64,000 bases of DNA from Leptothermofonsia sichuanensis E412 (GTDB taxonomy: Bacteria; Cyanobacteriota; Cyanobacteriia; Leptolyngbyales; Leptolyngbyaceae), in NCBI RefSeq assembly GCF_019891175.1, contig NZ_CP072600.1, positions 1,922,001 to 1,986,000 of the forward strand. The letters run 5' to 3'. Positions within the stretch are counted from its first letter, which is position 1; every line of letters begins with the position of its first letter. A program made the position numbers and the translations under genes. The notes beneath the pieces are model-generated. The model was not told the DNA's origin, ran no database searches, and saw nothing but the letters and a program-made list of their open reading frames with translations. This document shows, piece after piece, positions 1 to 64,000 of the stretch.

Positions 1-576
1 GATGCGTTGAATGGTGGCATCGTCAACTGGCAGGGAATTGAGGGCATCCCGGTACTTAGCTTTGAATGCCCGCTTTGCCTCAGCCGTTGATAGTTGCTCA
101 AACTCATGCAGAGCAGTTCCCTGATTGGGAGGCAGGTTCAATGCACAGCGGACAATATTCTTTAATGCTTGACCACCAGAGAGATCACCCATGTAACGGG
201 TGTAGGCGTGGGCAATCAGAAGCACGGGATCGGTATTGGCAATTTCATGGATGCGATCGACATAGACCTGACCGGCTGGTAAGGGTGTAATTTGCTCATA
301 CCAGTTATTCCCATAGTAAAATTCCAGGTCCCGCTCTAAATTGGCAGTTCGATTCAGTTCAGGAAAAACGATTCCGCCAACGACTGGATGATTGCGGTGT
401 CGTTCTAACCCTGCTTCCAGGGCACTGTAGACGAGATACAGGTTTGCCAGAAGTTTGCGAAAGGGTTCCCGCTCTACAATTCCTTTTAAGAAACACTTCA
501 TGAATGCGGTATTTTCAGCCGCAGTATGGGAGTGTTTAGTGCCTTCTCGCAGGCATTGAGCTAAATCCTGGCTCAT
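1..576 (-). CDS. ho1: heme oxygenase (biliverdin-producing), C-terminus cut by window edge
   Basis: Reads from an ATG at 576 leftward and stays open to position 1, giving 192 codons of an enzyme usually about 240 residues long. The product opens the heme ring with reduced ferredoxin to give biliverdin, iron and CO, the first step to phycobilins. The translation carries the family landmarks: an N-terminal LREGTKHSHTAAE segment with the proximal heme-ligand His, and an AYTRYMGDLSGGQ segment that forms the distal helix. A strong Shine-Dalgarno AGGAGG lies at 585-590, eight bases before the ATG, which fixes the start. It is divergent from pheT across about 245 bp. The identification is firm; the missing part lies outside the window. 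Confidence 0.95.
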   Translation of the reverse strand, partial: MSQDLAQCLREGTKHSHTAAENTAFMKCFLKGIVEREPFRKLLANLYLVYSALEAGLERHRNHPVVGGIVFPELNRTANLERDLEFYYGNNWYEQITPLPAGQVYVDRIHEIANTDPVLLIAHAYTRYMGDLSGGQALKNIVRCALNLPPNQGTALHEFEQLSTAEAKRAFKAKYRDALNSLPVDDATIQRI

Positions 577-821
577 GTCAACGACCTCCTGGGCACAGCA
601 CCCAGCTAATCAACATTAAAAACTTTATAGCTAAATAGTGATAAAAAGATAGAGGTTTTAATATCTTAATAAAGTCTCCTCAAAATAAAGTCTCCTCAAA
701 GGGGTGGCTGAGTGCTGGATGAATCAGCGGGATTTGAGTGCCCCCGCTCCTGGAATTCAGCGTGGGTTCTGTTGAACGATAGAATAGTCAGGCTGGCATA
801 GAAAGGGTTTTCAAGTAGCTC

Positions 822-3260
822 ATGCGGATCTCTCTGAACTGGCTGAAGGAACTGGTTGACATTAACATGACCCCGGAAGAGTTGGCAGATCTGCTGACGA
901 TGGCCGGGTTTGAGGTCGAAGACATTGAAGACCGACGCACCTGGGCAGATGGGGTTGTAGTGGGCAAGGTGCTGAAGTGTGAGCCTCACCCCAATGCTGA
1001 CAAACTCCGGGTCTGCCAGGTAGACATTGGTGCCGACGCGCCTTCCAATATTGTGTGTGGTGCGCCCAATGTTAAAGCCGACCTCTATGTCCCCGTGGCC
1101 ACCCTGGGCACCTACCTGCCCAAGGTTGACCTCAAGATCAAGCCTGCAAAACTGCGGGGAGTGCCCTCCGAGGGAATGATCTGCTCCCTGGCAGAACTGG
1201 GGCTGGCAAAGGAGTCTGCCGGAATTCACAGTTTTACCGGGGACGCCCTCCAGCCGGGCAGCGATGCCCGGCCACTCCTGGGACTGGATGATGTCATTCT
1301 GGATCTGACCTCCACGGCAAACCGGGCAGATGCCCTCAGTATGGTCGGCATTGCGCGAGAAATTGCTGCCCTGACAGGAGTGCCCCTGAAGCTACCCCAA
1401 CCCACTCAGTTTTCTATTCCCCCTGGCAAAGGTAGCCTCAGCCTCAAAATTTCCGAGGCAAAAGCCTGTCCCACCTACATCGGAACTGTGATTGAACAGG
1501 TGACCATTGCCCCTTCTCCCCTCTGGCTGCAACAACGCTTACAGGCACTCGGAATCCGCCCGATTAACAACGTGGTCGATGCCACCAACTACATTCTGCT
1601 GGAATGGGGCCAACCCCTGCACGCCTTTGACCGCGATCGCCTGGTTGCGGTCAGCCAGAAGAAAGGCACTCTCCAAATTGGGGTTCGCTTCGCCGAAGCT
1701 GGCGAAACCCTCAAAACCCTGGACGGGCAGGAACGCAGCCTGACCGATCAGGCATTATTGATTACTGCCCATAATCACCCTGTTGCCCTTGCTGGAGTCA
1801 TGGGCGGCGAGGAAACGGAAGTGTTTGATGGTACCCGGAACCTGATGCTGGAAGCCGCCTACTTTGATGCGGCAGCGATTCGGCGCTCTGCCCGCTCCCA
1901 GGGACTGCGGACGGAAGCCTCTGCCCGCTATGAGCGGGGGGTCAACCAGGCAGAACTGGAGCTTGCCTGTCGGCGAGCATTGGAGTTGATTACGGAACTG
2001 GCAGGGGGCGCGATCGCGGCTCAGGCAGTTGCCGATGCCGGGAATCAGACTTCGTTCACCCGTTCAATTGAACTGCGCCTGGATCGAGTCAATCAGGTTC
2101 TTGGTCCCGTCCTGGTGGGTGAAGAGATTGGGGAACTGCAACCCCCAGAGGTGGAGCGCATTTTGATTGCCCTGGGCTGCTCTGTGTCTCCCACCGCCAG
2201 TGAGCGGGTCTGGACAGTCAGCGTGCCCCCCTACCGCTACCGTGACCTGGAACGGGAGATTGACCTGATTGAGGAAATTGCCCGCGTTTACGGCTACAAC
2301 AATTTCTGTGACACCCTGCCGGATAAGACTGAACCGGGCTACCTCACCATTGAGCAGAGCCTGACCCGGAAACTGCGGGAAGTTTTGCGCGCGGTTGGTT
2401 TAACGGAGGTGACCCACTACTCCCTGGGCAAACCAGAGGGGGATCGCCAGATCGTCCTGTCCAATCCCCTGTTTACTGAGTACTCTGCTCTGCGGACTGA
2501 TTTGATGTCCGGGTTAATCGATGCGTTTCAATACAATCTGGAGCAGGGGAATGGTCCCCTGAATGCGTTTGAAATTGGGCGTGTCTTCTGGTCCGAGGAA
2601 GATGGGCTGACTGAGGCAGAGGCGGTGGGAGGGATTCTGGGCGGCGATCCGACCCGGGGTAAATGGCGGCAGGCCGGGCGAGAACAACCCATCACCTGGT
2701 TTGATGCCAAGGGGATGCTGGAGAGTGTGTTCACCCGGCTGGGGATTACCGTCGAGTACCAGCCTGATCGCCGCGATTCCCGACTCCATCCCGGTCGCAC
2801 GGCGTCTCTCTGGGTGCGGGGCACTCGTCTGGGCACCTTTGGGCAACTCCATCCCCAACTGCGCCAGGAACGGGGACTGCCCGATGAGGTATATGTATTT
2901 GAACTGGACATGGATGTCCTGCTGGATGAAATGGATCAGGGTGATTCGCTGGTGCCCCTCTACAAGCCCTATTCCACCTATCCCCCGTCTGACCGTGACA
3001 TTGCCTTCTTTGTGTCTACTCAAGTTTCGGTGGCAGAACTGGAACGGCTGATCACCAAAACGGGTAGAGGGTTGCTGGAGTCCGTTGAGCTGTTCGATGA
3101 GTACCGGGGTGAGAATGTTCCAGAAGGGCAACGCAGTCTTGCCTTCCGGCTGGTGTATCGAGCTGACGATCGCACCCTCACCGATGAGGACATTGAACCT
3201 GTCCACCAGAAAGTTCGAGAGGCACTGGTAGAGAAGTTCCGGGTTGATTTAAGGAGTTAG
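822..3260 (+). CDS. pheT: phenylalanine--tRNA ligase beta subunit
   Basis: The 812-residue product is the beta chain of the alpha2beta2 enzyme that charges tRNA-Phe. The order of domains is standard: an EMAP/OB-type tRNA-binding region near residues 40-150 ([11 protein letters not shown]), the B3/B4 editing region near 210-390 ([22 protein letters not shown]), the B5 domain near 410-490, a catalytic-like core, and a C-terminal FDX-ACB anticodon-binding domain over about the last 95 residues ([10 protein letters not shown]). Length matches the full bacterial form of about 800. The ATG at 822 begins the conserved [10 protein letters not shown] start; no clear Shine-Dalgarno precedes it. pheS is not adjacent, as is common in cyanobacteria. 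The next gene starts 27 bp downstream, so co-transcription is possible. Confidence 0.97.
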
Positions 3261-3287
3261 CCCAATTGTCAAGCGGAGGCCGGGTAA

Positions 3288-5066
3288 TTGACTCTTCTTC
3301 GTCGCCATTTGCCCCTCTGGGTCACGCTGGCAATGGGAGTGGGCCTGTCCGTGGGGGCGGCAGTTTTTGTTGGACGGTGGGAGTTTACCAGTAACCAGAC
3401 CCGGTTTCAGAAACAGATTGAAAACCTGACGACGGTTCTTCAGCGCAGCCTGAATCGCTATACCGATGTACTGGTATCGATCAGCGACTACTACACGGCC
3501 AACCAGTTGCGTGTCGGGCGGCAGGAGTTTGGCAGATTTGTACAGCGATCGCTCCGTTCCTATCCGGGAATTCGGGCACTAGAATGGGCACCGCTGGTGC
3601 CCCATGCTGACCGTCCTACCTATGAAAAGCAGATGCAGGCGGAAGGCTACCCCAACTTTCAAATTAAGCAACTGGCTGATGAAACCCGTTTAGTGACTGC
3701 GGCTGACCGTCCTTTCTATGTTCCGGTGACTTACATTGAACCCTTCACTGGCAATGAAGCAGCCCTGGGATATGATCTGAATTCCAATGCTACCCGGGCA
3801 GCCGCAATTCAAATTGCTCAGGATACGGGTGAAAGCACAGCTACGGGACGAATTCGCTTAGTCCAGGAAAAGCAAGATCAGTTCGGCTTTCTGGTTTTTT
3901 TGCCGGTGTATCAAGCCAAACCCGCCAGTGCTCCCAGCCTGAATACCCCACCTCTGGCAGGATTCTTGCTCGGAGTGTTTCGTGTAGCCGATGTGGTGGA
4001 GGAATCATTGCAGAGCTTGAGCAATGAGATTGACTTTGTTCTCTATGACCAGAATGCAGAACCAGAAACCCAATTTCTGGGATTCTACGAGGCGGCACAG
4101 AAACGGGTCGTCGTATCGGGTAACCTGCCGGAAGGTCAACGCCTTCCTGACAGTCGGGGGAAGATCAACTGTCCCCAGGGCGTTGATTGCACACGCTTGC
4201 TTGAAGTGGGCCAGCGACAGTGGCAAATCGTGTTTTTGCCCGCTTTCCAGAGTCCAGCCAGGGTCAGCTATGGAGCGATCGCCACCCTGCTCATCGGGCT
4301 GTTGCTGACAGGCAGCCTGGTGCTGTTTTTGCACACCCTCAGCCAGAAATTAGTCAGAACTCAGGAATTGAGTGAACTCAAATTGCGTCTGTTTTCTATG
4401 GCATCCCATGAACTGCGTACCCCGTTAAGCACCATTCTGCTGTCTTCGGAATCCATGCTGGTTAACCACGACTACCTGACGGAAGCACAGAAACAAAAAA
4501 ATATCTAGCGCATTCATCTGATTGCCAAACGGATGAGCCAGCAAATTACAGATATTTTGACCCTGACCAGAGCAGAAGTTGGCAAACTGGAATTCACTCC
4601 AGAGATGTTTGACCTGGAAACCTTCTGCCATCAGCTAGTTGAGGAAATGCAATCGACCCGCAACCGGAAGTTGATCTTTGATAGCAATGGTCAGACGAAA
4701 CGATCGTTTATGGATAAGAAACTGTTGCGGTCGCTACTAACCAACCTCCTCTCCAATGCGATTAAATATTCACCGGATGAAGCTCCTATATACATTTCCT
4801 TAAATTGCGATGACACCCTGGCAACCTTTCAAATTCGTGATCAGGGAATTGGGATTCCGCCAGAGGATCAGCCTCGCATCTATGAGATATTTTATCGGGG
4901 ACAGAATGTGGGTGATATCACAGGGACAGGGTTAGGATTGGCCGTCGTGAAAACCTGTGTTGATTTACATCAAGGAAAGATAACCATCGACAGCAAACCT
5001 GGACAGGGAACGATCGTGACCGTCACCATACCCTATCGCGGGGACACCTTTAATCAATCAGGTTGA
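3288..5066 (+). pseudogene. CHASE-domain sensor histidine kinase interrupted by an in-frame TAG
   Basis: Two open stretches in the same frame (3288-4508 and 4533-5066) are separated only by a TAG at 4506-4508 and eight sense codons. Read through, they give about 592 residues. The parts are an N-terminal membrane segment (residues about 10-30), an extracellular CHASE sensor domain (about 70-270), a second membrane segment (about 325-350), a HisKA domain with the phospho-acceptor in SHELRTP (His about 374), and a HATPase with N-box NLLSNAIKYSP, G1 DQGIGIP and G2 GTGLGLAVVK. The stop falls in the HisKA helix, between the H-box and the HATPase, where CAG to TAG is the simplest change. The start is TTG 3288, eight bases after AGCGGAGG. 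As read, only an N-terminal fragment without ATPase would be made. It may be a recent nonsense mutation, a sequencing error or readthrough. Confidence 0.8.
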
Positions 5067-5157
5067 GCTGACTCACCTGCCATCTGTTCCCTAAGCATAA
5101 TTAACAGACCAATTGTTTTTTCCTAATCAATCAGGTTGAGCTGACTCACCTGCCATC
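5051..5157 (+). repeat. 34-nt exact direct repeat spanning the kinase 3' end
   Basis: The same 34 nt occur at 5051-5084 and 5124-5157, 73 nt apart. The first copy contains the last five codons and the TGA of the kinase; the second lies in the intergenic space. The flanks (TGTTCCCT and GGCTCCCT) stay similar for several bases. This looks like a short duplication of the gene end. Confidence 0.9.
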
Positions 5158-5214
5158 GGCTCCCTCCCGATGATAGATTAAACGAGTTAGGTTGGCGGAA
5201 ATGTGCGTGGACTT

Positions 5215-6453
5215 ATGAATCTATCGACGCTCATACTGAGTTCGCTGGGCGTGGGAATTGCATTTGGCGCTCTGTTGAATGGGGTTTTCCCGGAGGCGAT
5301 CGCACCAGTCGATCACTATCTTCTGACTCCCCTGGGCAGTAGTTTTCTGCGTCTGATCCAGTTTGTGGTTGTTCCGATTGTGTTTTCATCCTTGATTCTG
5401 GGGTTGACCGGGATTCGGGACGCTTCCCAGGTGGGGCGGTTTCTGCTGAAGCTATTTACGGGATATGTCCTGACGGCGACAATCGCAGTCTCATTGGGGA
5501 TTACGATGGCACTCCTGCTGAAACCAGGAGCCGGCATGACTGGTTTATCTCTCGATGTGGCCACCAGCACAACCCAACGTCCATCCCTGATTGATTGGCT
5601 GGTCAGCCTGGTACCTGTCAACCCTCTGGAAGCACTGGCATCCGGGAACCTGCTCCAGGTGATTTTTTCCGCCGCACTGATTGGAGCAGGCATTCAACTG
5701 GCAGGGGAAAAATCAGCCAGCCTTGTCAACCTGGTTGAGAGTATCTACATCATCTTTGAAAAAGTCCTGTCCATCATTCTCTACACGGCACCCATCGGAG
5801 TTTTTGCTCTGATCAGCTCTGTCATTGCCACCCAGGGGTTTGGACTGATCACCCGACTGCTGGTTTATGTCGTAGGAATGCTGCTGGCATTTGTGGTAAT
5901 GATGAGTATCTATACGGCGATGTTATTTGCCCTCAAAGCCAGGCCCATTGAGTTTTTCAAAAGTTTCTTTCCAACCTTTTCTCTGGGATTTGGTACGGCC
6001 AGTACGAATGCTGTCTTGCCGCTGGCGTTACAGGATGCCCAGGAACACTATGGCATGAATGGAGCGATCGCCAGTTTTGCCATCCCCCTGGGAACCGTGC
6101 TGAAGCGAGATGGCTCAGCAATTTATCAGGGATTCAATGCACTCTTTATTGCCCAGATTTACCATGTTCCGCTGACGGTTGACCTGCTGGTGGCGATCGC
6201 CCTCAGCACCCTGCTGGTTTCCTTTAGCACAGCCGGGGTTCCCGGTTCAGGCATCATTATGATGGCAACGGTGCTGTCAGCAGCGGGATTGCCTGTGGAA
6301 GGCGTTGCCCTGGTTGCCGGAGTTGACCGTCTGACCGATGGGTTCAAAACTATCGTCAATATCACGGGCAATATCGTCAATGCCGTCCTGTTGAGCCGCT
6401 GGGAGAATCAAGAATTTTGTTTACCAGAAGGGAAAGAGGTGGTCAGCGGGTAG
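5215..6453 (+). CDS. dicarboxylate/amino acid:cation symporter (DAACS family)
   Basis: The product of about 412 residues is a multi-pass inner-membrane transporter of the GltP/DctA type, importing glutamate or C4-dicarboxylates with Na+ or H+. Hallmarks seen are the first hairpin-loop region with TASTNAVLP (the serine-rich motif of this family), RDGSAIYQG in the following helix, and STAGVPGSG in the second hairpin loop. Eight or so hydrophobic segments cover the protein. A longer reading from GTG 5203 exists, but ATG 5215 starts directly at the first hydrophobic helix and is preferred. The substrate cannot be told from sequence. It stands alone between the broken kinase and a convergent permease 13 bp downstream. 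Confidence 0.9.
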   Translation: MNLSTLILSSLGVGIAFGALLNGVFPEAIAPVDHYLLTPLGSSFLRLIQFVVVPIVFSSLILGLTGIRDASQVGRFLLKLFTGYVLTATIAVSLGITMALLLKPGAGMTGLSLDVATSTTQRPSLIDWLVSLVPVNPLEALASGNLLQVIFSAALIGAGIQLAGEKSASLVNLVESIYIIFEKVLSIILYTAPIGVFALISSVIATQGFGLITRLLVYVVGMLLAFVVMMSIYTAMLFALKARPIEFFKSFFPTFSLGFGTASTNAVLPLALQDAQEHYGMNGAIASFAIPLGTVLKRDGSAIYQGFNALFIAQIYHVPLTVDLLVAIALSTLLVSFSTAGVPGSGIIMMATVLSAAGLPVEGVALVAGVDRLTDGFKTIVNITGNIVNAVLLSRWENQEFCLPEGKEVVSG

Positions 6454-6466
6454 GTCTCAGCCCCCC

Positions 6467-7396
6467 TCACCCCTTACCCTTTCTCCATTGCTTCATCAGT
6501 TCTGGGGTCACCAGCCCCTGGGGAAAGAAGATAGTCCCAAATACAATCAGCAACCCAAAGATGATCAGGCGTCCGTCCCGCAGAAATTGAGCCAGCCAGA
6601 AGGGAAGCCCTGGTATGTCAGCGACTGCCCGCAATACTTCTGGCAGGGCCGTAAATACCATCCCCCCCAGCACAGGTCCCAGATAGATGCGAGAACCACC
6701 AATTAACACAAAGGTAAGGTAAATAATACTGGCATCGAAGGTCCCCTGGCGCGCATTCCAGGTATTCAGGAAGTGGGCACTGAGGGCACCCACCAGACCA
6801 GCCAGAATTGCCCCCAGCGTAAATGCCAGAACCTTGAAGTATGTGGGGTTGATGCCCATCGCATCAGCCGCCAGTTCATCCTCGCGAATGGCAATGAAGG
6901 CACGTCCAACCCGAATATTTTCCAGACGATAGACAAATGCTGTGCTCAGCACCAGTAAGGGAGCGGCAATCCACAGGTATTCAATCGCTGTTTGAAACGG
7001 TTGGGGGATGCCAAAAATTCCAACCGCTCCGCCGGTGATTTCCAGATTGAGGGCAAGGATGCGCAAAATTTCCACGAAGGCGATGGTGGCGATCGCCAGA
7101 TAGATTCCCCGGAGCCGCAGGGCGGGAATTCCTACCGCAATGCCCAGCAATCCCGAAAATACCCCGGCAATCAGCATTTCCAGTAACACCAGGGGAATTG
7201 GAAATAACCTGCCAGCAGGCACCTTAAATACCTGCGTTGAAAGAATTGCCGCAATGTACCCCCCCAGCGCATAAAACCCTGGACTTGCCAGGGAAAGCTG
7301 CCCTGCCATCAGGGGCAGATACAACGACAGTCCCAGAATTGCACCCAGCAGCATCGAGACAATCAGGAAACCGTAGGTGTTAAAAAAGTCAGCCAC
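6467..7396 (-). CDS. branched-chain/neutral amino acid ABC transporter permease, LivM family
   Basis: The 309-residue membrane protein has eight to ten hydrophobic stretches and the LivM signature order: GQLSLASPGFYALGGY near the N-terminus, LRLRGIYLAIATIAF, and the cytoplasmic coupling loop GRAFIAIREDELAADAMGIN that touches the ATPase. It would work with a LivH-type permease, two ATPases and a periplasmic binding protein. In cyanobacteria such systems include the N-I (Nat) neutral amino acid importer, where this subunit is NatD. No partner genes lie next to it, which is usual for scattered Nat genes. The start at ATG 7396 precedes the first helix directly. Substrate is inferred only from family. 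Confidence 0.88.
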   Translation of the reverse strand: MADFFNTYGFLIVSMLLGAILGLSLYLPLMAGQLSLASPGFYALGGYIAAILSTQVFKVPAGRLFPIPLVLLEMLIAGVFSGLLGIAVGIPALRLRGIYLAIATIAFVEILRILALNLEITGGAVGIFGIPQPFQTAIEYLWIAAPLLVLSTAFVYRLENIRVGRAFIAIREDELAADAMGINPTYFKVLAFTLGAILAGLVGALSAHFLNTWNARQGTFDASIIYLTFVLIGGSRIYLGPVLGGMVFTALPEVLRAVADIPGLPFWLAQFLRDGRLIIFGLLIVFGTIFFPQGLVTPELMKQWRKGKG

Positions 7397-7472
7397 TCAG
7401 CCATTCCCAACGCAAATTATCTAGACCTTATCCCTCTCCAGTCACTTCTGCTGGAAAAATTTATAACCAACC

Positions 7473-7584
7473 CTCGTTCCAGGCTTCCAGCCTGGAATGG
7501 AGGTTCAGAGGCTCTGCCTCAAGTAAACCCGAAAGGAAGCAGCGCCCCGGATTTGCCATTTCCAGGCAGAGCTGTGGAAACGAG
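7473..7584. repeat. fold-back repeat bounded by CTCGTT...AACGAG (copy 1)
   Basis: The 112-nt block begins CTCGTTCCAGGC and ends GGAAACGAG, so its ends are inverted. It contains an internal palindrome (CCAGGCTTCCAGCCTGG). A second member with the same ends lies at 60204-60340. It is non-coding and MITE-like. Confidence 0.75.
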
Positions 7585-7628
7585 GTATTCTCCGGAATTT
7601 ATCTGCTTCAAGAGTGATTAGAGAGGGT

Positions 7629-7682
7629 TATAGCATTTTTCAATTGAGTAAAGTACCTCACACCCTTGAAAAGGGCTATAGC
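7629..7682. repeat. TATAGC-ended palindromic repeat (short copy)
   Basis: Begins TATAGC and ends GCTATAGC, with CAATTGAGTAAAGTAC and CCCTTGAAAAGGGCTATA inside. The same two blocks flank a longer insert at 27163-27257, so this is a dispersed family with a variable centre. Confidence 0.75.
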
Positions 7683-7898
7683 GTGTTTTTTATCGCTATC
7701 ACGATCCTGATTTGGATCGTGAACAAGAATTCCACAGGCACGCCTGTTTACAAAGTCTCTCACGCTTGCAACTAATTCAGGACGGCTGTATCGCAATATA
7801 TTGCAATAAATTTTGGATTGTGAGGATCTGGCTTCCTGGCAGCAAATCACCCGTAAAATATACCCATGTACCGTGTCTCGATCAGACACGATGCAGCT

Positions 7899-7970
7899 TA
7901 AAGCCTATCCGAAAAGCCCTGATGGACAAAGCCCAAACCCAGACTGAGGAAGTTTTCGGATGGGCCTTTA
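7899..7970. repeat. 72-nt MITE-like element (copy 1)
   Basis: Terminal inverted repeats AAGCCTATCCGAAAA and TTTTCGGATGGGCCTT bound a 72-nt non-coding unit. A close copy sits at 46570-46641. TA dinucleotides at both ends are consistent with a TA-target transposase, but the exact boundary is uncertain by one or two bases. Confidence 0.75.
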
Positions 7971-8300
7971 ATAGAGACTAATTATCGGGGATCGAGGCTT
8001 CGAAGATACTTCTTGCACATAAAAATGCTGTTTGCCAGGTTGCTTTTTGGATGAGGTTAACTTTTGCGAAGAAATTTAGATAAATCTTGCGTTGTTCCCC
8101 GGCAGAATCTCATAATCGGTGACGATAAATGTTTGGATGCCACCTGTCAGACTATCATCAGATAGCTAACAGCAAGTTTAATCTGTTTGCCAGGTTGCTT
8201 GTCCAGACAGGTTTTTAGATTGTCTGTAATTCGGGTGGGTTGATATTGATGGGCAAATATCCGTCAGTGGGTAGCCCGGCAATATCTTTAACATTATCCT
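7971..8300. other. intergenic stretch without gene; 18-nt direct repeat
   Basis: No credible coding frame is seen. The 18-mer CTGTTTGCCAGGTTGCTT occurs at 8028-8045 and again at 8183-8200, 155 nt apart. It may be part of the upstream control region of the gene starting at 8352, or a relic; nothing more can be said. Confidence 0.5.
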
Positions 8301-8351
8301 TTGCCCAAACCTTTCGCCAGCACATCGGTACGAACTTCAGGAGCAGTTGTA

Positions 8352-8855
8352 ATGAGCGGTTTGATTAATCTCATCAAGAGTTTGTTTTCTGGGATTTTTG
8401 GCTTTTTGGGTGGGCTTTTAGGCTCGAAGAAAAAGAAGGCTGGCTCAGATACGACTTCTGAACAGCCCGCACCCAAGAAAGGCTCAAATGGATTTTACTT
8501 AGAGCTTGAGGATGCAAAAAGCGTTGACAACACCTCTGCACCCAGTCAGGCGACGGAACCCACCGAGGCTCCTGCGGCTGCGACTAAGAAAGGTGGGAAG
8601 AAGTCTTCAAAGCGGGCAGAGCAGTTAGCTGCCGCCAAGGCTGAAGCTGAAACAAACAATAAATCTGCTGAACCTGCCAGGGCACTCCAACCCGCAGCGG
8701 CGGCTAAGGCACTGAATCTGCCCCAGCCAACCGTGACAAACTTTGCCACAGACTATCTGTTACCAACCAGCACCAACGGTCGTCGTCGCCCTGGTGCAAA
8801 CATGGCTTCTTACCTGGATATGGCACGCAGTGTGAAGGCTCCTGGTCGGGGCTAG
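8352..8855 (+). CDS. conserved cyanobacterial hypothetical protein
   Basis: The 167-residue product starts MSGLINLIKSLFSG with a short hydrophobic, glycine-rich helix (FGFLGGLLG) followed by a KKKK cluster, a low-complexity Ala/Lys/Pro/Glu middle (about residues 35-125), and a compact C-terminal segment with FATDYLLP and RRRPGANMASYLDMAR. I recall this N- and C-terminal pattern from unannotated cyanobacterial proteins, but no function. The N-terminal helix plus basic patch suggests peripheral membrane contact. A longer reading from TTG 8301 is possible; ATG 8352 fits the conserved start better. Flanked by repeats on both sides. Confidence 0.8.
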   Translation: MSGLINLIKSLFSGIFGFLGGLLGSKKKKAGSDTTSEQPAPKKGSNGFYLELEDAKSVDNTSAPSQATEPTEAPAAATKKGGKKSSKRAEQLAAAKAEAETNNKSAEPARALQPAAAAKALNLPQPTVTNFATDYLLPTSTNGRRRPGANMASYLDMARSVKAPGRG

Positions 8856-8875
8856 TGGTTCACGGTAGAAGTTTC

Positions 8876-8937
8876 TTACCACAGAGATACAGAGGGCACA
8901 GAGGAATTGCTCTACGTTCTCTGTGACTCTGTGGTAA
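8876..8937. repeat. CCACAGAG palindromic repeat (copy 1)
   Basis: TTACCACAGAG at the left pairs with CTCTGTGGTAA at the right, enclosing an AGAGGAATT core. Relatives are at 52998-53057, 61637-61706 and, interrupted, 46558-46673. Palindromes of this type are widespread between cyanobacterial genes. It lies between the convergent gene ends at 8855 and 8989 and could act as a terminator. Confidence 0.8.
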
Positions 8938-8988
8938 AGTTTCAGGCCATGAAGTCTCAGGGTATACCGTCCTCACGCCCTGGTGCGC

Positions 8989-10374
8989 TCAGTGTCTTTG
9001 GGGTTCACATCCATTCGAGCGGGCAAGTTTGAAGAAATGTCCGATCAGATAAAGTGAGCCACAGAGTACAGTCAAGGGGAATTGGGAGACGGGGTCTTTT
9101 ACCAGTTCACTGGTTGCTGCATTCAGGGCGGTCACGACATCCGGACAGATCTGGCAACTGGCTAGAGTCGGGCAAATCATTTGAGCCAGGGTTGCCAGAT
9201 CTTCTGGATCAGCGGAGCTATGATCAGGGACGGGGACCAGGTAGAGGCGATCGCCCTCCCTTAACAAGGCTCTAAATACATCCACGTGGTCTTTCGTGGA
9301 CAACATGCCGATGACCCAGTGTACGATCGGTGATGAGTGGGCGTGTACGCCTGGTTCGGCTAAATTTTGCTGCCTCTCATCTTCTATCCCATCCACAAAT
9401 TGCCTGAGCATCACTGCACTGGCAGGGTTATGGGCACCATCAATCAGAATTCTATGCCCATTCCAGGTGAACCATTGCAGGCGTCCTGCCCAGCAAGTTT
9501 TAGCTATACCCTTGGCGATCGCTGGGTCTGAAATCTGCCACCCCTGGTAACGGAGGATCTGTAGAGTCGCGATCGCCAGGGCTGAATTGTGCAGTTGAAC
9601 AACTCCCAACAGGGGCAGGGGATAGCGAATCCCCTGGTACACCGCCCATCTGCCCATCTGCGCCTTGTCTCCGCCTTCCCCTTTTCTCCTCTCCCCCTCT
9701 CTCGCTTCATTCACCAGAATCGCAGGCTCCGGATAAACCGCTGCACATTTCAGTTCATTAATCCGTCTATCCACCACAGCTTTTGCTTCTGGGGGCAGTT
9801 GTCCAATCACAGCAGGACATCCTGGCTTGAGGATTCCAGCTTTTTCCCAGGCAATATCTGCCAGGGTAGGCCCAAGACGCTGCCAGTGTTCGCGACTGAG
9901 GGAGACGATGACACTGACGAGGGGGCGATCGCAAACATTGGTAGCATCCAGTCGTCCGCCCAAACCGACTTCCACCACGGCAATATCCACCTGTTGTTGG
10001 GCAAAATAGAGCCATGCCGCCGCTGTAATCACCTCAAACTGCGTTGGTGAAGGTTTATCCGGTTGGATGGCAGCAATCACCTGACGCAGCACGGCTTCCA
10101 GGTCGGGGGATGAAATCGGTTGCTCGTTCAAACAGATTCGTTCATTCCAATCGACCAGGTGGGGAGAGGTATAGCGACCAACCCGGTAGCCTGCTTCAGT
10201 CAGTACAGCGGACAAATAGGCGCAAACTGAGCCTTTGCCGTTGCTTCCAGCAACATGAATAATGGGTACCTGTTCATGGGGGTTGCCCAAATTTGCCAGG
10301 AGCCGCTGGATGCTTTCCAGTCCCAGGTGAACGCCGAAATGTTCAAATTGGTGGAGTAAGGAATCGATAGACAA
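8989..10374 (-). CDS. folC: bifunctional dihydrofolate synthase/folylpolyglutamate synthase
   Basis: This Mur-ligase-type enzyme adds glutamate to dihydropteroate and then to folates in an ATP-driven reaction. Seen are the P-loop HVAGSNGKGSVCAY, the omega-loop region with GRYTSPHL, the VEVGLGGRLDATN motif, WEKAGILKPG, and the C-terminal-domain signature LIDGAHNPAS. The frame is open up to ATG 10518, but homologues as I remember them start at the segment SIDSLLHQFEHFGV, so TTG 10374 is preferred. Anomaly: about 20 residues rich in Glu, Arg, Lys and Gly (near 9655-9715) are inserted before WAVYQGIRYPLP; they come from a purine-rich low-complexity tract read in frame. The insert sits in a loop between conserved blocks. 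Confidence 0.93.
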   Translation of the reverse strand: MSIDSLLHQFEHFGVHLGLESIQRLLANLGNPHEQVPIIHVAGSNGKGSVCAYLSAVLTEAGYRVGRYTSPHLVDWNERICLNEQPISSPDLEAVLRQVIAAIQPDKPSPTQFEVITAAAWLYFAQQQVDIAVVEVGLGGRLDATNVCDRPLVSVIVSLSREHWQRLGPTLADIAWEKAGILKPGCPAVIGQLPPEAKAVVDRRINELKCAAVYPEPAILVNEAREGERRKGEGGDKAQMGRWAVYQGIRYPLPLLGVVQLHNSALAIATLQILRYQGWQISDPAIAKGIAKTCWAGRLQWFTWNGHRILIDGAHNPASAVMLRQFVDGIEDERQQNLAEPGVHAHSSPIVHWVIGMLSTKDHVDVFRALLREGDRLYLVPVPDHSSADPEDLATLAQMICPTLASCQICPDVVTALNAATSELVKDPVSQFPLTVLCGSLYLIGHFFKLARSNGCEPQRH

Positions 10375-10518
10375 GGTGTAGCAGGAAACCGGGGACGGAG
10401 TACAGAGAAAGGAGAATAACAGGCTCAGGATTTGAGCTTTCAATTTGTCCTGATCTGGATGGCTACTGCTATAGTACGATGCCCGCCTGTGAATGTGTGC
10501 AGCTATAGCGATCGCCAT

Positions 10519-10859
10519 CGAAGTTGGGACCTGTTAGAACGCGAAAACCCTTATCCAGAAATCCTTTCCAGCCTGACACCCTTCGGTTGACCACTCACGC
10601 CGAAGCCTGCCACCTGTCACCTGCTAAGAAATGTGGATTGTAAGATACCCGACTGAACAGAACCACAAATACTTAAACAACACCAGAAACTTGCTTTGTG
10701 TCCTTTGTGCCTTCGTGGTTATTTCTACAGATGATTAACGCCTCAAGCCTGACGCTGAGGACTGGCTATGCTCTGGATGATTCCCGGACGGTTTCAGGAC
10801 GACCGCATGAATAACCTGTTAGCAGAACGATCAAGGAACGGCTAACACGGGTAACTCTT
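10519..10859. other. non-coding stretch with degenerate repeat arm
   Basis: No convincing gene. Around 10660-10727, AACCACAAA and CTTCGTGGTT form a weak inverted pair like the CCACAGAG palindrome family. Short open pieces further right (about 10770-10855) read as peptide fragments with stops and may belong to the decayed gene that follows. Confidence 0.4.
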
Positions 10860-11206
10860 ATGCACTCTACAGATTCCCAACCCGGTGAGGATTACCACAC
10901 ACTCTGGCAAACGGCTAACCGCATTAACTGGACTATCCAGGATTTAATTGGTGGGGACAAACGGTTGAGTAGTGGCACTAACTAAGCTGCACATTGAATG
11001 GATGACTCAACGCCACTATCTCGAAAGTGTACGCGATGAGCAGAAGCGAAAATTCCCTGGCATCGTCAATGCTGATCCAGGCTGATCAGCAGATGGGTGA
11101 CACCGAACAGGCAAAACACCATGCTGCCCGCTTGAAACAACAATTACAGCATCATCTTCTGAGCGCTCTGGCTCAGCAGCATGTCGTTCAACTGGAACTC
11201 GACTGA
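10860..11206 (+). pseudogene. decayed gene remnant, possibly a ferritin-like/di-iron protein
   Basis: Three peptide pieces read in order on the plus strand. A 41-codon piece from ATG 10860 contains LWQTANRINWTIQDLIGG and ends in TAA at 10983. A second from ATG 11002 contains MTQRHYLESVRDEQKRKF and ends at TGA 11083. A third, in another frame, runs to TGA 11204 and is rich in Gln and His (AARLKQQLQHHLL). The pieces look protein-like but need stops and a frameshift removed to join. The first two remind me of the N-terminal part of a cyanobacterial ferritin-like/di-iron family; this is memory only and weak. The remnant overlaps the end of the convergent dCMP deaminase by 19 bp. Confidence 0.35.
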
Positions 11207-11763
11207 ATTGAATTGACGTTTGCGATCGACGTTGGATTCAGCAAAGAGAACGCCGCTTTTTTAGCCGTTCCCTCAGACAATTGAACTTGCTTCAAACGAA
11301 CCAGCCCCTCCTCGATAAAAGAGTCTCGGATCAGAGTACTGGGTCCACTATTAAAACTGGTTTCAAACAAAACATCTCGAATTCCGGCTGAGATCAGAAG
11401 TTTCAGACAGAAAAGACAGGGTTCTAAAGTCACGTATATGCTTGCCCCATCCGTTGAAATACCGTGTTTGGCAGCCTGGGCGATCGCATTTGCCTCTGCA
11501 TGAACCGCCCGCGATGGCATTGTTTTGCTGGCATCACAACTACTCAGATCTGCATAGCAATAACCCTGGGTAATGCAGTGGGCAGAGCCAGAGGGGGGAC
11601 CGTTATACCCCGTTGCCAGAATCTGTTTATCCTTCACAATGACAGCTCCCACCGGGAAAGCTAAACAGGTTGAACGGGTGGCTGCTAGTTTGGCCAGCAT
11701 CAAAAAATATTCATCCCAGGATGGTCTTTGGTGGAAGTCAGGATTTGAAGAAATTGGATTCAT
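11188..11763 (-). CDS. deoxycytidylate (dCMP) deaminase family protein
   Basis: The 191-residue zinc enzyme would convert dCMP to dUMP, feeding thymidylate synthesis. The cytidine-deaminase fold is clear: substrate loop VGAVIVKDKQILATGYNGPP, HxE zinc/catalytic motif HAEANAI, and PCxxC zinc motif PCLFC. The additional Cys/His of AHCITQGYCYAD between these blocks fits the dCMP deaminase subfamily, which binds a second zinc, rather than cytidine or tRNA deaminases. The start at ATG 11763 gives a typical length. It stands alone. A late competence ComEB role, known from other bacteria, should not be assumed here. Confidence 0.88.
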   Translation of the reverse strand: MNPISSNPDFHQRPSWDEYFLMLAKLAATRSTCLAFPVGAVIVKDKQILATGYNGPPSGSAHCITQGYCYADLSSCDASKTMPSRAVHAEANAIAQAAKHGISTDGASIYVTLEPCLFCLKLLISAGIRDVLFETSFNSGPSTLIRDSFIEEGLVRLKQVQLSEGTAKKAAFSLLNPTSIANVNSIQSSSS

Positions 11764-12004
11764 CGCGGGGGAATGGAGTACAAAGGAGGGGGGATAGGGT
11801 GGGGGGGGAAGTCAAACCAGGAATTGATAATTGCCCATTGGGGGTGTCAGGAGCGTGGATTGAATCAACCAAAAAATTTAGAACCCTCTCCATCCCTACC
11901 ACAAACCGCTTTTAATAGGTATTTATTACCTATCTTTATTTCAAATATAGATTTATTGTTAAAATCAGTTACAAGTCTTAGAAAGTGGGAAAGTTGCAGC
12001 CGTC

Positions 12005-13168
12005 ATGGGTCAAGTTGGGGTTTTGCTATTAAATCTGGGTGGACCAGACAAGCTAGAAGATGTTCGTCCATTCCTCTATAACCTGTTTGCAGACCCCGAA
12101 ATTATTCGGCTTCCGTTTCCCTGGCTTCAGCGTCCCCTGGCATGGTTCATTTCAACGATGCGGGTCAAGAAATCCCAGGCGAACTATCAACTGATTGGTG
12201 GTGGCTCTCCCCTGAGACGGATTACCGATGAGCAGGCTCAGGCGTTGCAGACCCGCTTGCAGCAGAAGGGGCAGGATGCCATTGTCTATGTTGGAATGCG
12301 CTACTGGCACCCGTTCACAGAAGAAGCGATCGCCCGTATCAAGCGCGATCGCATCGAAAAACTGGTGATTCTTCCCCTCTATCCCCACTTTTCCATCAGC
12401 ACCAGCGGCTCCAGCTTCCGCCTCCTGGAAAGAATTTGGGAAAAAGATGCCGCCCTTCAGGCAATCGACTACACGGTAGTTCAATCCTGGTACGATCGAC
12501 CGGGCTATCTGGAAGCCATGGCCCAACTGATTGCCCAGGAAATAGACCAGTTCCCTGACCCTGACCAGGTTCATGTCTTTTTCAGTGCCCACGGTGTCCC
12601 AGTTAGCTATGTCGAGGAAGCGGGGGATCCCTACCAGAAAGAAATCGAGGATTGTGTGGCACTGATCATGCACACCCTCAACCGCCCCAACGCCCATACT
12701 CTGGCTTACCAGAGCCGGGTGGGTCCTGTGGAGTGGTTGCAGCCTTACACGGAAGATGCACTCAAAGAACTGGCCGCGCAGGGCGTGAAGGATATGGTCG
12801 TCGTGCCAATTAGCTTTGTTTCAGAGCATATTGAAACCCTGCAAGAAATTGACATGGAATACCGGGAAATTGCTGAAGAAGCCGGGATTGAAAATTTCCA
12901 TCGTGTGCCAGCCCTCAATACCCATCCTGTTTTCATTGACGATCTGGCAAATATGGTGCTGGAATCGATGAATGCTCCCCGGATGAAACTGTCGGAAGTA
13001 ATGCACCCCCAAAAGCAGGTGAAGATGTATCCACCGGAGCAGTGGGAGTGGGGAATGACAGTTTCAGCGGAAGTGTGGAATGGTCGTCTGGCCATGATTG
13101 GAATTCTTGCAGTTCTGATGGAATTACTGCTGGGGCGGGGTCCACTCCATGCGATCGGGCTATTGTAA
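12005..13168 (+). CDS. hemH: ferrochelatase with C-terminal chlorophyll a/b-binding-like tail
   Basis: Ferrochelatase inserts Fe2+ into protoporphyrin IX to make heme. The catalytic domain covers residues 1 to about 320: [15 protein letters not shown] start, the SFRLLERIW region, [11 protein letters not shown] with the catalytic His, [17 protein letters not shown], and [13 protein letters not shown] proline-containing linker then leads to a hydrophobic helix with [14 protein letters not shown], the CAB/HLIP chlorophyll-binding motif that is specific to the plastid/cyanobacterial enzyme. At 387 residues it is the full two-domain form. ATG 12005 starts the conserved N-terminus. An AT-rich stretch at about 11920-11985 may hold the promoter. 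The tail couples heme synthesis to chlorophyll status in known homologues. Confidence 0.97.
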
Positions 13169-13194
13169 GTCCCAGAGATTGCCAGTTACCTGGG

Positions 13195-15018
13195 CTACCA
13201 GCTATCCCCCCCACCACTACCATCACTACTACCCCCACCAAAATCACTACTACTGCTTCCCGAACTCCAGCTACTGCTGGAGGACTCATAGGTGCTGGAG
13301 GACTCGTAGGAACTCGATTCGTAAAGCCTGGGGATCTTTTCCCAATACTCATCCACAAAGGAACAACAGTGGCAATGTCGGGTAATTTTTTGTTCACCCT
13401 CTGCATAATGAGTGGCTTGCTTCACAACCCTGGATGTTTGCTCTACGGTTAATTCCTGGCAGTTTGGGCATTGTTGATAAATGCTGGACAGGATATATGC
13501 CCGTATATGAATGTCAGAAGGATCGGCGGTGGGATAACAGGTTGGGCACTGCCAGCCCAGAAATAATACACTGCCCAGCCTCTGGGCAACCTGCTTCGGT
13601 GCTTCTAAAAGAGATTGGATTTGGTCAGAGCTAACCTGATTCATCGGGTAATGGCATCTGGAACAGTGGGTGGGACGTTTTGATTCAGATTGCTGGAATA
13701 GACGGGCATTGGTGACTCTGGAATACCCAAGTGGGGAAATTGTCACCGCATCTTGAGGTAATGGCAAACAGGGAACGGATTCCTTCGTATCCCATTGGTT
13801 AGAACAGCAATAGCACTTGTGGGTAACCAGGCGTTTACCTGGTTGATTCCAGGTGGGTTGTTTCACCATTTTTGATTGATGGGTGGCTGTCAGTTCATTA
13901 CAGACCAGGCAAACGCTGTATTCTTGTGAATTCAGCACCGTTCCCCTCAGGTGGAACCCTCTGCCATATAAGGAGGTTGAGCAGGGCACACACCGCCATC
14001 CGCTGTACACTACACTTCCCAACTGTTGAGCCGTTTGCTGGGGCTGGTTCAGCAGCAGCGAAAGTTCCCCTGCCGTTAGCTCCTGCATCCGTTGTTTGCA
14101 GGTGGCACAGTGAAATCGTTCCCATCCGGTAACGTCTGAACGCTTAATCCGGGATTCTCCCTCTGGGTCTAAAAGCACCCGGTTTGAGCGCCAGTACAGC
14201 AAAAGTCCCCCCACAGACGCGCTGCCTGCCCCCAATCCGGCGATGATTGCCAGAATCAGATGTTCAACCGGGTTCAGGGAGGGGGCGATCGCAGTAGGCT
14301 GTGCTGGCGAAATTTCGCTCAAGCTATCCTGGATTGGCGCGCTGCTGGAATTGGGAGAGAACGTGTCTGGTGGAACAGAGTGGGACTGGCTGTCATGTTT
14401 GGAGGTGGTGATCGGAGGAACTCCCAGGGGTTTCCGGGCAGGAGAAGCGCCTGGCAGGGGACGGGGGACTCGACTGGAAGAACCGGAAGGAGAGTATTGA
14501 CTCAGTTGAGTAATCAGCGCTCTGGTTCCGGCTAAAACCCCAGCATTAAACTGTCTTTGCTTAAATCTGGGGGTAACTTCCTGATGCAGGATAGTACGGA
14601 TCTGACTATCCGGTAGTAAAACGGTTAATCCCCTGCCAGTAATGATTTCAGTCCGGCGATCGCCCCTGGATACCAGGAACAACACTCCATTGTCTTTACC
14701 TTTTTTGCCAATTCTCCAGGTATTAAACAGCTCAGTCGCAAATGCCTTTGGACTGGCAGCAGGGGCCGTATCTGGAACGGTTACTACCGCGATCTCGCTG
14801 CTATTTTTTGCCTCCAGGGCTGAAATCTGGCGATTCAGTTCTGCTTTAGTTCCAGCGTCCAGCATATTTGCCATGTCCGTTACCCAGCCGCCATCGGTGC
14901 GCCTGGGGTTGGGCACTGATTGGATGGGTACCGCCAGACAAAAGGACGTAAAGTTAATGACAACAAAGGACAGAGTGCCCAATGCCAAAGTGCCTGAACT
15001 AGGTGCCTGCCTGTGCAT
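13195..15018 (-). CDS. TPM-domain protein with two tandem zinc-ribbon-like modules
   Basis: The 607-residue product has an N-terminal signal/anchor (about residues 8-30) and a TPM domain at about 40-180 (VTDMANMLDAGTKAELN, GVLFLVSRGDRRTEIITGRGL), as found in TPM-domain thylakoid and YgcG-like secreted or membrane proteins. A Pro/Ser-rich linker and a hydrophobic helix (about 260-280) follow. Then come two copies of a module of about 120 residues, each with four CxxC pairs (CATC, CVPC, CLVC, CYCC; and CSRC, CPTC, CPNC, CHCC), and a Ser/Gly tail ending GGGSSDGSGGGDSW, typical of YgcG-type proteins. The modules probably bind zinc. The TPM fold is linked to photosystem II repair in plants, but function here is open. 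Convergent with hemH, 26 bp apart. Confidence 0.8.
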   Translation of the reverse strand: MHRQAPSSGTLALGTLSFVVINFTSFCLAVPIQSVPNPRRTDGGWVTDMANMLDAGTKAELNRQISALEAKNSSEIAVVTVPDTAPAASPKAFATELFNTWRIGKKGKDNGVLFLVSRGDRRTEIITGRGLTVLLPDSQIRTILHQEVTPRFKQRQFNAGVLAGTRALITQLSQYSPSGSSSRVPRPLPGASPARKPLGVPPITTSKHDSQSHSVPPDTFSPNSSSAPIQDSLSEISPAQPTAIAPSLNPVEHLILAIIAGLGAGSASVGGLLLYWRSNRVLLDPEGESRIKRSDVTGWERFHCATCKQRMQELTAGELSLLLNQPQQTAQQLGSVVYSGWRCVPCSTSLYGRGFHLRGTVLNSQEYSVCLVCNELTATHQSKMVKQPTWNQPGKRLVTHKCYCCSNQWDTKESVPCLPLPQDAVTISPLGYSRVTNARLFQQSESKRPTHCSRCHYPMNQVSSDQIQSLLEAPKQVAQRLGSVLFLGWQCPTCYPTADPSDIHIRAYILSSIYQQCPNCQELTVEQTSRVVKQATHYAEGEQKITRHCHCCSFVDEYWEKIPRLYESSSYESSSTYESSSSSWSSGSSSSDFGGGSSDGSGGGDSW

Positions 15019-15157
15019 AGGGGTGTAGTAGACTGAACAATTAGCTCTTCATCAGTCTGTTTCAGCATTACGGATGGGTCTTTTCAATGGCATCCCTGAT
15101 TCTTCGGAAACAGGAGCAGGGGTTTACAATCCCCAAGGTTTGGCTGATCGGGAATCT

Positions 15158-15263
15158 TATACCATTCTGGATTTTGGATTTACGATTTGAGATCGTAGAA
15201 GCCCCACTGCACAAAGCGTTCAACAGGCTATCTGCCCCATCCTCTGGTTAAATCGGGATTACC
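15158..15263. repeat. ATACCATT dispersed repeat (copy 1)
   Basis: About 106 nt starting TATACCATTCTGGATTTTGG and ending AAATCGGGATTACC. A second copy in the same orientation is at 46355-46456; both share GTAGAA, CCCCATCC and related blocks. The ends are weakly inverted (ATACC...GGTAT in copy 2). Non-coding. Confidence 0.7.
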
Positions 15264-15747
15264 GATCTTGCTCGCCTGATTCATAGGCAGACTGAACAAT
15301 CCTCCCCCTCAACCATACCGAATCTTCACAGAATCAGGAACCAACCTGCGTGGATCAACGGTTCTTCCTGATTTCTGGCAGGATTAAGTTAAGGATTAAG
15401 CGGAATTGAAAACCGGGTTCACCAGAAATCTGGCTCATTCACCGGGCAAATTGATTTCATCTGGTAAACTATTTTGGTGTGATCAAGGCAAATATGTTAG
15501 CCTCATCAAGAGTGGTTTTCAGGGTGTGTGTGGTAACTTTCAACATCGCTGAATAGCTTGGCAAAGTTTTCCCTCGTATCTACCGCGATTTTGCAGCCAG
15601 GTTTATGGTGGGGTTCCCTGGAGGATAAGTCCCATCGGTCAGTCAACCTGCGCTTCGGATGCCCTCTGTAATGGGGGGTAGTGTGTAACAGGTCGTTGGA
15701 TGCAGTTGCCCATAAAGCATATTTCAAGTACTGGAGGGTTTTAAGCG
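15264..15747. other. intergenic stretch upstream of DUF928 gene
   Basis: No gene is seen. An imperfect hairpin near 15323-15377 pairs AATCAGGAACC with GGTTCTTCCTGATT. The remainder probably holds the promoter of the gene at 15748; no clear -10/-35 pair could be defended. Confidence 0.4.
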
Positions 15748-16455
15748 ATGCGTGTGAATGTTCTACGCAGGATCATGTTGCATCTGGGTATCACGGTTTG
15801 TATGGTTTCAACTTCTGGAATCATGCCGGTATCGGCGCAAATCGGGAACTTGAGCCGCAGCGAGTTCCCAGGCAGACGGATTGGTGGCGGGACCCGGAGC
15901 GAATGCCTGGCAGGGAACCAACCGATCGCAGCGCTGAACCCGGCGAATAATCTGGGAGTGACTGCCAGCAATCGCCCTTCCGTCTATTTTGTTGTCCCCA
16001 GGCTGGACGAGTCCTATCCGGTTGAGTTTCTCTTGCGCGATGCCGAGGGAAATGCTGTCTACGAAACCACGCTGAAAGCTGGCAAACAGGCCATTACTGG
16101 GGTTCATTTACCCCCAAATACTGTAAAGGTGGGTCAGGACTATCAGTGGTACTTTTCCGTAGTCTGTGACAGAGAAGATCGGTCCCAAAATATTGTATTG
16201 TCAGGCTGGATGCGACGGGTTGCATCAGACCTGTCTGATGGGCTATCCCCAGAGGTTCAACTGAGTCTGAAGGCTAAACTAAATCTGGCGCAGTCCTACC
16301 AGAATGCCGGACTCTGGAGTGATGCAATCTCAACCCTGGTTGAACTAAATCAGGCCTATCCCGATAGTGAAGCAGTCCGGCTTGCATGGCAAAAGCTCAT
16401 ACAAAAGCTGGATCTGGAATGGGTTTTTCAGCAATCCTTAGCTGGTCACCTGTAG
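15748..16455 (+). CDS. DUF928 domain-containing secreted protein
   Basis: The 235-residue product has a signal peptide (about residues 1-28, ending in VSAQ) and the DUF928 pattern: a GRRIGGGTRSEC start with a conserved Cys, LAALxP-like block (IAALNPANNLG), YFVVPRL, VEFLLRDAEGN, GVHLPP, DYQWYFSVVCD with a second Cys, and a helical C-terminus. DUF928 is common in cyanobacteria and often encoded beside CHASE2-domain proteins, exactly as here: the CHASE2-GGDEF-EAL gene starts 29 bp downstream. That suggests an operon and a joint periplasmic sensing role, but no biochemical function is known to me. Confidence 0.88.
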   Translation: MRVNVLRRIMLHLGITVCMVSTSGIMPVSAQIGNLSRSEFPGRRIGGGTRSECLAGNQPIAALNPANNLGVTASNRPSVYFVVPRLDESYPVEFLLRDAEGNAVYETTLKAGKQAITGVHLPPNTVKVGQDYQWYFSVVCDREDRSQNIVLSGWMRRVASDLSDGLSPEVQLSLKAKLNLAQSYQNAGLWSDAISTLVELNQAYPDSEAVRLAWQKLIQKLDLEWVFQQSLAGHL

Positions 16456-16483
16456 CACAGAAGTTGTCTCGGAGACGAGGTTC

Positions 16484-19021
16484 TTGCTGTTAGTCATCCC
16501 TTTGGTCCCCCGGTTGCGATCGCTCCTCCAGCGCATTCAACGGATGGGCGATCGCACCCTGCCCCCGTCCGGGATTGTTTGGGTAGCTGGTCGTTCAATC
16601 GTTCTCTCCAGTGCGATCGTGACCGGGGTGTTGCTAGGCATCCGGTCCCTGGGTGGACTGGAAGCTCTAGAATTATTCGTCCTGGATCGGCTTGTGCAAC
16701 TCCAACCAGATGCGGCCCCTGATGAGCGGTTGCTGGTGGTCACCATCACTGAACAAGACCTGCATCGCCATCGCTGGCCCCTATCTGATCAGATTCTGGC
16801 GCAGGCGTTGAAGCAACTTCAGTCCCACCGTCCCAGAGTCATTGGTTTAGATCTATATCGTGACCTGCCCCATCCGCCGGGAGAGGCTGCCCTGACTGCC
16901 CAACTGCAAGCCAAAAATCTGATTGCCATTACTGAAGTTGTGAGCGGCATTGCTCCCCCTCCTGGTGTAGAGGCGGAGCGAATTGGGTTCAATGATCTGC
17001 CCCTGGACCCGGATGGGGTACTCCGGCGCAATCTGCTTCTGGTTACCACAGAAGATCAAGACTACTACTCCTTTGCATTGCGGGTTAGCCTGACCTATCT
17101 CCACCAGGAGGGTATTTTCTTTCACTATCATCCTGAAGCATTATTTTTAGGATCGAGATCGATTGCTCGTTTAGAACCAACCTCCGGTGGCTATCAGACA
17201 GCCGATACCCGCGGGTATCAAACCTTACTGGACTACCGCTCTCGCAGGGGTGTGGCACGCACCGTTACCCTGACCCAGGTGTTGGACAATCAAATGGACC
17301 CTGGCTGGGTAGGCGACAAAATTGTTCTGATTGGCACGGTTGCTCCCAGCCTGAAAGATCAGGTTTACACCCCCTACAGCGCCAGCCAGCAGGATACCTT
17401 TCAGATGCCCGGGGTGATTATCCATGCCCAGATGATCAGTCAACTTCTGGACATTGCAGCAGGCAAAAACCGATTGTTTCGGTTCTGGCAGCCGTGGGCT
17501 GAACGCTTCTGGCTCTGGACCTGGGCACTCACGGGGGCATTTCTGGCCTGGAAGTTGAGACATCCCGTAGCCTTTGGGGTCGCCGGTCTTGGTTGCCTGC
17601 TGGCAATCGGCGGGACAGGTTGGGTGCTGTTTTCCCACCTGATCTGGATTCCAGTGGCAGAACCTGGGCTGGCATTGATTGGAGCTATGGGTCTGGCAAT
17701 GGCCCATCGACTGCTTTACACCACAACGCGCGATCCCCTCACGGGTTTGCTGAATCGGGCAGCCTTTGGGCGTTCTTTGGGGCGATCGCTGACCCGGCTA
17801 TCCCGGCAACCTTCCTCTACCCTGGGTGTCATGGTTTTGAGCCTGGATCGCTTTCAACTGATCCATAAAAGCCTGGGAGATGCGATCGGGGATCATCTGT
17901 TGTTGCAGGTTATTCGTCGCTGGCGGGCACACCTGCCGCGTTCTGCCCAACTTGCCAGGGTTGGGCAGGAGGAATTTGCCGTTTTCCTTCAACGCAGTGG
18001 GAAGGAAAGCTTGATTGATCTGGCAAAGCAGCTACAGGAGGCGATGACAGAACCATTTTGGATTCGCCAGCAGCCCGTCCTGACAACTGCCAGCATTGGC
18101 ATGGCAGTGACCCAGCCAGAGCATGTCTATACGCCTGAAAACCTGCTGCGGGATGCCCATACGGCCATGTACCGTGCCAGGACAATGGGAACGGATCGTT
18201 ACGCGGTCTTCGCCACTGGAATGTGGTCAGAGACCGTCGCTCAATTCACCCTTGAGAATGACCTGCGCCGGGGCATCGCTGCCCAGGAATTTGTCCTTTA
18301 CTATCAACCGATAGTTTGGCTGAACACGGAAAAAATTGCTGGCTTTGAGGCACTGGTGCGCTGGCAGCACCCTAAAAAAGGATTTATTCCACCCTTCAAC
18401 TTTATTCCACTGGCAGAAGAAACGGGATTGATTATTCCCCTGGGAAACTGGATCTGCCAGACTGCCTGTTGTCAGCTTCATCAGTGGCAACAGCAATTTC
18501 CAGACTATTCCTTGATGATGAGTGTGAACCTGTCAGGTCGTCAGTTTGAACAACCTGACCTGATCGATCAACTGGCTGCCATCTTCCAGGCAACCCAGAT
18601 TCAGGAATCCAGCCTCAAACTCGAAATTACTGAAAGCATGGTAATGGGTGATGTTGGAGCTGCAATTGATTTAATGCTGAGGCTCAAATCGCTTGGCTGC
18701 AAGTTGGGTATGGATGACTTTGGAACAGGCTATTCTTCCCTCAGTCAACTTCGCCGTTTTCCCATCGATACCCTCAAAGTGGATAAATCTTTTGTCCAGA
18801 AGATGGGCGAAAGCCACGAAGACTGGGAGATTGTTCGTATGATTATTTCTCTGGGGCACACGCTGGGTATGGATGTGATTGCGGAAGGGGTGGAGACGCA
18901 GGTGGAGGCGGAGGCATTGCGATCGCTGGGGTGCGAATTTGGTCAGGGATATTTTTGGGCGAAACCATTACCTGCGGTTGAAGCTACGGTGCTTTTAGAA
19001 AAGCAAAGGGAGAGTTGCTGA
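16484..19021 (+). CDS. CHASE2 - degenerate GGDEF - EAL cyclic-di-GMP protein
   Basis: The 845-residue membrane protein has an N-terminal helix (about residues 35-60), an extracytoplasmic CHASE2 sensor (about 60-310), two to three more helices (about 345-410), a GGDEF domain (about 415-580) and an EAL domain (about 590-835). The GGDEF signature reads GQEEF (about residue 494), so diguanylate cyclase activity is doubtful. The EAL domain looks intact: FEALVRW, NLSGRQF, LEITES, DDFGTGYSS, KVDKSF, EGVET and QGYFWAKP are present, so it is probably a c-di-GMP phosphodiesterase. TTG 16484 gives the longest frame; ATG 16544 is an alternative. Likely co-transcribed with the DUF928 gene. Confidence 0.92.
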   Translation: MLLVIPLVPRLRSLLQRIQRMGDRTLPPSGIVWVAGRSIVLSSAIVTGVLLGIRSLGGLEALELFVLDRLVQLQPDAAPDERLLVVTITEQDLHRHRWPLSDQILAQALKQLQSHRPRVIGLDLYRDLPHPPGEAALTAQLQAKNLIAITEVVSGIAPPPGVEAERIGFNDLPLDPDGVLRRNLLLVTTEDQDYYSFALRVSLTYLHQEGIFFHYHPEALFLGSRSIARLEPTSGGYQTADTRGYQTLLDYRSRRGVARTVTLTQVLDNQMDPGWVGDKIVLIGTVAPSLKDQVYTPYSASQQDTFQMPGVIIHAQMISQLLDIAAGKNRLFRFWQPWAERFWLWTWALTGAFLAWKLRHPVAFGVAGLGCLLAIGGTGWVLFSHLIWIPVAEPGLALIGAMGLAMAHRLLYTTTRDPLTGLLNRAAFGRSLGRSLTRLSRQPSSTLGVMVLSLDRFQLIHKSLGDAIGDHLLLQVIRRWRAHLPRSAQLARVGQEEFAVFLQRSGKESLIDLAKQLQEAMTEPFWIRQQPVLTTASIGMAVTQPEHVYTPENLLRDAHTAMYRARTMGTDRYAVFATGMWSETVAQFTLENDLRRGIAAQEFVLYYQPIVWLNTEKIAGFEALVRWQHPKKGFIPPFNFIPLAEETGLIIPLGNWICQTACCQLHQWQQQFPDYSLMMSVNLSGRQFEQPDLIDQLAAIFQATQIQESSLKLEITESMVMGDVGAAIDLMLRLKSLGCKLGMDDFGTGYSSLSQLRRFPIDTLKVDKSFVQKMGESHEDWEIVRMIISLGHTLGMDVIAEGVETQVEAEALRSLGCEFGQGYFWAKPLPAVEATVLLEKQRESC

Positions 19022-19025
19022 AGCC

Positions 19026-19053
19026 GTATGAATTGAACGTCTTCAATTCATAC
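19026..19053 (+). terminator. hairpin after the EAL gene
   Basis: GTATGAATTGAA (19026-19037) pairs perfectly with TTCAATTCATAC (19042-19053) across a 4-nt loop, five bases after the stop codon. There is no T-run. Similar GAATTGAA hairpins follow the genes ending at 19800 and 58285, so this is a recurring 3'-end element. Confidence 0.6.
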
Positions 19054-19215
19054 AACGCTCAATTCATATCCAACGCCAGTCATATCTAACGCCAGCAAGA
19101 ACTGATTCCTGGTGAATGCAGGAGTAGAACCCTGCCCTCATCTAAAGAAGTATTGCCCTATCATAGGCATATCTAGAAATGGAGCGATCGCCTTCAATGG
19201 ATGCGAGGTAACGCT

Positions 19216-19800
19216 ATGTCTGTTGCCATAAAGTTTATGACCCTTGAGGAGTATCTTAACTATGACGATGGCACGGATACCCGCTACGAATTGGTGAATG
19301 GGGAATTGAGCGCGATGCCGACAGATAGCGATCTCAACGATCGCATTGCCACCTTTCTATTTGCTTACTTCCTGCAATTCGGTATTCCTTATTATCGCTT
19401 GAGCATGAAAGCCCAAATTGCGGTGAGTGGTACACGGGCAACGGCACGACAACCTGATTTAATGGTGCTGTCAGAAGAGGCTGCAACAGCCCTGAGTGGG
19501 GCAAACCAGCGTTTAATTACTCACGACATGCCACCACCATTGTTGGTGGTTGAAGTTGTTAGCCCCGATCAGGAAAGTCGGGATTATCGTTATAAACGCA
19601 CTGAATACGCCGGACGACACATTCCCGAATATTGGATTGTAGACCCGATCGCCCAGAAAGTTACCGTGCTGGAATGGGTGGATGGTCTGTACGAGGAGCA
19701 AGTATACCAGGGAGATCAGGCGATCGCGTCGCCCCAGTTTGCAACTTTTAATCTAACGGCGACAACCGTACTCAGGGGAGGATGCGGTGGTGCTGAATAG
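19216..19800 (+). CDS. Uma2-family (DUF820) PD-(D/E)xK nuclease-like protein
   Basis: About 194 residues. The Uma2 fold is a restriction-endonuclease-like domain expanded massively in cyanobacteria; its cellular role is unknown. Seen are [17 protein letters not shown] (the acidic residue of the first motif), [12 protein letters not shown] (catalytic Asp), [23 protein letters not shown] (the ExK-like part), and [10 protein letters not shown]. The frame opens at 19201, but ATG 19216 follows a GAGGT motif at good distance. It is a close paralogue of the gene at 25068: the C-terminal half is nearly identical (about 40 residues around [12 protein letters not shown]), so one arose by duplication or gene conversion. 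Some family members are found inside mobile or defence regions. Confidence 0.88.
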   Translation: MSVAIKFMTLEEYLNYDDGTDTRYELVNGELSAMPTDSDLNDRIATFLFAYFLQFGIPYYRLSMKAQIAVSGTRATARQPDLMVLSEEAATALSGANQRLITHDMPPPLLVVEVVSPDQESRDYRYKRTEYAGRHIPEYWIVDPIAQKVTVLEWVDGLYEEQVYQGDQAIASPQFATFNLTATTVLRGGCGGAE

Positions 19801-19802
19801 TC

Positions 19803-19833
19803 GTCTGAATTGAAACTTCGTTCCAATTCAGAC
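19803..19833 (+). terminator. hairpin after Uma2 gene
   Basis: GTCTGAATTG (19803-19812) pairs with CAATTCAGAC (19824-19833), starting three bases after the stop. Downstream ACAACGTTCAATTCAC matches ACAACGCTCAATTCAT after the hairpin at 19026, so the two regions are related copies. Confidence 0.55.
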
Positions 19834-19957
19834 AACGTTCAATTCACACCCGAAATCAGCAACGCCGGATGCTAAGGAGTAAGGGTTTTATCCTCTGCCA
19901 CTTCACCCCAGAGACCCACTGGCGCAGCCTGCCCAGAGGGCATAGGGCACAAAAACC

Positions 19958-22900
19958 TCACAAGCTATTACCAATCAAAATAAACGGTGCCCAGTAATAG
20001 GGATGGGAAAAATCAGGCGATCGCCCTTGAGTTGTCTTAGTTCCTGGTTCGGCTGCGATCAGGATATCAGAACGCTGGGGGGCATCTTTAGCTGTAAGCT
20101 TGCCTTGCAGTAGTTCCAGTTGCGCTTGCTGGAGGGCGGCGGCCTTAGTCATAGTGCCCTTTGCTAAATGTTTGTAAAACTGCTGCATCAGAAGACTGGT
20201 ACTGGCATCATTCACCAGCCAGAGAGACGCAAGGACAGATTTGGCTCCTCGATGTAGAAAGTAACCACTGATGCCAGAGATTTCAGTACCATCCTGGGCA
20301 GACCCACTCAACCCGGTTTCGCAGGCACTCAGAACGACGAGATGGGTGGAGTGGAGTTGGTTGAGGCTGGCAATTTCTGTAATGGGGAGGCGGTTGCCGT
20401 TGCCCAACAGTAAAAAAGACTCCGTAATGCTTCTGGGGTTAAAACTACCATGCGTGGCAATGTGCAGCACACGGAAGAATGCAATATTTTCGCGCAGAGT
20501 ATCAGCCGTAAACGCTTCATCCAGACGAATCTTACCGGGATAGATCCCTTGATTATTGCCGTCTTGAACGATCGCGTTAAGTTCAGCCGGGACGTTGGGG
20601 AGTGGGGCAAAGGTTGAAAAGGCTTTAGATGTCCCCAGCGCCAGGACAGTTGGCAATTCCCCGTTGGGAGAGAAGCGATCGCTCATGTCGTTCTCGGTCG
20701 TGATCATGTTGGACAGTGCATAGCGTTGTGCCAGATATTGGTTCCCATCATGCAAAGCGGCAACTGGGATGTAGCGGGTAACATGATCGAGCGAGAAAAT
20801 CAGAGCTTGCTTAGGATTGTTCGTTAGTTCGGTTTGCAGAGGGGGTGGAACTAACCAGTTGTAGAGTTGAGTGCTAGTGGTTTTGAGCGCATCTAAGTTG
20901 CTGAAGGGTGACCCAATTTGTTGGCGTAATTTTTGCACCGTTGCAGTCAATTGGGCTTGCGTGACATTGGGAACAACGATCGCAGTGCTGTTGCCCTGAG
21001 CATCAGTCCACACGACCCAGAACTTATCACCAACTACCAGATTTTGGATCAGGAGTGCCTCCGGTTTTGCCTTGAGAATGGCTTGGGGATTCCCAAATTC
21101 ACTGAGAATTTTGTTGCTTTCCTGAGTGATGCGATCTCGGTTGCGCGTCAGGGATTGGCTGAGGGCGAGCAGGGTCTCCAGAGTCAAGGATTTCTCGGTA
21201 ACTTGCTCTTCAAATGCCTGGAGTGTTTTGGCTTCGAGGGGATGGAAAGGAAGTTGAACTGGTGATGAATCCGTGTCTTCACTACCATAACTACGAACTT
21301 CTTGAACTTTTAAGAGTTCTAAAATTGATTGAGCTTCCCGAATACGACCCTGAGTCAACAGTAAGTCAGCTAGATTGCGATAGGTTCCAGCTATGGAACT
21401 TGTATAAATCTCTTGTAAGTCTCTTGGCAGTTTCTTAATTTCTTGGCGAATAGATTCACTGACATTGACAGATTGCTTGTAAAAAACGATGGATAACTCA
21501 GGTTGGTTTTGTTTTTGTAACGTTGCGCCGATATAGCTCAACGCAATGCGTTCTCCATCACGATTTTTGATTTGACGTGCCATTTCCAACCCTGACTTGT
21601 GCAGGTCAATCGCTTTGGCATAGTCCCCAATTGCCAGGTAGGCATTGCCCAGTGATCCTAAGGTTTTTGCCTGCCCACGCCGATCATTCACCGCTTGAGC
21701 AATTTCTAGACTGGCCTGGTAATATCGGATGGCTTCTGGATACTTGCCCTGAGCGACGTAAGCATTGCCAAGGTATCCAAGCGACTTTCCCTCTCCCCGG
21801 CGATCGCTAATTTCCTGGGCAGTCTCTAAACTCGCCTGGTGATATTTGATTGCCTCTTGATAGTCGCCCTGGTCATGATAGGCATTGCCCAGATAACCCA
21901 GTGACTTGGCTTTGCCCAAGCGATCATTAAGCTGAATCGCAATTTCCAGGCTTTGCTTGTAGTACTCGATCGCTTTGGGATAGTTTCCCAATGACCGATA
22001 CACCAGTCCCAAAAATCCCAGAGATTGTCCCTGACCTCGTGTTTCTTTAATCGCACGAGTAATCGCTAAACGCTGCTCATGAAATTCAATCGCTTTGGCA
22101 TAGTTTCCTTGTGCTCGATAGGCATTCCCCAGGTTTCCCATCGCATTCCCTTCACCCTGGCGATCGCCAATCTCCTGGGCAATTGCTAACCGTTGCTCAT
22201 GGTGTTTGATGGCTTGTGTATAGTTGCCCTGAGCGTAATAGTTCATCCCCAGGTTACCCAATGCTGACCCTTCGCCGCGGCGATCGCCAATCTTGCGGGT
22301 TATCTCCAGACTCAATTGGTGGTACTCCATCGCTCTTGCCGAGTCTCCCCGCGTGCGATAGGCAACCCCCAGATTAATCAAAGATTCGCCTTCTCCCCGC
22401 TGATCGCCAATCTCCTGCGCGATTGCTAAACTCTTGCGATGAGATTCGATTGCCCGATCATATCGCCCCAGTGCTTCGTAGGCTTTACCCAAATTTCGCA
22501 GGGCGATCGCTTCTCCCCGGCGATCTCGAACCTCCCAGGCAATCTGCAAACTCTGAGTGTAGAGGGCGATTGCCTGGTCTGTGTTGCCCAATGAAAGATA
22601 GGCAACCCCCATATCACTGAGTACCCGTCCTTCCTCTAGTCGATCCTGGGTTTCCCGTTTGATGGCTAAACTCTGTTCATGGAGAGAAATTGCTTTGGTG
22701 TAATCGCCAAACACCAGGTAAGCCGTCCCTAAACTGCCCAGTGCCCGGCCTTCAAGCCGACGGTTTTTGAGGTCGCGGGCGATCGCCAGGCTTTGTTCGT
22801 AATAGCGGATGGCGTTCTCATACTGAGCCAAAGACTCGTACACGGTACCCAGCCCAAGCAATGCCTCAGCCACCCCATGCTGATTGGTCAGTTGTTGATA

Positions 22901-23356
22901 TATTGATCGCGCCTGCTCATAGTAGCGCATGGCTTGCTCATACCGGGCAAGTACCTCATAGCTATGCCCCAGGCTCATCAGTGCCTCTGCTTCACTATCG
23001 CGGGCATTTGCCTGCTGAAAAATCCTGAGGGCTTGTTGGTAGTACGCGATCGCGGGTTCATACTCAGATAAGTCTTGATACACACGCCCAAGAGCAATAA
23101 GTGTATTTGCTTCACCCTGATCGTCTTTCAGTACTTGATAACTTTGCAGTGCCTTTTGCAAAGTTTGTTTCGCCGCCTCAAACTGTCCAGATCGAGTTTG
23201 CTGAGTGCCATTTTGCAACAGTTTATCAGCATCTGACTTACGCGAGGTTATTGGTTGCGGCGTTGCATGAGCTATGCAGGATGATTCTACTTTAGGGATC
23301 AATTCAAACAGCCCTGCAAGTAGTCCAGCTAAAATAATCAATCTTCCATACCGCAT
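19958..23356 (-). CDS. TPR-repeat CHAT-domain (caspase-like) protein
   Basis: The 1132-residue product has a signal/anchor segment (about residues 5-30), some fifteen tetratricopeptide repeats at 40-residue spacing (about 45-640, mostly of the NLGxAYxxxGxYxxAIxxHxQ type), a linker, and a C-terminal CHAT domain (about 800-1130). CHAT is a clan CD peptidase-like fold. The expected dyad is visible: His in HIATHGSF (about residue 964) and Cys in LSACETG (about 1010). HetF of heterocyst formers and the Craspase subunit TPR-CHAT are known relatives. The TPR stack probably binds a partner that controls the protease. It belongs to an island with an orthocaspase and Uma2 nucleases. The native substrate is unknown. 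Confidence 0.93.
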   Translation of the reverse strand: MRYGRLIILAGLLAGLFELIPKVESSCIAHATPQPITSRKSDADKLLQNGTQQTRSGQFEAAKQTLQKALQSYQVLKDDQGEANTLIALGRVYQDLSEYEPAIAYYQQALRIFQQANARDSEAEALMSLGHSYEVLARYEQAMRYYEQARSIYQQLTNQHGVAEALLGLGTVYESLAQYENAIRYYEQSLAIARDLKNRRLEGRALGSLGTAYLVFGDYTKAISLHEQSLAIKRETQDRLEEGRVLSDMGVAYLSLGNTDQAIALYTQSLQIAWEVRDRRGEAIALRNLGKAYEALGRYDRAIESHRKSLAIAQEIGDQRGEGESLINLGVAYRTRGDSARAMEYHQLSLEITRKIGDRRGEGSALGNLGMNYYAQGNYTQAIKHHEQRLAIAQEIGDRQGEGNAMGNLGNAYRAQGNYAKAIEFHEQRLAITRAIKETRGQGQSLGFLGLVYRSLGNYPKAIEYYKQSLEIAIQLNDRLGKAKSLGYLGNAYHDQGDYQEAIKYHQASLETAQEISDRRGEGKSLGYLGNAYVAQGKYPEAIRYYQASLEIAQAVNDRRGQAKTLGSLGNAYLAIGDYAKAIDLHKSGLEMARQIKNRDGERIALSYIGATLQKQNQPELSIVFYKQSVNVSESIRQEIKKLPRDLQEIYTSSIAGTYRNLADLLLTQGRIREAQSILELLKVQEVRSYGSEDTDSSPVQLPFHPLEAKTLQAFEEQVTEKSLTLETLLALSQSLTRNRDRITQESNKILSEFGNPQAILKAKPEALLIQNLVVGDKFWVVWTDAQGNSTAIVVPNVTQAQLTATVQKLRQQIGSPFSNLDALKTTSTQLYNWLVPPPLQTELTNNPKQALIFSLDHVTRYIPVAALHDGNQYLAQRYALSNMITTENDMSDRFSPNGELPTVLALGTSKAFSTFAPLPNVPAELNAIVQDGNNQGIYPGKIRLDEAFTADTLRENIAFFRVLHIATHGSFNPRSITESFLLLGNGNRLPITEIASLNQLHSTHLVVLSACETGLSGSAQDGTEISGISGYFLHRGAKSVLASLWLVNDASTSLLMQQFYKHLAKGTMTKAAALQQAQLELLQGKLTAKDAPQRSDILIAAEPGTKTTQGRSPDFSHPYYWAPFILIGNSL

Positions 23357-23670
23357 CTACTTTCCTCAAACTCACAATACCTAACAGGCTGTCCCTCCAG
23401 TGGGATTGAGCATATGCACTTTTATTATTTCTACTCACCATGAAAATTATCACCCTGATCTAGCAGCGACGGCTCTGGTTCATTGAATCTTTTTCTTTGG
23501 CATTGCTGAATCACCACTTGAGAACTGGTTCTCAATCAGAGAAACGCAGGTTTATCGAATCTTTATGTAATGTCAGCCAGAGTCATCGTGACAATTTTAG
23601 AAGAATCGACCCCGCGATCGCAGCGCCGAACAGCCGATCCAGGGATCGCAGGCAACCCCACAGGTTGATG
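23357..23670. other. intergenic stretch, no gene seen
   Basis: About 314 bp between the TPR-CHAT gene and the truncated TPR gene, both read leftward. It should contain the promoter of the CHAT gene. The part next to 23671 could be decayed sequence of the truncated TPR gene, but no residual CHAT motif was found. Confidence 0.4.
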
Positions 23671-24300
23671 TTAATTATCCGATAACTCACCAAACTGCTG
23701 CCGATAGCGGTCTAGCAAAGCCTCCGCCGCCATTGCCCGACGATAGTGTGTGCGCCACGTTTGGGTATAGGATTTTTGCAGGGAGCGGGCCATTCGGCAG
23801 GATATTTGCCGAATGGTTTCCCGTACATTCACCGACTGCTTGTAGAAGACAATCGCCAGTTCCGGTTGCTGCTGCTGTTGCAAGACAAAGCCAATGTTGC
23901 TGAGCGCAATCCCTTCCCCCTGGCGGTCGTTGATTTCCCGCGCGATGGCTAAGCTTTGTTCGTAAAACTCGATCGCTTTGCCATAGTTGCCCAGCGATAA
24001 GTAAGCAAGGCCCAGGTTGCCCAGGGCGGCTTCTTCCCCCTGGCGGTCCTTGATGGCTCGATAAATGTCTAGCGCCTGCTGCCAGGATTGCAACGCGGCG
24101 GTAAACTGGCTGGTTTGATACTGCTGAATGCCCTGTTGCAGTAGGCGATCCGCTGCTGTTTTGCGGGCATCTACCGTCTCGGCGGCGGGGGACAGCAAAG
24201 GGGGAAGAGGGAGAAGGGAGAAGGGAAAAGGGAAAAGGGAAGTGAGGACAAGCAGCGGGGTTGCTGCAGAGAGGCTCAGGATCAGTAGGCGCGGACGCAT
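23671..24300 (-). CDS. short TPR protein, probably a truncated TPR-CHAT relative
   Basis: The 209 residues hold a signal-like N-terminus, three to four TPRs (about residues 45-165) and then the segment VFYKQSVNVRETIRQ, which matches VFYKQSVNVSESIRQ just before the CHAT linker in the neighbouring 1132-residue protein. After that point the sequence diverges (SCRMARSLQKSYTQ) and stops, with no CHAT domain. The comparison segment VAHTYR is partly visible in the other frame at about 23745-23760, so small compensating indels are likely. The hydrophobic N-terminus (LFPFPFSLLPLPPLL) comes from a purine/pyrimidine low-complexity tract at about 24195-24245. It is probably a degenerating paralogue; it might still bind partners through its TPRs. 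Confidence 0.65.
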   Translation of the reverse strand: MRPRLLILSLSAATPLLVLTSLFPFPFSLLPLPPLLSPAAETVDARKTAADRLLQQGIQQYQTSQFTAALQSWQQALDIYRAIKDRQGEEAALGNLGLAYLSLGNYGKAIEFYEQSLAIAREINDRQGEGIALSNIGFVLQQQQQPELAIVFYKQSVNVRETIRQISCRMARSLQKSYTQTWRTHYRRAMAAEALLDRYRQQFGELSDN

Positions 24301-24472
24301 TATGTAGGAATCCTCCAGGGGCAGAGAAACTCAACAACAATTTATCACGCTGGCCCGTTTGAGGTTATGCAGTGTTGAGGGGTATAGCCAGTAGCCACCA
24401 CACCAGCCACTGGCTAATAGCCACCAGCTACCAGCCAGATACAATAAAACCAGGATTCCTGCTGGAGGCGAT

Positions 24473-25039
24473 ATGGCCCAACCCACAACCGAGTCACTAC
24501 GCTGGACGATCGCCGATCTGGATCTGCTTCCAGACAACGGTACTCGTTACGAAATTATTGATGGTGAACTGTTCATGACTCGTGCCCCTCGCTGGAAGCA
24601 TCAAAAAGTGGCAAACAACATTTGTGCCGCACTTAACAATTGTTCTGAACTGGCAACCTTGGGAGAAGCGACCACAACTCCAGGAATTGTCTTTTCTGAA
24701 ACGGATAACGTAATTCCTGATGTCGTTTGGGCAAGTTATACCCGGTTAGAGACTTTACTGGATGAAGCAGAACATTTGACTGGGGCACCAGAGTTAATTG
24801 TGGAGGTGCTGTCCCCTGGAGCAGACAATGAGCGGCGCGACAGAGAAGTGAAGCTGAAACTCTATACATTACAGGGCGTTCAGGAATACTGGATTGTCAA
24901 CCCACGGTTACAGCAAGTCCAGATTTTTCGACGGCAACGGGCTATCTTAGAACTGGTCGCAACTCTGCTCATAGCCGATGAAATCACCTCTCCCCTGCTT
25001 CCTGGATTCAGTTGTCCCGTTGCTGCATTTTTCCATTAG
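24473..25039 (+). CDS. Uma2-family (DUF820) nuclease-like protein
   Basis: The 188-residue Uma2 protein is of a different branch from its two neighbours. It begins MAQPTTESLRWTIADLDLLPDNG and carries TRYEIIDGELFM, an IPDVVW block with the catalytic Asp, ELIVEVLSPGADNERRDREVKLKLY with the Glu and Lys of the nuclease core, and VQEYWIVNP. All core acidic and basic residues appear to be present. The ATG at 24473 is preceded by GGAGGCGAT, giving a credible ribosome site. It is followed 28 bp later by another Uma2 gene, so the two could be co-transcribed. Confidence 0.88.
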   Translation: MAQPTTESLRWTIADLDLLPDNGTRYEIIDGELFMTRAPRWKHQKVANNICAALNNCSELATLGEATTTPGIVFSETDNVIPDVVWASYTRLETLLDEAEHLTGAPELIVEVLSPGADNERRDREVKLKLYTLQGVQEYWIVNPRLQQVQIFRRQRAILELVATLLIADEITSPLLPGFSCPVAAFFH

Positions 25040-25067
25040 TCGTTCATTCCAGCCATGAGTAGGAGCT

Positions 25068-25640
25068 ATGTCGGTCACTACCAAACCCATGACTCTTGAG
25101 GAATACCTGAATCATGACGACGGCACCGATACCCGCTACGAACTGGTGAACGGGGAACTGATTGCCATGCCGCCAGAGAGCCGACTAAACGTTAAAATTG
25201 CTATCTTTCTGCTGACTCAATTTGTCAAACTGGGTATTCCTGAAGACCAGATTGCTATGAAGACTCAGATTGCTGTGAGTGGATTACGGGCTACGGCACG
25301 GGAACCGGACTTGATGGTGCTATCTGAAGAAGCGGCGATCGCCCTGGAGGGAGCACCACAATCCCTGATCACCCATGACATGCCACCCCCGCTGCTGGTG
25401 GTTGAAGTCGTGAGTCCAAATCAGGAAAGTCGGGATTACCGCTATAAACGCACTGAATACGCCGGACGGCACATCCCAGAGTATTGGATTGTAGACCCGA
25501 TCGCCCAGAAAGTTACCATCCTGGAATGGGTGGATGGCATGTATGAAGAGCAAGTTTTCCAGGGCAATGATGCAATTGCTTCGCCCCAATTTCCAGCACT
25601 GGAACTGACGGCTGTTCAGGTATTAAGTGCAGGACGTTGA
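25068..25640 (+). CDS. Uma2-family (DUF820) nuclease-like protein, paralogue of 19216-19800
   Basis: The 190-residue product has the same motif set as the gene at 19216: [62 protein letters not shown]. The N-terminal thirds differ more than the rest. AGGAG at 25061-25065 lies directly before ATG 25068 at a short distance. The three Uma2 genes flank and separate the TPR-CHAT and caspase genes, all on the strand opposite to those. Confidence 0.88.
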
Positions 25641-25752
25641 TTTTTTGTCCATAGAACCGACACAAACTTCGGAGGGTTTAATCAGGCAGCCAGCATCCAA
25701 CCAGGGTCGTGGCTCACACCTGCAAAGTAGCAAGAGAGAATGCCGCAGCTTG

Positions 25753-27105
25753 TCATAGCCCCATTGAGATTGGTACATTCCGAAACCGAAACGGCAGTAG
25801 TCGTTGACCATACTCCCGCACAATCACCTCAACTAAGGCAAACGGTTCAGCCTGGTCAGGCACGTTCTCAAAGGTCATGAATGCGGCAACACCAACCCCC
25901 CTGGAAAGCTGCTGGCAGATAGGATTAGAACTACGGCCCTGATCTTGACCAAACCGGACATGATTCGCTTTGTACTGCATGCCTTGGGAATCAACGATAT
26001 TGCTCCCAGTAGATCTGCTGTATTGACCGTGAATACACACTCGTCTGTTCTGAGCCTGGTCGGTGACTAAGAACTCGCATCTTAATGCACCATCGTTTCC
26101 TCTACAGGTTTTTAGTTGTAAGAGGATATCATCCCTGGATTGGGCTAATGCAGTTCGTTGCGGTTCAGGAGACGATGGGGATGGAATTGGCACAGAAGAG
26201 TTGGATGCGGGTGCAGGCAATGGAGGAGTTGGAGTCCCTACAATGTCAACATCGGATCGATTGGGATTCAGTGGCTTGAAGGCAAAATTTCCAGTTAAAG
26301 AGGAGGATTCCCACGGAGTTTGCTGATTGTTGGTTTTTGCCATCACGGATTGGCGTACTGCTTTGAACATCAACTCGATTGGGGTATCGGGTGTTCTAAT
26401 GTGCTGAAGTAAGCTGGCTGTATAGGGGGAGTTGCGACTGTTTCCTCCGTAGCCATCCTTTGCCACTTTGCCAGGAGCGGTTGCAAATGAAATCAGTGTT
26501 CCCTGAGCGGCCTGAACAAAGGCTAACCCGGTCGCTGGCGATCGCCAGTTGCGGCTATAAGGATTATTGCGGCAGGCATCAATCAGCACCAGGTTAATCG
26601 AATTGTTCGCATCTTCCATTGCACCCAGAATTTTCCCTAACGGAACTGCTTCATAGGCAACATCCTGCTCTCGATTGATCGTTGCGCCGATCGGAATCAG
26701 GTAGTTTTCCCCATTAACCTGAATCCCATGTCCTGCAAAATAGAATAGCCCAACTCCACCCTGACGCAGTTTGCGATTAAATTGCTCGATCGCTCCATTC
26801 ATCCCCCGCTGGGTCACATCGGTTAACAGAATTACTTCAAAGCCCAATTCGCCCAGCGCCTTTGCAACATCGGTAGCATCATGAATCGGATTCGCTAACC
26901 TGCCACTCCCAGCATAATTTGCATTACCAATGACAAGTGCTGTTCTACGCTCCCTTTGGGCGACCAGAGGAGATGCCAGTTTTACCCTGGATGCCGGAGG
27001 TTTGATATCTGACTGCCTTTCCAATGCCAACAGGTTTGAATTCAATTCAAAGACCGACAATGCTGAAAATAGCAATGATGTAGTTGTAAGCTGAATCCAA
27101 TTCAT
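25753..27105 (-). CDS. orthocaspase (peptidase C14-like) with C-terminal accessory domain
   Basis: The 450-residue product has an N-terminal hydrophobic export segment (about residues 5-28), a p20-like caspase domain (about 54-290) and an extra C-terminal domain (about 325-450). The catalytic pair is intact: His126 in YFAGHG and Cys178 in IDACRNNP. The start block RTALVIGNANYAGSGRLANP is typical for prokaryotic metacaspase homologues, which cut after Arg/Lys. The last domain has two conserved-looking cysteine pairs and ends with an FEN-like beta-rich stretch; similar tails occur on other cyanobacterial caspases but I cannot name it. It sits in the CHAT/Uma2 island and is predicted to be periplasmic or membrane-anchored. 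Confidence 0.92.
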   Translation of the reverse strand: MNWIQLTTTSLLFSALSVFELNSNLLALERQSDIKPPASRVKLASPLVAQRERRTALVIGNANYAGSGRLANPIHDATDVAKALGELGFEVILLTDVTQRGMNGAIEQFNRKLRQGGVGLFYFAGHGIQVNGENYLIPIGATINREQDVAYEAVPLGKILGAMEDANNSINLVLIDACRNNPYSRNWRSPATGLAFVQAAQGTLISFATAPGKVAKDGYGGNSRNSPYTASLLQHIRTPDTPIELMFKAVRQSVMAKTNNQQTPWESSSLTGNFAFKPLNPNRSDVDIVGTPTPPLPAPASNSSVPIPSPSSPEPQRTALAQSRDDILLQLKTCRGNDGALRCEFLVTDQAQNRRVCIHGQYSRSTGSNIVDSQGMQYKANHVRFGQDQGRSSNPICQQLSRGVGVAAFMTFENVPDQAEPFALVEVIVREYGQRLLPFRFRNVPISMGL

Positions 27106-27162
27106 TGTTCAATCTGGTTTGCGATTAAAGTCTGCAATTAACATTCCATCCGTATAACTGCA

Positions 27163-27257
27163 TGTAGCGTTTCTCAATTGAGTAAGGTATGGACGTGTGA
27201 AGTACAGTGGGGCACTCCACCCCCTCAGTGTACCTCATATCCTTGAAAAGGGCTATA
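27163..27257. repeat. TATAGC-type palindromic repeat (long copy)
   Basis: Begins TGTAGCGTTTCTCAATTGAG and ends CCTTGAAAAGGGCTATA, the same outer blocks as 7629-7682, with about 40 nt inserted in the centre that themselves form an inverted pair (GTACAGTGGGG...CCCCCTCAGTGTAC). Confidence 0.75.
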
Positions 27258-27285
27258 TAAGAATGACACTGATATCAGGGGTTAA

Positions 27286-27318
27286 AGATCTCCAACTTCT
27301 CAAAGAAGTTGGAGATCT
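27286..27318. repeat. perfect 15-bp hairpin
   Basis: AGATCTCCAACTTCT (27286-27300) is followed after CAA by its exact complement AGAAGTTGGAGATCT (27304-27318). Such AACTTCT/AGAAGTT hairpins are frequent between cyanobacterial genes. It lies between two genes read leftward and could be a terminator or processing site. Confidence 0.75.
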
Positions 27319-27444
27319 GAGTGAGCGCATTTGGCTTAATTCAATGACATTCAGGCATAAATGCAGGTATAGATGCCGAACAGGATTTCAGTGGGTGTAA
27401 TTACAATCGCCGAACAAAGCCAGGGTTACCACTGGTAAATTACC

Positions 27445-29538
27445 TTATTGGGGTGATGCGGGGATAGGTGATTGGGTATTCTGTGGAGTGATGACATTAC
27501 TGGAGATGCAGGTGCGAAACAAGAAAATACTTGAAATGAGAAATACAATGGTCAATAAAGGAGTAAGGTTATAGTCAACTTCTGAGGCAGAACCTTTCTT
27601 TGGGTGGGATTTCCTGGTGCGGTAGTGATGCGTTCTCTGATCAGGTTGACCAGGTGATTCAGAATAAATGGATGGAGCCGTTTTCATATCAGTTATCTTA
27701 AACGGCGAGTTTGAGAAAATCGAACTCAGCTCTTCAAAAAGCTGAAGATCGCCCTGTTCTCTAGCCAGCTCCCTGGCCTGCTCAAAATGCTTTATCCCTT
27801 CCAGAAAGTTGTTCTGCCTTATAAAAGCTTTTCCCAAGCCTAAGTGCGCCCGTGCATTCTGAGGGTCGATGCGAAGGGCCGCTCTAAACTCTGCAATAGC
27901 TTCGTCCAGATTTCCTTGCTCGAACAGGATCAACCCCAGGCTAAGGCGAGCATCGATCAATTGTGGGTCGATCTGAACGGCTTGCCTGAAACAAGAAATA
28001 GCGGACTCTGGCTTACCCTGGATTTCCATCGCACGTCCCAGGAGATAGTGCATCCGGGCATCGTCAGGGTTGGTGTGAATCGCTTTTTGAAGTTCTGAGA
28101 CCGACTCGGCACTGGACAAAATATCCGTTAGATTCTGTCTGGAATCTGCAAGGTCTGGATTGAGGGAGTTAGCTTTATCGAATGCCTTAATTGCCTGAAT
28201 CAGGTGGCCCTGACATCTAAGAGCTACCCCCAATCCGTTGTAAGCGTGGGCAAAGTCAGGGCAAAGGTGAATGGCCTGGCGATAGGCGGCAATTGCCGCC
28301 TCAAACTGCTGCTGATCGCCAAGAGCATTTCCTAAACCGAGATAAGCCTGAAACAGGTCGGGGTCAATTTGAATGGCTTGCTGATGGGCTGCAATGGCAT
28401 CCTGTAACTGCCCCTGCACTCTCAGTGCATTTCCCAGATTGACATAAACCATAGCAAAATCAGGCTTAATCCGAATTGCCTGCCGATAGGCAGCGATCGC
28501 CGCTTCCAGCTTTCCCTGTTTTTTAAGAGCCAGCCCCAGGTAATAGTAATTTGCCGGGCTATCCGGATCGAGTTGAATGTTCCTGGTTGAAATGGCCTCA
28601 ACCTGTGGCCAGTCTTCTTGCTCAATCGCTCGCTGAACGGAATCTACGGAAGTTTCCGCTTCAAGATACTGCAAATACTGATCGAGTTCAGCACTCGCCT
28701 CGGTGTTATTCTGGGACTGGGCTAGTTCTTTCGCTTTCTGAAAGTGGGCAATTGCTTCTTCAGTCTGCCCTTGTTGTTCTAGAGCAAACCCTAAGTTGAA
28801 CTCAGCCTTGAAACTGTTGGGATTGAGCCGAAGAGCCTGCTGGCATGCGGCAATTGCCTCTGGCCAATTCTGCTGCTCTATCCATAAGATTGCCAGCAGG
28901 TCATAGGCATTTCCAAACTTGGGTTGAAGTTGAATAGCTTGTTTAACCTCGGCGATCGCCTCATCCAGCTTACCTTGCTTGTATAAAGCATTTCCCAGAT
29001 TGCAGTGCTCAATCGGATGGGGTCGAATCCGAATCGCTTGCTGAAACAGTGAAATCGCTTCTTCCAGGTTTCCCTGATTCATCAGAAGATTTCCTAGATT
29101 GCCATAAGCATAGGTATTTTCAGAATCGGCGCGGATGGCCTGTCGGTAGGCATTCATCGCCCCGTCTAAATCTCCCTGTTGATCAAGAATAAGCCCCAAA
29201 TTATGGTAAGAAATGGAAGAATCAGGCTGCAGGCGGATAGCTTGTCTGGTGGCGGCGAGCGCTTCCTTCAGATGCCCTAGCCGCCACAGGAGGCCTCCTA
29301 AATTGCTGTAGGCTGCTGCAAAATCAGGATTGATACAAACTGCTTGCTGATACTCAGCGATCGCCTCCTCCGGACGACCTAACTCAGTTAGCACGACTCC
29401 TAGATGATAGCGGGTTTCTGCATTGATAGGATTGCGCTGAATGGCTCTCTGAAGAACTACTTCCGCTTCTTCAAACTCTCCCCATTTCGTCAGCCAAAAC
29501 CCTCGAACCTCATCCTCTAATCTAGCATCTGGGTCCAT
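27445..29538 (-). CDS. TPR-repeat protein with C-terminal membrane anchor
   Basis: The 697-residue product is almost entirely tetratricopeptide repeats at 34-residue spacing (about residues 15-270 and 300-600), with the classic pattern AxxxYxxAIxxxPxxAxAYxNLGxxL. Short helical linkers near 275-300 and 585-610 carry AREQGDLQLFEEL-type segments. A basic stretch and one hydrophobic helix (LLTIVFLISSIFLF, about 660-680) are at the C-terminus, with a short Pro/Ser tail, so the protein is probably tail-anchored with the TPRs in the cytoplasm. There is no signal peptide and no enzymatic domain. A scaffold role is likely; the partner is unknown. The orthocaspase gene is the next gene in the same direction. 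Confidence 0.88.
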   Translation of the reverse strand: MDPDARLEDEVRGFWLTKWGEFEEAEVVLQRAIQRNPINAETRYHLGVVLTELGRPEEAIAEYQQAVCINPDFAAAYSNLGGLLWRLGHLKEALAATRQAIRLQPDSSISYHNLGLILDQQGDLDGAMNAYRQAIRADSENTYAYGNLGNLLMNQGNLEEAISLFQQAIRIRPHPIEHCNLGNALYKQGKLDEAIAEVKQAIQLQPKFGNAYDLLAILWIEQQNWPEAIAACQQALRLNPNSFKAEFNLGFALEQQGQTEEAIAHFQKAKELAQSQNNTEASAELDQYLQYLEAETSVDSVQRAIEQEDWPQVEAISTRNIQLDPDSPANYYYLGLALKKQGKLEAAIAAYRQAIRIKPDFAMVYVNLGNALRVQGQLQDAIAAHQQAIQIDPDLFQAYLGLGNALGDQQQFEAAIAAYRQAIHLCPDFAHAYNGLGVALRCQGHLIQAIKAFDKANSLNPDLADSRQNLTDILSSAESVSELQKAIHTNPDDARMHYLLGRAMEIQGKPESAISCFRQAVQIDPQLIDARLSLGLILFEQGNLDEAIAEFRAALRIDPQNARAHLGLGKAFIRQNNFLEGIKHFEQARELAREQGDLQLFEELSSIFSNSPFKITDMKTAPSIYSESPGQPDQRTHHYRTRKSHPKKGSASEVDYNLTPLLTIVFLISSIFLFRTCISSNVITPQNTQSPIPASPQ

Positions 29539-29659
29539 CGCTTTACTCCGTAAGAAGGGAGCTTTTTTATCAGGAAACTCAATTCAATCAATAGCTTTTC
29601 AATGAATAGCCTTGCTCTAAAGAAGATGCCAAGAGAGTTCATCAAATTTAATCTCGATC

Positions 29660-29752
29660 TATAGCAGTCCTAAATCAGTTGTAAGAGTGAGAGGCTTTGT
29701 GAGAAAGGATTCCTGGGGAATCCTTTCTCACAATCCAGATAGGAACGCTATA
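29660..29752. repeat. fold-back MITE-like element
   Basis: Ends TATAGCAGTCCTA and TAGGAACGCTATA are inverted. The centre has a perfect 15-bp stem, GTGAGAAAGGATTCC at 29699-29713 with its complement at 29717-29731. Non-coding. Confidence 0.7.
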
Positions 29753-29835
29753 GTGCTGGTTGGCAGACATAACCGTACAGTGCCTTGATGCTCAACTTTA
29801 GAGTTCATCGGGATTTTGCCTTCATCCTTCTGCTT

Positions 29836-31781
29836 TCATCCTTCTGCCTTCATTCTTCTGCCTTCTTTCAACGGAACTGTCACCACAAATGTGGTTCCAG
29901 CGTTGACCTCACTGATAAAGTGAATGCTGCCGTTGTGGGCATCCAGGCAATGTTTTACGATTGTCAGCCCCAGTCCCGTACCGGGAATAGTACCTACGTT
30001 TTTTGCCCGGTGAAAGGCTTCAAACAAACGGTGCCCTTCTTCTGGTGGGATGCCAATCCCCTGGTCTTTGATCTGAAACCTGGCGGTTTCACGATCGCAG
30101 GCAAGCTCAAACTGGACGGTACTACCAGCGGGGGAATACTTCACGGCATTGGACAGCAGATTGGTCAAAATCTGCCGGAGCAATTTTTCATCGGCCCGGG
30201 CGATCGCCTCAGGGCAATGACTGAGAAAATCAATCCTGTGTCGTTTACCCACACTCACCTGAATTTGCAGTGCCAGGTCATGACAAAATCGGGTTAAATC
30301 CAGTGGACCTGGGTTAAATTCCAGCCGGTCTGACTCAGCCTTACCAATCAGCAACACATCTTCCAACAACTGGGTCATATGTTGCACCGTATTTTGAATC
30401 AGGTGAAGTTGATCCAGACGTTCGGCTTCAGTCCATTGATGCCCGTAATGTTCCAACAGTTCTGCGGACGACAGAATTGTGCTGAGGGGAGTGCGAAATT
30501 CATGGGAGGTCATGGCAACAAAGCGGGATTTGAGTTCGCTCAATTCCTTCTCCTGTTCCAGCGTTTTGAGCAGTTCCTCTTCCAGTTGTTTGCGGCGGCC
30601 GATATCCCGTTGAATGGCGACCCAGTGGGTAAACCACCCATTGTGATCGGCAACGGGTGTAATGCTCAGTTCAACCCAGAACTCTGACCCATCCTTGCGG
30701 TAATTGATCAGTTCCACAACGATGGGTTGCCAGTGTTCCAGGGCGTCTCGAATTTTATTCAAAGTGTCCCGGTTTGTTTTTGCCCCTTGCAGAATGCGGG
30801 GAGTTTTGCCCACCACTTCCTCAGTCGTGTAGCCAGTCAGGCGGCTGAATGCCTCATTCGCATAAACAATGCGAGGACCAGGCAGGTTAATTGGTTCTGC
30901 TTCAGTGATCAGAACTGCATCATTGGCGTTGACTACCACCGATTCCAGAAGCCGCAGGCGTTCTTGTTGTTGTTTCCGCCGGGTAATATCTTCAGCAATT
31001 CCAGCAATCAGGTGGATTTCTCCCAGGTCATTTTTAATGGGAAAGGCGCGATCTCGGATCCAGCGGATTTCGCCGTCTGCTCGCACAATACGATACTCCT
31101 GGTCAGAAGGCTCCAGAGAAGTTGCAGAAGCAGCCACAACCCGCTCGAGATCGTCCGGGTGAATCACGGTCATTCAGGAGTGCCCATCCTGATAGAGACT
31201 GTCGCAGGTGCAGCCCCAAATTTGTTCATAGGCAGGGCTGACATAGACAACCCGATTTTCCTGAGGGTTCCACATCCAGAAAACCTGCTTGATGTTTTCT
31301 GTCAGTTGCCGGAACCGCTCTTCGCTGTCCCGTAATGCCTGCCACAGATAGGACTGGGACAGGGCGATGCTGACCTGGTGGGCCAGTTGCTGGAGTAAGT
31401 CAACTTCAAATTCCGTCCAGTGCCGGGTTTGATGGCACTGGTGAGCAATGATTAAGCCCCAGAGTTTATTGCCCTGGACCAGCGGCACCACCAGTTTTGC
31501 TTTTACATTTAACTCGCGCAGAAGCTGGGTGTGGCAGGGTGTGAGATCGGACATTTCAATATCGTCAATGCGACGGATTCTGCCCTCAAGAAACATGGCG
31601 TGATATTCATGGGGGAAGGTTTCTGGCAGAAAGGCGGCTCCAACCAGACTGGCGGTGTCTGGAGTGGTCGATTCATTCATTACGATGCCAGTCCCGTCGG
31701 GCAACAGATGGTAGATCAAAACCCGATCGACCATGAGCAGTTGCCGCACTTCCGTAACGGTGGTTTGCAGAATTTGCTCTA
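29836..31781 (-). pseudogene. GAF-PAS-PAS sensor histidine kinase, broken by in-frame TGA and 5' IS insertion
   Basis: Reading leftward from the IS border, the frame gives LEQILQTTVTEVRQLL and a GAF domain (to about 31330), then a PAS domain cut by a TGA at 31174-31176. The same frame restarts at once with ATG 31173 and completes the PAS (MTVIHPDDLERV), a second PAS/PAC, a HisKA with SHEFRTP and a HATPase (NLLSNAVKYSP, DQGIGIP, GTGLGLTIVK). TGG to TGA would restore a usual WMxVIHPDD PAS motif. The original start and any further N-terminal domains are absent: right of the IS the frame meets a TAG at once. The last residues (GRRMKAEG) derive from a purine-rich tract. The gene is very likely inactive as a sensor, though the 445-residue C-terminal part could be translated. 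Confidence 0.8.
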
Positions 31782-32910
31782 TACCTTGTCAGGGTATAGT
31801 TTTTACTTGTTTAAAGGACTGAAAACGCAAGGTTAACAGTGAATCTAACTCAGGTTTATACGTCGTATGACACTGGTTGAGACAAGCAGTAATCGCCTCC
31901 TTAAATGCAGAGAAGTCAGCATAATAAATCGAATATAAGCATTGCTTCTTGACAAACTTCCACAAGCGCTCAATCAAGTTGAGATTGGGAGAATAGACCG
32001 TTAGATACAACAACTCAATGTTCAATGATTGAGCCAACTCCATCACAACCGCACACTTCTGATACCGAGCGTTATCCAACACAAGCGTAATCGGAATGTC
32101 TAATCCCAGAGCTGCCAGTTTGTGCAGTAATTCACAGACACTTTGAGCGTTGATATAAGTCTCATTGGTGACGGTGATTAACGCATGAGTCACGGCGTTG
32201 AGGGCCCCTAAGACATTGAACCGTTGCCTTCCTGCCCCCGACTTGATAAACAAGCGTTCAAAGCACCACAAAAACCCTAAGTAGGCCCCCAGAACAAAAT
32301 GGGCAGCATCGACAAAGAAGACGGCTCTCTGACCTGCTTTTGCCTCTTGCAGTCGTGGGTCTAGTTTTTTTTGACGAACTCCTCCTGCGCTTCTACATCA
32401 GCTTTGGCGGGCAACATCCCCACTCGCCGACAACGCATCCCCATCGATTTGAGAAACACCCTCACTTGCTCCCGACTACGGACAATACCAGTCAGTTCTT
32501 CGATCTTGGCGCAAGCCTGCGCTAGGGTCTTTGGAGGATTTGCCCGGAAGTATGCTTCCAAAGTCTGTTGATGTTGTTTCAGTTCACTCTGGGGTCGATA
32601 AAAGGTCAATTCTTTGAGATTGCCGATCCCCCCAGTTTCATAATCTCGCAGATAGCTCAACAACGTTGGTTTTGTCACCCGAAGCAACCGGGTAATTTCC
32701 TGATGCGAGTATCCTTGACTTTTGAGATACAACGCTTCCATTTTTTGTTGCACACGCGGATGTGGATGGTGAAAGCGTTCGTAATGTAGTTGCTCAATCT
32801 CTTCGGCACTAAAGCTCAGTTGGATCATTGGGAGGCACCGTGCTCAACACTCAACGGTCTACCTCATTTCTACTTTATCTAGAGGGTAAAATCTATACCC
32901 CGGCAAAGTA
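31782..32910 (-). mobile_element. IS630-family insertion sequence, 1129 bp, complete
   Basis: The ends are inverted repeats: TACCTTGTCAGGGTATAG at the left (from 31782) matches the complement of the right end (to 32910), 21 of 25 bases. TA dinucleotides at 31780-31781 and 32911-32912 are the expected IS630/Tc1-mariner target duplication. Inside is one transposase in two frames. The element lies at the 5' border of the broken sensor kinase. Both ends and both reading frames look intact, so it may still be mobile. Confidence 0.9.
31789..32828 (-). CDS. IS630 transposase, two frames joined by -1 frameshift on A8
   Basis: The first frame (32828 to 32361) holds the N-terminal helix-turn-helix half and ends in EEFVKKN. 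At its end the sense strand reads GTC followed by eight A and then CTAGAC. Slipping back one base gives K-K-K-L-D-P-R and joins the second frame, whose upstream part reads AVFFVDAAHFVLGAYLG. The joined product is about 346 residues with a full DDE triad: Asp in FFVDAAHF, Asp in LVLDNARY and Glu in NLIERLWK. Without the shift the first Asp is lost. The second frame by itself starts at an ATG near 32271. The stop codon of the joined gene lies inside the left terminal repeat. Programmed frameshifting is known in several IS families. Confidence 0.88.
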
Positions 32911-33103
32911 TAATCCGCACTACCGCGCGTTGCCCAAGAATATCACGCAGATGGCGTTGATACCAGCTAATGAACTCGCCGCCAATGATGCGGCATTGCC
33001 ATTCTTCCTCGTCCGAAAGGCTTTCGCGGTCGGGAAGTGGATTTTGCTCACGTTGAGATTGCGAAAAGGACTTGAGTGCGGCTGACCATTCTTGTTTATT
33101 CAT
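32879..33103 (-). CDS. small hypothetical protein whose 3' end runs into the IS
   Basis: ATG 33103 opens a 74-codon frame beginning MNKQEWSAALKSFSQSQREQ. It is hydrophilic, with a central IIGGEFISWYQRHLRDIL helix, and has a plausible protein composition. The last ten or so codons are encoded by the right end of the IS630 element, so the natural C-terminus may have been lost. No family was recognised. Confidence 0.45.
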   Translation of the reverse strand: MNKQEWSAALKSFSQSQREQNPLPDRESLSDEEEWQCRIIGGEFISWYQRHLRDILGQRAVVRIILCRGIDFTL

Positions 33104-33164
33104 GTCGGCACCTATTTCTTATTATGACACACACGGCCAAGTCGCGCGCAGCAGGCCAACTATT

Positions 33165-33303
33165 AATTAGACTGACGGGATCTACCTATCCAGCCTCTCA
33201 GGGATGATTAGGCTGAAATCTGTCTATCTAAGATCCCAAATCAGTGAATTAGGCTGACTCAGATCTGCCTATAATTCCAGATTGGAGAATTAGGTAGACA
33301 GAC
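33165..33303. repeat. tandem repeat, 41-nt unit, about 3.5 copies
   Basis: The AATTAGGCTGA-like unit start recurs at 33165, 33206, 33247 and 33288, an exact 41-nt period. Units share blocks like GATCTGCCTAT but have diverged. The region is non-coding. Confidence 0.8.
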
Positions 33304-33922
33304 CTCCACATAATAAGCCTCATTTCCAGGATTATGAGGATGGCTTCAATAAATCTTCAGATGAGAAAATCTAATATATGCTCGTATTCTTTTACACAAG
33401 ATTTTTTGGATAGGTAGGAGCATCACCAGATATGAAGCTCGTCCTGAGAAGTTATTGGAGCAGGTGCACAAAGCGATACTGACTTGCCTGTGGATGCTAT
33501 CAGAGCCAGACCCTCTCGCTATATTGACTGATTGTCTGGTATCTATCGTTAATCATCATGTAACTTCTCTATAGCAGTTCTATGGCAGTGGTTTACGCCT
33601 GCGAGAAGAGTTGCACCTGTTGAACATAGGCTCCCTCACAGGCTGTCAAATTAAATTTGATGGGTAGCTGAATACCGGGGAAACCGATTCAGGGTTGAAT
33701 TTTGAGGATCTGCGACCCCTTAAAATTTTCCTGTCGGAACACCAGCCTGAAATGTATCAAAAATTATAGAAATTGTTAACTTTATGGGCATTCATCGATA
33801 GGCTGGTATGGCAGAAGGGGGAGGAGCTTGACCACCAGATTGCCTGTGGTATAGCTCAAAATCTCTAACTCAAAATTTCCAACTTTCAACCCTCTTCCCC
33901 CTCCCAACTAACCATTGCAGCC
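33304..33922. other. intergenic stretch upstream of glgX
   Basis: No gene is supported. It contains a TATAGCAGTTCTATGGCAG piece near 33571 that resembles the end of the element at 29660. The 100 bp before 33923 probably contain the glgX promoter and leader; no clear ribosome site is present. Confidence 0.4.
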
Positions 33923-35977
33923 ATGAAATCTACGATTTTGCCAGGTGAAAGTTTTCCGTTGGGGGCAACAGTACGGGATCGGGGAGTCAACTTCTGTCTG
34001 TTTTCCAGGGAATGTACAGGGATTGATCTGTTGCTGTTTGACCAGCCGGATGCGCCCCACCCCAGTCGAGTGATTTCCCTGGATCCCCGGCAAAACAAAA
34101 CGGCCCAGTACTGGCACGTCTTTGTACCTGGGATTGGGGCAGGGCAGGTTTATGCTTATCGGGGGGATGGCCCCTATGAGCCAAGGCGGGGGTTGCGCTG
34201 TGATCGCGATAAGGTGTTGCTTGATCCCTATGCCCGAGCAGTAACCAACTGGGAAAACTATAGTCGGGATGCGGCAAGGCTGCCGGGAGATAACTGCCCC
34301 AAAGCCCTGCGGGGAGTTGTGGTAGACTCCACGACCTATGACTGGGAGGAAGACGTTCACCCCAGAATTCCCTACTCTCGAACGGTCATCTATGAAATGC
34401 ATGTCGCGAGCTTTACCCGCCACCCCAACGCTGGAGTAGCGGTTGAAAAACGGGGTACCTTCGCCGGACTGATGGAAAAAATTCCCTACCTGAAGGAGTT
34501 GGGCATCACCGCAGTTGAACTGATGCCGATTCATCATTTTGATCCGTATGATGCATGCCCCGGGTTAGAGAACTATTGGGGCTACAGCACGATCGCCTTT
34601 TTTGCACCCTACGTGGGCTACAGTTCCCGGCGGGATCCGCTGGGTCCAGTGGATGAATTTCGGGATATGGTGAAAGCACTGCACCGGGCGGGAATTGAGG
34701 TCATTCTGGATGTGGTGTTTAACCACACAGCAGAGGGCAACGAGGATGGCCCTACGCTGTCCTTTCGGGGGTTAAGCAATCAGGACTATTACATGCTGGA
34801 AGAGGATCTGTCCCGGTACCGCAACTTTAGCGGTTGTGGCAATACCTTTGAAACCAACGCGATCGCCACTCGCCTGGTGCTGGATTGCCTGCGTTACTGG
34901 GTTTCGGATATGCACATCGACGGCTTCCGGTTTGACCTGGCATCTGCCCTGTCGCGCGACTCCGATGGGGTACCGCTGAAAGATCCACATCTGCTGTGGG
35001 CAATTGATACGGACCCTACCTTAGCCGGTACAAAAATCATTGCTGAGGCGTGGGATGCGGGTGGGTTGTATCAGGTTGGCTCCTTTGCAGGCGATCGCTT
35101 TGCAGAATGGAATGGACCCTTCCGGGACGATGTGCGCCGCTTTATCAAAGGCGATCCTGGGATGGTCAAGCCTGTGGCTGCCCGCATCATGGCAAGTCCG
35201 GATATCTACAGTAAACCAGGACGCAGAGCCGACCACAGCATTAACTTCATCACCTGCCACGATGGGTTTACCTTAAATGACCTGGTTTCCTACAACGAAA
35301 AACACAATCAGGCCAATGGCGAAGATAACGGGGATGGCATGGATGCGAACTATAGCTGGAACTGCGGGGTTGAAGGGTTGACCCAGGATCCGGAAGTAGA
35401 GGCACTCCGCCAGCGTCAGATCAAAAACTTTCTGACGATGTTGTTTATGTCCCAGGGTACGCCCATGTTGCTGATGGGGGACGAGGTGCGGCGATCGCAG
35501 CAGGGCAACAACAATGCCTATTGTCAGGACAGTGAGTTGAGCTGGTTTGACTGGGATTGTGTCGGAAAACATGCCGACCTGCTTCGATTTACTAAAGGGC
35601 TGATTAACCTCAGTCAGACCCTGCAAATCTTTCAACTGGAGCACATTCTGGCGGTCACCTATGCCAGCCAGAGTCCCCATATCGTCTGGCATGGCACGAC
35701 CCTGGGAGAACCCGACTGGGGTGAAAATTCTCACAGTATTGCCTTCACCCTGCGGCATCCGAATCATCATGAATGGCTGCATATCATCTTCAACGCCTAT
35801 TGGGAACTCCTTTGCTTTGAACTCCCCCCCCTGGAACATGGCGAAACCTGGCACCGCATTGTGGATACTGCCCTGCCCAGTCCGGATGATTTCTGTCCAA
35901 TCAAATCCGCCCCTGTTGTTGAGCCAGCGTTTTATCCGGCGCATGCTCGTTCAGCCGTGGTATTGATAGCGCTGTAG
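33923..35977 (+). CDS. glgX: glycogen debranching enzyme (isoamylase type, GH13)
   Basis: The 684-residue enzyme hydrolyses alpha-1,6 branch points of limit-dextrinised glycogen. It has an N-terminal CBM48 domain (about residues 8-110, PLGATVRDRGVNFCLFS) and a GH13 barrel (about 150-560). Catalytic residues appear as Asp in GFRFDLAS, Glu in IIAEAWD and Asp in TCHDGFTL; VVFNHTAEG and YWGYS are the usual conserved blocks. Length and motifs fit the GlgX/TreX subgroup. ATG 33923 is the natural start. The gene is convergent with the STAND gene and only five bases separate the two stop codons. Glycogen is the main night-time carbon store. Confidence 0.95.
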   Translation: MKSTILPGESFPLGATVRDRGVNFCLFSRECTGIDLLLFDQPDAPHPSRVISLDPRQNKTAQYWHVFVPGIGAGQVYAYRGDGPYEPRRGLRCDRDKVLLDPYARAVTNWENYSRDAARLPGDNCPKALRGVVVDSTTYDWEEDVHPRIPYSRTVIYEMHVASFTRHPNAGVAVEKRGTFAGLMEKIPYLKELGITAVELMPIHHFDPYDACPGLENYWGYSTIAFFAPYVGYSSRRDPLGPVDEFRDMVKALHRAGIEVILDVVFNHTAEGNEDGPTLSFRGLSNQDYYMLEEDLSRYRNFSGCGNTFETNAIATRLVLDCLRYWVSDMHIDGFRFDLASALSRDSDGVPLKDPHLLWAIDTDPTLAGTKIIAEAWDAGGLYQVGSFAGDRFAEWNGPFRDDVRRFIKGDPGMVKPVAARIMASPDIYSKPGRRADHSINFITCHDGFTLNDLVSYNEKHNQANGEDNGDGMDANYSWNCGVEGLTQDPEVEALRQRQIKNFLTMLFMSQGTPMLLMGDEVRRSQQGNNNAYCQDSELSWFDWDCVGKHADLLRFTKGLINLSQTLQIFQLEHILAVTYASQSPHIVWHGTTLGEPDWGENSHSIAFTLRHPNHHEWLHIIFNAYWELLCFELPPLEHGETWHRIVDTALPSPDDFCPIKSAPVVEPAFYPAHARSAVVLIAL

Positions 35978-35982
35978 CCCGC

Positions 35983-38364
35983 TCAGGCTCCTCCCATCTG
36001 TTGCCATTGCAGGGCTTGCTGAACGCGCTCAATCTGTTTATGAGCATGCATTTCGCTGAAAAAGCGAATAGCCGTCTGAAAGCTTGCCACCCCTTGCTCG
36101 GCATCCCCCATTTTTTGATAGGTCAATCCAAGCTGGTAATAGGCATCGGCTAAATCACATTTGGCAACGATTTTATCCAGTAGCTCGATCGCCTGGGTAT
36201 GTTGGCGCGAGGCTTTTTGAAACTCTTGCTGTTCTCGATAGATTTGAGCAATGCCATTAATCGCCTTTGCCCGAATCTGAGTAAAGTCATGTTCCTCAGA
36301 CAGTTCCAGGGTTCTTTGATAGAACGCCACGGATTGTTCTAAGTAACCCAGATTGCGATAAGTGGAACCCAGAAACAGCAGCGTATAAGCTCTACCCCAG
36401 GAAGTTAATGGAACGTCCAGTAACTGTTGCTGCGCCTGTTGAGCATATGCAAGGGCATGGGCTTCCTGGCCCAAACAGGAGTGTAAATAGGCTAAACATC
36501 CCAGAGAGTAGATATGGTATTCATGACAGTCTTCAGTTTCGCTGCAAAGGGAAAGCACCTGATTGAATCGGGGAATCGCGGATTCATACTCTCCCAGTTC
36601 CCGTTCGCACAGCCCCATGTCAAACAATGCGGAGATCTTCAGGCGTTTTGCACCCAGGGTATCGGCGATCGCCTCGGCAGCACGATGGCAGTCAAAAGCA
36701 TCCTGAATTCGTCCCTGCAACCGGTAAATATAGCCCAGCAGGTTATAGAGCTTGCCAAGGCGGGTATCAGGACTGAGTTTGGTCGAAATTTCGGCGATTG
36801 CCGACACCATCTGCTGAAACAATCGCAATCGATAGAATATCCAGCCCAGGGGCAATGGTTCCTGCCACTTATTTTGCTTGATTTCAACAATGACATCACA
36901 GGCTAACTCAAAGTCGTTGATTTCCAAATAGTGGTGGTAGGCTTCCAGCGCACACAGCGCATCATCGATTGTTTCCACAATCTGGACACTGTTCATCCAG
37001 AACTCTGCGGCTTTGCGGTTGATCACTTCCCATTCCTGACTGGCACGCAGGCGGGTAATGGCCTCTGCCCGAATTACTGGGTGCAACCAGTACTTGCCTT
37101 TCGCCCGCCGAAATTCCAGTAAGGACCGATCCTGGAGCGATCGCAGGATCCATTTTCGCTGCGACTCCGGGACATCCCAGAGCAGACAGAAAATACCCTC
37201 AATCGGGATGTAAGGAATATCCTGATAGCGATAGCAGCCCAGACGGCACAGCAGCCGATAAGCCTCCGGGTCAATTTGCTGGAGTCGATTGAACTGGCTG
37301 GAGACTAAATCCCTCAGTTCGCGGTCAAATAACAGGTCATCCCGATTTTCCTGCCAGTAGGCTTCAATATTGCCATCAAAATCATTCAAAATCGCGCCGC
37401 TCAGAATTTTCATGGCTTTAGCGTTGCCACCGTATGCCCGACAAATTTCAGCGATCGCAGGCGACCCTGAGTTTAGCTGGCGATTACCAAAAAACTCCCT
37501 CCATGCCCGTTCATCCAGTCCCCCCAGGGGGTAGCGTTCCAGCCCCACACTGGACTCATACAGTTGTTCCCGACTGGTAATCAGCGTCACAGAGCGTACT
37601 GTGGAATCTGCCAGCACCCGTAGCAGGTCGAGGTAGCGTCGATGGGGTTCGATAAACTTGCCATTTCTGTCCAGAGCGGTTTCCAGGTTGTCAATCAAGA
37701 CCCCAATCCGCTGATTTTCGCTCCTCAGTTTCCGTTTCAACCGCTCCAGGTTAATGCCAAACTCCCGCCCTGGTTCTTCGTTAAAATCGCGTTTTAACCA
37801 TTCCTCTACCACACTCTCAACGGGCGTAATGTTTTGAGTTTCCGTCGCCATCCAGAGTTCCAGGTAAAAATCAAACCCCTGGGTGTCAAAGTACTTACGC
37901 GCCAGGGTGGTCTTTCCCTGTCCCCCATCTCCCTGAATTAAAATAATCCGGTTGCCCTGCTGCACCAGGGTATTCAGGCTGTTAATCGCCGACTCTCGCC
38001 CCACAAAGTTGGAGTCCGCTTCCAGGGCATTACCATTGGTTGCTGGCTCAACCAGTTCTCCCCGGTTGGTAGCAGGCAACCCCGCCGAATTACCGTTTTG
38101 CTGAGAACGACAGTAACGCTGCACGGCTGACCGGAAATTGGTTTTGGTGACGGATTCCCCCACCATCCTGGTCAGCAGCCGGAACAGTTTGGCACCTTCA
38201 TCCCGGACGTAAGCATCATTATGGTTGGAGGCTTCCGCGATCGCTTCATAGGTCTGATCCTGCCATGCCCCGCTGACAATCTCTCGTTGCAGATTAGTTA
38301 AATGCCTACCCGTGGCTAAAAAGACTAATTGATCAACCAGTTCCAGTCCTTCTTCGGCACCCAT
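35983..38364 (-). CDS. STAND NTPase: VMAP-type HTH, NB-ARC and TPRs
   Basis: The 793-residue product starts with a domain of about 80 residues (LVDQLVFLATGRHLTNLQREIV, AYVRDEGAKLFRLL, KTNFRSAVQRY). This matches, from memory, the N-terminal helix-turn-helix of vWA-MoxR-associated proteins. An NB-ARC/AAA-type ATPase follows, with Walker A QGDGGQGKTTL (about residue 145), a Walker-B-like GVLIDNLETAL and VTLITSREQL sensor block. A winged-helix-like region comes next, then a TPR array (about 520-790). Proteins of this plan act as signal-transducing switches, many in conflict or cell-death systems, with the TPRs sensing a ligand and the HTH recruiting an effector. No effector is fused here. ATG 38364 is the natural start. 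Confidence 0.88.
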   Translation of the reverse strand: MGAEEGLELVDQLVFLATGRHLTNLQREIVSGAWQDQTYEAIAEASNHNDAYVRDEGAKLFRLLTRMVGESVTKTNFRSAVQRYCRSQQNGNSAGLPATNRGELVEPATNGNALEADSNFVGRESAINSLNTLVQQGNRIILIQGDGGQGKTTLARKYFDTQGFDFYLELWMATETQNITPVESVVEEWLKRDFNEEPGREFGINLERLKRKLRSENQRIGVLIDNLETALDRNGKFIEPHRRYLDLLRVLADSTVRSVTLITSREQLYESSVGLERYPLGGLDERAWREFFGNRQLNSGSPAIAEICRAYGGNAKAMKILSGAILNDFDGNIEAYWQENRDDLLFDRELRDLVSSQFNRLQQIDPEAYRLLCRLGCYRYQDIPYIPIEGIFCLLWDVPESQRKWILRSLQDRSLLEFRRAKGKYWLHPVIRAEAITRLRASQEWEVINRKAAEFWMNSVQIVETIDDALCALEAYHHYLEINDFELACDVIVEIKQNKWQEPLPLGWIFYRLRLFQQMVSAIAEISTKLSPDTRLGKLYNLLGYIYRLQGRIQDAFDCHRAAEAIADTLGAKRLKISALFDMGLCERELGEYESAIPRFNQVLSLCSETEDCHEYHIYSLGCLAYLHSCLGQEAHALAYAQQAQQQLLDVPLTSWGRAYTLLFLGSTYRNLGYLEQSVAFYQRTLELSEEHDFTQIRAKAINGIAQIYREQQEFQKASRQHTQAIELLDKIVAKCDLADAYYQLGLTYQKMGDAEQGVASFQTAIRFFSEMHAHKQIERVQQALQWQQMGGA

Positions 38365-38689
38365 CAGCGATTGCGGTTCAACTTATCCCAAATTTAACTT
38401 AACCGTTCTGACATTTTCCAACACCGAAAATGCACCCAACATTTCCGCCGTATCGAGCAGCTTTCAAAGTCCCAACGTTTTCCAACAGACATCCTGCCAG
38501 CTTTTCGGCAGAATGTGGAGGAAAGCACTGATTCAATGAAGTAGAAATATTTACTTTAGCACAGGATATTGACAGAGCACCTTTCCCCTGAGCTGGAGAG
38601 TGTGCCCGGTGAAAGTTGGTGAGGAGTCAGCGTTGGTTCAACGGCTTTTAGGAGATTGATTAGGAAATTTAAATCAGGAGATTTGAACT
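38365..38689. other. divergent intergenic region
   Basis: About 325 bp between the divergent STAND gene and a small membrane-protein gene. No repeat or hairpin of note; it should carry two promoters. AGGAG at 38676-38680 is the ribosome site for ATG 38690. Confidence 0.45.
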
Positions 38690-39133
38690 ATGCCTCCCAG
38701 CCCCCCCATGGATTCCCTGCAAGCCCCCCAGAGTCATATTCCAAACCAGGTTGTAACAGACCCTGTTGCAGATGCCCCTGAGATTGAACAACTCTATGAG
38801 CAGATCAGGCAGATGCAAATCCAGCAGGAGGTGTTACGGCAACAACTGCTTGCCCGCGATCGCGCCCAGAATTCTTACTCCAATCGATTTTTTGAATTTC
38901 AAGCAGGCAGTCCCAGCCACTATAGCCCTGCGGTTAACCTGGCATTTAGTGTGTTGAAGTGGCTATTTTTGTTTGTGGTTGGGTTTGTGATTGCCTGTAT
39001 TGTTTCAGCCACAATGGGAGCCAGCGATATTGTGCAAATGCTGGTAAAACTGATGGAACTATGCCTGGTTCCACTGACCATCTTTACGTTGTGCGTGGTG
39101 GCCACGGTCACCATCTTTGAGTCCCTGCATTAG
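38690..39133 (+). CDS. small two-helix membrane protein, unknown
   Basis: The 147-residue product has a Pro-rich start, a Gln/Glu-rich coiled-coil segment (EIEQLYEQIRQMQIQQEVL, about residues 30-60) and two transmembrane helices (about 82-105 and 112-140). No enzymatic motif is present. The ATG is preceded by a good AGGAG nine bases upstream. It is divergent from the STAND gene and stops five bases from the convergent ATPase gene. I do not recognise a family. Confidence 0.75.
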   Translation: MPPSPPMDSLQAPQSHIPNQVVTDPVADAPEIEQLYEQIRQMQIQQEVLRQQLLARDRAQNSYSNRFFEFQAGSPSHYSPAVNLAFSVLKWLFLFVVGFVIACIVSATMGASDIVQMLVKLMELCLVPLTIFTLCVVATVTIFESLH

Positions 39134-39138
39134 ATCTG

Positions 39139-41940
39139 CTATTTCCGGCGCCAGCGGAGGAATTGTTTTTGCACCTCGACTACCCAAAAACCCACAGTAC
39201 TGATTGCCAGGCTGATCCAGAGTTCCTGCGTGGTCAGCGCCTGGGTTTCAAACAGCCCTTGCAGCCAGGGAGTATAGATAACCGCCATTTGCAGAGAAAA
39301 CGTCACAAGGACAGCGACCAGCATTGGCTGGTTGGACAGTAGCCCCTGTCTGAACAACGAATCCCGTTCAGACCGCATTGCCAGTGCCAGACTCATGCGG
39401 GAAAATGCCAGCGTTGAAAACACCATCGTTTGCCAGTTTTCCCAGCGGGCTTCCAGAAAGTAATCGCCCACCAACAGAAACACAATTCCCATCAGCAACC
39501 CGACCCAGATAATATCCCGCCCCACGCCCCGGCTAAACACACTTTCGTTCGGAGGATAGGGCGGGCGCCGCATGACATCACTTTCAGCCGGTTCAACACT
39601 AAGCGCCAGTGCCAGTAGCCCGTCTGCCAGCAAATTGATCCAGAGGATTTGGGTTGGTCGCAGGGGCAGGGGCATTGCCAGCAGGGGAGCCAGCAGCATG
39701 ATCACGACACCGCTGGTGTTGCCGGTCAGATTGTAGCGAATGAACTTACGGATGTTGTCGTAAATGACACGCCCTTCCTCAACCGCCGCCACAATAGTGG
39801 CAAAGTTATCGTTGAGGAGCACCATGTCAGCCGCTTCTTTAGCCACATCGGTGCCCGTAATGCCCATTGCCACACCAATGTCTGCCTTACTCAGGGCGGG
39901 GGCATCATTCACCCCATCCCCCGTCATGGAAACAATGTGCCCCCGATGCTTGAGCGCATCCACAATGGATAGCTTCTGCTGGGGCGACACCCTGGCATAG
40001 ATCGAGACGTCTTCTACTTGCTGCTCCAGTTCAGCCAGCGATAGCCGACTCAGATCCAGCCCGGTGAGGTAGCGACCATTGTGGGAAATGTCCAGTTCCT
40101 CGGCAATGTGCTTGGCCATCAGGGGATGGTCGCCTGTGATCATGACTGTGCGAATGCCTGCCTGATTACAGATTTGAACCGCTGCCTTTGCCTCTGGACG
40201 GGCAGGATCCAGCATACCCACCAGCCCGACAAAAATCAGATCCTGTTCTACAGTTACTTCGGCACCGGGTTCCGGTAAGGTTTCCACCGGACGGAAAGCA
40301 ACCCCCAATACGCGGGTACCTGAACTGGCAAGGCGATCGTTCTGGCTGCGGATTTGCTGATCCCAGGTTTCCGTCAAAGGGTCTGGTTTGTCATCCAGCC
40401 AGACCTGCTTGCATCTACTCAGAAGTCCATCCACCGATCCCTTAGTAAAGGCAATGTAGGAAGTGTCTGGCAGAGAGGACACGGGTGGCAACAGCGCAGC
40501 GGTGGAGTTGCGGTGTTTCCAGTCACCGTCTGTTCGTTCAATTCGATGAATCGTGGTCATCCGCTTGCGATCAGAGTCAAAGGGGGCTTCTGCAACCCGG
40601 GGAAACAGATCTTCCAGTTCGTCTTTATCCAGCCCAAGGCGATCGGCGGCAACAACAAGGGCAATTTCGGTCGGATCGCCGATCGCCCTGGGTACTTCAG
40701 AGTCCGGTCGATGTTCATCAAATTCCTGGTGATGGAGTTCTTTTTGATTGGGGATCAGCGCGTTATTACAAAGGGAACTGCCGACCAGGGTGATGGCCAT
40801 TGGGGCAGGCAAGGTGACCCCATCACCCGGTCTAAAAATGGACTTCTTGCCATCCAGCCGGGAGGTAATTTCTGCAAAGGACTCGCGTAAATCCACCCGC
40901 TGACCCGCCAGCGAGAGGATCGTGACCGTCATCCGGTTTTCGGTCAGGGTGCCGGTCTTATCTGAACAAATGGTGGTGACCGAGCCGAGGGTTTCCACCG
41001 CTGGCAGTTTGCGAATGAGTGCTTTGCGTTTTAACATCCGGCTTGAGCCGATCGCCAGCGCAATGGTGACCACCGCCGGTAGCCCTTCAGGGATGATGGC
41101 AACGGCCAGGCTGACAGCCGTAATGAACATCATTTCAAAGTCTTCGCCCCGAACAATACCAAAGGCAAAGATCACCCCAACCAGGGCAAGGGCCATTAAC
41201 GCCAGCCGCCGACCTAATTGATCCAGCCGTCGCTGGAGGGGGGTTTGCTCCTGCTCCACAGACTGCATTGAATCGGCAATCTTGCCCAACTCCGTGTTCA
41301 TGCCGGTTTCAGTGACCACTGCCCGGCCCCGTCCATAGGTGACAATCGTGCCCATAAACACCATGTTATGTAGATCACCTAAAGGCAGAGATTCACCCGC
41401 GATCGGGGCAACACTCTTTTCCACCGATTCAGACTCCCCTGTAAACGCTGATTCCTGCGTCCTCAGGTTCGTACACTCCAGTAACCGGGCATCGGCAGGC
41501 ACCTGATCCCCATCCTCAAGTTGCACGATATCTCCCGGTACCAGCTCACTGGCAACCACCTGTTGCCATTCCCGATCGCGCCAGACCCGCGCTTTGGGCA
41601 CCGCCATTTTTTTCAACGCAGCAAACTCTTTCCCCGCCCGATATTCCTGGATAAATCCCAAAATGCCGTTAAAGATGACAATCGCCATAATCGCCGCCGC
41701 ATCTTTATAGTCCCCCAGGGCAGCCGCCACAACTGCTGCCACAATCAGCACCAGGACAGTGGTGGCTGTAAATTGTTCCCACAGCATCACCCACGGTTTT
41801 TTCGGGGGAAGTTCCCGCAATTCATTCGGTCCAGACTCCAACAGGCGGCGACTGGCTTCAGCCGCACTCAAGCCAGTATCCGGATTGGTATTTAGCTGAC
41901 GTAAAACTTCGGTAGCATCGAATTGATACCAGTGGTTCAT
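39139..41940 (-). CDS. P2-type cation-transporting ATPase
   Basis: The 933-residue pump has the full P2 layout: N-terminal cation-ATPase domain (residues about 3-75), actuator domain with TGES, phosphorylation site DKTGTLT, nucleotide-binding domain with KGSVD, hinge [12 protein letters not shown], and ten predicted membrane helices. Helix M4 has PEGLP, as in Ca2+ and Na+/K+ pumps, and M6 has NLLADGLLA with the Asn and Asp of a cation site. In M5 the segment reads NTSGVV, so the Glu found in SERCA (N..E pair) is Gly, which suggests a one-site pump. The ion (Ca2+, Mn2+ or Na+) cannot be fixed by eye. It is similar to cyanobacterial Pma1/PacL-type proteins. Confidence 0.92.
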
Positions 41941-42197
41941 AAACAGGGGGGGGCGATCGCGGTTTCAGCCACCCAAATTAAACCACACCTGACAGAACAG
42001 ACTACTCTCTCTCCCCCTCCTCCAATCCTTAAAAGAGCCTGAGATGCACTGAAAGCTCAGATTTACCGATATACCCTTTATATGTAGCTCTGGCACGGTC
42101 TGACAGCAGCCACCAGGAGGGGAAGGATCAAGAACAGGCAGCAACTGCCTTTGCCAGTCCTGACACCCAACACCAGATACTCAACACCTTCTTCTAA

Positions 42198-44660
<2,463 letters not shown>

Positions 44661-44671
<11 letters not shown>

Positions 44672-45557
44672 TTGAATTAGAAGCCGTCAGGGGCGAAGAA
44701 TCTGAAGCATCGTCCTCAGAGTTCAGAGACAGGCTTGCCTGCGCCTTCAGATCAAAGGTCACTTCTTCTACGGCCCCCGCTTCACCCAGGGGCTTTGCCA
44801 TGCCATCATTGAAGCTGACCATGACCCCACCGGCATTGCCAGCGCGTAACGTCACTTCTTTGTCTGCCATCCAGGTCCGTTGCGTGCCCTCTGGCAGAAC
44901 ACCCTCAAACTCAGGTTTGCCATCCACGACAACCCGAATCCACGATTGGGCAGTCAACATCAAACCGACTCGAACGGGTTTCTGAGGGGCAACTGGTGAG
45001 GGATTCGGTTGAACGGTTTGATTGGCGGGAAGAAAAGGCCCCATCTGTGCCCTATTCACAGGCAGGTTAGAGGGGTTGGATCCTCTGGTCAGGGAAGACT
45101 GGGAGGATTGAGGTCCACCGGTCAGTCCTACCATTTGTGGAGTTGTTCGATTTAAAAGATAGGACAGCCCACTCACCGCTCCCATGACCAGCACCATATA
45201 CAGGAGATACAGATGCAACGGGCGCAGTTGAGCCTGCACAGTACCCCGCCAGGATGTCTTCGATGGTTCTAAATGGGTTTCAGTGGGGAATGCATTAGCA
45301 AAGTCGGCTCCATCCAAACCGATCGCATCCGCAAATCGCCGGATAAACCCTTGAACATAGACAGGTTCGGGTAATTGAGCCACATTGCCGGTTTCAATCG
45401 CGGACAGAATCCGGACTGGAATCATGGTTTGTTCAGCCACCTGTTCCAGCGATAAGCGCTGACTCTGGCGAAACTGATGTAAGCGATCGCCCAACTCTGA
45501 GAGCTTTTTTGCCTGTTCCCGGCTGAGTTGGAGAATCGGATCATTCATGAGCGGCAC
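44661..45557 (-). CDS. RodZ-like protein: HTH, membrane helix, DUF4115
   Basis: The 298-residue product has an N-terminal Xre/HTH_25 domain (about residues 20-85, QSQRLSLEQVAEQTMIPVRILSAIE), a single transmembrane helix (about 113-135), a Pro/Ser/Asn-rich linker and a C-terminal beta domain (about 195-275, SWIRVVVDGKPEFEGVLPEGTQ). This is the RodZ plan, which in rods links MreB to the cell-wall machine. ATG 45557 overlaps the upstream gene by 17 bp; ATG 45548 is an alternative. Translational coupling with the pseudouridine synthase and the DUF2079 gene is likely. Confidence 0.88.
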
Positions 45558-46335
45558 TCCTCTTCACAGGCATCCTTTCTGATGTTAAGTCAAATTGAGC
45601 TTTCAAGGAACTGATCTCGGCGTCTTTCAGCAAACGATATTTTCCAGTCAACAGGGGGGGAGAACCCGGCGATTGCAACTGAATCGGACCAATGGCGGTT
45701 CGGTGTAAATGAATCACGGGATGCCCAAATTGTTCCGCGACCCGTCGAATCTGACGGTTCCTGCCCTCTTTTAAGATTATTCGTAACAGCGTTTTGTGAT
45801 CCGGGTGTTGTTGAATCACATCTACCCGGGCTGGTCGGGTTAATTGACCATCCAGATCCACACCACACCGCCATTGCTGCAAGACAGAAACGGCTGGATA
45901 GCCCTCTACCCAGACCTCGTAGGTTTTGGGAATGTGGTGCCGGGGATGGGTCAGGTAAAATGTCAGATCCCCATCATTTGTCAGTAAGAGTGCCCCCGTC
46001 GAATCGGCATCCAATCGCCCGACCGGATGAATCCCCTGGTGCTTTTGCAACGCTGGCGGCAGTAAATCTATTACCGTCACTCGGTTCCAGGGATCGGTAC
46101 AGGTTGAAACCACACCTGCCGGTTTGTTGAGTAAGAGATAAACTGGCTCAGGACGACCCGCAGGACGAATTTCCAACCCATCCACCTCGATGTGATCCAG
46201 AGCCGGGTTTGCTTTTTGTCCCAGTTGCACGACCACACCATTCAAGCGAACCCGACCTTCCAGGATCATCTGCTCTGCCTGCCGACGAGAGGCAATCCCC
46301 CATTGGGATAGAATCTTCTGGATTCGCTCATCCAT
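45541..46335 (-). CDS. pseudouridine synthase, RsuA/RluB family
   Basis: The 264-residue enzyme has an N-terminal S4 RNA-binding domain (about residues 2-60, ERIQKILSQWGIASRRQAE) and a catalytic domain with GRLDADSTGALLLTNDG, whose first Asp is the nucleophile, plus HPRHHIPKTYEVWV and EGRNRQIRRVAEQFGHPV. It isomerises a uridine in rRNA; RluB (23S) is more likely than RsuA from the full-length S4 and N-terminus, but the site cannot be settled. It is the first gene of the overlapping chain continuing to 43181. Confidence 0.92.
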   Translation of the reverse strand: MDERIQKILSQWGIASRRQAEQMILEGRVRLNGVVVQLGQKANPALDHIEVDGLEIRPAGRPEPVYLLLNKPAGVVSTCTDPWNRVTVIDLLPPALQKHQGIHPVGRLDADSTGALLLTNDGDLTFYLTHPRHHIPKTYEVWVEGYPAVSVLQQWRCGVDLDGQLTRPARVDVIQQHPDHKTLLRIILKEGRNRQIRRVAEQFGHPVIHLHRTAIGPIQLQSPGSPPLLTGKYRLLKDAEISSLKAQFDLTSERMPVKRSAAHE

Positions 46336-46354
46336 ACATTTTCACAACAATTTC

Positions 46355-46456
46355 ATACCATTTTGGATTTTGGCTTTGCGGTTTTAGATTGTAGAAACCG
46401 CACGGCGCAGAGCATTCAATCGGGTATCTGCCCCATCCCCGGTTCAAATCGGTATC
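46355..46456. repeat. ATACCATT dispersed repeat (copy 2)
   Basis: ATACCATTTTGGATTTTGG at the left and AAATCGGTAT at the right are partly inverted. It matches 15158-15263 through most of its length, including GATTGTAGAAACC/GATCGTAGAAGCC and TATCTGCCCCATCC. Confidence 0.7.
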
Positions 46457-46557
46457 ATAACTAACAACTTCCTGCTCGATGCAGAGCTTCTAAACCTCCA
46501 TCCAGGCTAGTGCAGGTTGCCGAAATAACCCGCCAGTTTCAGGTTGAACCACAAAGA

Positions 46558-46673
46558 CACCAGGCGCACTAAAAGCCTATCCGAAAAGCCCCAATAGAAA
46601 AAGCTCAAATCCAGACTGAGGAAGTTTTCGGATAGGCTTTAAGAAACGTTGTGTGTCTTCGTGCCTTTGTGGT
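46558..46673. repeat. CCACAGAG-type palindrome interrupted by a MITE
   Basis: ACCACAAAGACACCAGGCGCAC at 46558-46569 onward is cut by the inner element; the matching arm GTGTCTTCGTGCCTTTGTGGT ends at 46673. The palindrome is therefore split by the 72-nt element described next. Confidence 0.75.
46570..46641. repeat. 72-nt MITE-like element (copy 2), nested
   Basis: AAAGCCTATCCGAAAAGCC at the left and GTTTTCGGATAGGCTTT at the right are inverted. Most bases match the copy at 7899-7970. It has inserted into the centre of a CCACAAAG palindrome, which shows it moved as a unit. Confidence 0.8.
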
Positions 46674-46686
46674 GAAAAACTTCTGC

Positions 46687-48066
46687 CTATCCATTGTAGG
46701 GCAAGAGGATTTGTAGCCAGGCTCCGTGGGTTTCGGGATGGTTTCCTGCTTTAATCGATCCCCCATGGGCTTCCACAATTTGACGCACGATTGCCAGCCC
46801 CAGTCCACTTCCACCACTGGCAGGGATAGACTTTTTACCATTTCCTGACTCCTCGCTGGCGGGGCGATCTCTGGAAGTTGCCAGGCCACTGCCAGTTGCC
46901 TTCACACCTGGATGGCTGCGAGTACGGGAAGGATCTGCCCGGTAGAACCGCTCAAAAACATGAGGCAAGGCACTTTCTGGAAAACCAGGTCCAGAGTCAA
47001 TCACGTCCAGGCATATCTGTCGGGGATGGGACTTAGAAGGCAAAAGGGTAATCTGCACCCGGACGGCCCCCCCGGTAGGACTATATTTAATGCTGTTATC
47101 CATCAGGTTCAGCAGTGCCCGGTGGAGCTTTGACTCATCCACCTCAAGGGTCAACTGTTCTGGTCCGCTGTAATCAAGGTGAAGTTGCTTCTGGCTGGCT
47201 AATGGCTCCAGGCTGGACCAGGTAGAATGAACCAGCTTGTTCAAATCAATCTTTCTGAGGTTCAGTTTAGGGGTGGGGCGTGCTTCTAGCTGGCTCAGGT
47301 CAAGCAGATCCTGCACCAGGGTACTGAGTCGAATGGTTTCCTTGAGCAATCGATCCATCCAGTCTCGCTGAGGGGGATCCAGCCGGAATTGAAGGGTTTC
47401 AGCCACCAGGCGAATCGAGGTGAGGGGAGTTTTGAGTTCATGGGCAACGTCCGAGATCCAGCGATCGCGCTGCTGCATCAGAGACACCGCTTCCTGCCGG
47501 TTTTCCAGAAAAACCCCGACCTGCTCGTCGGAAAGGGGAATGGCATATCCACGCAGCGGGCGAGGTTGCTGTTGTGAGATCACCGATGGGTCAGAATTGG
47601 TTGGATGAAACGTCCATTCCTGTTGGGAAGGTTTGCCCGCCAGACGGGTCTGTTCAATCAACTGGTCCAGTTCATAGGAACGCACAACCTCCAGCAACAG
47701 ACGAGGCTGGCCTGACAGTTGAGACGATTGAATGCTGAGCAGTTCACAGGCTTTGGGGTTACACCAGAGGATCTGGTTATCCTGGTCTACCGTGAGAAAC
47801 CCAACTGGCATCTGCTGACAGATCTGCTGCCAGATTTCCAGACTTGCGATTAACGCCTGATGGTCTTGACTGTGGGCGGCGATCGCCCGCATCAACCGGG
47901 AGGTGGATGAAAATGACCAGCTCAGCGCCTCTGGTTGCAAAAGCTGAACCAACCGCTTCAACTGGAAGGCAACACGAGTGTGATACCAGCCCAGAAACGC
48001 CAGCCCAACCAGTAGCCCAACCAGAAACCACAAAAAATCAACAAGATCTATTGGCATCAGCGTCAC
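46687..48066 (-). CDS. sphS: PAS-containing sensor histidine kinase, SphS/PhoR-like
   Basis: The 459-residue kinase has one N-terminal membrane helix (about residues 8-28), a PAS domain (about 85-185, MPVGFLTVDQDNQILWCNPKACEL), HisKA with DVAHELKTPLTSIR and a HATPase with N-box NLMDNSIKYSP, DSGPGFP and GGSGLGLAIVRQIVEAHGG. A short Ser/Gly/Arg insert (GVKATGSGLATSRDRPASEE) separates the F-box from the G2 box. Starts with GTG 48066 or ATG 48057. Organisation and sequence fit cyanobacterial SphS, which senses phosphate shortage. The response regulator gene lies directly upstream in the same direction, so an sphR-sphS operon is inferred. Confidence 0.8.
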   Translation of the reverse strand: MTLMPIDLVDFLWFLVGLLVGLAFLGWYHTRVAFQLKRLVQLLQPEALSWSFSSTSRLMRAIAAHSQDHQALIASLEIWQQICQQMPVGFLTVDQDNQILWCNPKACELLSIQSSQLSGQPRLLLEVVRSYELDQLIEQTRLAGKPSQQEWTFHPTNSDPSVISQQQPRPLRGYAIPLSDEQVGVFLENRQEAVSLMQQRDRWISDVAHELKTPLTSIRLVAETLQFRLDPPQRDWMDRLLKETIRLSTLVQDLLDLSQLEARPTPKLNLRKIDLNKLVHSTWSSLEPLASQKQLHLDYSGPEQLTLEVDESKLHRALLNLMDNSIKYSPTGGAVRVQITLLPSKSHPRQICLDVIDSGPGFPESALPHVFERFYRADPSRTRSHPGVKATGSGLATSRDRPASEESGNGKKSIPASGGSGLGLAIVRQIVEAHGGSIKAGNHPETHGAWLQILLPYNG

Positions 48067-48192
48067 GCCATCAGCATTTAGCCCGAAGTAACCGCGTTGA
48101 ACCTATCCTCAATGGTCAAATGGCAGGACTAAGATATTCTAAGCAGATCGTCGATGAATGTGGTTAAGGAATGCGTCAACCCAATCGTTTCG

Positions 48193-49005
48193 TTAACCAA
48201 ACCGATAGCCAAACCCCCGTACCGTAACCAGGTATTCTGGGGTACTGGGATCCAACTCCAATTTTTCACGCAACCAGCGGATATGAACATCCACAGTTTT
48301 GCTGTCTCCAATAAAATCTGGTCCCCAGATCCGTTCGAGCAACTGTTCCCGTGACCAGACCCGGCGGGGATAGCTCATAAACAGTTCCAGAATCTTGAAT
48401 TCTTTAGGGGAAAAATTAATCTCCTCACCCCGGACAATGACCCGACACTCCTGGGGGTAAAGGGTAATGTCACGAAACTTAAGGGATGGTTGCTCTGGCT
48501 CGAGCTGAAGATGGTTGTAACGACGCAGCAGAGCACGACAGCGAGCAATCAGCTCCCTCATCCCAAAGGGCTTGGTTAAATAATCATCGGCACCCACTTC
48601 TAAGCCAACCACACGGTCGGTTTCACTCCCTTTCGCACTCAGCATGAGCACAGGCACACTGTTTCCTTCACGCCGGATCAGGCGACACAGATCTAACCCA
48701 TTAATGTAGGGCAGCATCAGGTCAAGGATGATTAAGTCAAAGGGCTGGTTCTGGGGTTGACGAGCACCCGCTAAGGTGGGGCGGTTGGCAGAGTGATTTG
48801 AGTGGGGAGAAATCGCCTCTTCAGTCTGATGAATTAAGTCCAGGGCAGTGCGGCCATCTTCGGCAGTGATCACCTCATAACCTTCTTCCGTCAGTGCCAG
48901 GGCGATCGTCTCGCAAATCAGGTCCTCATCTTCAACAACTAACACACGGCCAATCTTAAGGCTTGCCTGACTCTTAGGGGAGTCCATCGGTAAAGTAAGC
49001 GGCAT
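48193..49005 (-). CDS. sphR: OmpR/PhoB-family response regulator, SphR-like
   Basis: The product of about 270 residues has a receiver domain (residues about 19-165; acidic pocket VEDED, phospho-acceptor Asp in LIILDLMLPYING, Thr/Ser in MLSAKGS, Lys in LTKPFG) with an Asn/His/Pro-rich insert of about 25 residues (SPHSNHSANRPTL), and a winged-helix DNA-binding domain (about 180-270, TVDVHIRWLREKLE and VTVRGFGYRFG). SphR activates phosphate-starvation genes. ATG 49005 follows AGGAAA at 49014-49020; the longer GTG 49044 start is less likely. Confidence 0.82.
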   Translation of the reverse strand: MPLTLPMDSPKSQASLKIGRVLVVEDEDLICETIALALTEEGYEVITAEDGRTALDLIHQTEEAISPHSNHSANRPTLAGARQPQNQPFDLIILDLMLPYINGLDLCRLIRREGNSVPVLMLSAKGSETDRVVGLEVGADDYLTKPFGMRELIARCRALLRRYNHLQLEPEQPSLKFRDITLYPQECRVIVRGEEINFSPKEFKILELFMSYPRRVWSREQLLERIWGPDFIGDSKTVDVHIRWLREKLELDPSTPEYLVTVRGFGYRFG

Positions 49006-49128
49006 AAAAGGGTGTTTCCTGTCTATCCAGGTCAATCCTACCACTATTGGCTGTTTCGGTATGTCTTGATACTGCCGATCACCACATTTTTATGCAATCT
49101 AAAGAATTCAAATTTTTACAGGCTGAGC

Positions 49129-51441
49129 CTATCGAAGTACCTGCCAGTTTTGAATCCGCCACTGATCCTCAACACGAGTCAGGTCATACTGAACCCGGAG
49201 TTCAGGATCGGAACGAGAATCCTCCAACTGATCCCCTCTGTAAAATTCAGTGGTTTCACTGACTTCTGCCGTAATTTTGGCGTTGTCGGGATCCTCCTTC
49301 GGTTGTTCAACGGCTGCGATCTTGACCTTATGGGTGTACTTTCGATAGCTGCCAGACTGCTTCTCAGCTTCAGCAGCGGCCTGCCATTCAGATAATTTGG
49401 GACCTGTCAAAATCTGGTTGAGTTTGTCGGTGGCATGGTCGGGACCCATTGCCGCCGCTTTAGCTGTCAGCCAGGCTTCAATTAACTGCTGAGCCGATTC
49501 ATTGGTCAGGGTAGCAGCGGATAAGGCATCCGTTGGTGATTCAATCAGCGTCACCAGGGGAACATCCAGTTCCACCATAGGCTGTTCTTCAACCACCTGC
49601 TGGCTCTGGTTTGTCCCTGATATTTGCAGTGTTTTGATTAACCAGGCAATCAGGAAGCCCAGCCCAATCATGCCAATGATGACAGCCACATAAGGAAGAT
49701 AGCGTAGCAGTCCATTCGACCGGGTGCTGGCAGACCGCGATCGCCCACGCTCATCTGACGGGTCATGGCTTCGGCGGGATCCGGTGGCTGCACTCCCCGG
49801 TCGCCCACTACTGCCACCCCGTGGCCGTTCTCCCCGGAGTGGGCGATCGCCGCCTCCAGCACGGTCTGGTGCCGCTGGACTGGGAATTACCGATTGCCCC
49901 ACCCGTTCCGCCGCTGCCATCGTGCCCATCTCACCCACCGGGCGATCGCCTGCCAGGGTTGCCGTGCCTGTGCGGGCAGCGATCCGGCTGCGCGCCGTTT
50001 CAATCAGCGCTTCATCGGAGGGACGCCCCAGAGCCTGCTCCCCTCGGGCCAGAGCAGGCTCTACCTGTGCGGGTGCCTCAGCACTGGTACGCCCGGCAAA
50101 GGCAGGGCTGGCAACCTTTTGAACGGGAGGAATGGCTGAAGCAGGCGATCGCTCGGCCATCCATTCGCTACTGGTGTCCGTCTCATTCGGTAGCTCTTCC
50201 AGATAGGACTGAACCTGGGAATCGGCAAAGTACTCTTTAAGAGATGCCTGTTGCCGTGCCAGGTCGCGGAAATGGGGAAACACCTCATCCTGTAGCCAGC
50301 GCTCAGCATACAGGCAAAGACCGGGCAGCAGGTCAGGCGAGTTCTGAGAATGCTCCCGAATAAAGGCGATCGGACCATATTCCTGGCTCAGTTCCAGGGC
50401 ACGGCTGGCTTCTTCGGTTTGTCCCAACAGCAGGGCACACACGGCCTGTTCCAGATGCACATCCTGCCGGCTACTGAGCCGCATCAACAGCATTTTTGCC
50501 CGGCGCACCAGCACTGGCTGGCGATCGGCAAAGCCCCGTGCCAGGAGGGCATAGACAGCCAGGTAGGTGGCAACCGCAGAAGGTCGCTGGGCTTCCTGTT
50601 CAAACAACACCTGCTGCTCCGATGCTGTTAAATACCCGCGCAGTTGCTGAATAAACCGCAAAAAGTCATCAATATTTAACCCGGACTGGTCGTCGCCAGA
50701 ACCATCAATCCCATCCCGCTCGTGCAGCATGTCCTGAAGAAGCTGCATACCGCGGTAACGTTCTTCAGTCTGGTTTTCAGGCAATGCCAGCAGTTCCAGC
50801 ACCCGATAGGGACGTAGCTTGTAAAGATCCGTCTGAATCTCACCCCGAACTCCAGCAAACAGCCCTTCGCGCAACAGTAATTGCTGACCTGTCTCCAGTG
50901 CTTCTGCCGCATTTTCATACTGGCCCTGTTGCCATTGCTCCCGACCCAGTTCCAGACAAGCCAGGGCCACCGTTAACACAATGTCGGAGTAGACAATGGT
51001 AGGATCCCCATATTCCCCACCCTTAAGGCTGGCCGTCCCCCCCGTCAAAAAGGGGCGACCCAGCTTCAGGACCAGCTCATACTCACCCAGATCTTGCAGA
51101 ATCAGCAGGGCACCGACGAACTGATCGGGCTGAATCTCAATCTGGGGGGTGTGGGGGTCAATTCCGCCATCCACAGAAGCCGCCGGACTGGGAGGCTCGG
51201 ATTCGGGTTCAAGCTCGTAGGTTTTGGCCAGAAAGCTGGCGTCGTAAGCCTGCCGCCGCTGCCCATCGGAGAGCACCGCATAGGCTTCATCTAACAACTT
51301 CTTCCGTGAGGCGATGGCTGCATCCGAATATTCTCGCCGGGGTAACTGTAAGGTGCGATCGCGATGCGCCTGTCGCAACTGTTCAGCCGTAGCCTGAATC
51401 GGCAAACCCAATATCCGGTAGTAATCAAGCGGGATACGCAC
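49129..51441 (-). CDS. zipN: cell division protein ZipN/Ftn2 (ARC6 homologue)
   Basis: The product of about 770 residues begins MRIPLDYYRILGLP with a J-like domain (about residues 4-70, without the HPD motif), then a long helical region, a low-complexity Ala/Gly/Arg/Ser stretch (about 400-570), a single membrane helix (YVAVIIGMIGLGFLIAWLI, about 575-600) and a C-terminal ARC6-IMS domain (about 640-770, LIEAWLTAKAAAMGP to QWRIQNWQVLR). ZipN anchors FtsZ at the cyanobacterial divisome. GTG 51441 is preferred over GTG 51459 because it matches the conserved N-terminus. It is divergent from pdhA. Confidence 0.93.
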   Translation of the reverse strand: MRIPLDYYRILGLPIQATAEQLRQAHRDRTLQLPRREYSDAAIASRKKLLDEAYAVLSDGQRRQAYDASFLAKTYELEPESEPPSPAASVDGGIDPHTPQIEIQPDQFVGALLILQDLGEYELVLKLGRPFLTGGTASLKGGEYGDPTIVYSDIVLTVALACLELGREQWQQGQYENAAEALETGQQLLLREGLFAGVRGEIQTDLYKLRPYRVLELLALPENQTEERYRGMQLLQDMLHERDGIDGSGDDQSGLNIDDFLRFIQQLRGYLTASEQQVLFEQEAQRPSAVATYLAVYALLARGFADRQPVLVRRAKMLLMRLSSRQDVHLEQAVCALLLGQTEEASRALELSQEYGPIAFIREHSQNSPDLLPGLCLYAERWLQDEVFPHFRDLARQQASLKEYFADSQVQSYLEELPNETDTSSEWMAERSPASAIPPVQKVASPAFAGRTSAEAPAQVEPALARGEQALGRPSDEALIETARSRIAARTGTATLAGDRPVGEMGTMAAAERVGQSVIPSPAAPDRAGGGDRPLRGERPRGGSSGRPGSAATGSRRSHDPSDERGRSRSASTRSNGLLRYLPYVAVIIGMIGLGFLIAWLIKTLQISGTNQSQQVVEEQPMVELDVPLVTLIESPTDALSAATLTNESAQQLIEAWLTAKAAAMGPDHATDKLNQILTGPKLSEWQAAAEAEKQSGSYRKYTHKVKIAAVEQPKEDPDNAKITAEVSETTEFYRGDQLEDSRSDPELRVQYDLTRVEDQWRIQNWQVLR

Positions 51442-51660
51442 AGTACACTTCCCCAGCACTAAGCAGTAAAGTTAAGCTAATGGAACGGTCAACGGTCTGT
51501 AAAATGCAACCATGATAACCAGATTCCGACAATGTGGCAGTTTACCCCAGGATATTCAAAAACGACCAGGAAGTAACATTAATTCTAGATAGATCTCAAA
51601 TTCTGTAGATCAACCGCGCTAGAAGTCACTTATTACAACGTTGTAACCCAGGACAAGTCA

Positions 51661-52695
51661 ATGGTTCAAGAAAGAGCACTCCCGAAATTTCAGACCTCAA
51701 CTGCAAAAGTTACCCGAGAAGAAGGGCTACGACTGTACGAAGACATGGTGCTGGGGCGTTTTTTTGAAGATAAGTGCGCTGAAATGTACTATCGGGGCAA
51801 AATGTTTGGCTTCGTCCACCTTTACAACGGGCAGGAAGCCGTCTCTACCGGTGTCATTCAGGCCATGCGCCCTGGTGAAGACTATGTCTGTAGCACCTAC
51901 CGGGATCACGTCCACGCCCTCAGTGCTGGTGTGCCCGCCCGGAATGTGATGGCAGAATTGTTTGGTAAGGAAACCGGGTGCAGCAAAGGGCGGGGTGGTT
52001 CCATGCACCTGTTTTCAGCAGAGCATCGCCTGTTGGGGGGATATGCCTTTATTGGGGAGGGAATCCCCGTTGCCACCGGAGCTGCTTTTCAGACCAAGTA
52101 CCGCCGGGAAGTCCTGGGAGATGAAACCGCTGACCAGGTGACCGCTGCTTTTTTTGGAGACGGCACGACTAATAATGGACAGTTTTTTGAATGTCTGAAT
52201 ATGGCGGCATTGTGGAGCTTGCCCATCCTGTTTGTGGTGGAAAATAACAAATGGGCGATCGGGATGGCCCATGAGCGAGCAACATCTCAACCAGAGATTT
52301 ACAAGAAAGCCAGTGTGTTTGGTATGCCCGGTGTGGAAGTGGATGGCATGGATGTCCTGGCAGTGCGGGCAGTGGCCCAGGAAGCCATTGCCCGTGCTCG
52401 CGCTGGCGAAGGTCCAACTCTGATTGAATGCCTCACCTACCGCTTCCGGGGGCATTCCCTGGCAGACCCGGATGAACTGCGATCGAAAGCCGAGAAAGAA
52501 GCCTGGTTAGCCCGCGACCCGATTAAGAAGTTTGCTGCTTATCTGCTGGAACAAAACCTGGCATCCCAGCAGGAGTTGAAGGAGATTGAGAAAAAGATCC
52601 AGCTCGAAGTGGAAGAGGCTGTTAAGTTCGCTCTGGAAAGCCCAGAACCTAAAGCGGAAGATCTTTATAAGTATGTATTTGCCGAAGATGAGTAG
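51661..52695 (+). CDS. pdhA: pyruvate dehydrogenase E1 component, alpha subunit
   Basis: The 344-residue product is one chain of the alpha2beta2 E1 enzyme that decarboxylates pyruvate with thiamine diphosphate. It has the ThDP/Mg2+ motif [12 protein letters not shown] (GDG...NN), the HVHALSAGV active-site His region, [13 protein letters not shown] and [13 protein letters not shown]. Length and motifs are those of the cyanobacterial/plastid PdhA. pdhB is not in the neighbourhood. The gene ends before a strong terminator at 52784. Confidence 0.97.
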
Positions 52696-52783
52696 TGTTC
52701 AGTACTTCTTCCCGTCACCTGGATAAACTTTAAACAATCTAACCTTCGATTCAGTATAAACACTGGAATTCTCCAATCGGATT

Positions 52784-52817
52784 GAACGCCTTCGGTCATG
52801 GACTGGAGGCGTTCTTT
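52784..52817 (+). terminator. Rho-independent terminator of pdhA
   Basis: GAACGCCT (52784-52791) pairs with AGGCGTTC (52807-52814), followed by TTTATC. It is about 90 bp after the pdhA stop. Confidence 0.75.
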
Positions 52818-52997
52818 ATCAGTGTCTTATGTAAGTGTTCTCCTTGTAAAGGAAATACAAAAGATGCCAGATCCTGAACATCCAGCAAAAGGGACTGGGA
52901 ATTCTGACAGTACACCGTTTAGCCGCACAAAGGCAGAGCGTCTTTCTTTCAGACTGGCTCTCTCCTGAAGGAAAAAGGATTTATACCCTGAAAACTT

Positions 52998-53057
52998 CAC
53001 TACAGAGACCCAGACAACACAGAGCAATTCCTCTGTGCCCTCTGGATTTCTGTGGTT
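52998..53057. repeat. CCACAGAG palindromic repeat (copy 2)
   Basis: CACTACAGAGACC and TTTCTGTGGTTAAG form the arms with ACACAGAGCAATTCCTCTGTG inside. It belongs to the same family as 8876-8937. Confidence 0.7.
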
Positions 53058-53159
53058 AAGCCCTGAGTTTTTCGGTTTATTGAATCCACAATCCTGAGTG
53101 ACTTGACCCTAAACGGCGTAACTGCGAAATCAGGCAACACTACTCTTCCCTTTGGAACT

Positions 53160-53933
53160 ATGAACCTGAAATATTTTTTGTCCAGTTTTGGACTTCTAAC
53201 CGTTGGGTTGGCATTGTCCAGTACCTCTGCACAAGCGTTTACGTTTACAACCAACCTTGCTCCTGGCAGCACAGATCCGAAGGGAGACATTTTTCTTCAA
53301 TCCGTCACGCTGGGCAATGGTACGACCGTCAGTAATTTTTCTCTGGTCAATAGTGCAACTATTATCAGTAACGACTCCTGGACAGGCGGTAATACGGGCG
53401 CTGCCAGTTCTGACCGGGGAGATAATGCCTCTGGTGTCAAACTGGAAGCGGCAACTAACGCCAGTATCGTAGCCAGTCTGGGCAACCTGAACCTGAACAA
53501 CATTATCGATACTGAAGATACTGGCTCCTTCAAAATCAATGTTTCCTTTGAGCAAGCAGTTTCCAACCTGTTTTTCTGGGAAAGGGGAATGAACAGCAGG
53601 CTTGGGGTTCAGGCACTGGATGGCAGCGGCAATCTGATTGGTAACCTGCTGGTGCTGGACAGCCGCACCTGGCAATGGGCAGGCTTCAGCATCGACACCA
53701 CTGAAATCAGTAGTGCCCAGCGGGTAGGCTCTTTAGGGGTCAGCCTGGCGGATCTGGGAGTTTCTGGTCCAATTCAGAGTATTCAGCTAACCAGCAGCCG
53801 CTCATTTAATGGTCCAGACTTTAAAGTGGTCGGCGAAGCGGCGGCTGTGCCAGAACCAACTACTATAGCAGGTTTAGCGATCGCTGGTCTTGGCATGGCG
53901 GCTGCCCGTCGTCGCCAGAACAAGAAGGCCTGA
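53160..53933 (+). CDS. PEP-CTERM exosortase-sorted surface protein
   Basis: The product of 257 residues has a signal peptide (about residues 1-25, ending STSAQA), a beta-rich Ser/Thr/Asn body (DSWTGGNTGAASSDRGDNAS), and a C-terminal sorting signal: VPEPTTIAGL, a hydrophobic helix and the basic end RRRQNKK. Such proteins are cut and anchored by an exosortase and reach the surface or extracellular matrix. The body resembles the cyanobacterial XDP2 group as I remember it. A longer frame from 53103 is unlikely, since ATG 53160 begins the signal peptide directly. It stands alone, between two palindromes. Confidence 0.88.
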   Translation: MNLKYFLSSFGLLTVGLALSSTSAQAFTFTTNLAPGSTDPKGDIFLQSVTLGNGTTVSNFSLVNSATIISNDSWTGGNTGAASSDRGDNASGVKLEAATNASIVASLGNLNLNNIIDTEDTGSFKINVSFEQAVSNLFFWERGMNSRLGVQALDGSGNLIGNLLVLDSRTWQWAGFSIDTTEISSAQRVGSLGVSLADLGVSGPIQSIQLTSSRSFNGPDFKVVGEAAAVPEPTTIAGLAIAGLGMAAARRRQNKKA

Positions 53934-54058
53934 GTGGAATTCTGGGTAGCCGGGTACCGGGTACCGGGCAGGTATCGGGTATTGTCCTCTGTCCTCTGCT
54001 GAAACAGCTTTCAAATCCCCAGAATCTTGAAGATTGGTAACAGGTTCAAATGACCCAG

Positions 54059-54090
54059 GACCCCGGAGATTTTCAGAAGTCTCCGGGGTC
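54059..54090. terminator. hairpin between convergent genes
   Basis: GACCCCGGAGA (54059-54069) and TCTCCGGGGTC (54080-54090) form a perfect 11-bp stem. It lies between the PEP-CTERM gene and the convergent ABC permease gene. There is no U-run, so it may be a repeat. Confidence 0.6.
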
Positions 54091-54113
54091 TGCCCCTATT
54101 TGTGTCCCTATGT

Positions 54114-54893
54114 TTACAGCCGTCGCTCTACCTGCAACATGCGGCGGTAGGAAAGCCAGCCCAAGATAACCATCACCACAGAAAAGGCGACCAGAAACCA
54201 GAAGTGGGGGGCGATTTCTTCCAACCCATTCCCGTCTGCCATCACCTGGGTGAGGGCTTCATTCATATGGAAAATTGGGTTGTAGCGAGCAATTTCTAGC
54301 AATATGGGCGGGAAAATAAAGGCAGGCACAAAAGCGCCGCCCAGGATCAGCAGGGGCACACCAAAGGCAGCCACCAGGGCATTCACATCCTCAGTCCGGC
54401 GGGCAAACTGGGTGCCCAGAATGAACCCAACACCCACGTAAGACAGAATACTCAGCAAAATGATGGCTCCGCCCAGGAGCCACGAGCCACGAAATTGGGC
54501 ACCCATGGCTACCGCGATCGCCCCAATCAGAATCGTTTGTCCGATGGCGATCGCCAGATGGGCCAGGAAGATTCCCAGAAAGTAAGACGTGCCACTCAGA
54601 GGGGAAAGGAATAGCCGGCGCAGGGTACGATGCTCCCGTTCAGAGACAACCGTTGCCACACTGCCACCCAGGCAACTGAAGAACAGGGCTGCCCCGACCA
54701 GAGTTGCCGGAGCCGCTCGCTCAAACGCCTCCTGAAAGGACAAATTTTCTTTAGCCCGTTCAGCATAGATCAGCCCATTCAGCAGTAATATCGCCACTGG
54801 AAAGATTGTCCAGAAAACCAGGCTGCGTCGCCGGCGTCCCAGTTCGGTTAGAATTCGACGGGCGATCGCCAGGGTTTCATGCCAGTATTTCAT
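54114..54893 (-). CDS. ABC-2 type transporter permease
   Basis: The product of about 259 residues has six transmembrane helices and the ABC-2 pattern: a cytoplasmic N-terminal helix ARRILTELGRRRRSLVFW, EREHRTLRRLFLSPLS before the second helix, and LLILGGAFVPAFIFPP near the end. It is an exporter membrane subunit, needing a separate ATPase that is not adjacent. ATG 54893 gives the usual start MKYWHETLAIARR; the frame extends to 54932. The substrate is unknown; drugs, polysaccharides and lipids are all possible for this family. Confidence 0.88.
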   Translation of the reverse strand: MKYWHETLAIARRILTELGRRRRSLVFWTIFPVAILLLNGLIYAERAKENLSFQEAFERAAPATLVGAALFFSCLGGSVATVVSEREHRTLRRLFLSPLSGTSYFLGIFLAHLAIAIGQTILIGAIAVAMGAQFRGSWLLGGAIILLSILSYVGVGFILGTQFARRTEDVNALVAAFGVPLLILGGAFVPAFIFPPILLEIARYNPIFHMNEALTQVMADGNGLEEIAPHFWFLVAFSVVMVILGWLSYRRMLQVERRL

Positions 54894-55071
54894 AGGCTTC
54901 TTTTGGCACTTTTCGAGAAAACACTGGTACATTATGTATCTCTTGCCTCACCTGTGGTCTGTCAAGAATTTTTGTAAAAACCTTCAGAAAAATAACCCGC
55001 TCAACCATTTGTGTACGTCAATCAACATTGACAGACCAGAAGCCTGATAGATTACCAGAACCAGAGACTGC

Positions 55072-57030
55072 ATGACTCGGCTATTTGATTTTTCGCTTCA
55101 GCATCCCTTTTCTCGACGAACCATTCTCAAGTTATTCGGGGTTGGGGTAGTGGGAGGAATGATTGGGTACTCCCGGTTTACTAAACCCCAGCCCGCTGTT
55201 TTTCAACAGGATTCCCTGACACTGCCCTACCATCTGAACCAGCCTCGTCGGGTCATAGTAGTCGGTGGCGGGTTGGCGGGGCTGGCCTGTGCCTATGAAC
55301 TGAGCCAGCGTGGATTCCAGGTCACCTTGCTGGAGCGGGCACCCCAGTTGGGCGGCAAAATTGCCAGTTGGCCGATTCAGGTCAACGGACATTCCTTCAT
55401 GATGGAGCATGGCTTTCATGGCTTCTTTCCTCAGTATTACAACCTCTGGAGTCTGGTGGATGAACTGAAGATCCATCAAAACTTCAAGTCCCTCAATTTC
55501 TACTCGGTGGTTTACAGGGGCGATCGCTACAAACCTGAAGTATTTCGTCCCAGCCACTCAGCCTTTCCCTGGAACATTGTGGATCTGGCGATTTCTTCTA
55601 ACAATCGTCTGCGCTGGGGCCTAAACCTGACCAAATACGAGCACTGGCAGGTCTTTCGGGAAATTACAGGGTTTAACCCTCAAAGCACCTTCCAGCGTCT
55701 GGACAACATTTCGGTGGCGGAATGGGTGGAGCGAGACTTTCCCCGTGGGCTGTTTGACCTTTACTTTTTACCCTTTGCCAAGTCCAGCCTGAATGCCCCA
55801 GATGTCCTCAGTGCAGGGGAGTTGATGCAGTTCTTTCACTTCTATTTCTTCGGCAATCCAGAGGGGCTGGCCTTTAACGGCACCCGACAGGATATGGGAA
55901 CCAGTCTGGTACAGCCGATCGCCCAGTCCATTCTGGACAACGGCGGTAGAATTATCACCGGGGCAACCATCCGTAATATCCATTGGGACAAAGGAGAAAT
56001 TGCGTCTCTGACTTACCAGACGGGCACTACTTACAATGCAGTCCCCTTCTGGGTGGATGCCAACCCGGTGCTGAACCAGTCGTTGGGTAACCTGCAATTC
56101 TATGGAGGTGGGGATGAGGTTTATGCTGTGAAGGGAAACAATGAGCCAGTACTTTCGCTCACCTGCACCCACCAGGGCTGCACAGTAAAGCAGGCAGCCA
56201 ATGGGGAATTTCATTGCCCCTGTCATGGGGCGGTGTTTGATCAGGTGGGGCGAGTGATGCGGGGACCCGCTCAGCGAGATCTTGCCCGTTACAACATTCT
56301 CAACCGTGAAGTAAACCGACTCCAACTGGTAGCCGCCAGGCCAGAATCTCCTCCAACCACTGTGGAAGCGTTGACGGCAGATTATTATGTCTTTGCAGCG
56401 GATGTAGTTGGAATGCGCCGGCTGTTTGCTGACATGACTGGAGATGTTTACCTTCCGGTCAGGCAGCAGGTAGAGCAACTGGCGATCGCCGATCCCTTTG
56501 CGGTTTGCCGCTTCTGGTTCGATCGCGACTTTGCCTGGGAACAAAGCTGGTTTACTTCTCTCTCTGGCTACCGCCTCACCGACAGCATCACCCTCTACCA
56601 TCGGATTCAGGACGATTACATCACCTGGGCGAAAGAAACTGGTGGCAGTGTGGTTGAACTTCATGCTTACTGCTACAAGGAAAAGGAATTCCCGACCCAG
56701 GAAGCACTCCTGACCACCTTTGAGCAGGAACTTTATGAGATTGTGCCCGATCTGAAAGATGCGACCCTGCTCCACCGGGAACTGGTCAACCAGAAGAACT
56801 TTTCCGGTTATCCCCCTGGCAGCTACCGCGATCGCCCCTCTACTGAAACTCCAGTCCCCAACCTCTTCTTTGCTGGAGACTGGGTCAAAATGCCCTTCCC
56901 CTGCGGTTTAATGGAACGTGCCATCAGCAGTGGACTGCTTGCCAGCAACGCCATTCTGGCTCAGGAAAGCCTCCAGCGCCGTCCGCTGTTGACCGTTCGC
57001 CAGGAGGGAATGCTGTCGGTATTAACTTAG
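55072..57030 (+). CDS. cruE: FAD-dependent carotene desaturase with inserted Rieske domain, CruE-like
   Basis: The 652-residue protein has a Tat-like N-terminus (SRRTILKLFGVGVVGG), the FAD-binding motif VIVVGGGLAGLACAYELSQRG (about residues 63-83), and the amine-oxidase/phytoene-desaturase fold ending with FFAGDWVKMPFP...GLMERAISSG. A Rieske 2Fe-2S domain is set inside it: CTHQGC and CPCHGA near residues 365-386. This combination fits my recollection of CruE, the beta-carotene desaturase/methyltransferase for aromatic carotenoids of Synechococcus PCC 7002. A second Rieske gene that could be CruH lies 194 bp downstream. The symbol is an inference; a related carotenoid desaturase is the alternative. 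Confidence 0.72.
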   Translation: MTRLFDFSLQHPFSRRTILKLFGVGVVGGMIGYSRFTKPQPAVFQQDSLTLPYHLNQPRRVIVVGGGLAGLACAYELSQRGFQVTLLERAPQLGGKIASWPIQVNGHSFMMEHGFHGFFPQYYNLWSLVDELKIHQNFKSLNFYSVVYRGDRYKPEVFRPSHSAFPWNIVDLAISSNNRLRWGLNLTKYEHWQVFREITGFNPQSTFQRLDNISVAEWVERDFPRGLFDLYFLPFAKSSLNAPDVLSAGELMQFFHFYFFGNPEGLAFNGTRQDMGTSLVQPIAQSILDNGGRIITGATIRNIHWDKGEIASLTYQTGTTYNAVPFWVDANPVLNQSLGNLQFYGGGDEVYAVKGNNEPVLSLTCTHQGCTVKQAANGEFHCPCHGAVFDQVGRVMRGPAQRDLARYNILNREVNRLQLVAARPESPPTTVEALTADYYVFAADVVGMRRLFADMTGDVYLPVRQQVEQLAIADPFAVCRFWFDRDFAWEQSWFTSLSGYRLTDSITLYHRIQDDYITWAKETGGSVVELHAYCYKEKEFPTQEALLTTFEQELYEIVPDLKDATLLHRELVNQKNFSGYPPGSYRDRPSTETPVPNLFFAGDWVKMPFPCGLMERAISSGLLASNAILAQESLQRRPLLTVRQEGMLSVLT

Positions 57031-57223
57031 TTACTTAGCTGGTAGTTGGTAGTTGAGGGGGAGAAGTGAAGAGTGAGGAGTGAGGAGTGAGATAAACTCC
57101 CCCGTTCCTCTGCTCCCCTGTTCCTCTGCCTTCTGCCTTCACCCATTCCCTATGACCCATGACCAACAAGTAATGACCAGCAACGAACTCCTGACTTCTG
57201 ACCCCCCACCGAATTCCCTTCCC

Positions 57224-58285
57224 ATGACCGCTTCTTCCTCATCCTCCATTCGATTTGATGTTCGTCAGGCAGGCATCAATCTCAACCACTGGTATGTGGT
57301 GGCTCAAGCCAATGAAGTGAAGGACAGGCCGGTGGGAGTGGTGTTGTGGGAGCAGGCGATCGCTCTGTATCGGGATAGTCAGGGGCAGGTTCGGGCACTG
57401 GAGGACTCTTGCCCCCATCGGTTTGTCAAACTGAGCCGGGGCAAGGTTGTGGGTGATGCCATTGAATGTGCCTATCACGGCTGGCAAATTAATTCTGCGG
57501 GGGGGTGTGCAGCAGTCCCTTACCTGGCAGAAAATCAAAAATTGCCAGCCTGCAAAATTCGCACCTATCCGGTTAAGGAGCAGGATGGATTTATCTGGCT
57601 CTTTCCGGGTGATCCGGAACTGGCAGACCAGATAGCCCCAATGGGGGTACCAGAATGGGACCACCTTAACTACATTGGCTCGTTTACGGTAATTGATGCC
57701 AAAGCTCACTTCTCTTACCTGATTGAGAACCTGATGGATATGTACCACGGACATCTGCATCAGGACTGGCAGGCGTGGACAGGAGCTGTGTTACAGGGTT
57801 TGGAGGAGTCAGGCGATCGCGTTGATGCCCACTACCAGGCTCAAAACTATTACCGCATCGACAAAATCTGGTCCGTCTCCCAACTCTTCTTTCCCCAGCT
57901 CCGCCGCCTCCACCCCGATCCCCTGGATGTGAGTTATGTGTATCCCCACTGGAAATCCTGTCTGGGACAGGACTTTAAAATTTATTGCCTGTTCTGCCCG
58001 GTGAGCAAAACTCATACCCGTGCTTATCTGGTTCATTTCACATCCCTGGAAGCCTTTCCCAATCTGCACAAGCTCGCGATCGGCTTTCGCCGCTTCATCA
58101 AAAATAGCCTGTTCAATAGCGCCAGGGGACTGCTAAAAGGACTGGTGATCCAGGATATCGCCATGATTGAAGACGAACAGCGGGCTTACTTGAGAAATCC
58201 AGACTGCCGTCCCCATGAGCTAAATCCCACGCTGGTAAGTGTGCAGCGCTTAATTCGAGAGCAGACTGAATCTGGGAATAAATAA
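57224..58285 (+). CDS. cruH: Rieske non-heme iron oxygenase, CruH-like
   Basis: The product of about 353 residues has a Rieske centre (CPHRFVKLSRG...CAYHGW; CxH and CxxH) and a C-terminal mononuclear iron domain with the usual E/D-x-x-DxxHxxxxH pattern (ENLMDMYHGHLHQDW). It resembles PaO/aromatic-ring hydroxylating oxygenases. Next to a CruE-like gene, the best candidate is CruH, the ring-methyl hydroxylase that makes synechoxanthin. The frame is open from 57080; 57152, 57173 and 57224 are possible ATG starts. The 57080-57150 part is a low-complexity purine/pyrimidine repeat, so it is unlikely to be coding. 57224 is the nearest ATG before the conserved start RFDVRQAGINLNHWY. Confidence 0.68.
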   Translation: MTASSSSSIRFDVRQAGINLNHWYVVAQANEVKDRPVGVVLWEQAIALYRDSQGQVRALEDSCPHRFVKLSRGKVVGDAIECAYHGWQINSAGGCAAVPYLAENQKLPACKIRTYPVKEQDGFIWLFPGDPELADQIAPMGVPEWDHLNYIGSFTVIDAKAHFSYLIENLMDMYHGHLHQDWQAWTGAVLQGLEESGDRVDAHYQAQNYYRIDKIWSVSQLFFPQLRRLHPDPLDVSYVYPHWKSCLGQDFKIYCLFCPVSKTHTRAYLVHFTSLEAFPNLHKLAIGFRRFIKNSLFNSARGLLKGLVIQDIAMIEDEQRAYLRNPDCRPHELNPTLVSVQRLIREQTESGNK

Positions 58286-58289
58286 AGAG

Positions 58290-58331
58290 GCCGGATGAAT
58301 TGAACCGAAGTTTCAATTCATTCGGCTTTTT
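58290..58331. terminator. terminator between convergent cruH and homospermidine-synthase-like gene
   Basis: GCCGGATGAATTGAA (58290-58304) pairs, with one mismatch, with TTCAATTCATTCGGC (58312-58326), followed by TTTTT. The GAATTGAA core is shared with hairpins at 19026 and 19803. Confidence 0.8.
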
Positions 58332-58354
58332 AGCAACGGGGTCAAATCAGTCTG

Positions 58355-59569
58355 CTAATTGGCTTTGACCTTCCGGTGTCCGTTCTGAATTGGGGTCCCG
58401 CAGGGGTAGGTTGCAACCAGTTCCCGCTCAGGTTCAATCACAGGGATTGGGGTAGAAACCAGATGGGCAGGGTTTGCCTTCGCCGCTTCATAGTCAGCCT
58501 TCAGCTTTGCCACCATTTCGCTGCGCCGGTCGTAGAGCCGCTTCAAAGGACGGGGCTGGCACTGGTTTGTCACATAAGCCGTGATAATGGGCAGCGCGAT
58601 CGTGCTGTCGGTGTAGCAAACAATTGTGCTCGGCAGTTCTTCGGGATCAACCTTACCCCAACTGACGGCTTCGCTTGGGGTGGCACCAGACAATCCACCC
58701 GTATCGGGACGGGCATCTGTCACCTGGATAAAGTAATCATGGCCGCGCTCTTCTAAACCCAAAACTTCATGTAATTGGGGTTGGGTTTGCAGCAGGAAAT
58801 TTTTGGGACTGCCGCCGCCAATGATCAGGGCAGCACTCTTACCCTCAACTCCAGGGATATCAGCCTCACGGGCAGCGTAAGCGATCGCTGCCGTTTCATT
58901 CACATCCAGGGATGGATCCAGCACCAGTTGGGACCCTTCGAGGGCGATCGCTGCTACATTCATGCCAATCGAACTGTCACCGGGAGAAGAGGTGTAGATA
59001 GGAACACCACACTCGTAGGCCGTTGCCAGCAGACAGGAATTTTTCACCCCCAGTTGTTTTTCAACCTCCCGCACATACTGACCCAGCAAGTAGTGAAACT
59101 CCGCTGTACTCATGCGCTTCTGGAAGGGTTCTGCTTTCAAGATTTCTCTCAGAAATGCATCAGTCTCCAGCAAAACATCGTATTCAAACACAATGTCATA
59201 GATCCGAATCCGGCCTTCCTGACGCAATTTCACATCATCCAGGAAAGGGCTGCTGGAGTAAAGATCCAGTCCCAATCCATAGTGCATATCGTGATATAAG
59301 TTTGCCCCTGTACTGATGATCCAATCGACAAAACCATTGCGCACCAGAGGCGACAATACAGACACCCCAAAGCCTGCCGGGGTCATCGCGCCCGACAGAC
59401 TCATAGCAACCGTGACACCTTCCCGCATCACTTCACGACTGAGCAAATGGCAAATCTCACGCAGTCGAGCAGAGTTATAAGCCGTAAAGTATCCATCGAT
59501 CAAATCAACGACGCTGATCTCCGCAGGCATGGGGGAGGGTGCGATTTTGTGGCTGAGCAGTTTTGACAT
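58355..59569 (-). CDS. deoxyhypusine-synthase-family homospermidine synthase-like enzyme
   Basis: The 404-residue product belongs to the DHS family, in which bacterial members make homospermidine by transferring an aminobutyl group from spermidine or putrescine with NAD. Recognisable are the N-terminal [89 protein letters not shown] with the catalytic Lys of the SWGK motif, and Ile-rich ADIxxAL-like end. Bacteria lack the eIF5A pathway, so homospermidine synthesis is more likely. ATG 59569 begins the conserved N-terminus. A long ORF-free, structured region lies upstream. Confidence 0.85.
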
Positions 59570-60103
59570 CTTGGCACTCCGAAAAGACTAAACGGCATAA
59601 ATAGGGTTGAAGAAGTGAACACAAAAAGCCCAAACGCCTGGAAAACTGGCACGCAACAGTGCTGGCAGTCTTCACTGCGCAAAAGTGCGCTGCAAAATGT
59701 TTGAGCGTCCGAGAATTAGCTAATCCGAGGTAAGCTGAGGTCAAACGACCTCTCCTCAAGACAATCAACTCCGCAACGAAAATATTGAATTAAAAAATTC
59801 TCTTGAAGAGAACGTGACCGACCGAGTTCGTGGCGTAAGGGAGGGACAAAACCTGACACAGGATATGTTGCCATCAACTCCCACGAGTCGCGAACCTCAA
59901 GTTACAGGTCGGTCAGCTCATACTGGGCGCTTCACACCGATCAACCCACGATAGCGCCGGGTCGCACTGCCGTTTCCGTTTTAGTTTCATTTCTAGATAC
60001 CAGAGCAGGTGGTATCCAGTCAGGGAAAGAGGTCTCAATTCTGTTGCACAACCTTCAGACACTAACACACCTAATTTAGCATCAATACTGAAAAGCTTCT
60101 CCA
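59570..60103 (-). ncRNA. possible structured leader or ncRNA upstream of homospermidine-synthase-like gene
   Basis: About 530 bp without a gene but with several complementary blocks. GAGGTC/GACCTC at 59737-59752 is a 6-bp hairpin; TTCTCT/AGAGAA at about 59798-59812 is another. GACCGACC (59816-59823) pairs with GGTCGGTC (59907-59914); inside it, TCGTGG (59828-59833) pairs with CCACGA (59881-59886). GGCGCT/AGCGCC closes a further loop near 59926-59956. The nesting is not expected by chance in a spacer, yet the pairs fit either strand. No known riboswitch motif was recognised. Confidence 0.35.
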
Positions 60104-60155
60104 TGAAACTACGGATTTCTTTAAGGTTTTGGGGTTCGCAGGAGGATCTTAATAT

Positions 60156-60649
60156 ATGCAGTGGCAGGGCACAGGAGAAGTGGTTGGTTGTTAGGGATTT
60201 ATCCTCGTTACCAGGCTCCAGCCTGGTAACAGTGCATGGAAGCTCCAGCTTCCAGAGTATCTGGGCAAGTAGACTGAACGCCTGGCAAGTGGAAACTGGG
60301 GTTTCCCGCCTGGCAATGCCAGTGGGGGACTGGTAACGAGCGTATTAACCCGGTAAATCCTGCCTTACTGGGTGTCATTGGGATTACGAGAATTTTTCAG
60401 GATTACCTGGATATCACATCTGGGACGGAGCGTAATCGAGGGCTGAAGCTCAATTGTCTGGTTGGGTACCAGGTCGAGCTGGAACCTTTGAGCGATCGCC
60501 GATCGGGCAAAGGTGCCGATCGGTTCGCTGAAATGCAGGGCATTATGCCAGAATTGCAGGAAATCGAAGCAGCGGCAGACGCTCAATTGATCCAGGATTT
60601 CCCCTCAGAGCGAGTGCCTGCCAGTGATTTCAAGTTGACGGCGCATTAG
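60156..60649 (+). pseudogene. gene remnant interrupted by repeat element
   Basis: A strong ribosome site GGAGG (60141-60145) precedes ATG 60156, but the frame MQWQGTGEVVG ends at a TAG by 60194. A fold-back repeat follows at 60204-60340. On its far side an open frame without start runs from about 60350 to TAG 60647 and reads RIFQDYLDITSGTERNRG, GYQVELEPLSDRRSGKG and ASDFKLTAH. It ends four bases inside the next, convergent gene. The parts may be the two ends of one gene split by the element, or two unrelated fragments. No family was recognised. Confidence 0.45.
60204..60340. repeat. fold-back repeat bounded by CTCGTT...AACGAG (copy 2)
   Basis: The 137-nt block begins CTCGTTACCAGGCTCCAGCC and ends GACTGGTAACGAG. 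It contains further CCTGGCAA/TGCCAG palindromes and shares its ends with the element at 7473-7584. Confidence 0.75.
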
Positions 60650-61413
60650 CCTTTGACTGGCTGACAGAGGAACTGCCGGATTGTCTCTGCCAGACCCGCC
60701 AGATCTTCCAGTTGGATGGATTGGACCAGTCCCGATGCCAGGATTTCCTGGGTCCGGATATCGGCGGACTGTCCATTGAGGGCAATCGCCAGCGCATCAG
60801 CAGCCCGTCCACTGCCAGCGATCGCCACAATTGGTCGAGCTGCCCGCACGCTTTCAGCGGCATCTTGCCAGGTAACCTCCCCCCCGTTGACCAGCACGGT
60901 CACCGATGGCAGTCCCTGGGCTATTTTTCCGGCTAATGTTGACAGCCAGGGGCACTCATCCCCCCAGTTTGAGCCAGGAACCAGGACAAAATGGGTATGA
61001 TGCGGTTCCAGGGGAGCCGCACCCGGAGGCAGACAGGCGACATCTGGCAGAGCCGCCAGACCAACGGGCAAAACCCCCACTAAGGGAAAGGTCGATTTTG
61101 TCTTGTGCCGGGCAATCCCCATTACCTGCATCACACCGGTGTCGGTGCCGCCGTCAATCACAACCGCGCCCAGTTCTTCAGCCAGCGGAGCCAGGACTTT
61201 AACAAACAATTGATGCAGCTTAGCCATATGGTAATGCCTCAGTCCAGCGGCACCTCCAACCAGGACAATCACCGGACGGGGAAAGGCAACCCCTGATCTG
61301 GACGAACCGGATTCGGACAGGATGGAGTCCAGGCGGTCAGGGGTGTCAGGCGTGTGAGCGATCGCAGTTGTTCCCTCAGGAAAACGAATGATGCGAGAGG
61401 TTTGCATGAGCAT
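60646..61413 (-). CDS. LSDAT/SLOG-domain protein (TRPM-N-like), unknown function
   Basis: The product of about 255 residues is one Rossmann-like domain. The signature of the prokaryotic LSDAT family is visible: IVLVGGAAGL near the start, VVIDGGTDTGVMQVMG, LVPGSNWGDECPWL, VLVNGGEVTWQDAAESVRAARPIVAIAGSGRAADALA. SLOG domains bind nucleotide-derived ligands; the animal TRPM channels carry the same fold as their N-terminus. The prokaryotic versions are known from comparative genomics only. The start is probably ATG 61413 or 61407; the frame runs to 61473. It overlaps the preceding convergent remnant by four bases. Confidence 0.82.
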   Translation of the reverse strand: MLMQTSRIIRFPEGTTAIAHTPDTPDRLDSILSESGSSRSGVAFPRPVIVLVGGAAGLRHYHMAKLHQLFVKVLAPLAEELGAVVIDGGTDTGVMQVMGIARHKTKSTFPLVGVLPVGLAALPDVACLPPGAAPLEPHHTHFVLVPGSNWGDECPWLSTLAGKIAQGLPSVTVLVNGGEVTWQDAAESVRAARPIVAIAGSGRAADALAIALNGQSADIRTQEILASGLVQSIQLEDLAGLAETIRQFLCQPVKG

Positions 61414-61636
61414 AGAGTTAAAGCCGGTGAATGAGAGACTGCCTGGGAACTTGCGGACAGATTGAATATTCACTGTTCCCGCACCCTTATCCAGATAGAG
61501 TACCCACTGGGAACAGAAACGTCACGAGCTTTAATCAGAAATGGAACCCGCGGTTATTGAGTTGAGGGTTGAGACTATATAGAGTTTCAAGTCCGTTCCT
61601 CCATTTCTCTAATGAGGATTTTATAATTTGAAATTT

Positions 61637-61706
61637 CACCACAGAGGCACGGAGAACACAGAGGAATTAGAGGAATTGCTCTGTGCCCTCTGTGTCTCTG
61701 GGGTAA
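61637..61706. repeat. CCACAGAG palindromic repeat (copy 3)
   Basis: CACCACAGAGGCACGGAG and CCTCTGTGTCTCTGGGGTAA are the arms; AGAGGAATT occurs twice in the centre. It is in the 357-bp divergent region between the LSDAT gene and mtnP, which otherwise shows nothing definite. Confidence 0.75.
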
Positions 61707-61830
61707 GGCGCTAAGTTTTTCCGTTTATTTAATCCGGGATCCTAAGCCTTTTCCATCCCCACCAGGGATATCCGGAAACTCAGAATAAACCCGGTAGAAT
61801 GGCTAGGGTGATTCAGCAGAGAGTATCAAC

Positions 61831-62703
61831 ATGACAGAGGCAGCGATCGGGATTATTGGCGGCAGTGGACTTTACAAAATGGAAGCCCTGAAAGATGTGC
61901 AAGAAGTGCGGGTGGATACCCCCTTTGGGCAGCCTTCCGATGCCTTAATCTTGGGCACTCTGGATGGGACGCGGGTGGCTTTTCTGGCACGACACGGACG
62001 CAACCACCACCTGCTGCCGACTGAGCTGCCCTTTCGTGCCAATATCTATGCCATGAAAAGCCTGGGGGTGAAGTATCTGGTGTCTGCTTCTGCGGTCGGT
62101 TCCCTCAAAGCCGAAGCCAAACCCCTGGATATGGTAGTGCCTGACCAGTTTATCGATCGCACCAAAAACCGGGTTTCCACCTTTTTTGGGGATGGCATTG
62201 TGGCTCACATCGCATTTGGGGATCCAGTCTGCCCCCAGTTGGCAGGTATTCTGGCAGATGCCGTCGAAAGCCTGAATCTGACAGATGTGCATCTACATCG
62301 AGGCGGCACTTACGTCTGTATGGAAGGACCGGCTTTTTCAACGAAAGCCGAGTCTAACCTGTACCGCAGTTGGGGGGCGACCATCATTGGCATGACCAAC
62401 CTGCCAGAGGCAAAGCTGGCACGGGAAGCGGAAATTGCCTACGCCACCCTGGCGCTGGTCACTGACTATGACTGCTGGCATCCCGATCACGACAGCGTCA
62501 CGGTAGATATGGTGATTGCTAATTTGCAACGCAATGCCGTCAATGCCCAAAAGGTGATCCAGGAAACCGTCCGCCGCCTGGCAGAGAATCCGCCAGAGTC
62601 GAGTGCCCACTCTGCTCTGAAGTATGCCATTCTGACCCCCCTGGATCAGGTGCCTCAGGCAACGAAGGAGAAACTGGGGCTGCTGTTACAGAAATATCTT
62701 TAG
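61831..62703 (+). CDS. mtnP: S-methyl-5'-thioadenosine phosphorylase
   Basis: The 290-residue enzyme splits methylthioadenosine, a by-product of spermidine synthesis, with phosphate to adenine and methylthioribose-1-phosphate. Family landmarks are [34 protein letters not shown] (phosphate site), [40 protein letters not shown] (nucleoside/substrate site) and TDYDCWH (catalytic Asp). The start at ATG 61831 is fixed by the conserved N-terminus. It is functionally close to the homospermidine-synthase-like gene 2.3 kb away. Confidence 0.95.
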
Positions 62704-62777
62704 CAGAAATATTTTTAAATAATCTGGAAATAGTCTGGTGCTCCTCCTTGCGCCCTGGGGCTTCGGCCATGGAGTGT

Positions 62778-63800
62778 TTACTCTTCTACCCGGTAGCCTA
62801 AGTCTGCCAGCCGGGTGCGAGACTGCCGCCACCTGGGTTGCACCTTCACAAACAGTTCCAGATAAACATTTCCCATCACCAGTTTTTGAATTTGTTGCCG
62901 GGCGGCGGAGCCAATTTCCTTCAGCATTGCGCCCTTTTTGCCGATCACAATCCCCTTCTGGGAATCCCGCTCTACCAGAATCGTTGCCCAGACGTGAGTA
63001 ATCGTGGGTGCTTCTTCTACTCTGTCAACGATGATGGCGACGGAGTGGGGCACCTCTTCGCGGGTATGCAGCAAAATTTGCTCCCGGATCAGTTCGCCCA
63101 TGATAAATCGCTCAGGCTGGTCTGTCACCAGGTCAGGTGGATAGTAATAGGGACCGGGTTCCAGGTTTTGAATCAGGTGTTCCAGTAAGGGATCCAGCCC
63201 GTCCCCTGTGATGGCAGAGAACTTGGCGATCGCCCAACCCTGTTCTTGGGCCAGAGCCTGATAGGTCTGGTCAAAGGGATGCAGGGGGAAGGGGAAAAGA
63301 CTTCCTCCGGTTCCTTCTACCTCTCCTTCCTCCTTTATCCCTCCACTTTTTTGCCCCTCGCACCCAGGCTGCTGATCTGCTTTGTTAATGCCCAGGATTA
63401 CAGGGATCTCGATGTCCTTCAGCAGATCAGCGATGAAGCGATCGCCCCCCCCCGCTTCTACAGAGCCGTCCGCCACAAATAGCAGAACATCGACTGACCG
63501 AATGGCAATCTGGGCGTTTTTGACCAGCACTTCTCCCAGTTGGTGATGGGGTTTGTGAATTCCCGGCGTGTCTACAAAAATTAACTGAGCGGTGGGGGTA
63601 GTCAAAATTCCGCGCAACCGATTACGGGTGGTCTGGGCAACGGGTGAGGTAATGGCAATCTTCTGCCCCACCAGTTGGTTCATCAATGTTGACTTGCCTA
63701 CATTGGGGCGTCCAATGATCCCCACAAAGCCAGAACGGAACCCCTCTGGGGGATTGGGGATGATCCCCCAGTCCGTTAAATGATCTTCGATGTCACTCAT
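62778..63800 (-). CDS. era: GTPase Era
   Basis: The 340-residue protein binds 16S rRNA and helps 30S maturation. It has G1 GRPNVGKSTL, G2-type TTRNRL, G3 DTPGIH, G4 NKAD and G5-like SAITGDG, and a C-terminal KH domain (KGIVIGKKGAMLKEIGS). It is about 30 residues longer than most: after NKADQQPGC (residues 139-147) comes an insert rich in Gly, Glu and Lys ending SLFPFPLHP (to about 175), encoded by a purine/pyrimidine repeat tract at about 63275-63360. The insert lies between G4 and G5 near the guanine pocket. ATG 63800 gives the usual start; divergent from pfkA. Confidence 0.94.
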   Translation of the reverse strand: MSDIEDHLTDWGIIPNPPEGFRSGFVGIIGRPNVGKSTLMNQLVGQKIAITSPVAQTTRNRLRGILTTPTAQLIFVDTPGIHKPHHQLGEVLVKNAQIAIRSVDVLLFVADGSVEAGGGDRFIADLLKDIEIPVILGINKADQQPGCEGQKSGGIKEEGEVEGTGGSLFPFPLHPFDQTYQALAQEQGWAIAKFSAITGDGLDPLLEHLIQNLEPGPYYYPPDLVTDQPERFIMGELIREQILLHTREEVPHSVAIIVDRVEEAPTITHVWATILVERDSQKGIVIGKKGAMLKEIGSAARQQIQKLVMGNVYLELFVKVQPRWRQSRTRLADLGYRVEE

Positions 63801-63957
63801 AGAGATCTAAATCGCAATATCCTTTAACCCTGCTTAATCTGTCCTGGTACCCTAAACAGATTAAAGTCAGAACAGCCTCCAAGACACTTTAGCTTACGGG
63901 GAAACCAGCGGGCGTTGCGGGGGGATAGCTATTAATTTCACGAACAGGCACTTGCAT

Positions 63958-64000
63958 ATGGGAGAAATCAAACGAATTGGGATTCTGACCAGTGGTGGGG
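63958..64000 (+). CDS. pfkA: 6-phosphofructokinase, N-terminus only
   Basis: The last 43 bases open with ATG 63958 and read MGEIKRIGILTSGG, which is the conserved ATP-binding start of PfkA (ILTSGGDxxGxN follows in homologues). The rest lies beyond the window. It is divergent from era. Confidence 0.78.
   Translation, partial: MGEIKRIGILTSGG

What the first reader, a model, noticed from the sequence alone, without database searches (positions are those of the whole stretch)
19216..29538. Protease-nuclease island: TPR-CHAT, orthocaspase, TPR proteins and three Uma2 genes
Two different caspase-clan proteases with visible His/Cys dyads, a truncated TPR-CHAT relative and a tail-anchored TPR protein lie within 10 kb with three PD-(D/E)xK-type proteins. 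CHAT and caspase domains act in bacterial immunity and cell death, and Uma2 proteins are nuclease-like with no known role. The strands separate cleanly: Uma2 on plus, proteases and TPRs on minus. This is the best candidate for an undescribed system here, but co-localisation in one genome proves nothing.
Basis: inference. Interest (0 to 1): 0.6.

Follow-up and report, generated by a model that had tools for sequence, protein, structure and literature searches.

The report
Mixed island of proteases and Uma2
A stretch of a cyanobacterial chromosome carries two probably exported caspase-like proteases next to three nuclease-like Uma2 genes; it looks like separately acquired accessory genes rather than one immune system, although one Uma2 subfamily does keep turning up beside such protease genes in related species.

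Summary
The genes are as described: three Uma2 (+), an intact TPR-CHAT, a truncated TPR remnant, a caspase-domain protein and a membrane-tailed TPR protein (-). The host, a 6.43 Mb cyanobacterium, has 26 CHAT, 66 Uma2 and at least 10 caspase loci. Within it CHAT and Uma2 co-locate no more than chance. The window's set is not conserved as such: its caspase has no match in the one congener held, and its TPR-CHAT has a 91%-identical copy, without Uma2 or caspase nearby, in another genus. Both proteases have export-type N-termini by hydropathy; Uma2 does not. One part survives testing: the subfamily of two of the three Uma2 lies within 5 kb of CHAT at 9 of 17 other loci in this family, against 1 of 39 control Uma2 loci there and 0 of 13 subfamily loci elsewhere; the nearest CHAT is antisense at all 9, and 4 of the 9 also hold a caspase gene of another type. 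CHAT's other recurrent neighbours, DUF928 and CHASE2, lie just upstream (15748-19021). Most likely: an accessory cluster of exported CHAT proteases with CHASE2/DUF928, with Uma2 inserted or hitchhiking. Interest modest.

The parts
15748..16455 (+).
   Evidence: Pfam PF06051 E 7e-45; DUF928 in 9 of 43 CHAT-bearing and 0 of 81 CHAT-less loci
16484..19021 (+). CHASE2-GGDEF-EAL sensor/cyclic-di-GMP protein
   Evidence: Pfam PF05226, PF00990, PF00563; DUF928-CHASE2-CHAT order in L083 and L084, both fetched because they matched this DNA
19201..19800 (+). Uma2 gene a, subfamily ac
   Evidence: PF05685 E 2.5e-35; tree
19958..23356 (-). TPR-CHAT protease, export-type N-terminus, His/Cys pair present
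   Evidence: PF12770 E 9.8e-63; H969/C1012; 91% nt match to G023 over window 19953-23239
23671..24300 (-). truncated TPR remnant of a TPR-CHAT gene; CHAT part missing
   Evidence: TPR_12; tblastn of four relatives' TPR-CHAT proteins matches TPR parts only
24473..25039 (+). Uma2 gene b, a different Uma2 subfamily
   Evidence: PF05685 E 6.8e-35; CHAT within 5 kb at 1 of 20 relatives' loci
25068..25640 (+). Uma2 gene c, subfamily ac, paralogue of gene a
   Evidence: PF05685 E 3.2e-36; 78% nt identical to gene a over 511 aligned bases
25753..27105 (-). caspase-domain (orthocaspase) protein, hydrophobic N-terminus, C-terminal region without a Pfam match
   Evidence: PF00656 E 3.5e-37; H126/C178; MALT1 match
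27445..29538 (-). TPR protein with a hydrophobic segment near its C-terminus (tail-anchor-like)
   Evidence: TPR families; C-terminal sequence printed

Best explanation
This is a composite accessory cluster, not one dedicated system. Shown: the genes belong to families present in many copies in this genome, at least the TPR-CHAT and the caspase have separate histories, and this set is not conserved as such. Inferred: the TPR-CHAT is exported, its TPR array binds a partner in the periplasm or at the surface, and the CHAT dyad cleaves or signals there, most likely in one pathway with DUF928 and the CHASE2 membrane sensor next door. The caspase is a second, independently acquired exported protease. 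The Uma2 genes encode small cytosolic nuclease-like proteins. Subfamily ac preferentially sits among TPR-CHAT genes in this family, most likely because these duplicated, recombination-prone clusters are where it inserts and spreads, rather than because the proteins act together.
For: Copy numbers: 27 CHAT, 70 Uma2 and 10 caspase matches; CHAT with a Uma2 within 5 kb 1 of 26, 2.3 expected. The caspase has no match at E 0.001 in the congener G001; 14 other genomes of 388 in the class reach E 1e-25. TPR-CHAT: dS 0.37 to G023, against 1.22 for Uma2c to the same genome and 1.73 for glgX to the congener; the 91% match stays within the gene plus 5 bases past the stop, which fits transfer on its own. 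G023's copy (19.9 kb held) and G017's (contig end 176 bases away on one side) have no Uma2 or caspase in the stretch held. DUF928 in 9 of 43 CHAT loci and 0 of 81 CHAT-less loci; CHAT-CHASE2 fusions in three own-genome proteins and one of G017. Partners of Uma2ac belong to several CHAT clades and the link changes 10 times on the Uma2 tree, which fits repeated insertion or shuffling. Uma2ac copies with an internal stop exist in G032 and G014. CHAT genes cluster: 30 of 170 have another within 5 kb.
Against: The Uma2ac-CHAT association is strong within the family (9 of 17 loci against 1 of 39, p 2.7e-5) and antisense at all 9, which insertion alone does not predict. Four of the nine also hold a caspase gene (L086, L140, L145, L199); 3 of 17 within 5 kb against 0.2 expected, p 0.001. 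All gene pairs compared show purifying selection (dN/dS 0.07-0.12). This exact gene set in 10.3 kb has probability 0.0004 under uniform placement. Export rests on a hydropathy score, not a trained predictor. The role of DUF928/CHASE2 is by association; DUF928 was found at only 5 of 23 own-genome CHAT loci fetched.
Confidence: 0.55

Rival explanations
1. Uma2ac and TPR-CHAT, in some loci with a caspase, form a functional module: for instance Uma2 cuts DNA or RNA and a protease, possibly before export, releases or destroys it, as in a toxin with a proteolytic switch.
For: Recurrent adjacency in 6 other genera of one family, antisense at 9 of 9; a caspase gene in 4 of these 9 loci; purifying selection; precedent of an orthocaspase that cleaves a neighbouring antitoxin (MaOC1, PMC7935541, abstract and passages); Uma2 matches PADLOC's candidate family PDC-S03.
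Against: Different compartments by N-terminus; partners come from several CHAT clades; 25 of 26 CHAT loci of this genome lack a Uma2 within 5 kb; 0 of 13 subfamily loci outside the family are linked; gene order and distance vary.
Confidence: 0.2
2. Pure coincidence of abundant gene families, with no association at all.
For: In this genome CHAT-Uma2 and CHAT-caspase proximity are at chance level.
Against: Across the family Uma2ac is near CHAT at 9 of 17 loci where 0.5-0.75 CHAT genes are expected in about 132 kb of flanks.
Confidence: 0.15
3. A defence or programmed-death island: CHAT and caspase as cell-death proteases, Uma2 as nuclease.
For: CHAT and caspase domains act in known defence systems (established knowledge); PDC-S03 match of all three Uma2; in relatives one caspase beside a Uma2 b homologue is fused to TIR and AAA domains (L177).
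Against: Export-type N-termini; no defence genes among 10 flanking proteins scanned, bar a GlgB-like match of the isoamylase; no match to Csx29 at cut-off (42.9 against 300 bits); PADLOC's caspase model only weakly matched (2.8e-9).
Confidence: 0.05

Closest known systems
HetF of Anabaena (CHAT and TPR protein)
   Same: Cyanobacterial protein with CHAT and TPR domains; a putative protease whose active site is needed (PMC8406250, passages seen)
   Different: HetF has its CHAT domain at the N-terminus, one transmembrane segment, and acts in cell division and heterocyst development; here TPRs come first, CHAT last, behind an export-type N-terminus
Csx29 / Craspase (type III-E CRISPR TPR-CHAT)
   Same: TPR followed by CHAT with a His/Cys dyad; weak profile match over the CHAT core
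   Different: 42.9 bits against a cut-off of 300; no reading frame over 1132 residues in the window and no CRISPR family among 20 window proteins scanned; export-type N-terminus
Cyanobacterial orthocaspases, including MaOC1
   Same: Caspase p20 domain with H and C; 0 to 10 copies per genome in one survey (PMC2853523, passage seen)
   Different: MaOC1 is followed by a toxin-antitoxin pair (PMC7935541, passages), which the window's caspase is not by its Pfam neighbours; this one has a C-terminal region without a Pfam match and a hydrophobic N-terminus
Uma2 (PF05685), PADLOC candidate PDC-S03
   Same: Full-length matches for all three; one sequence-related solved structure, 9y1l
   Different: No partner gene that defines the family is known to me; this subfamily is linked to CHAT in one family only
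CHASE2/DUF928 gene neighbourhood of Nostoc
   Same: DUF928 beside CHASE2, described once with WD40 proteins (PMC5587647, passage seen)
   Different: Here the third partner is CHAT, including CHAT-CHASE2 fusions

Membership tests
Type III-E TPR-CHAT (Csx29) | NCBIfam NF041237 above cut-off | tested here: not met
   42.9 bits, cut-off 300
Type III-E TPR-CHAT (Csx29) | gRAMP/Cas7-11 gene nearby | tested here: not met
   Longest open frame in the 64 kb window is 1132 residues, the TPR-CHAT itself; no CRISPR family among 20 window proteins scanned
Orthocaspase | Peptidase_C14 p20 domain | tested here: met
   PF00656 128.7 bits, cut-off 21.4
Orthocaspase | His/Cys dyad | tested here: met
   H126 and C178, aligned with MALT1
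Orthocaspase | Proteolysis after basic residues | not testable with these tools
   Needs a biochemical assay
Uma2 | PF05685 domain with conserved PD and V-E-V columns | tested here: met
   PF05685; PD and VEV present in all 9 aligned members
Anti-phage defence system | Placed among known defence genes | tested here: not met
   10 flanking proteins against PADLOC: only a GlgB-like match of the isoamylase; other flanking genes not scanned
Anti-phage defence system | Protection against phage | not testable with these tools
   Needs deletion strains and phages
Conserved Uma2-TPR-CHAT-caspase system | Same genes kept together across genera | tested here: not met
   CHAT, caspase and Uma2ac together at 4 other loci (L086, L140, L145, L199) but with a different caspase type and order; of 10 loci of this caspase's relatives none has Uma2ac, 2 have another Uma2 and 1 a TPR-CHAT
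Conserved Uma2-TPR-CHAT-caspase system | Uma2ac next to CHAT more than control Uma2 | tested here: met
   9 of 17 loci against 1 of 39 within the family; discovery set, no independent set was available

The most novel reading that the evidence does not exclude
In one cyanobacterial family a distinct Uma2 subfamily is functionally coupled to exported TPR-CHAT proteases, in part with Tat-type caspases, and kept antisense to them, forming a lineage-specific protease-nuclease conflict or regulatory module that I found no description of.
Probability: 0.15. Interest if true: 0.7.

Novelty: new member of a known kind. Interest (0 to 1): 0.37.

Why it matters
Uma2 has 70 matches in this one genome and, as far as I know, no agreed role. 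A subfamily with a repeatable genomic partner gives a concrete lead to test. The link of CHAT to CHASE2 and DUF928, including fusions, points to exported, signal-responsive proteases, a setting unlike the intracellular immunity in which CHAT proteases are best known.

Tried and rejected
Rejected: Craspase relative, defence island, near relative on a plasmid (no megablast match in the plasmid collection), known RNA element (no Rfam match at gathering score in 12000-36000), duplication of the whole block (within the block only the two Uma2ac genes and TPR repeats match each other).

Led nowhere: the one genome-collection scan with the caspase returned only its C-terminal domain, in Stenomitos rutilans. 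An out-of-sample test of the Uma2ac-CHAT link was planned in a note sent in the same turn as the family search; that search held 42 genomes and only carriers already examined, so the test was not run and the 9-of-17 figure is the discovery set. The subfamily cut-off (E 1e-80) was set after seeing the pattern. Two partial ac-like copies fall below it: G010:C250 (73% over 136 residues, no CHAT in its 7.5 kb, counted as a control; moving it gives p 8e-5) and G009:C68 (75% over 122 residues with one stop, not fetched). Literature: listings (18 of 18 papers listed; 7 of 7; 12 of 272; 10 of 136) showed no title or abstract start on a Uma2-protease link; only open-licence PubMed Central papers are searched. 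for PDC-S03: none of the 8 papers listed of 18 held that name.

Limits: my CHAT, caspase, Uma2, DUF928 and CHASE2 profiles were built from fetched loci in three rounds. The CHAT profile weakly cross-matches some caspases (L089, L091-L093), so 4 of the 43 'CHAT' loci are not real CHAT loci; the 9 linked loci were all confirmed with Pfam CHAT. One search missed a caspase gene (L104) found, so genome-search counts are lower bounds, and one search left that gene out. L083 and L084 were fetched because their DNA matched the window's DUF928-CHASE2 genes; without them DUF928 is in 7 of 41 CHAT loci. Some of the 124 loci overlap. CHAT-CHASE2 fusions count under both names. No structure was predicted.

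Full report
What is there. The CHAT and caspase His/Cys pairs are present (H969/C1012 and H126/C178). The short TPR gene looks like a remnant: four TPR-CHAT proteins of relatives match it only with their TPR parts, and no CHAT piece was found in 23301-24480. Uma2 a (19201) and c (25068) are paralogues (78% identical over 511 aligned bases); b (24473) belongs to another subfamily (at most 32% identity to rows of the ac tree). That Uma2 is of the PD-(D/E)xK type is recalled; Pfam calls it a putative restriction endonuclease.

Host. One contig of 6,426,061 bases. It is a cyanobacterium by kinship: genome G020 of the same family holds a contig of the same length as the named Stenomitos rutilans contig, with the same matches.

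More than chance in this genome? There are 27 CHAT, 70 Uma2 and 10 caspase matches, merged to 26, 66 and 9 loci; one further caspase turned up later (L104). Of 26 CHAT loci, 1 has a Uma2 within 5 kb, and that is this window; 2.3 are expected. Of 9 caspases, 2 have a Uma2 within 2.5 kb (0.4 expected, p 0.06) and 1 has a CHAT within 10 kb (0.7 expected). Uniform placement gives a caspase within 10.3 kb of a CHAT in 52% of trials, and that plus three Uma2 in 0.04%; the second figure counts against chance but describes a pattern chosen after it was seen.

Is the set conserved? The caspase has no match at E 0.001 in the only other genome held of the genus; 14 other genomes of 388 in the class reach E 1e-25, one of them (G020) through the C-terminal domain alone. 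Ten loci of its relatives were fetched (L087-L096). Their recurrent neighbours, judged by eye from N-termini, are a divergent gene of about 260 residues and a gene of about 175-217 residues directly upstream (L088, L089, L093, L094). A TPR-CHAT lies 3.3 kb away in one (L090) and a non-ac Uma2 3.2 and 5.8 kb away in two (L087, L094). The TPR-CHAT has a 91% identical copy in G023, another genus: the match runs from window 19953, 5 bases past the stop, to 23239, 117 bases inside the start, with no match in the flanks. Its synonymous divergence is 0.37, against 1.22 for Uma2c to the same genome and 1.73 for glgX to the congener, so it probably moved by itself. Neither G023's copy nor G017's (at a contig end) has a Uma2 or caspase in the stretch held. 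The six gene pairs compared show purifying selection (dN/dS 0.05-0.12).

The part of the idea that holds. I fetched the surroundings of relatives' Uma2 genes and searched them for CHAT and caspase. The subfamily of genes a and c (hits to c at E 1e-80 or better) has 18 other members at 17 loci in the family's 42 genomes. Nine loci have a CHAT gene within 5 kb (L080, L086, L137, L138, L140, L144, L145, L147, L199), confirmed with Pfam CHAT. A tenth (L143) has related TPR genes on both sides on a contig of 3.8 kb. Controls in the family: 1 of 24 loci of other Uma2 found by the same search and 0 of 15 loci of the subfamily of gene b; 9 of 17 against 1 of 39 gives p 2.7e-5. About 0.5-0.75 CHAT genes were expected in these flanks. 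Outside the family 0 of 13 members are linked. At all 9 loci the nearest CHAT is on the strand opposite to Uma2; L137 has a second CHAT on the same strand, and the linked control locus L163 is on the same strand. Linked Uma2 genes are scattered over the subfamily tree (10 changes, at least 5 forced; 61 of 500 shuffles as low) and their CHAT partners fall in several clades (11 changes, at least 8 forced). The nine loci come from six genera, so they are not fully independent. A coarser count over 33 looser Uma2 rows in six relatives gave 5 within 5 kb of a CHAT, 1.2 expected.

Caspase genes near Uma2. Within 5 kb they occur at 3 of 17 ac loci (L140, L145, L199; 0.2 expected, p 0.001), 0 of 24 other and 2 of 15 b loci (0.2 expected, p 0.016); L086 has one 7.6 kb away. 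So Uma2ac, CHAT and caspase meet at four other loci. The caspases there carry Tat-like N-termini by eye (motif recalled) and a DUF4384 domain in three, unlike the window's. In six relatives plus this genome, 4 of 58 caspases lie within 1.5 kb of a CHAT (0.6 expected, p 0.004) but only 6 of 58 within 10 kb (4.0 expected, p 0.2); two of those four were fetched (L086, L145), and L199 shows the same tandem.

What CHAT keeps company with. Across 124 fetched loci of 6 kb or more, DUF928 occurs in 9 of 43 with CHAT and 0 of 81 without; CHASE2 in 13 of 43 and 2 of 81 (four of the 43 are caspase cross-matches). CHAT and CHASE2 are fused in three proteins of this genome and one of G017. The TPR-CHAT, the caspase and DUF928 have hydrophobic N-termini, Uma2 does not, and 11 of 12 CHAT-type TPR proteins of linked loci do, the twelfth being a 62-residue fragment. 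This is a hydropathy score, not a signal-peptide prediction.

Mechanism. Shown: family membership, His/Cys pairs, separate histories of TPR-CHAT and caspase, the family-limited Uma2ac-CHAT link. Inferred: export of the proteases; TPR arrays as partner binding; action with CHASE2/DUF928 outside the cytoplasm; Uma2 as a cytosolic nuclease-like protein whose position among TPR-CHAT genes reflects insertion or hitchhiking in duplicated clusters (30 of 170 CHAT genes have another within 5 kb). A functional module remains possible.

Relation to known systems. It is not Csx29 (42.9 against 300 bits). HetF shares domains but differs in order and topology (PMC8406250, passages). MaOC1 cleaves a neighbouring antitoxin (PMC7935541, abstract and passages), a precedent for protease-neighbour function with a different neighbour. 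All three Uma2 match PADLOC's PDC-S03, which is a prediction. The flanks carry ferrochelatase, a dicarboxylate symporter, isoamylase, a cation ATPase and GAPDH and no defence genes among 10 proteins scanned beyond a GlgB-like match.

Verdict. Observation confirmed; a single fixed system is not supported; one association is real within the sampled family, unconfirmed outside it, and worth a test.

Noticed in passing
15748-19021: DUF928 and CHASE2-GGDEF-EAL genes directly upstream of the island; these families are recurrent neighbours of CHAT, and CHASE2 a fusion partner.
   Followed up: partly
31779-32912: IS with a DDE_3 transposase in two reading frames, with 7 further copies listed at 100% identity in the genome.
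   Followed up: partly
29836-31749: PAS histidine kinase split into two adjacent reading frames beside the IS; a 1164-residue homologue is intact in G006 (L085).
   Followed up: no
29655-29757: Dispersed hairpin repeat of about 100 nt with copies in 10 other own-genome loci fetched and 90-94% identical copies in G020, G006, G001 and G040; no Rfam match.
   Followed up: partly
15150-15258 and 46347-46454: A second dispersed repeat of about 105 nt, 81% identical between the two copies.
   Followed up: no
25753-27105, residues about 310-450: C-terminal region of the caspase matches no Pfam family and recurs, without the caspase part, in a 259-residue frame present twice in G020 / Stenomitos rutilans.
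   Followed up: no
L086, L145, L199: TPR-CHAT gene followed within about 150 bases on the same strand by a caspase gene with a Tat-like N-terminus.
   Followed up: partly
L177 7178-9493: Caspase-TIR-AAA_35 protein 1.2 kb from a Uma2 b homologue in G010.
   Followed up: no
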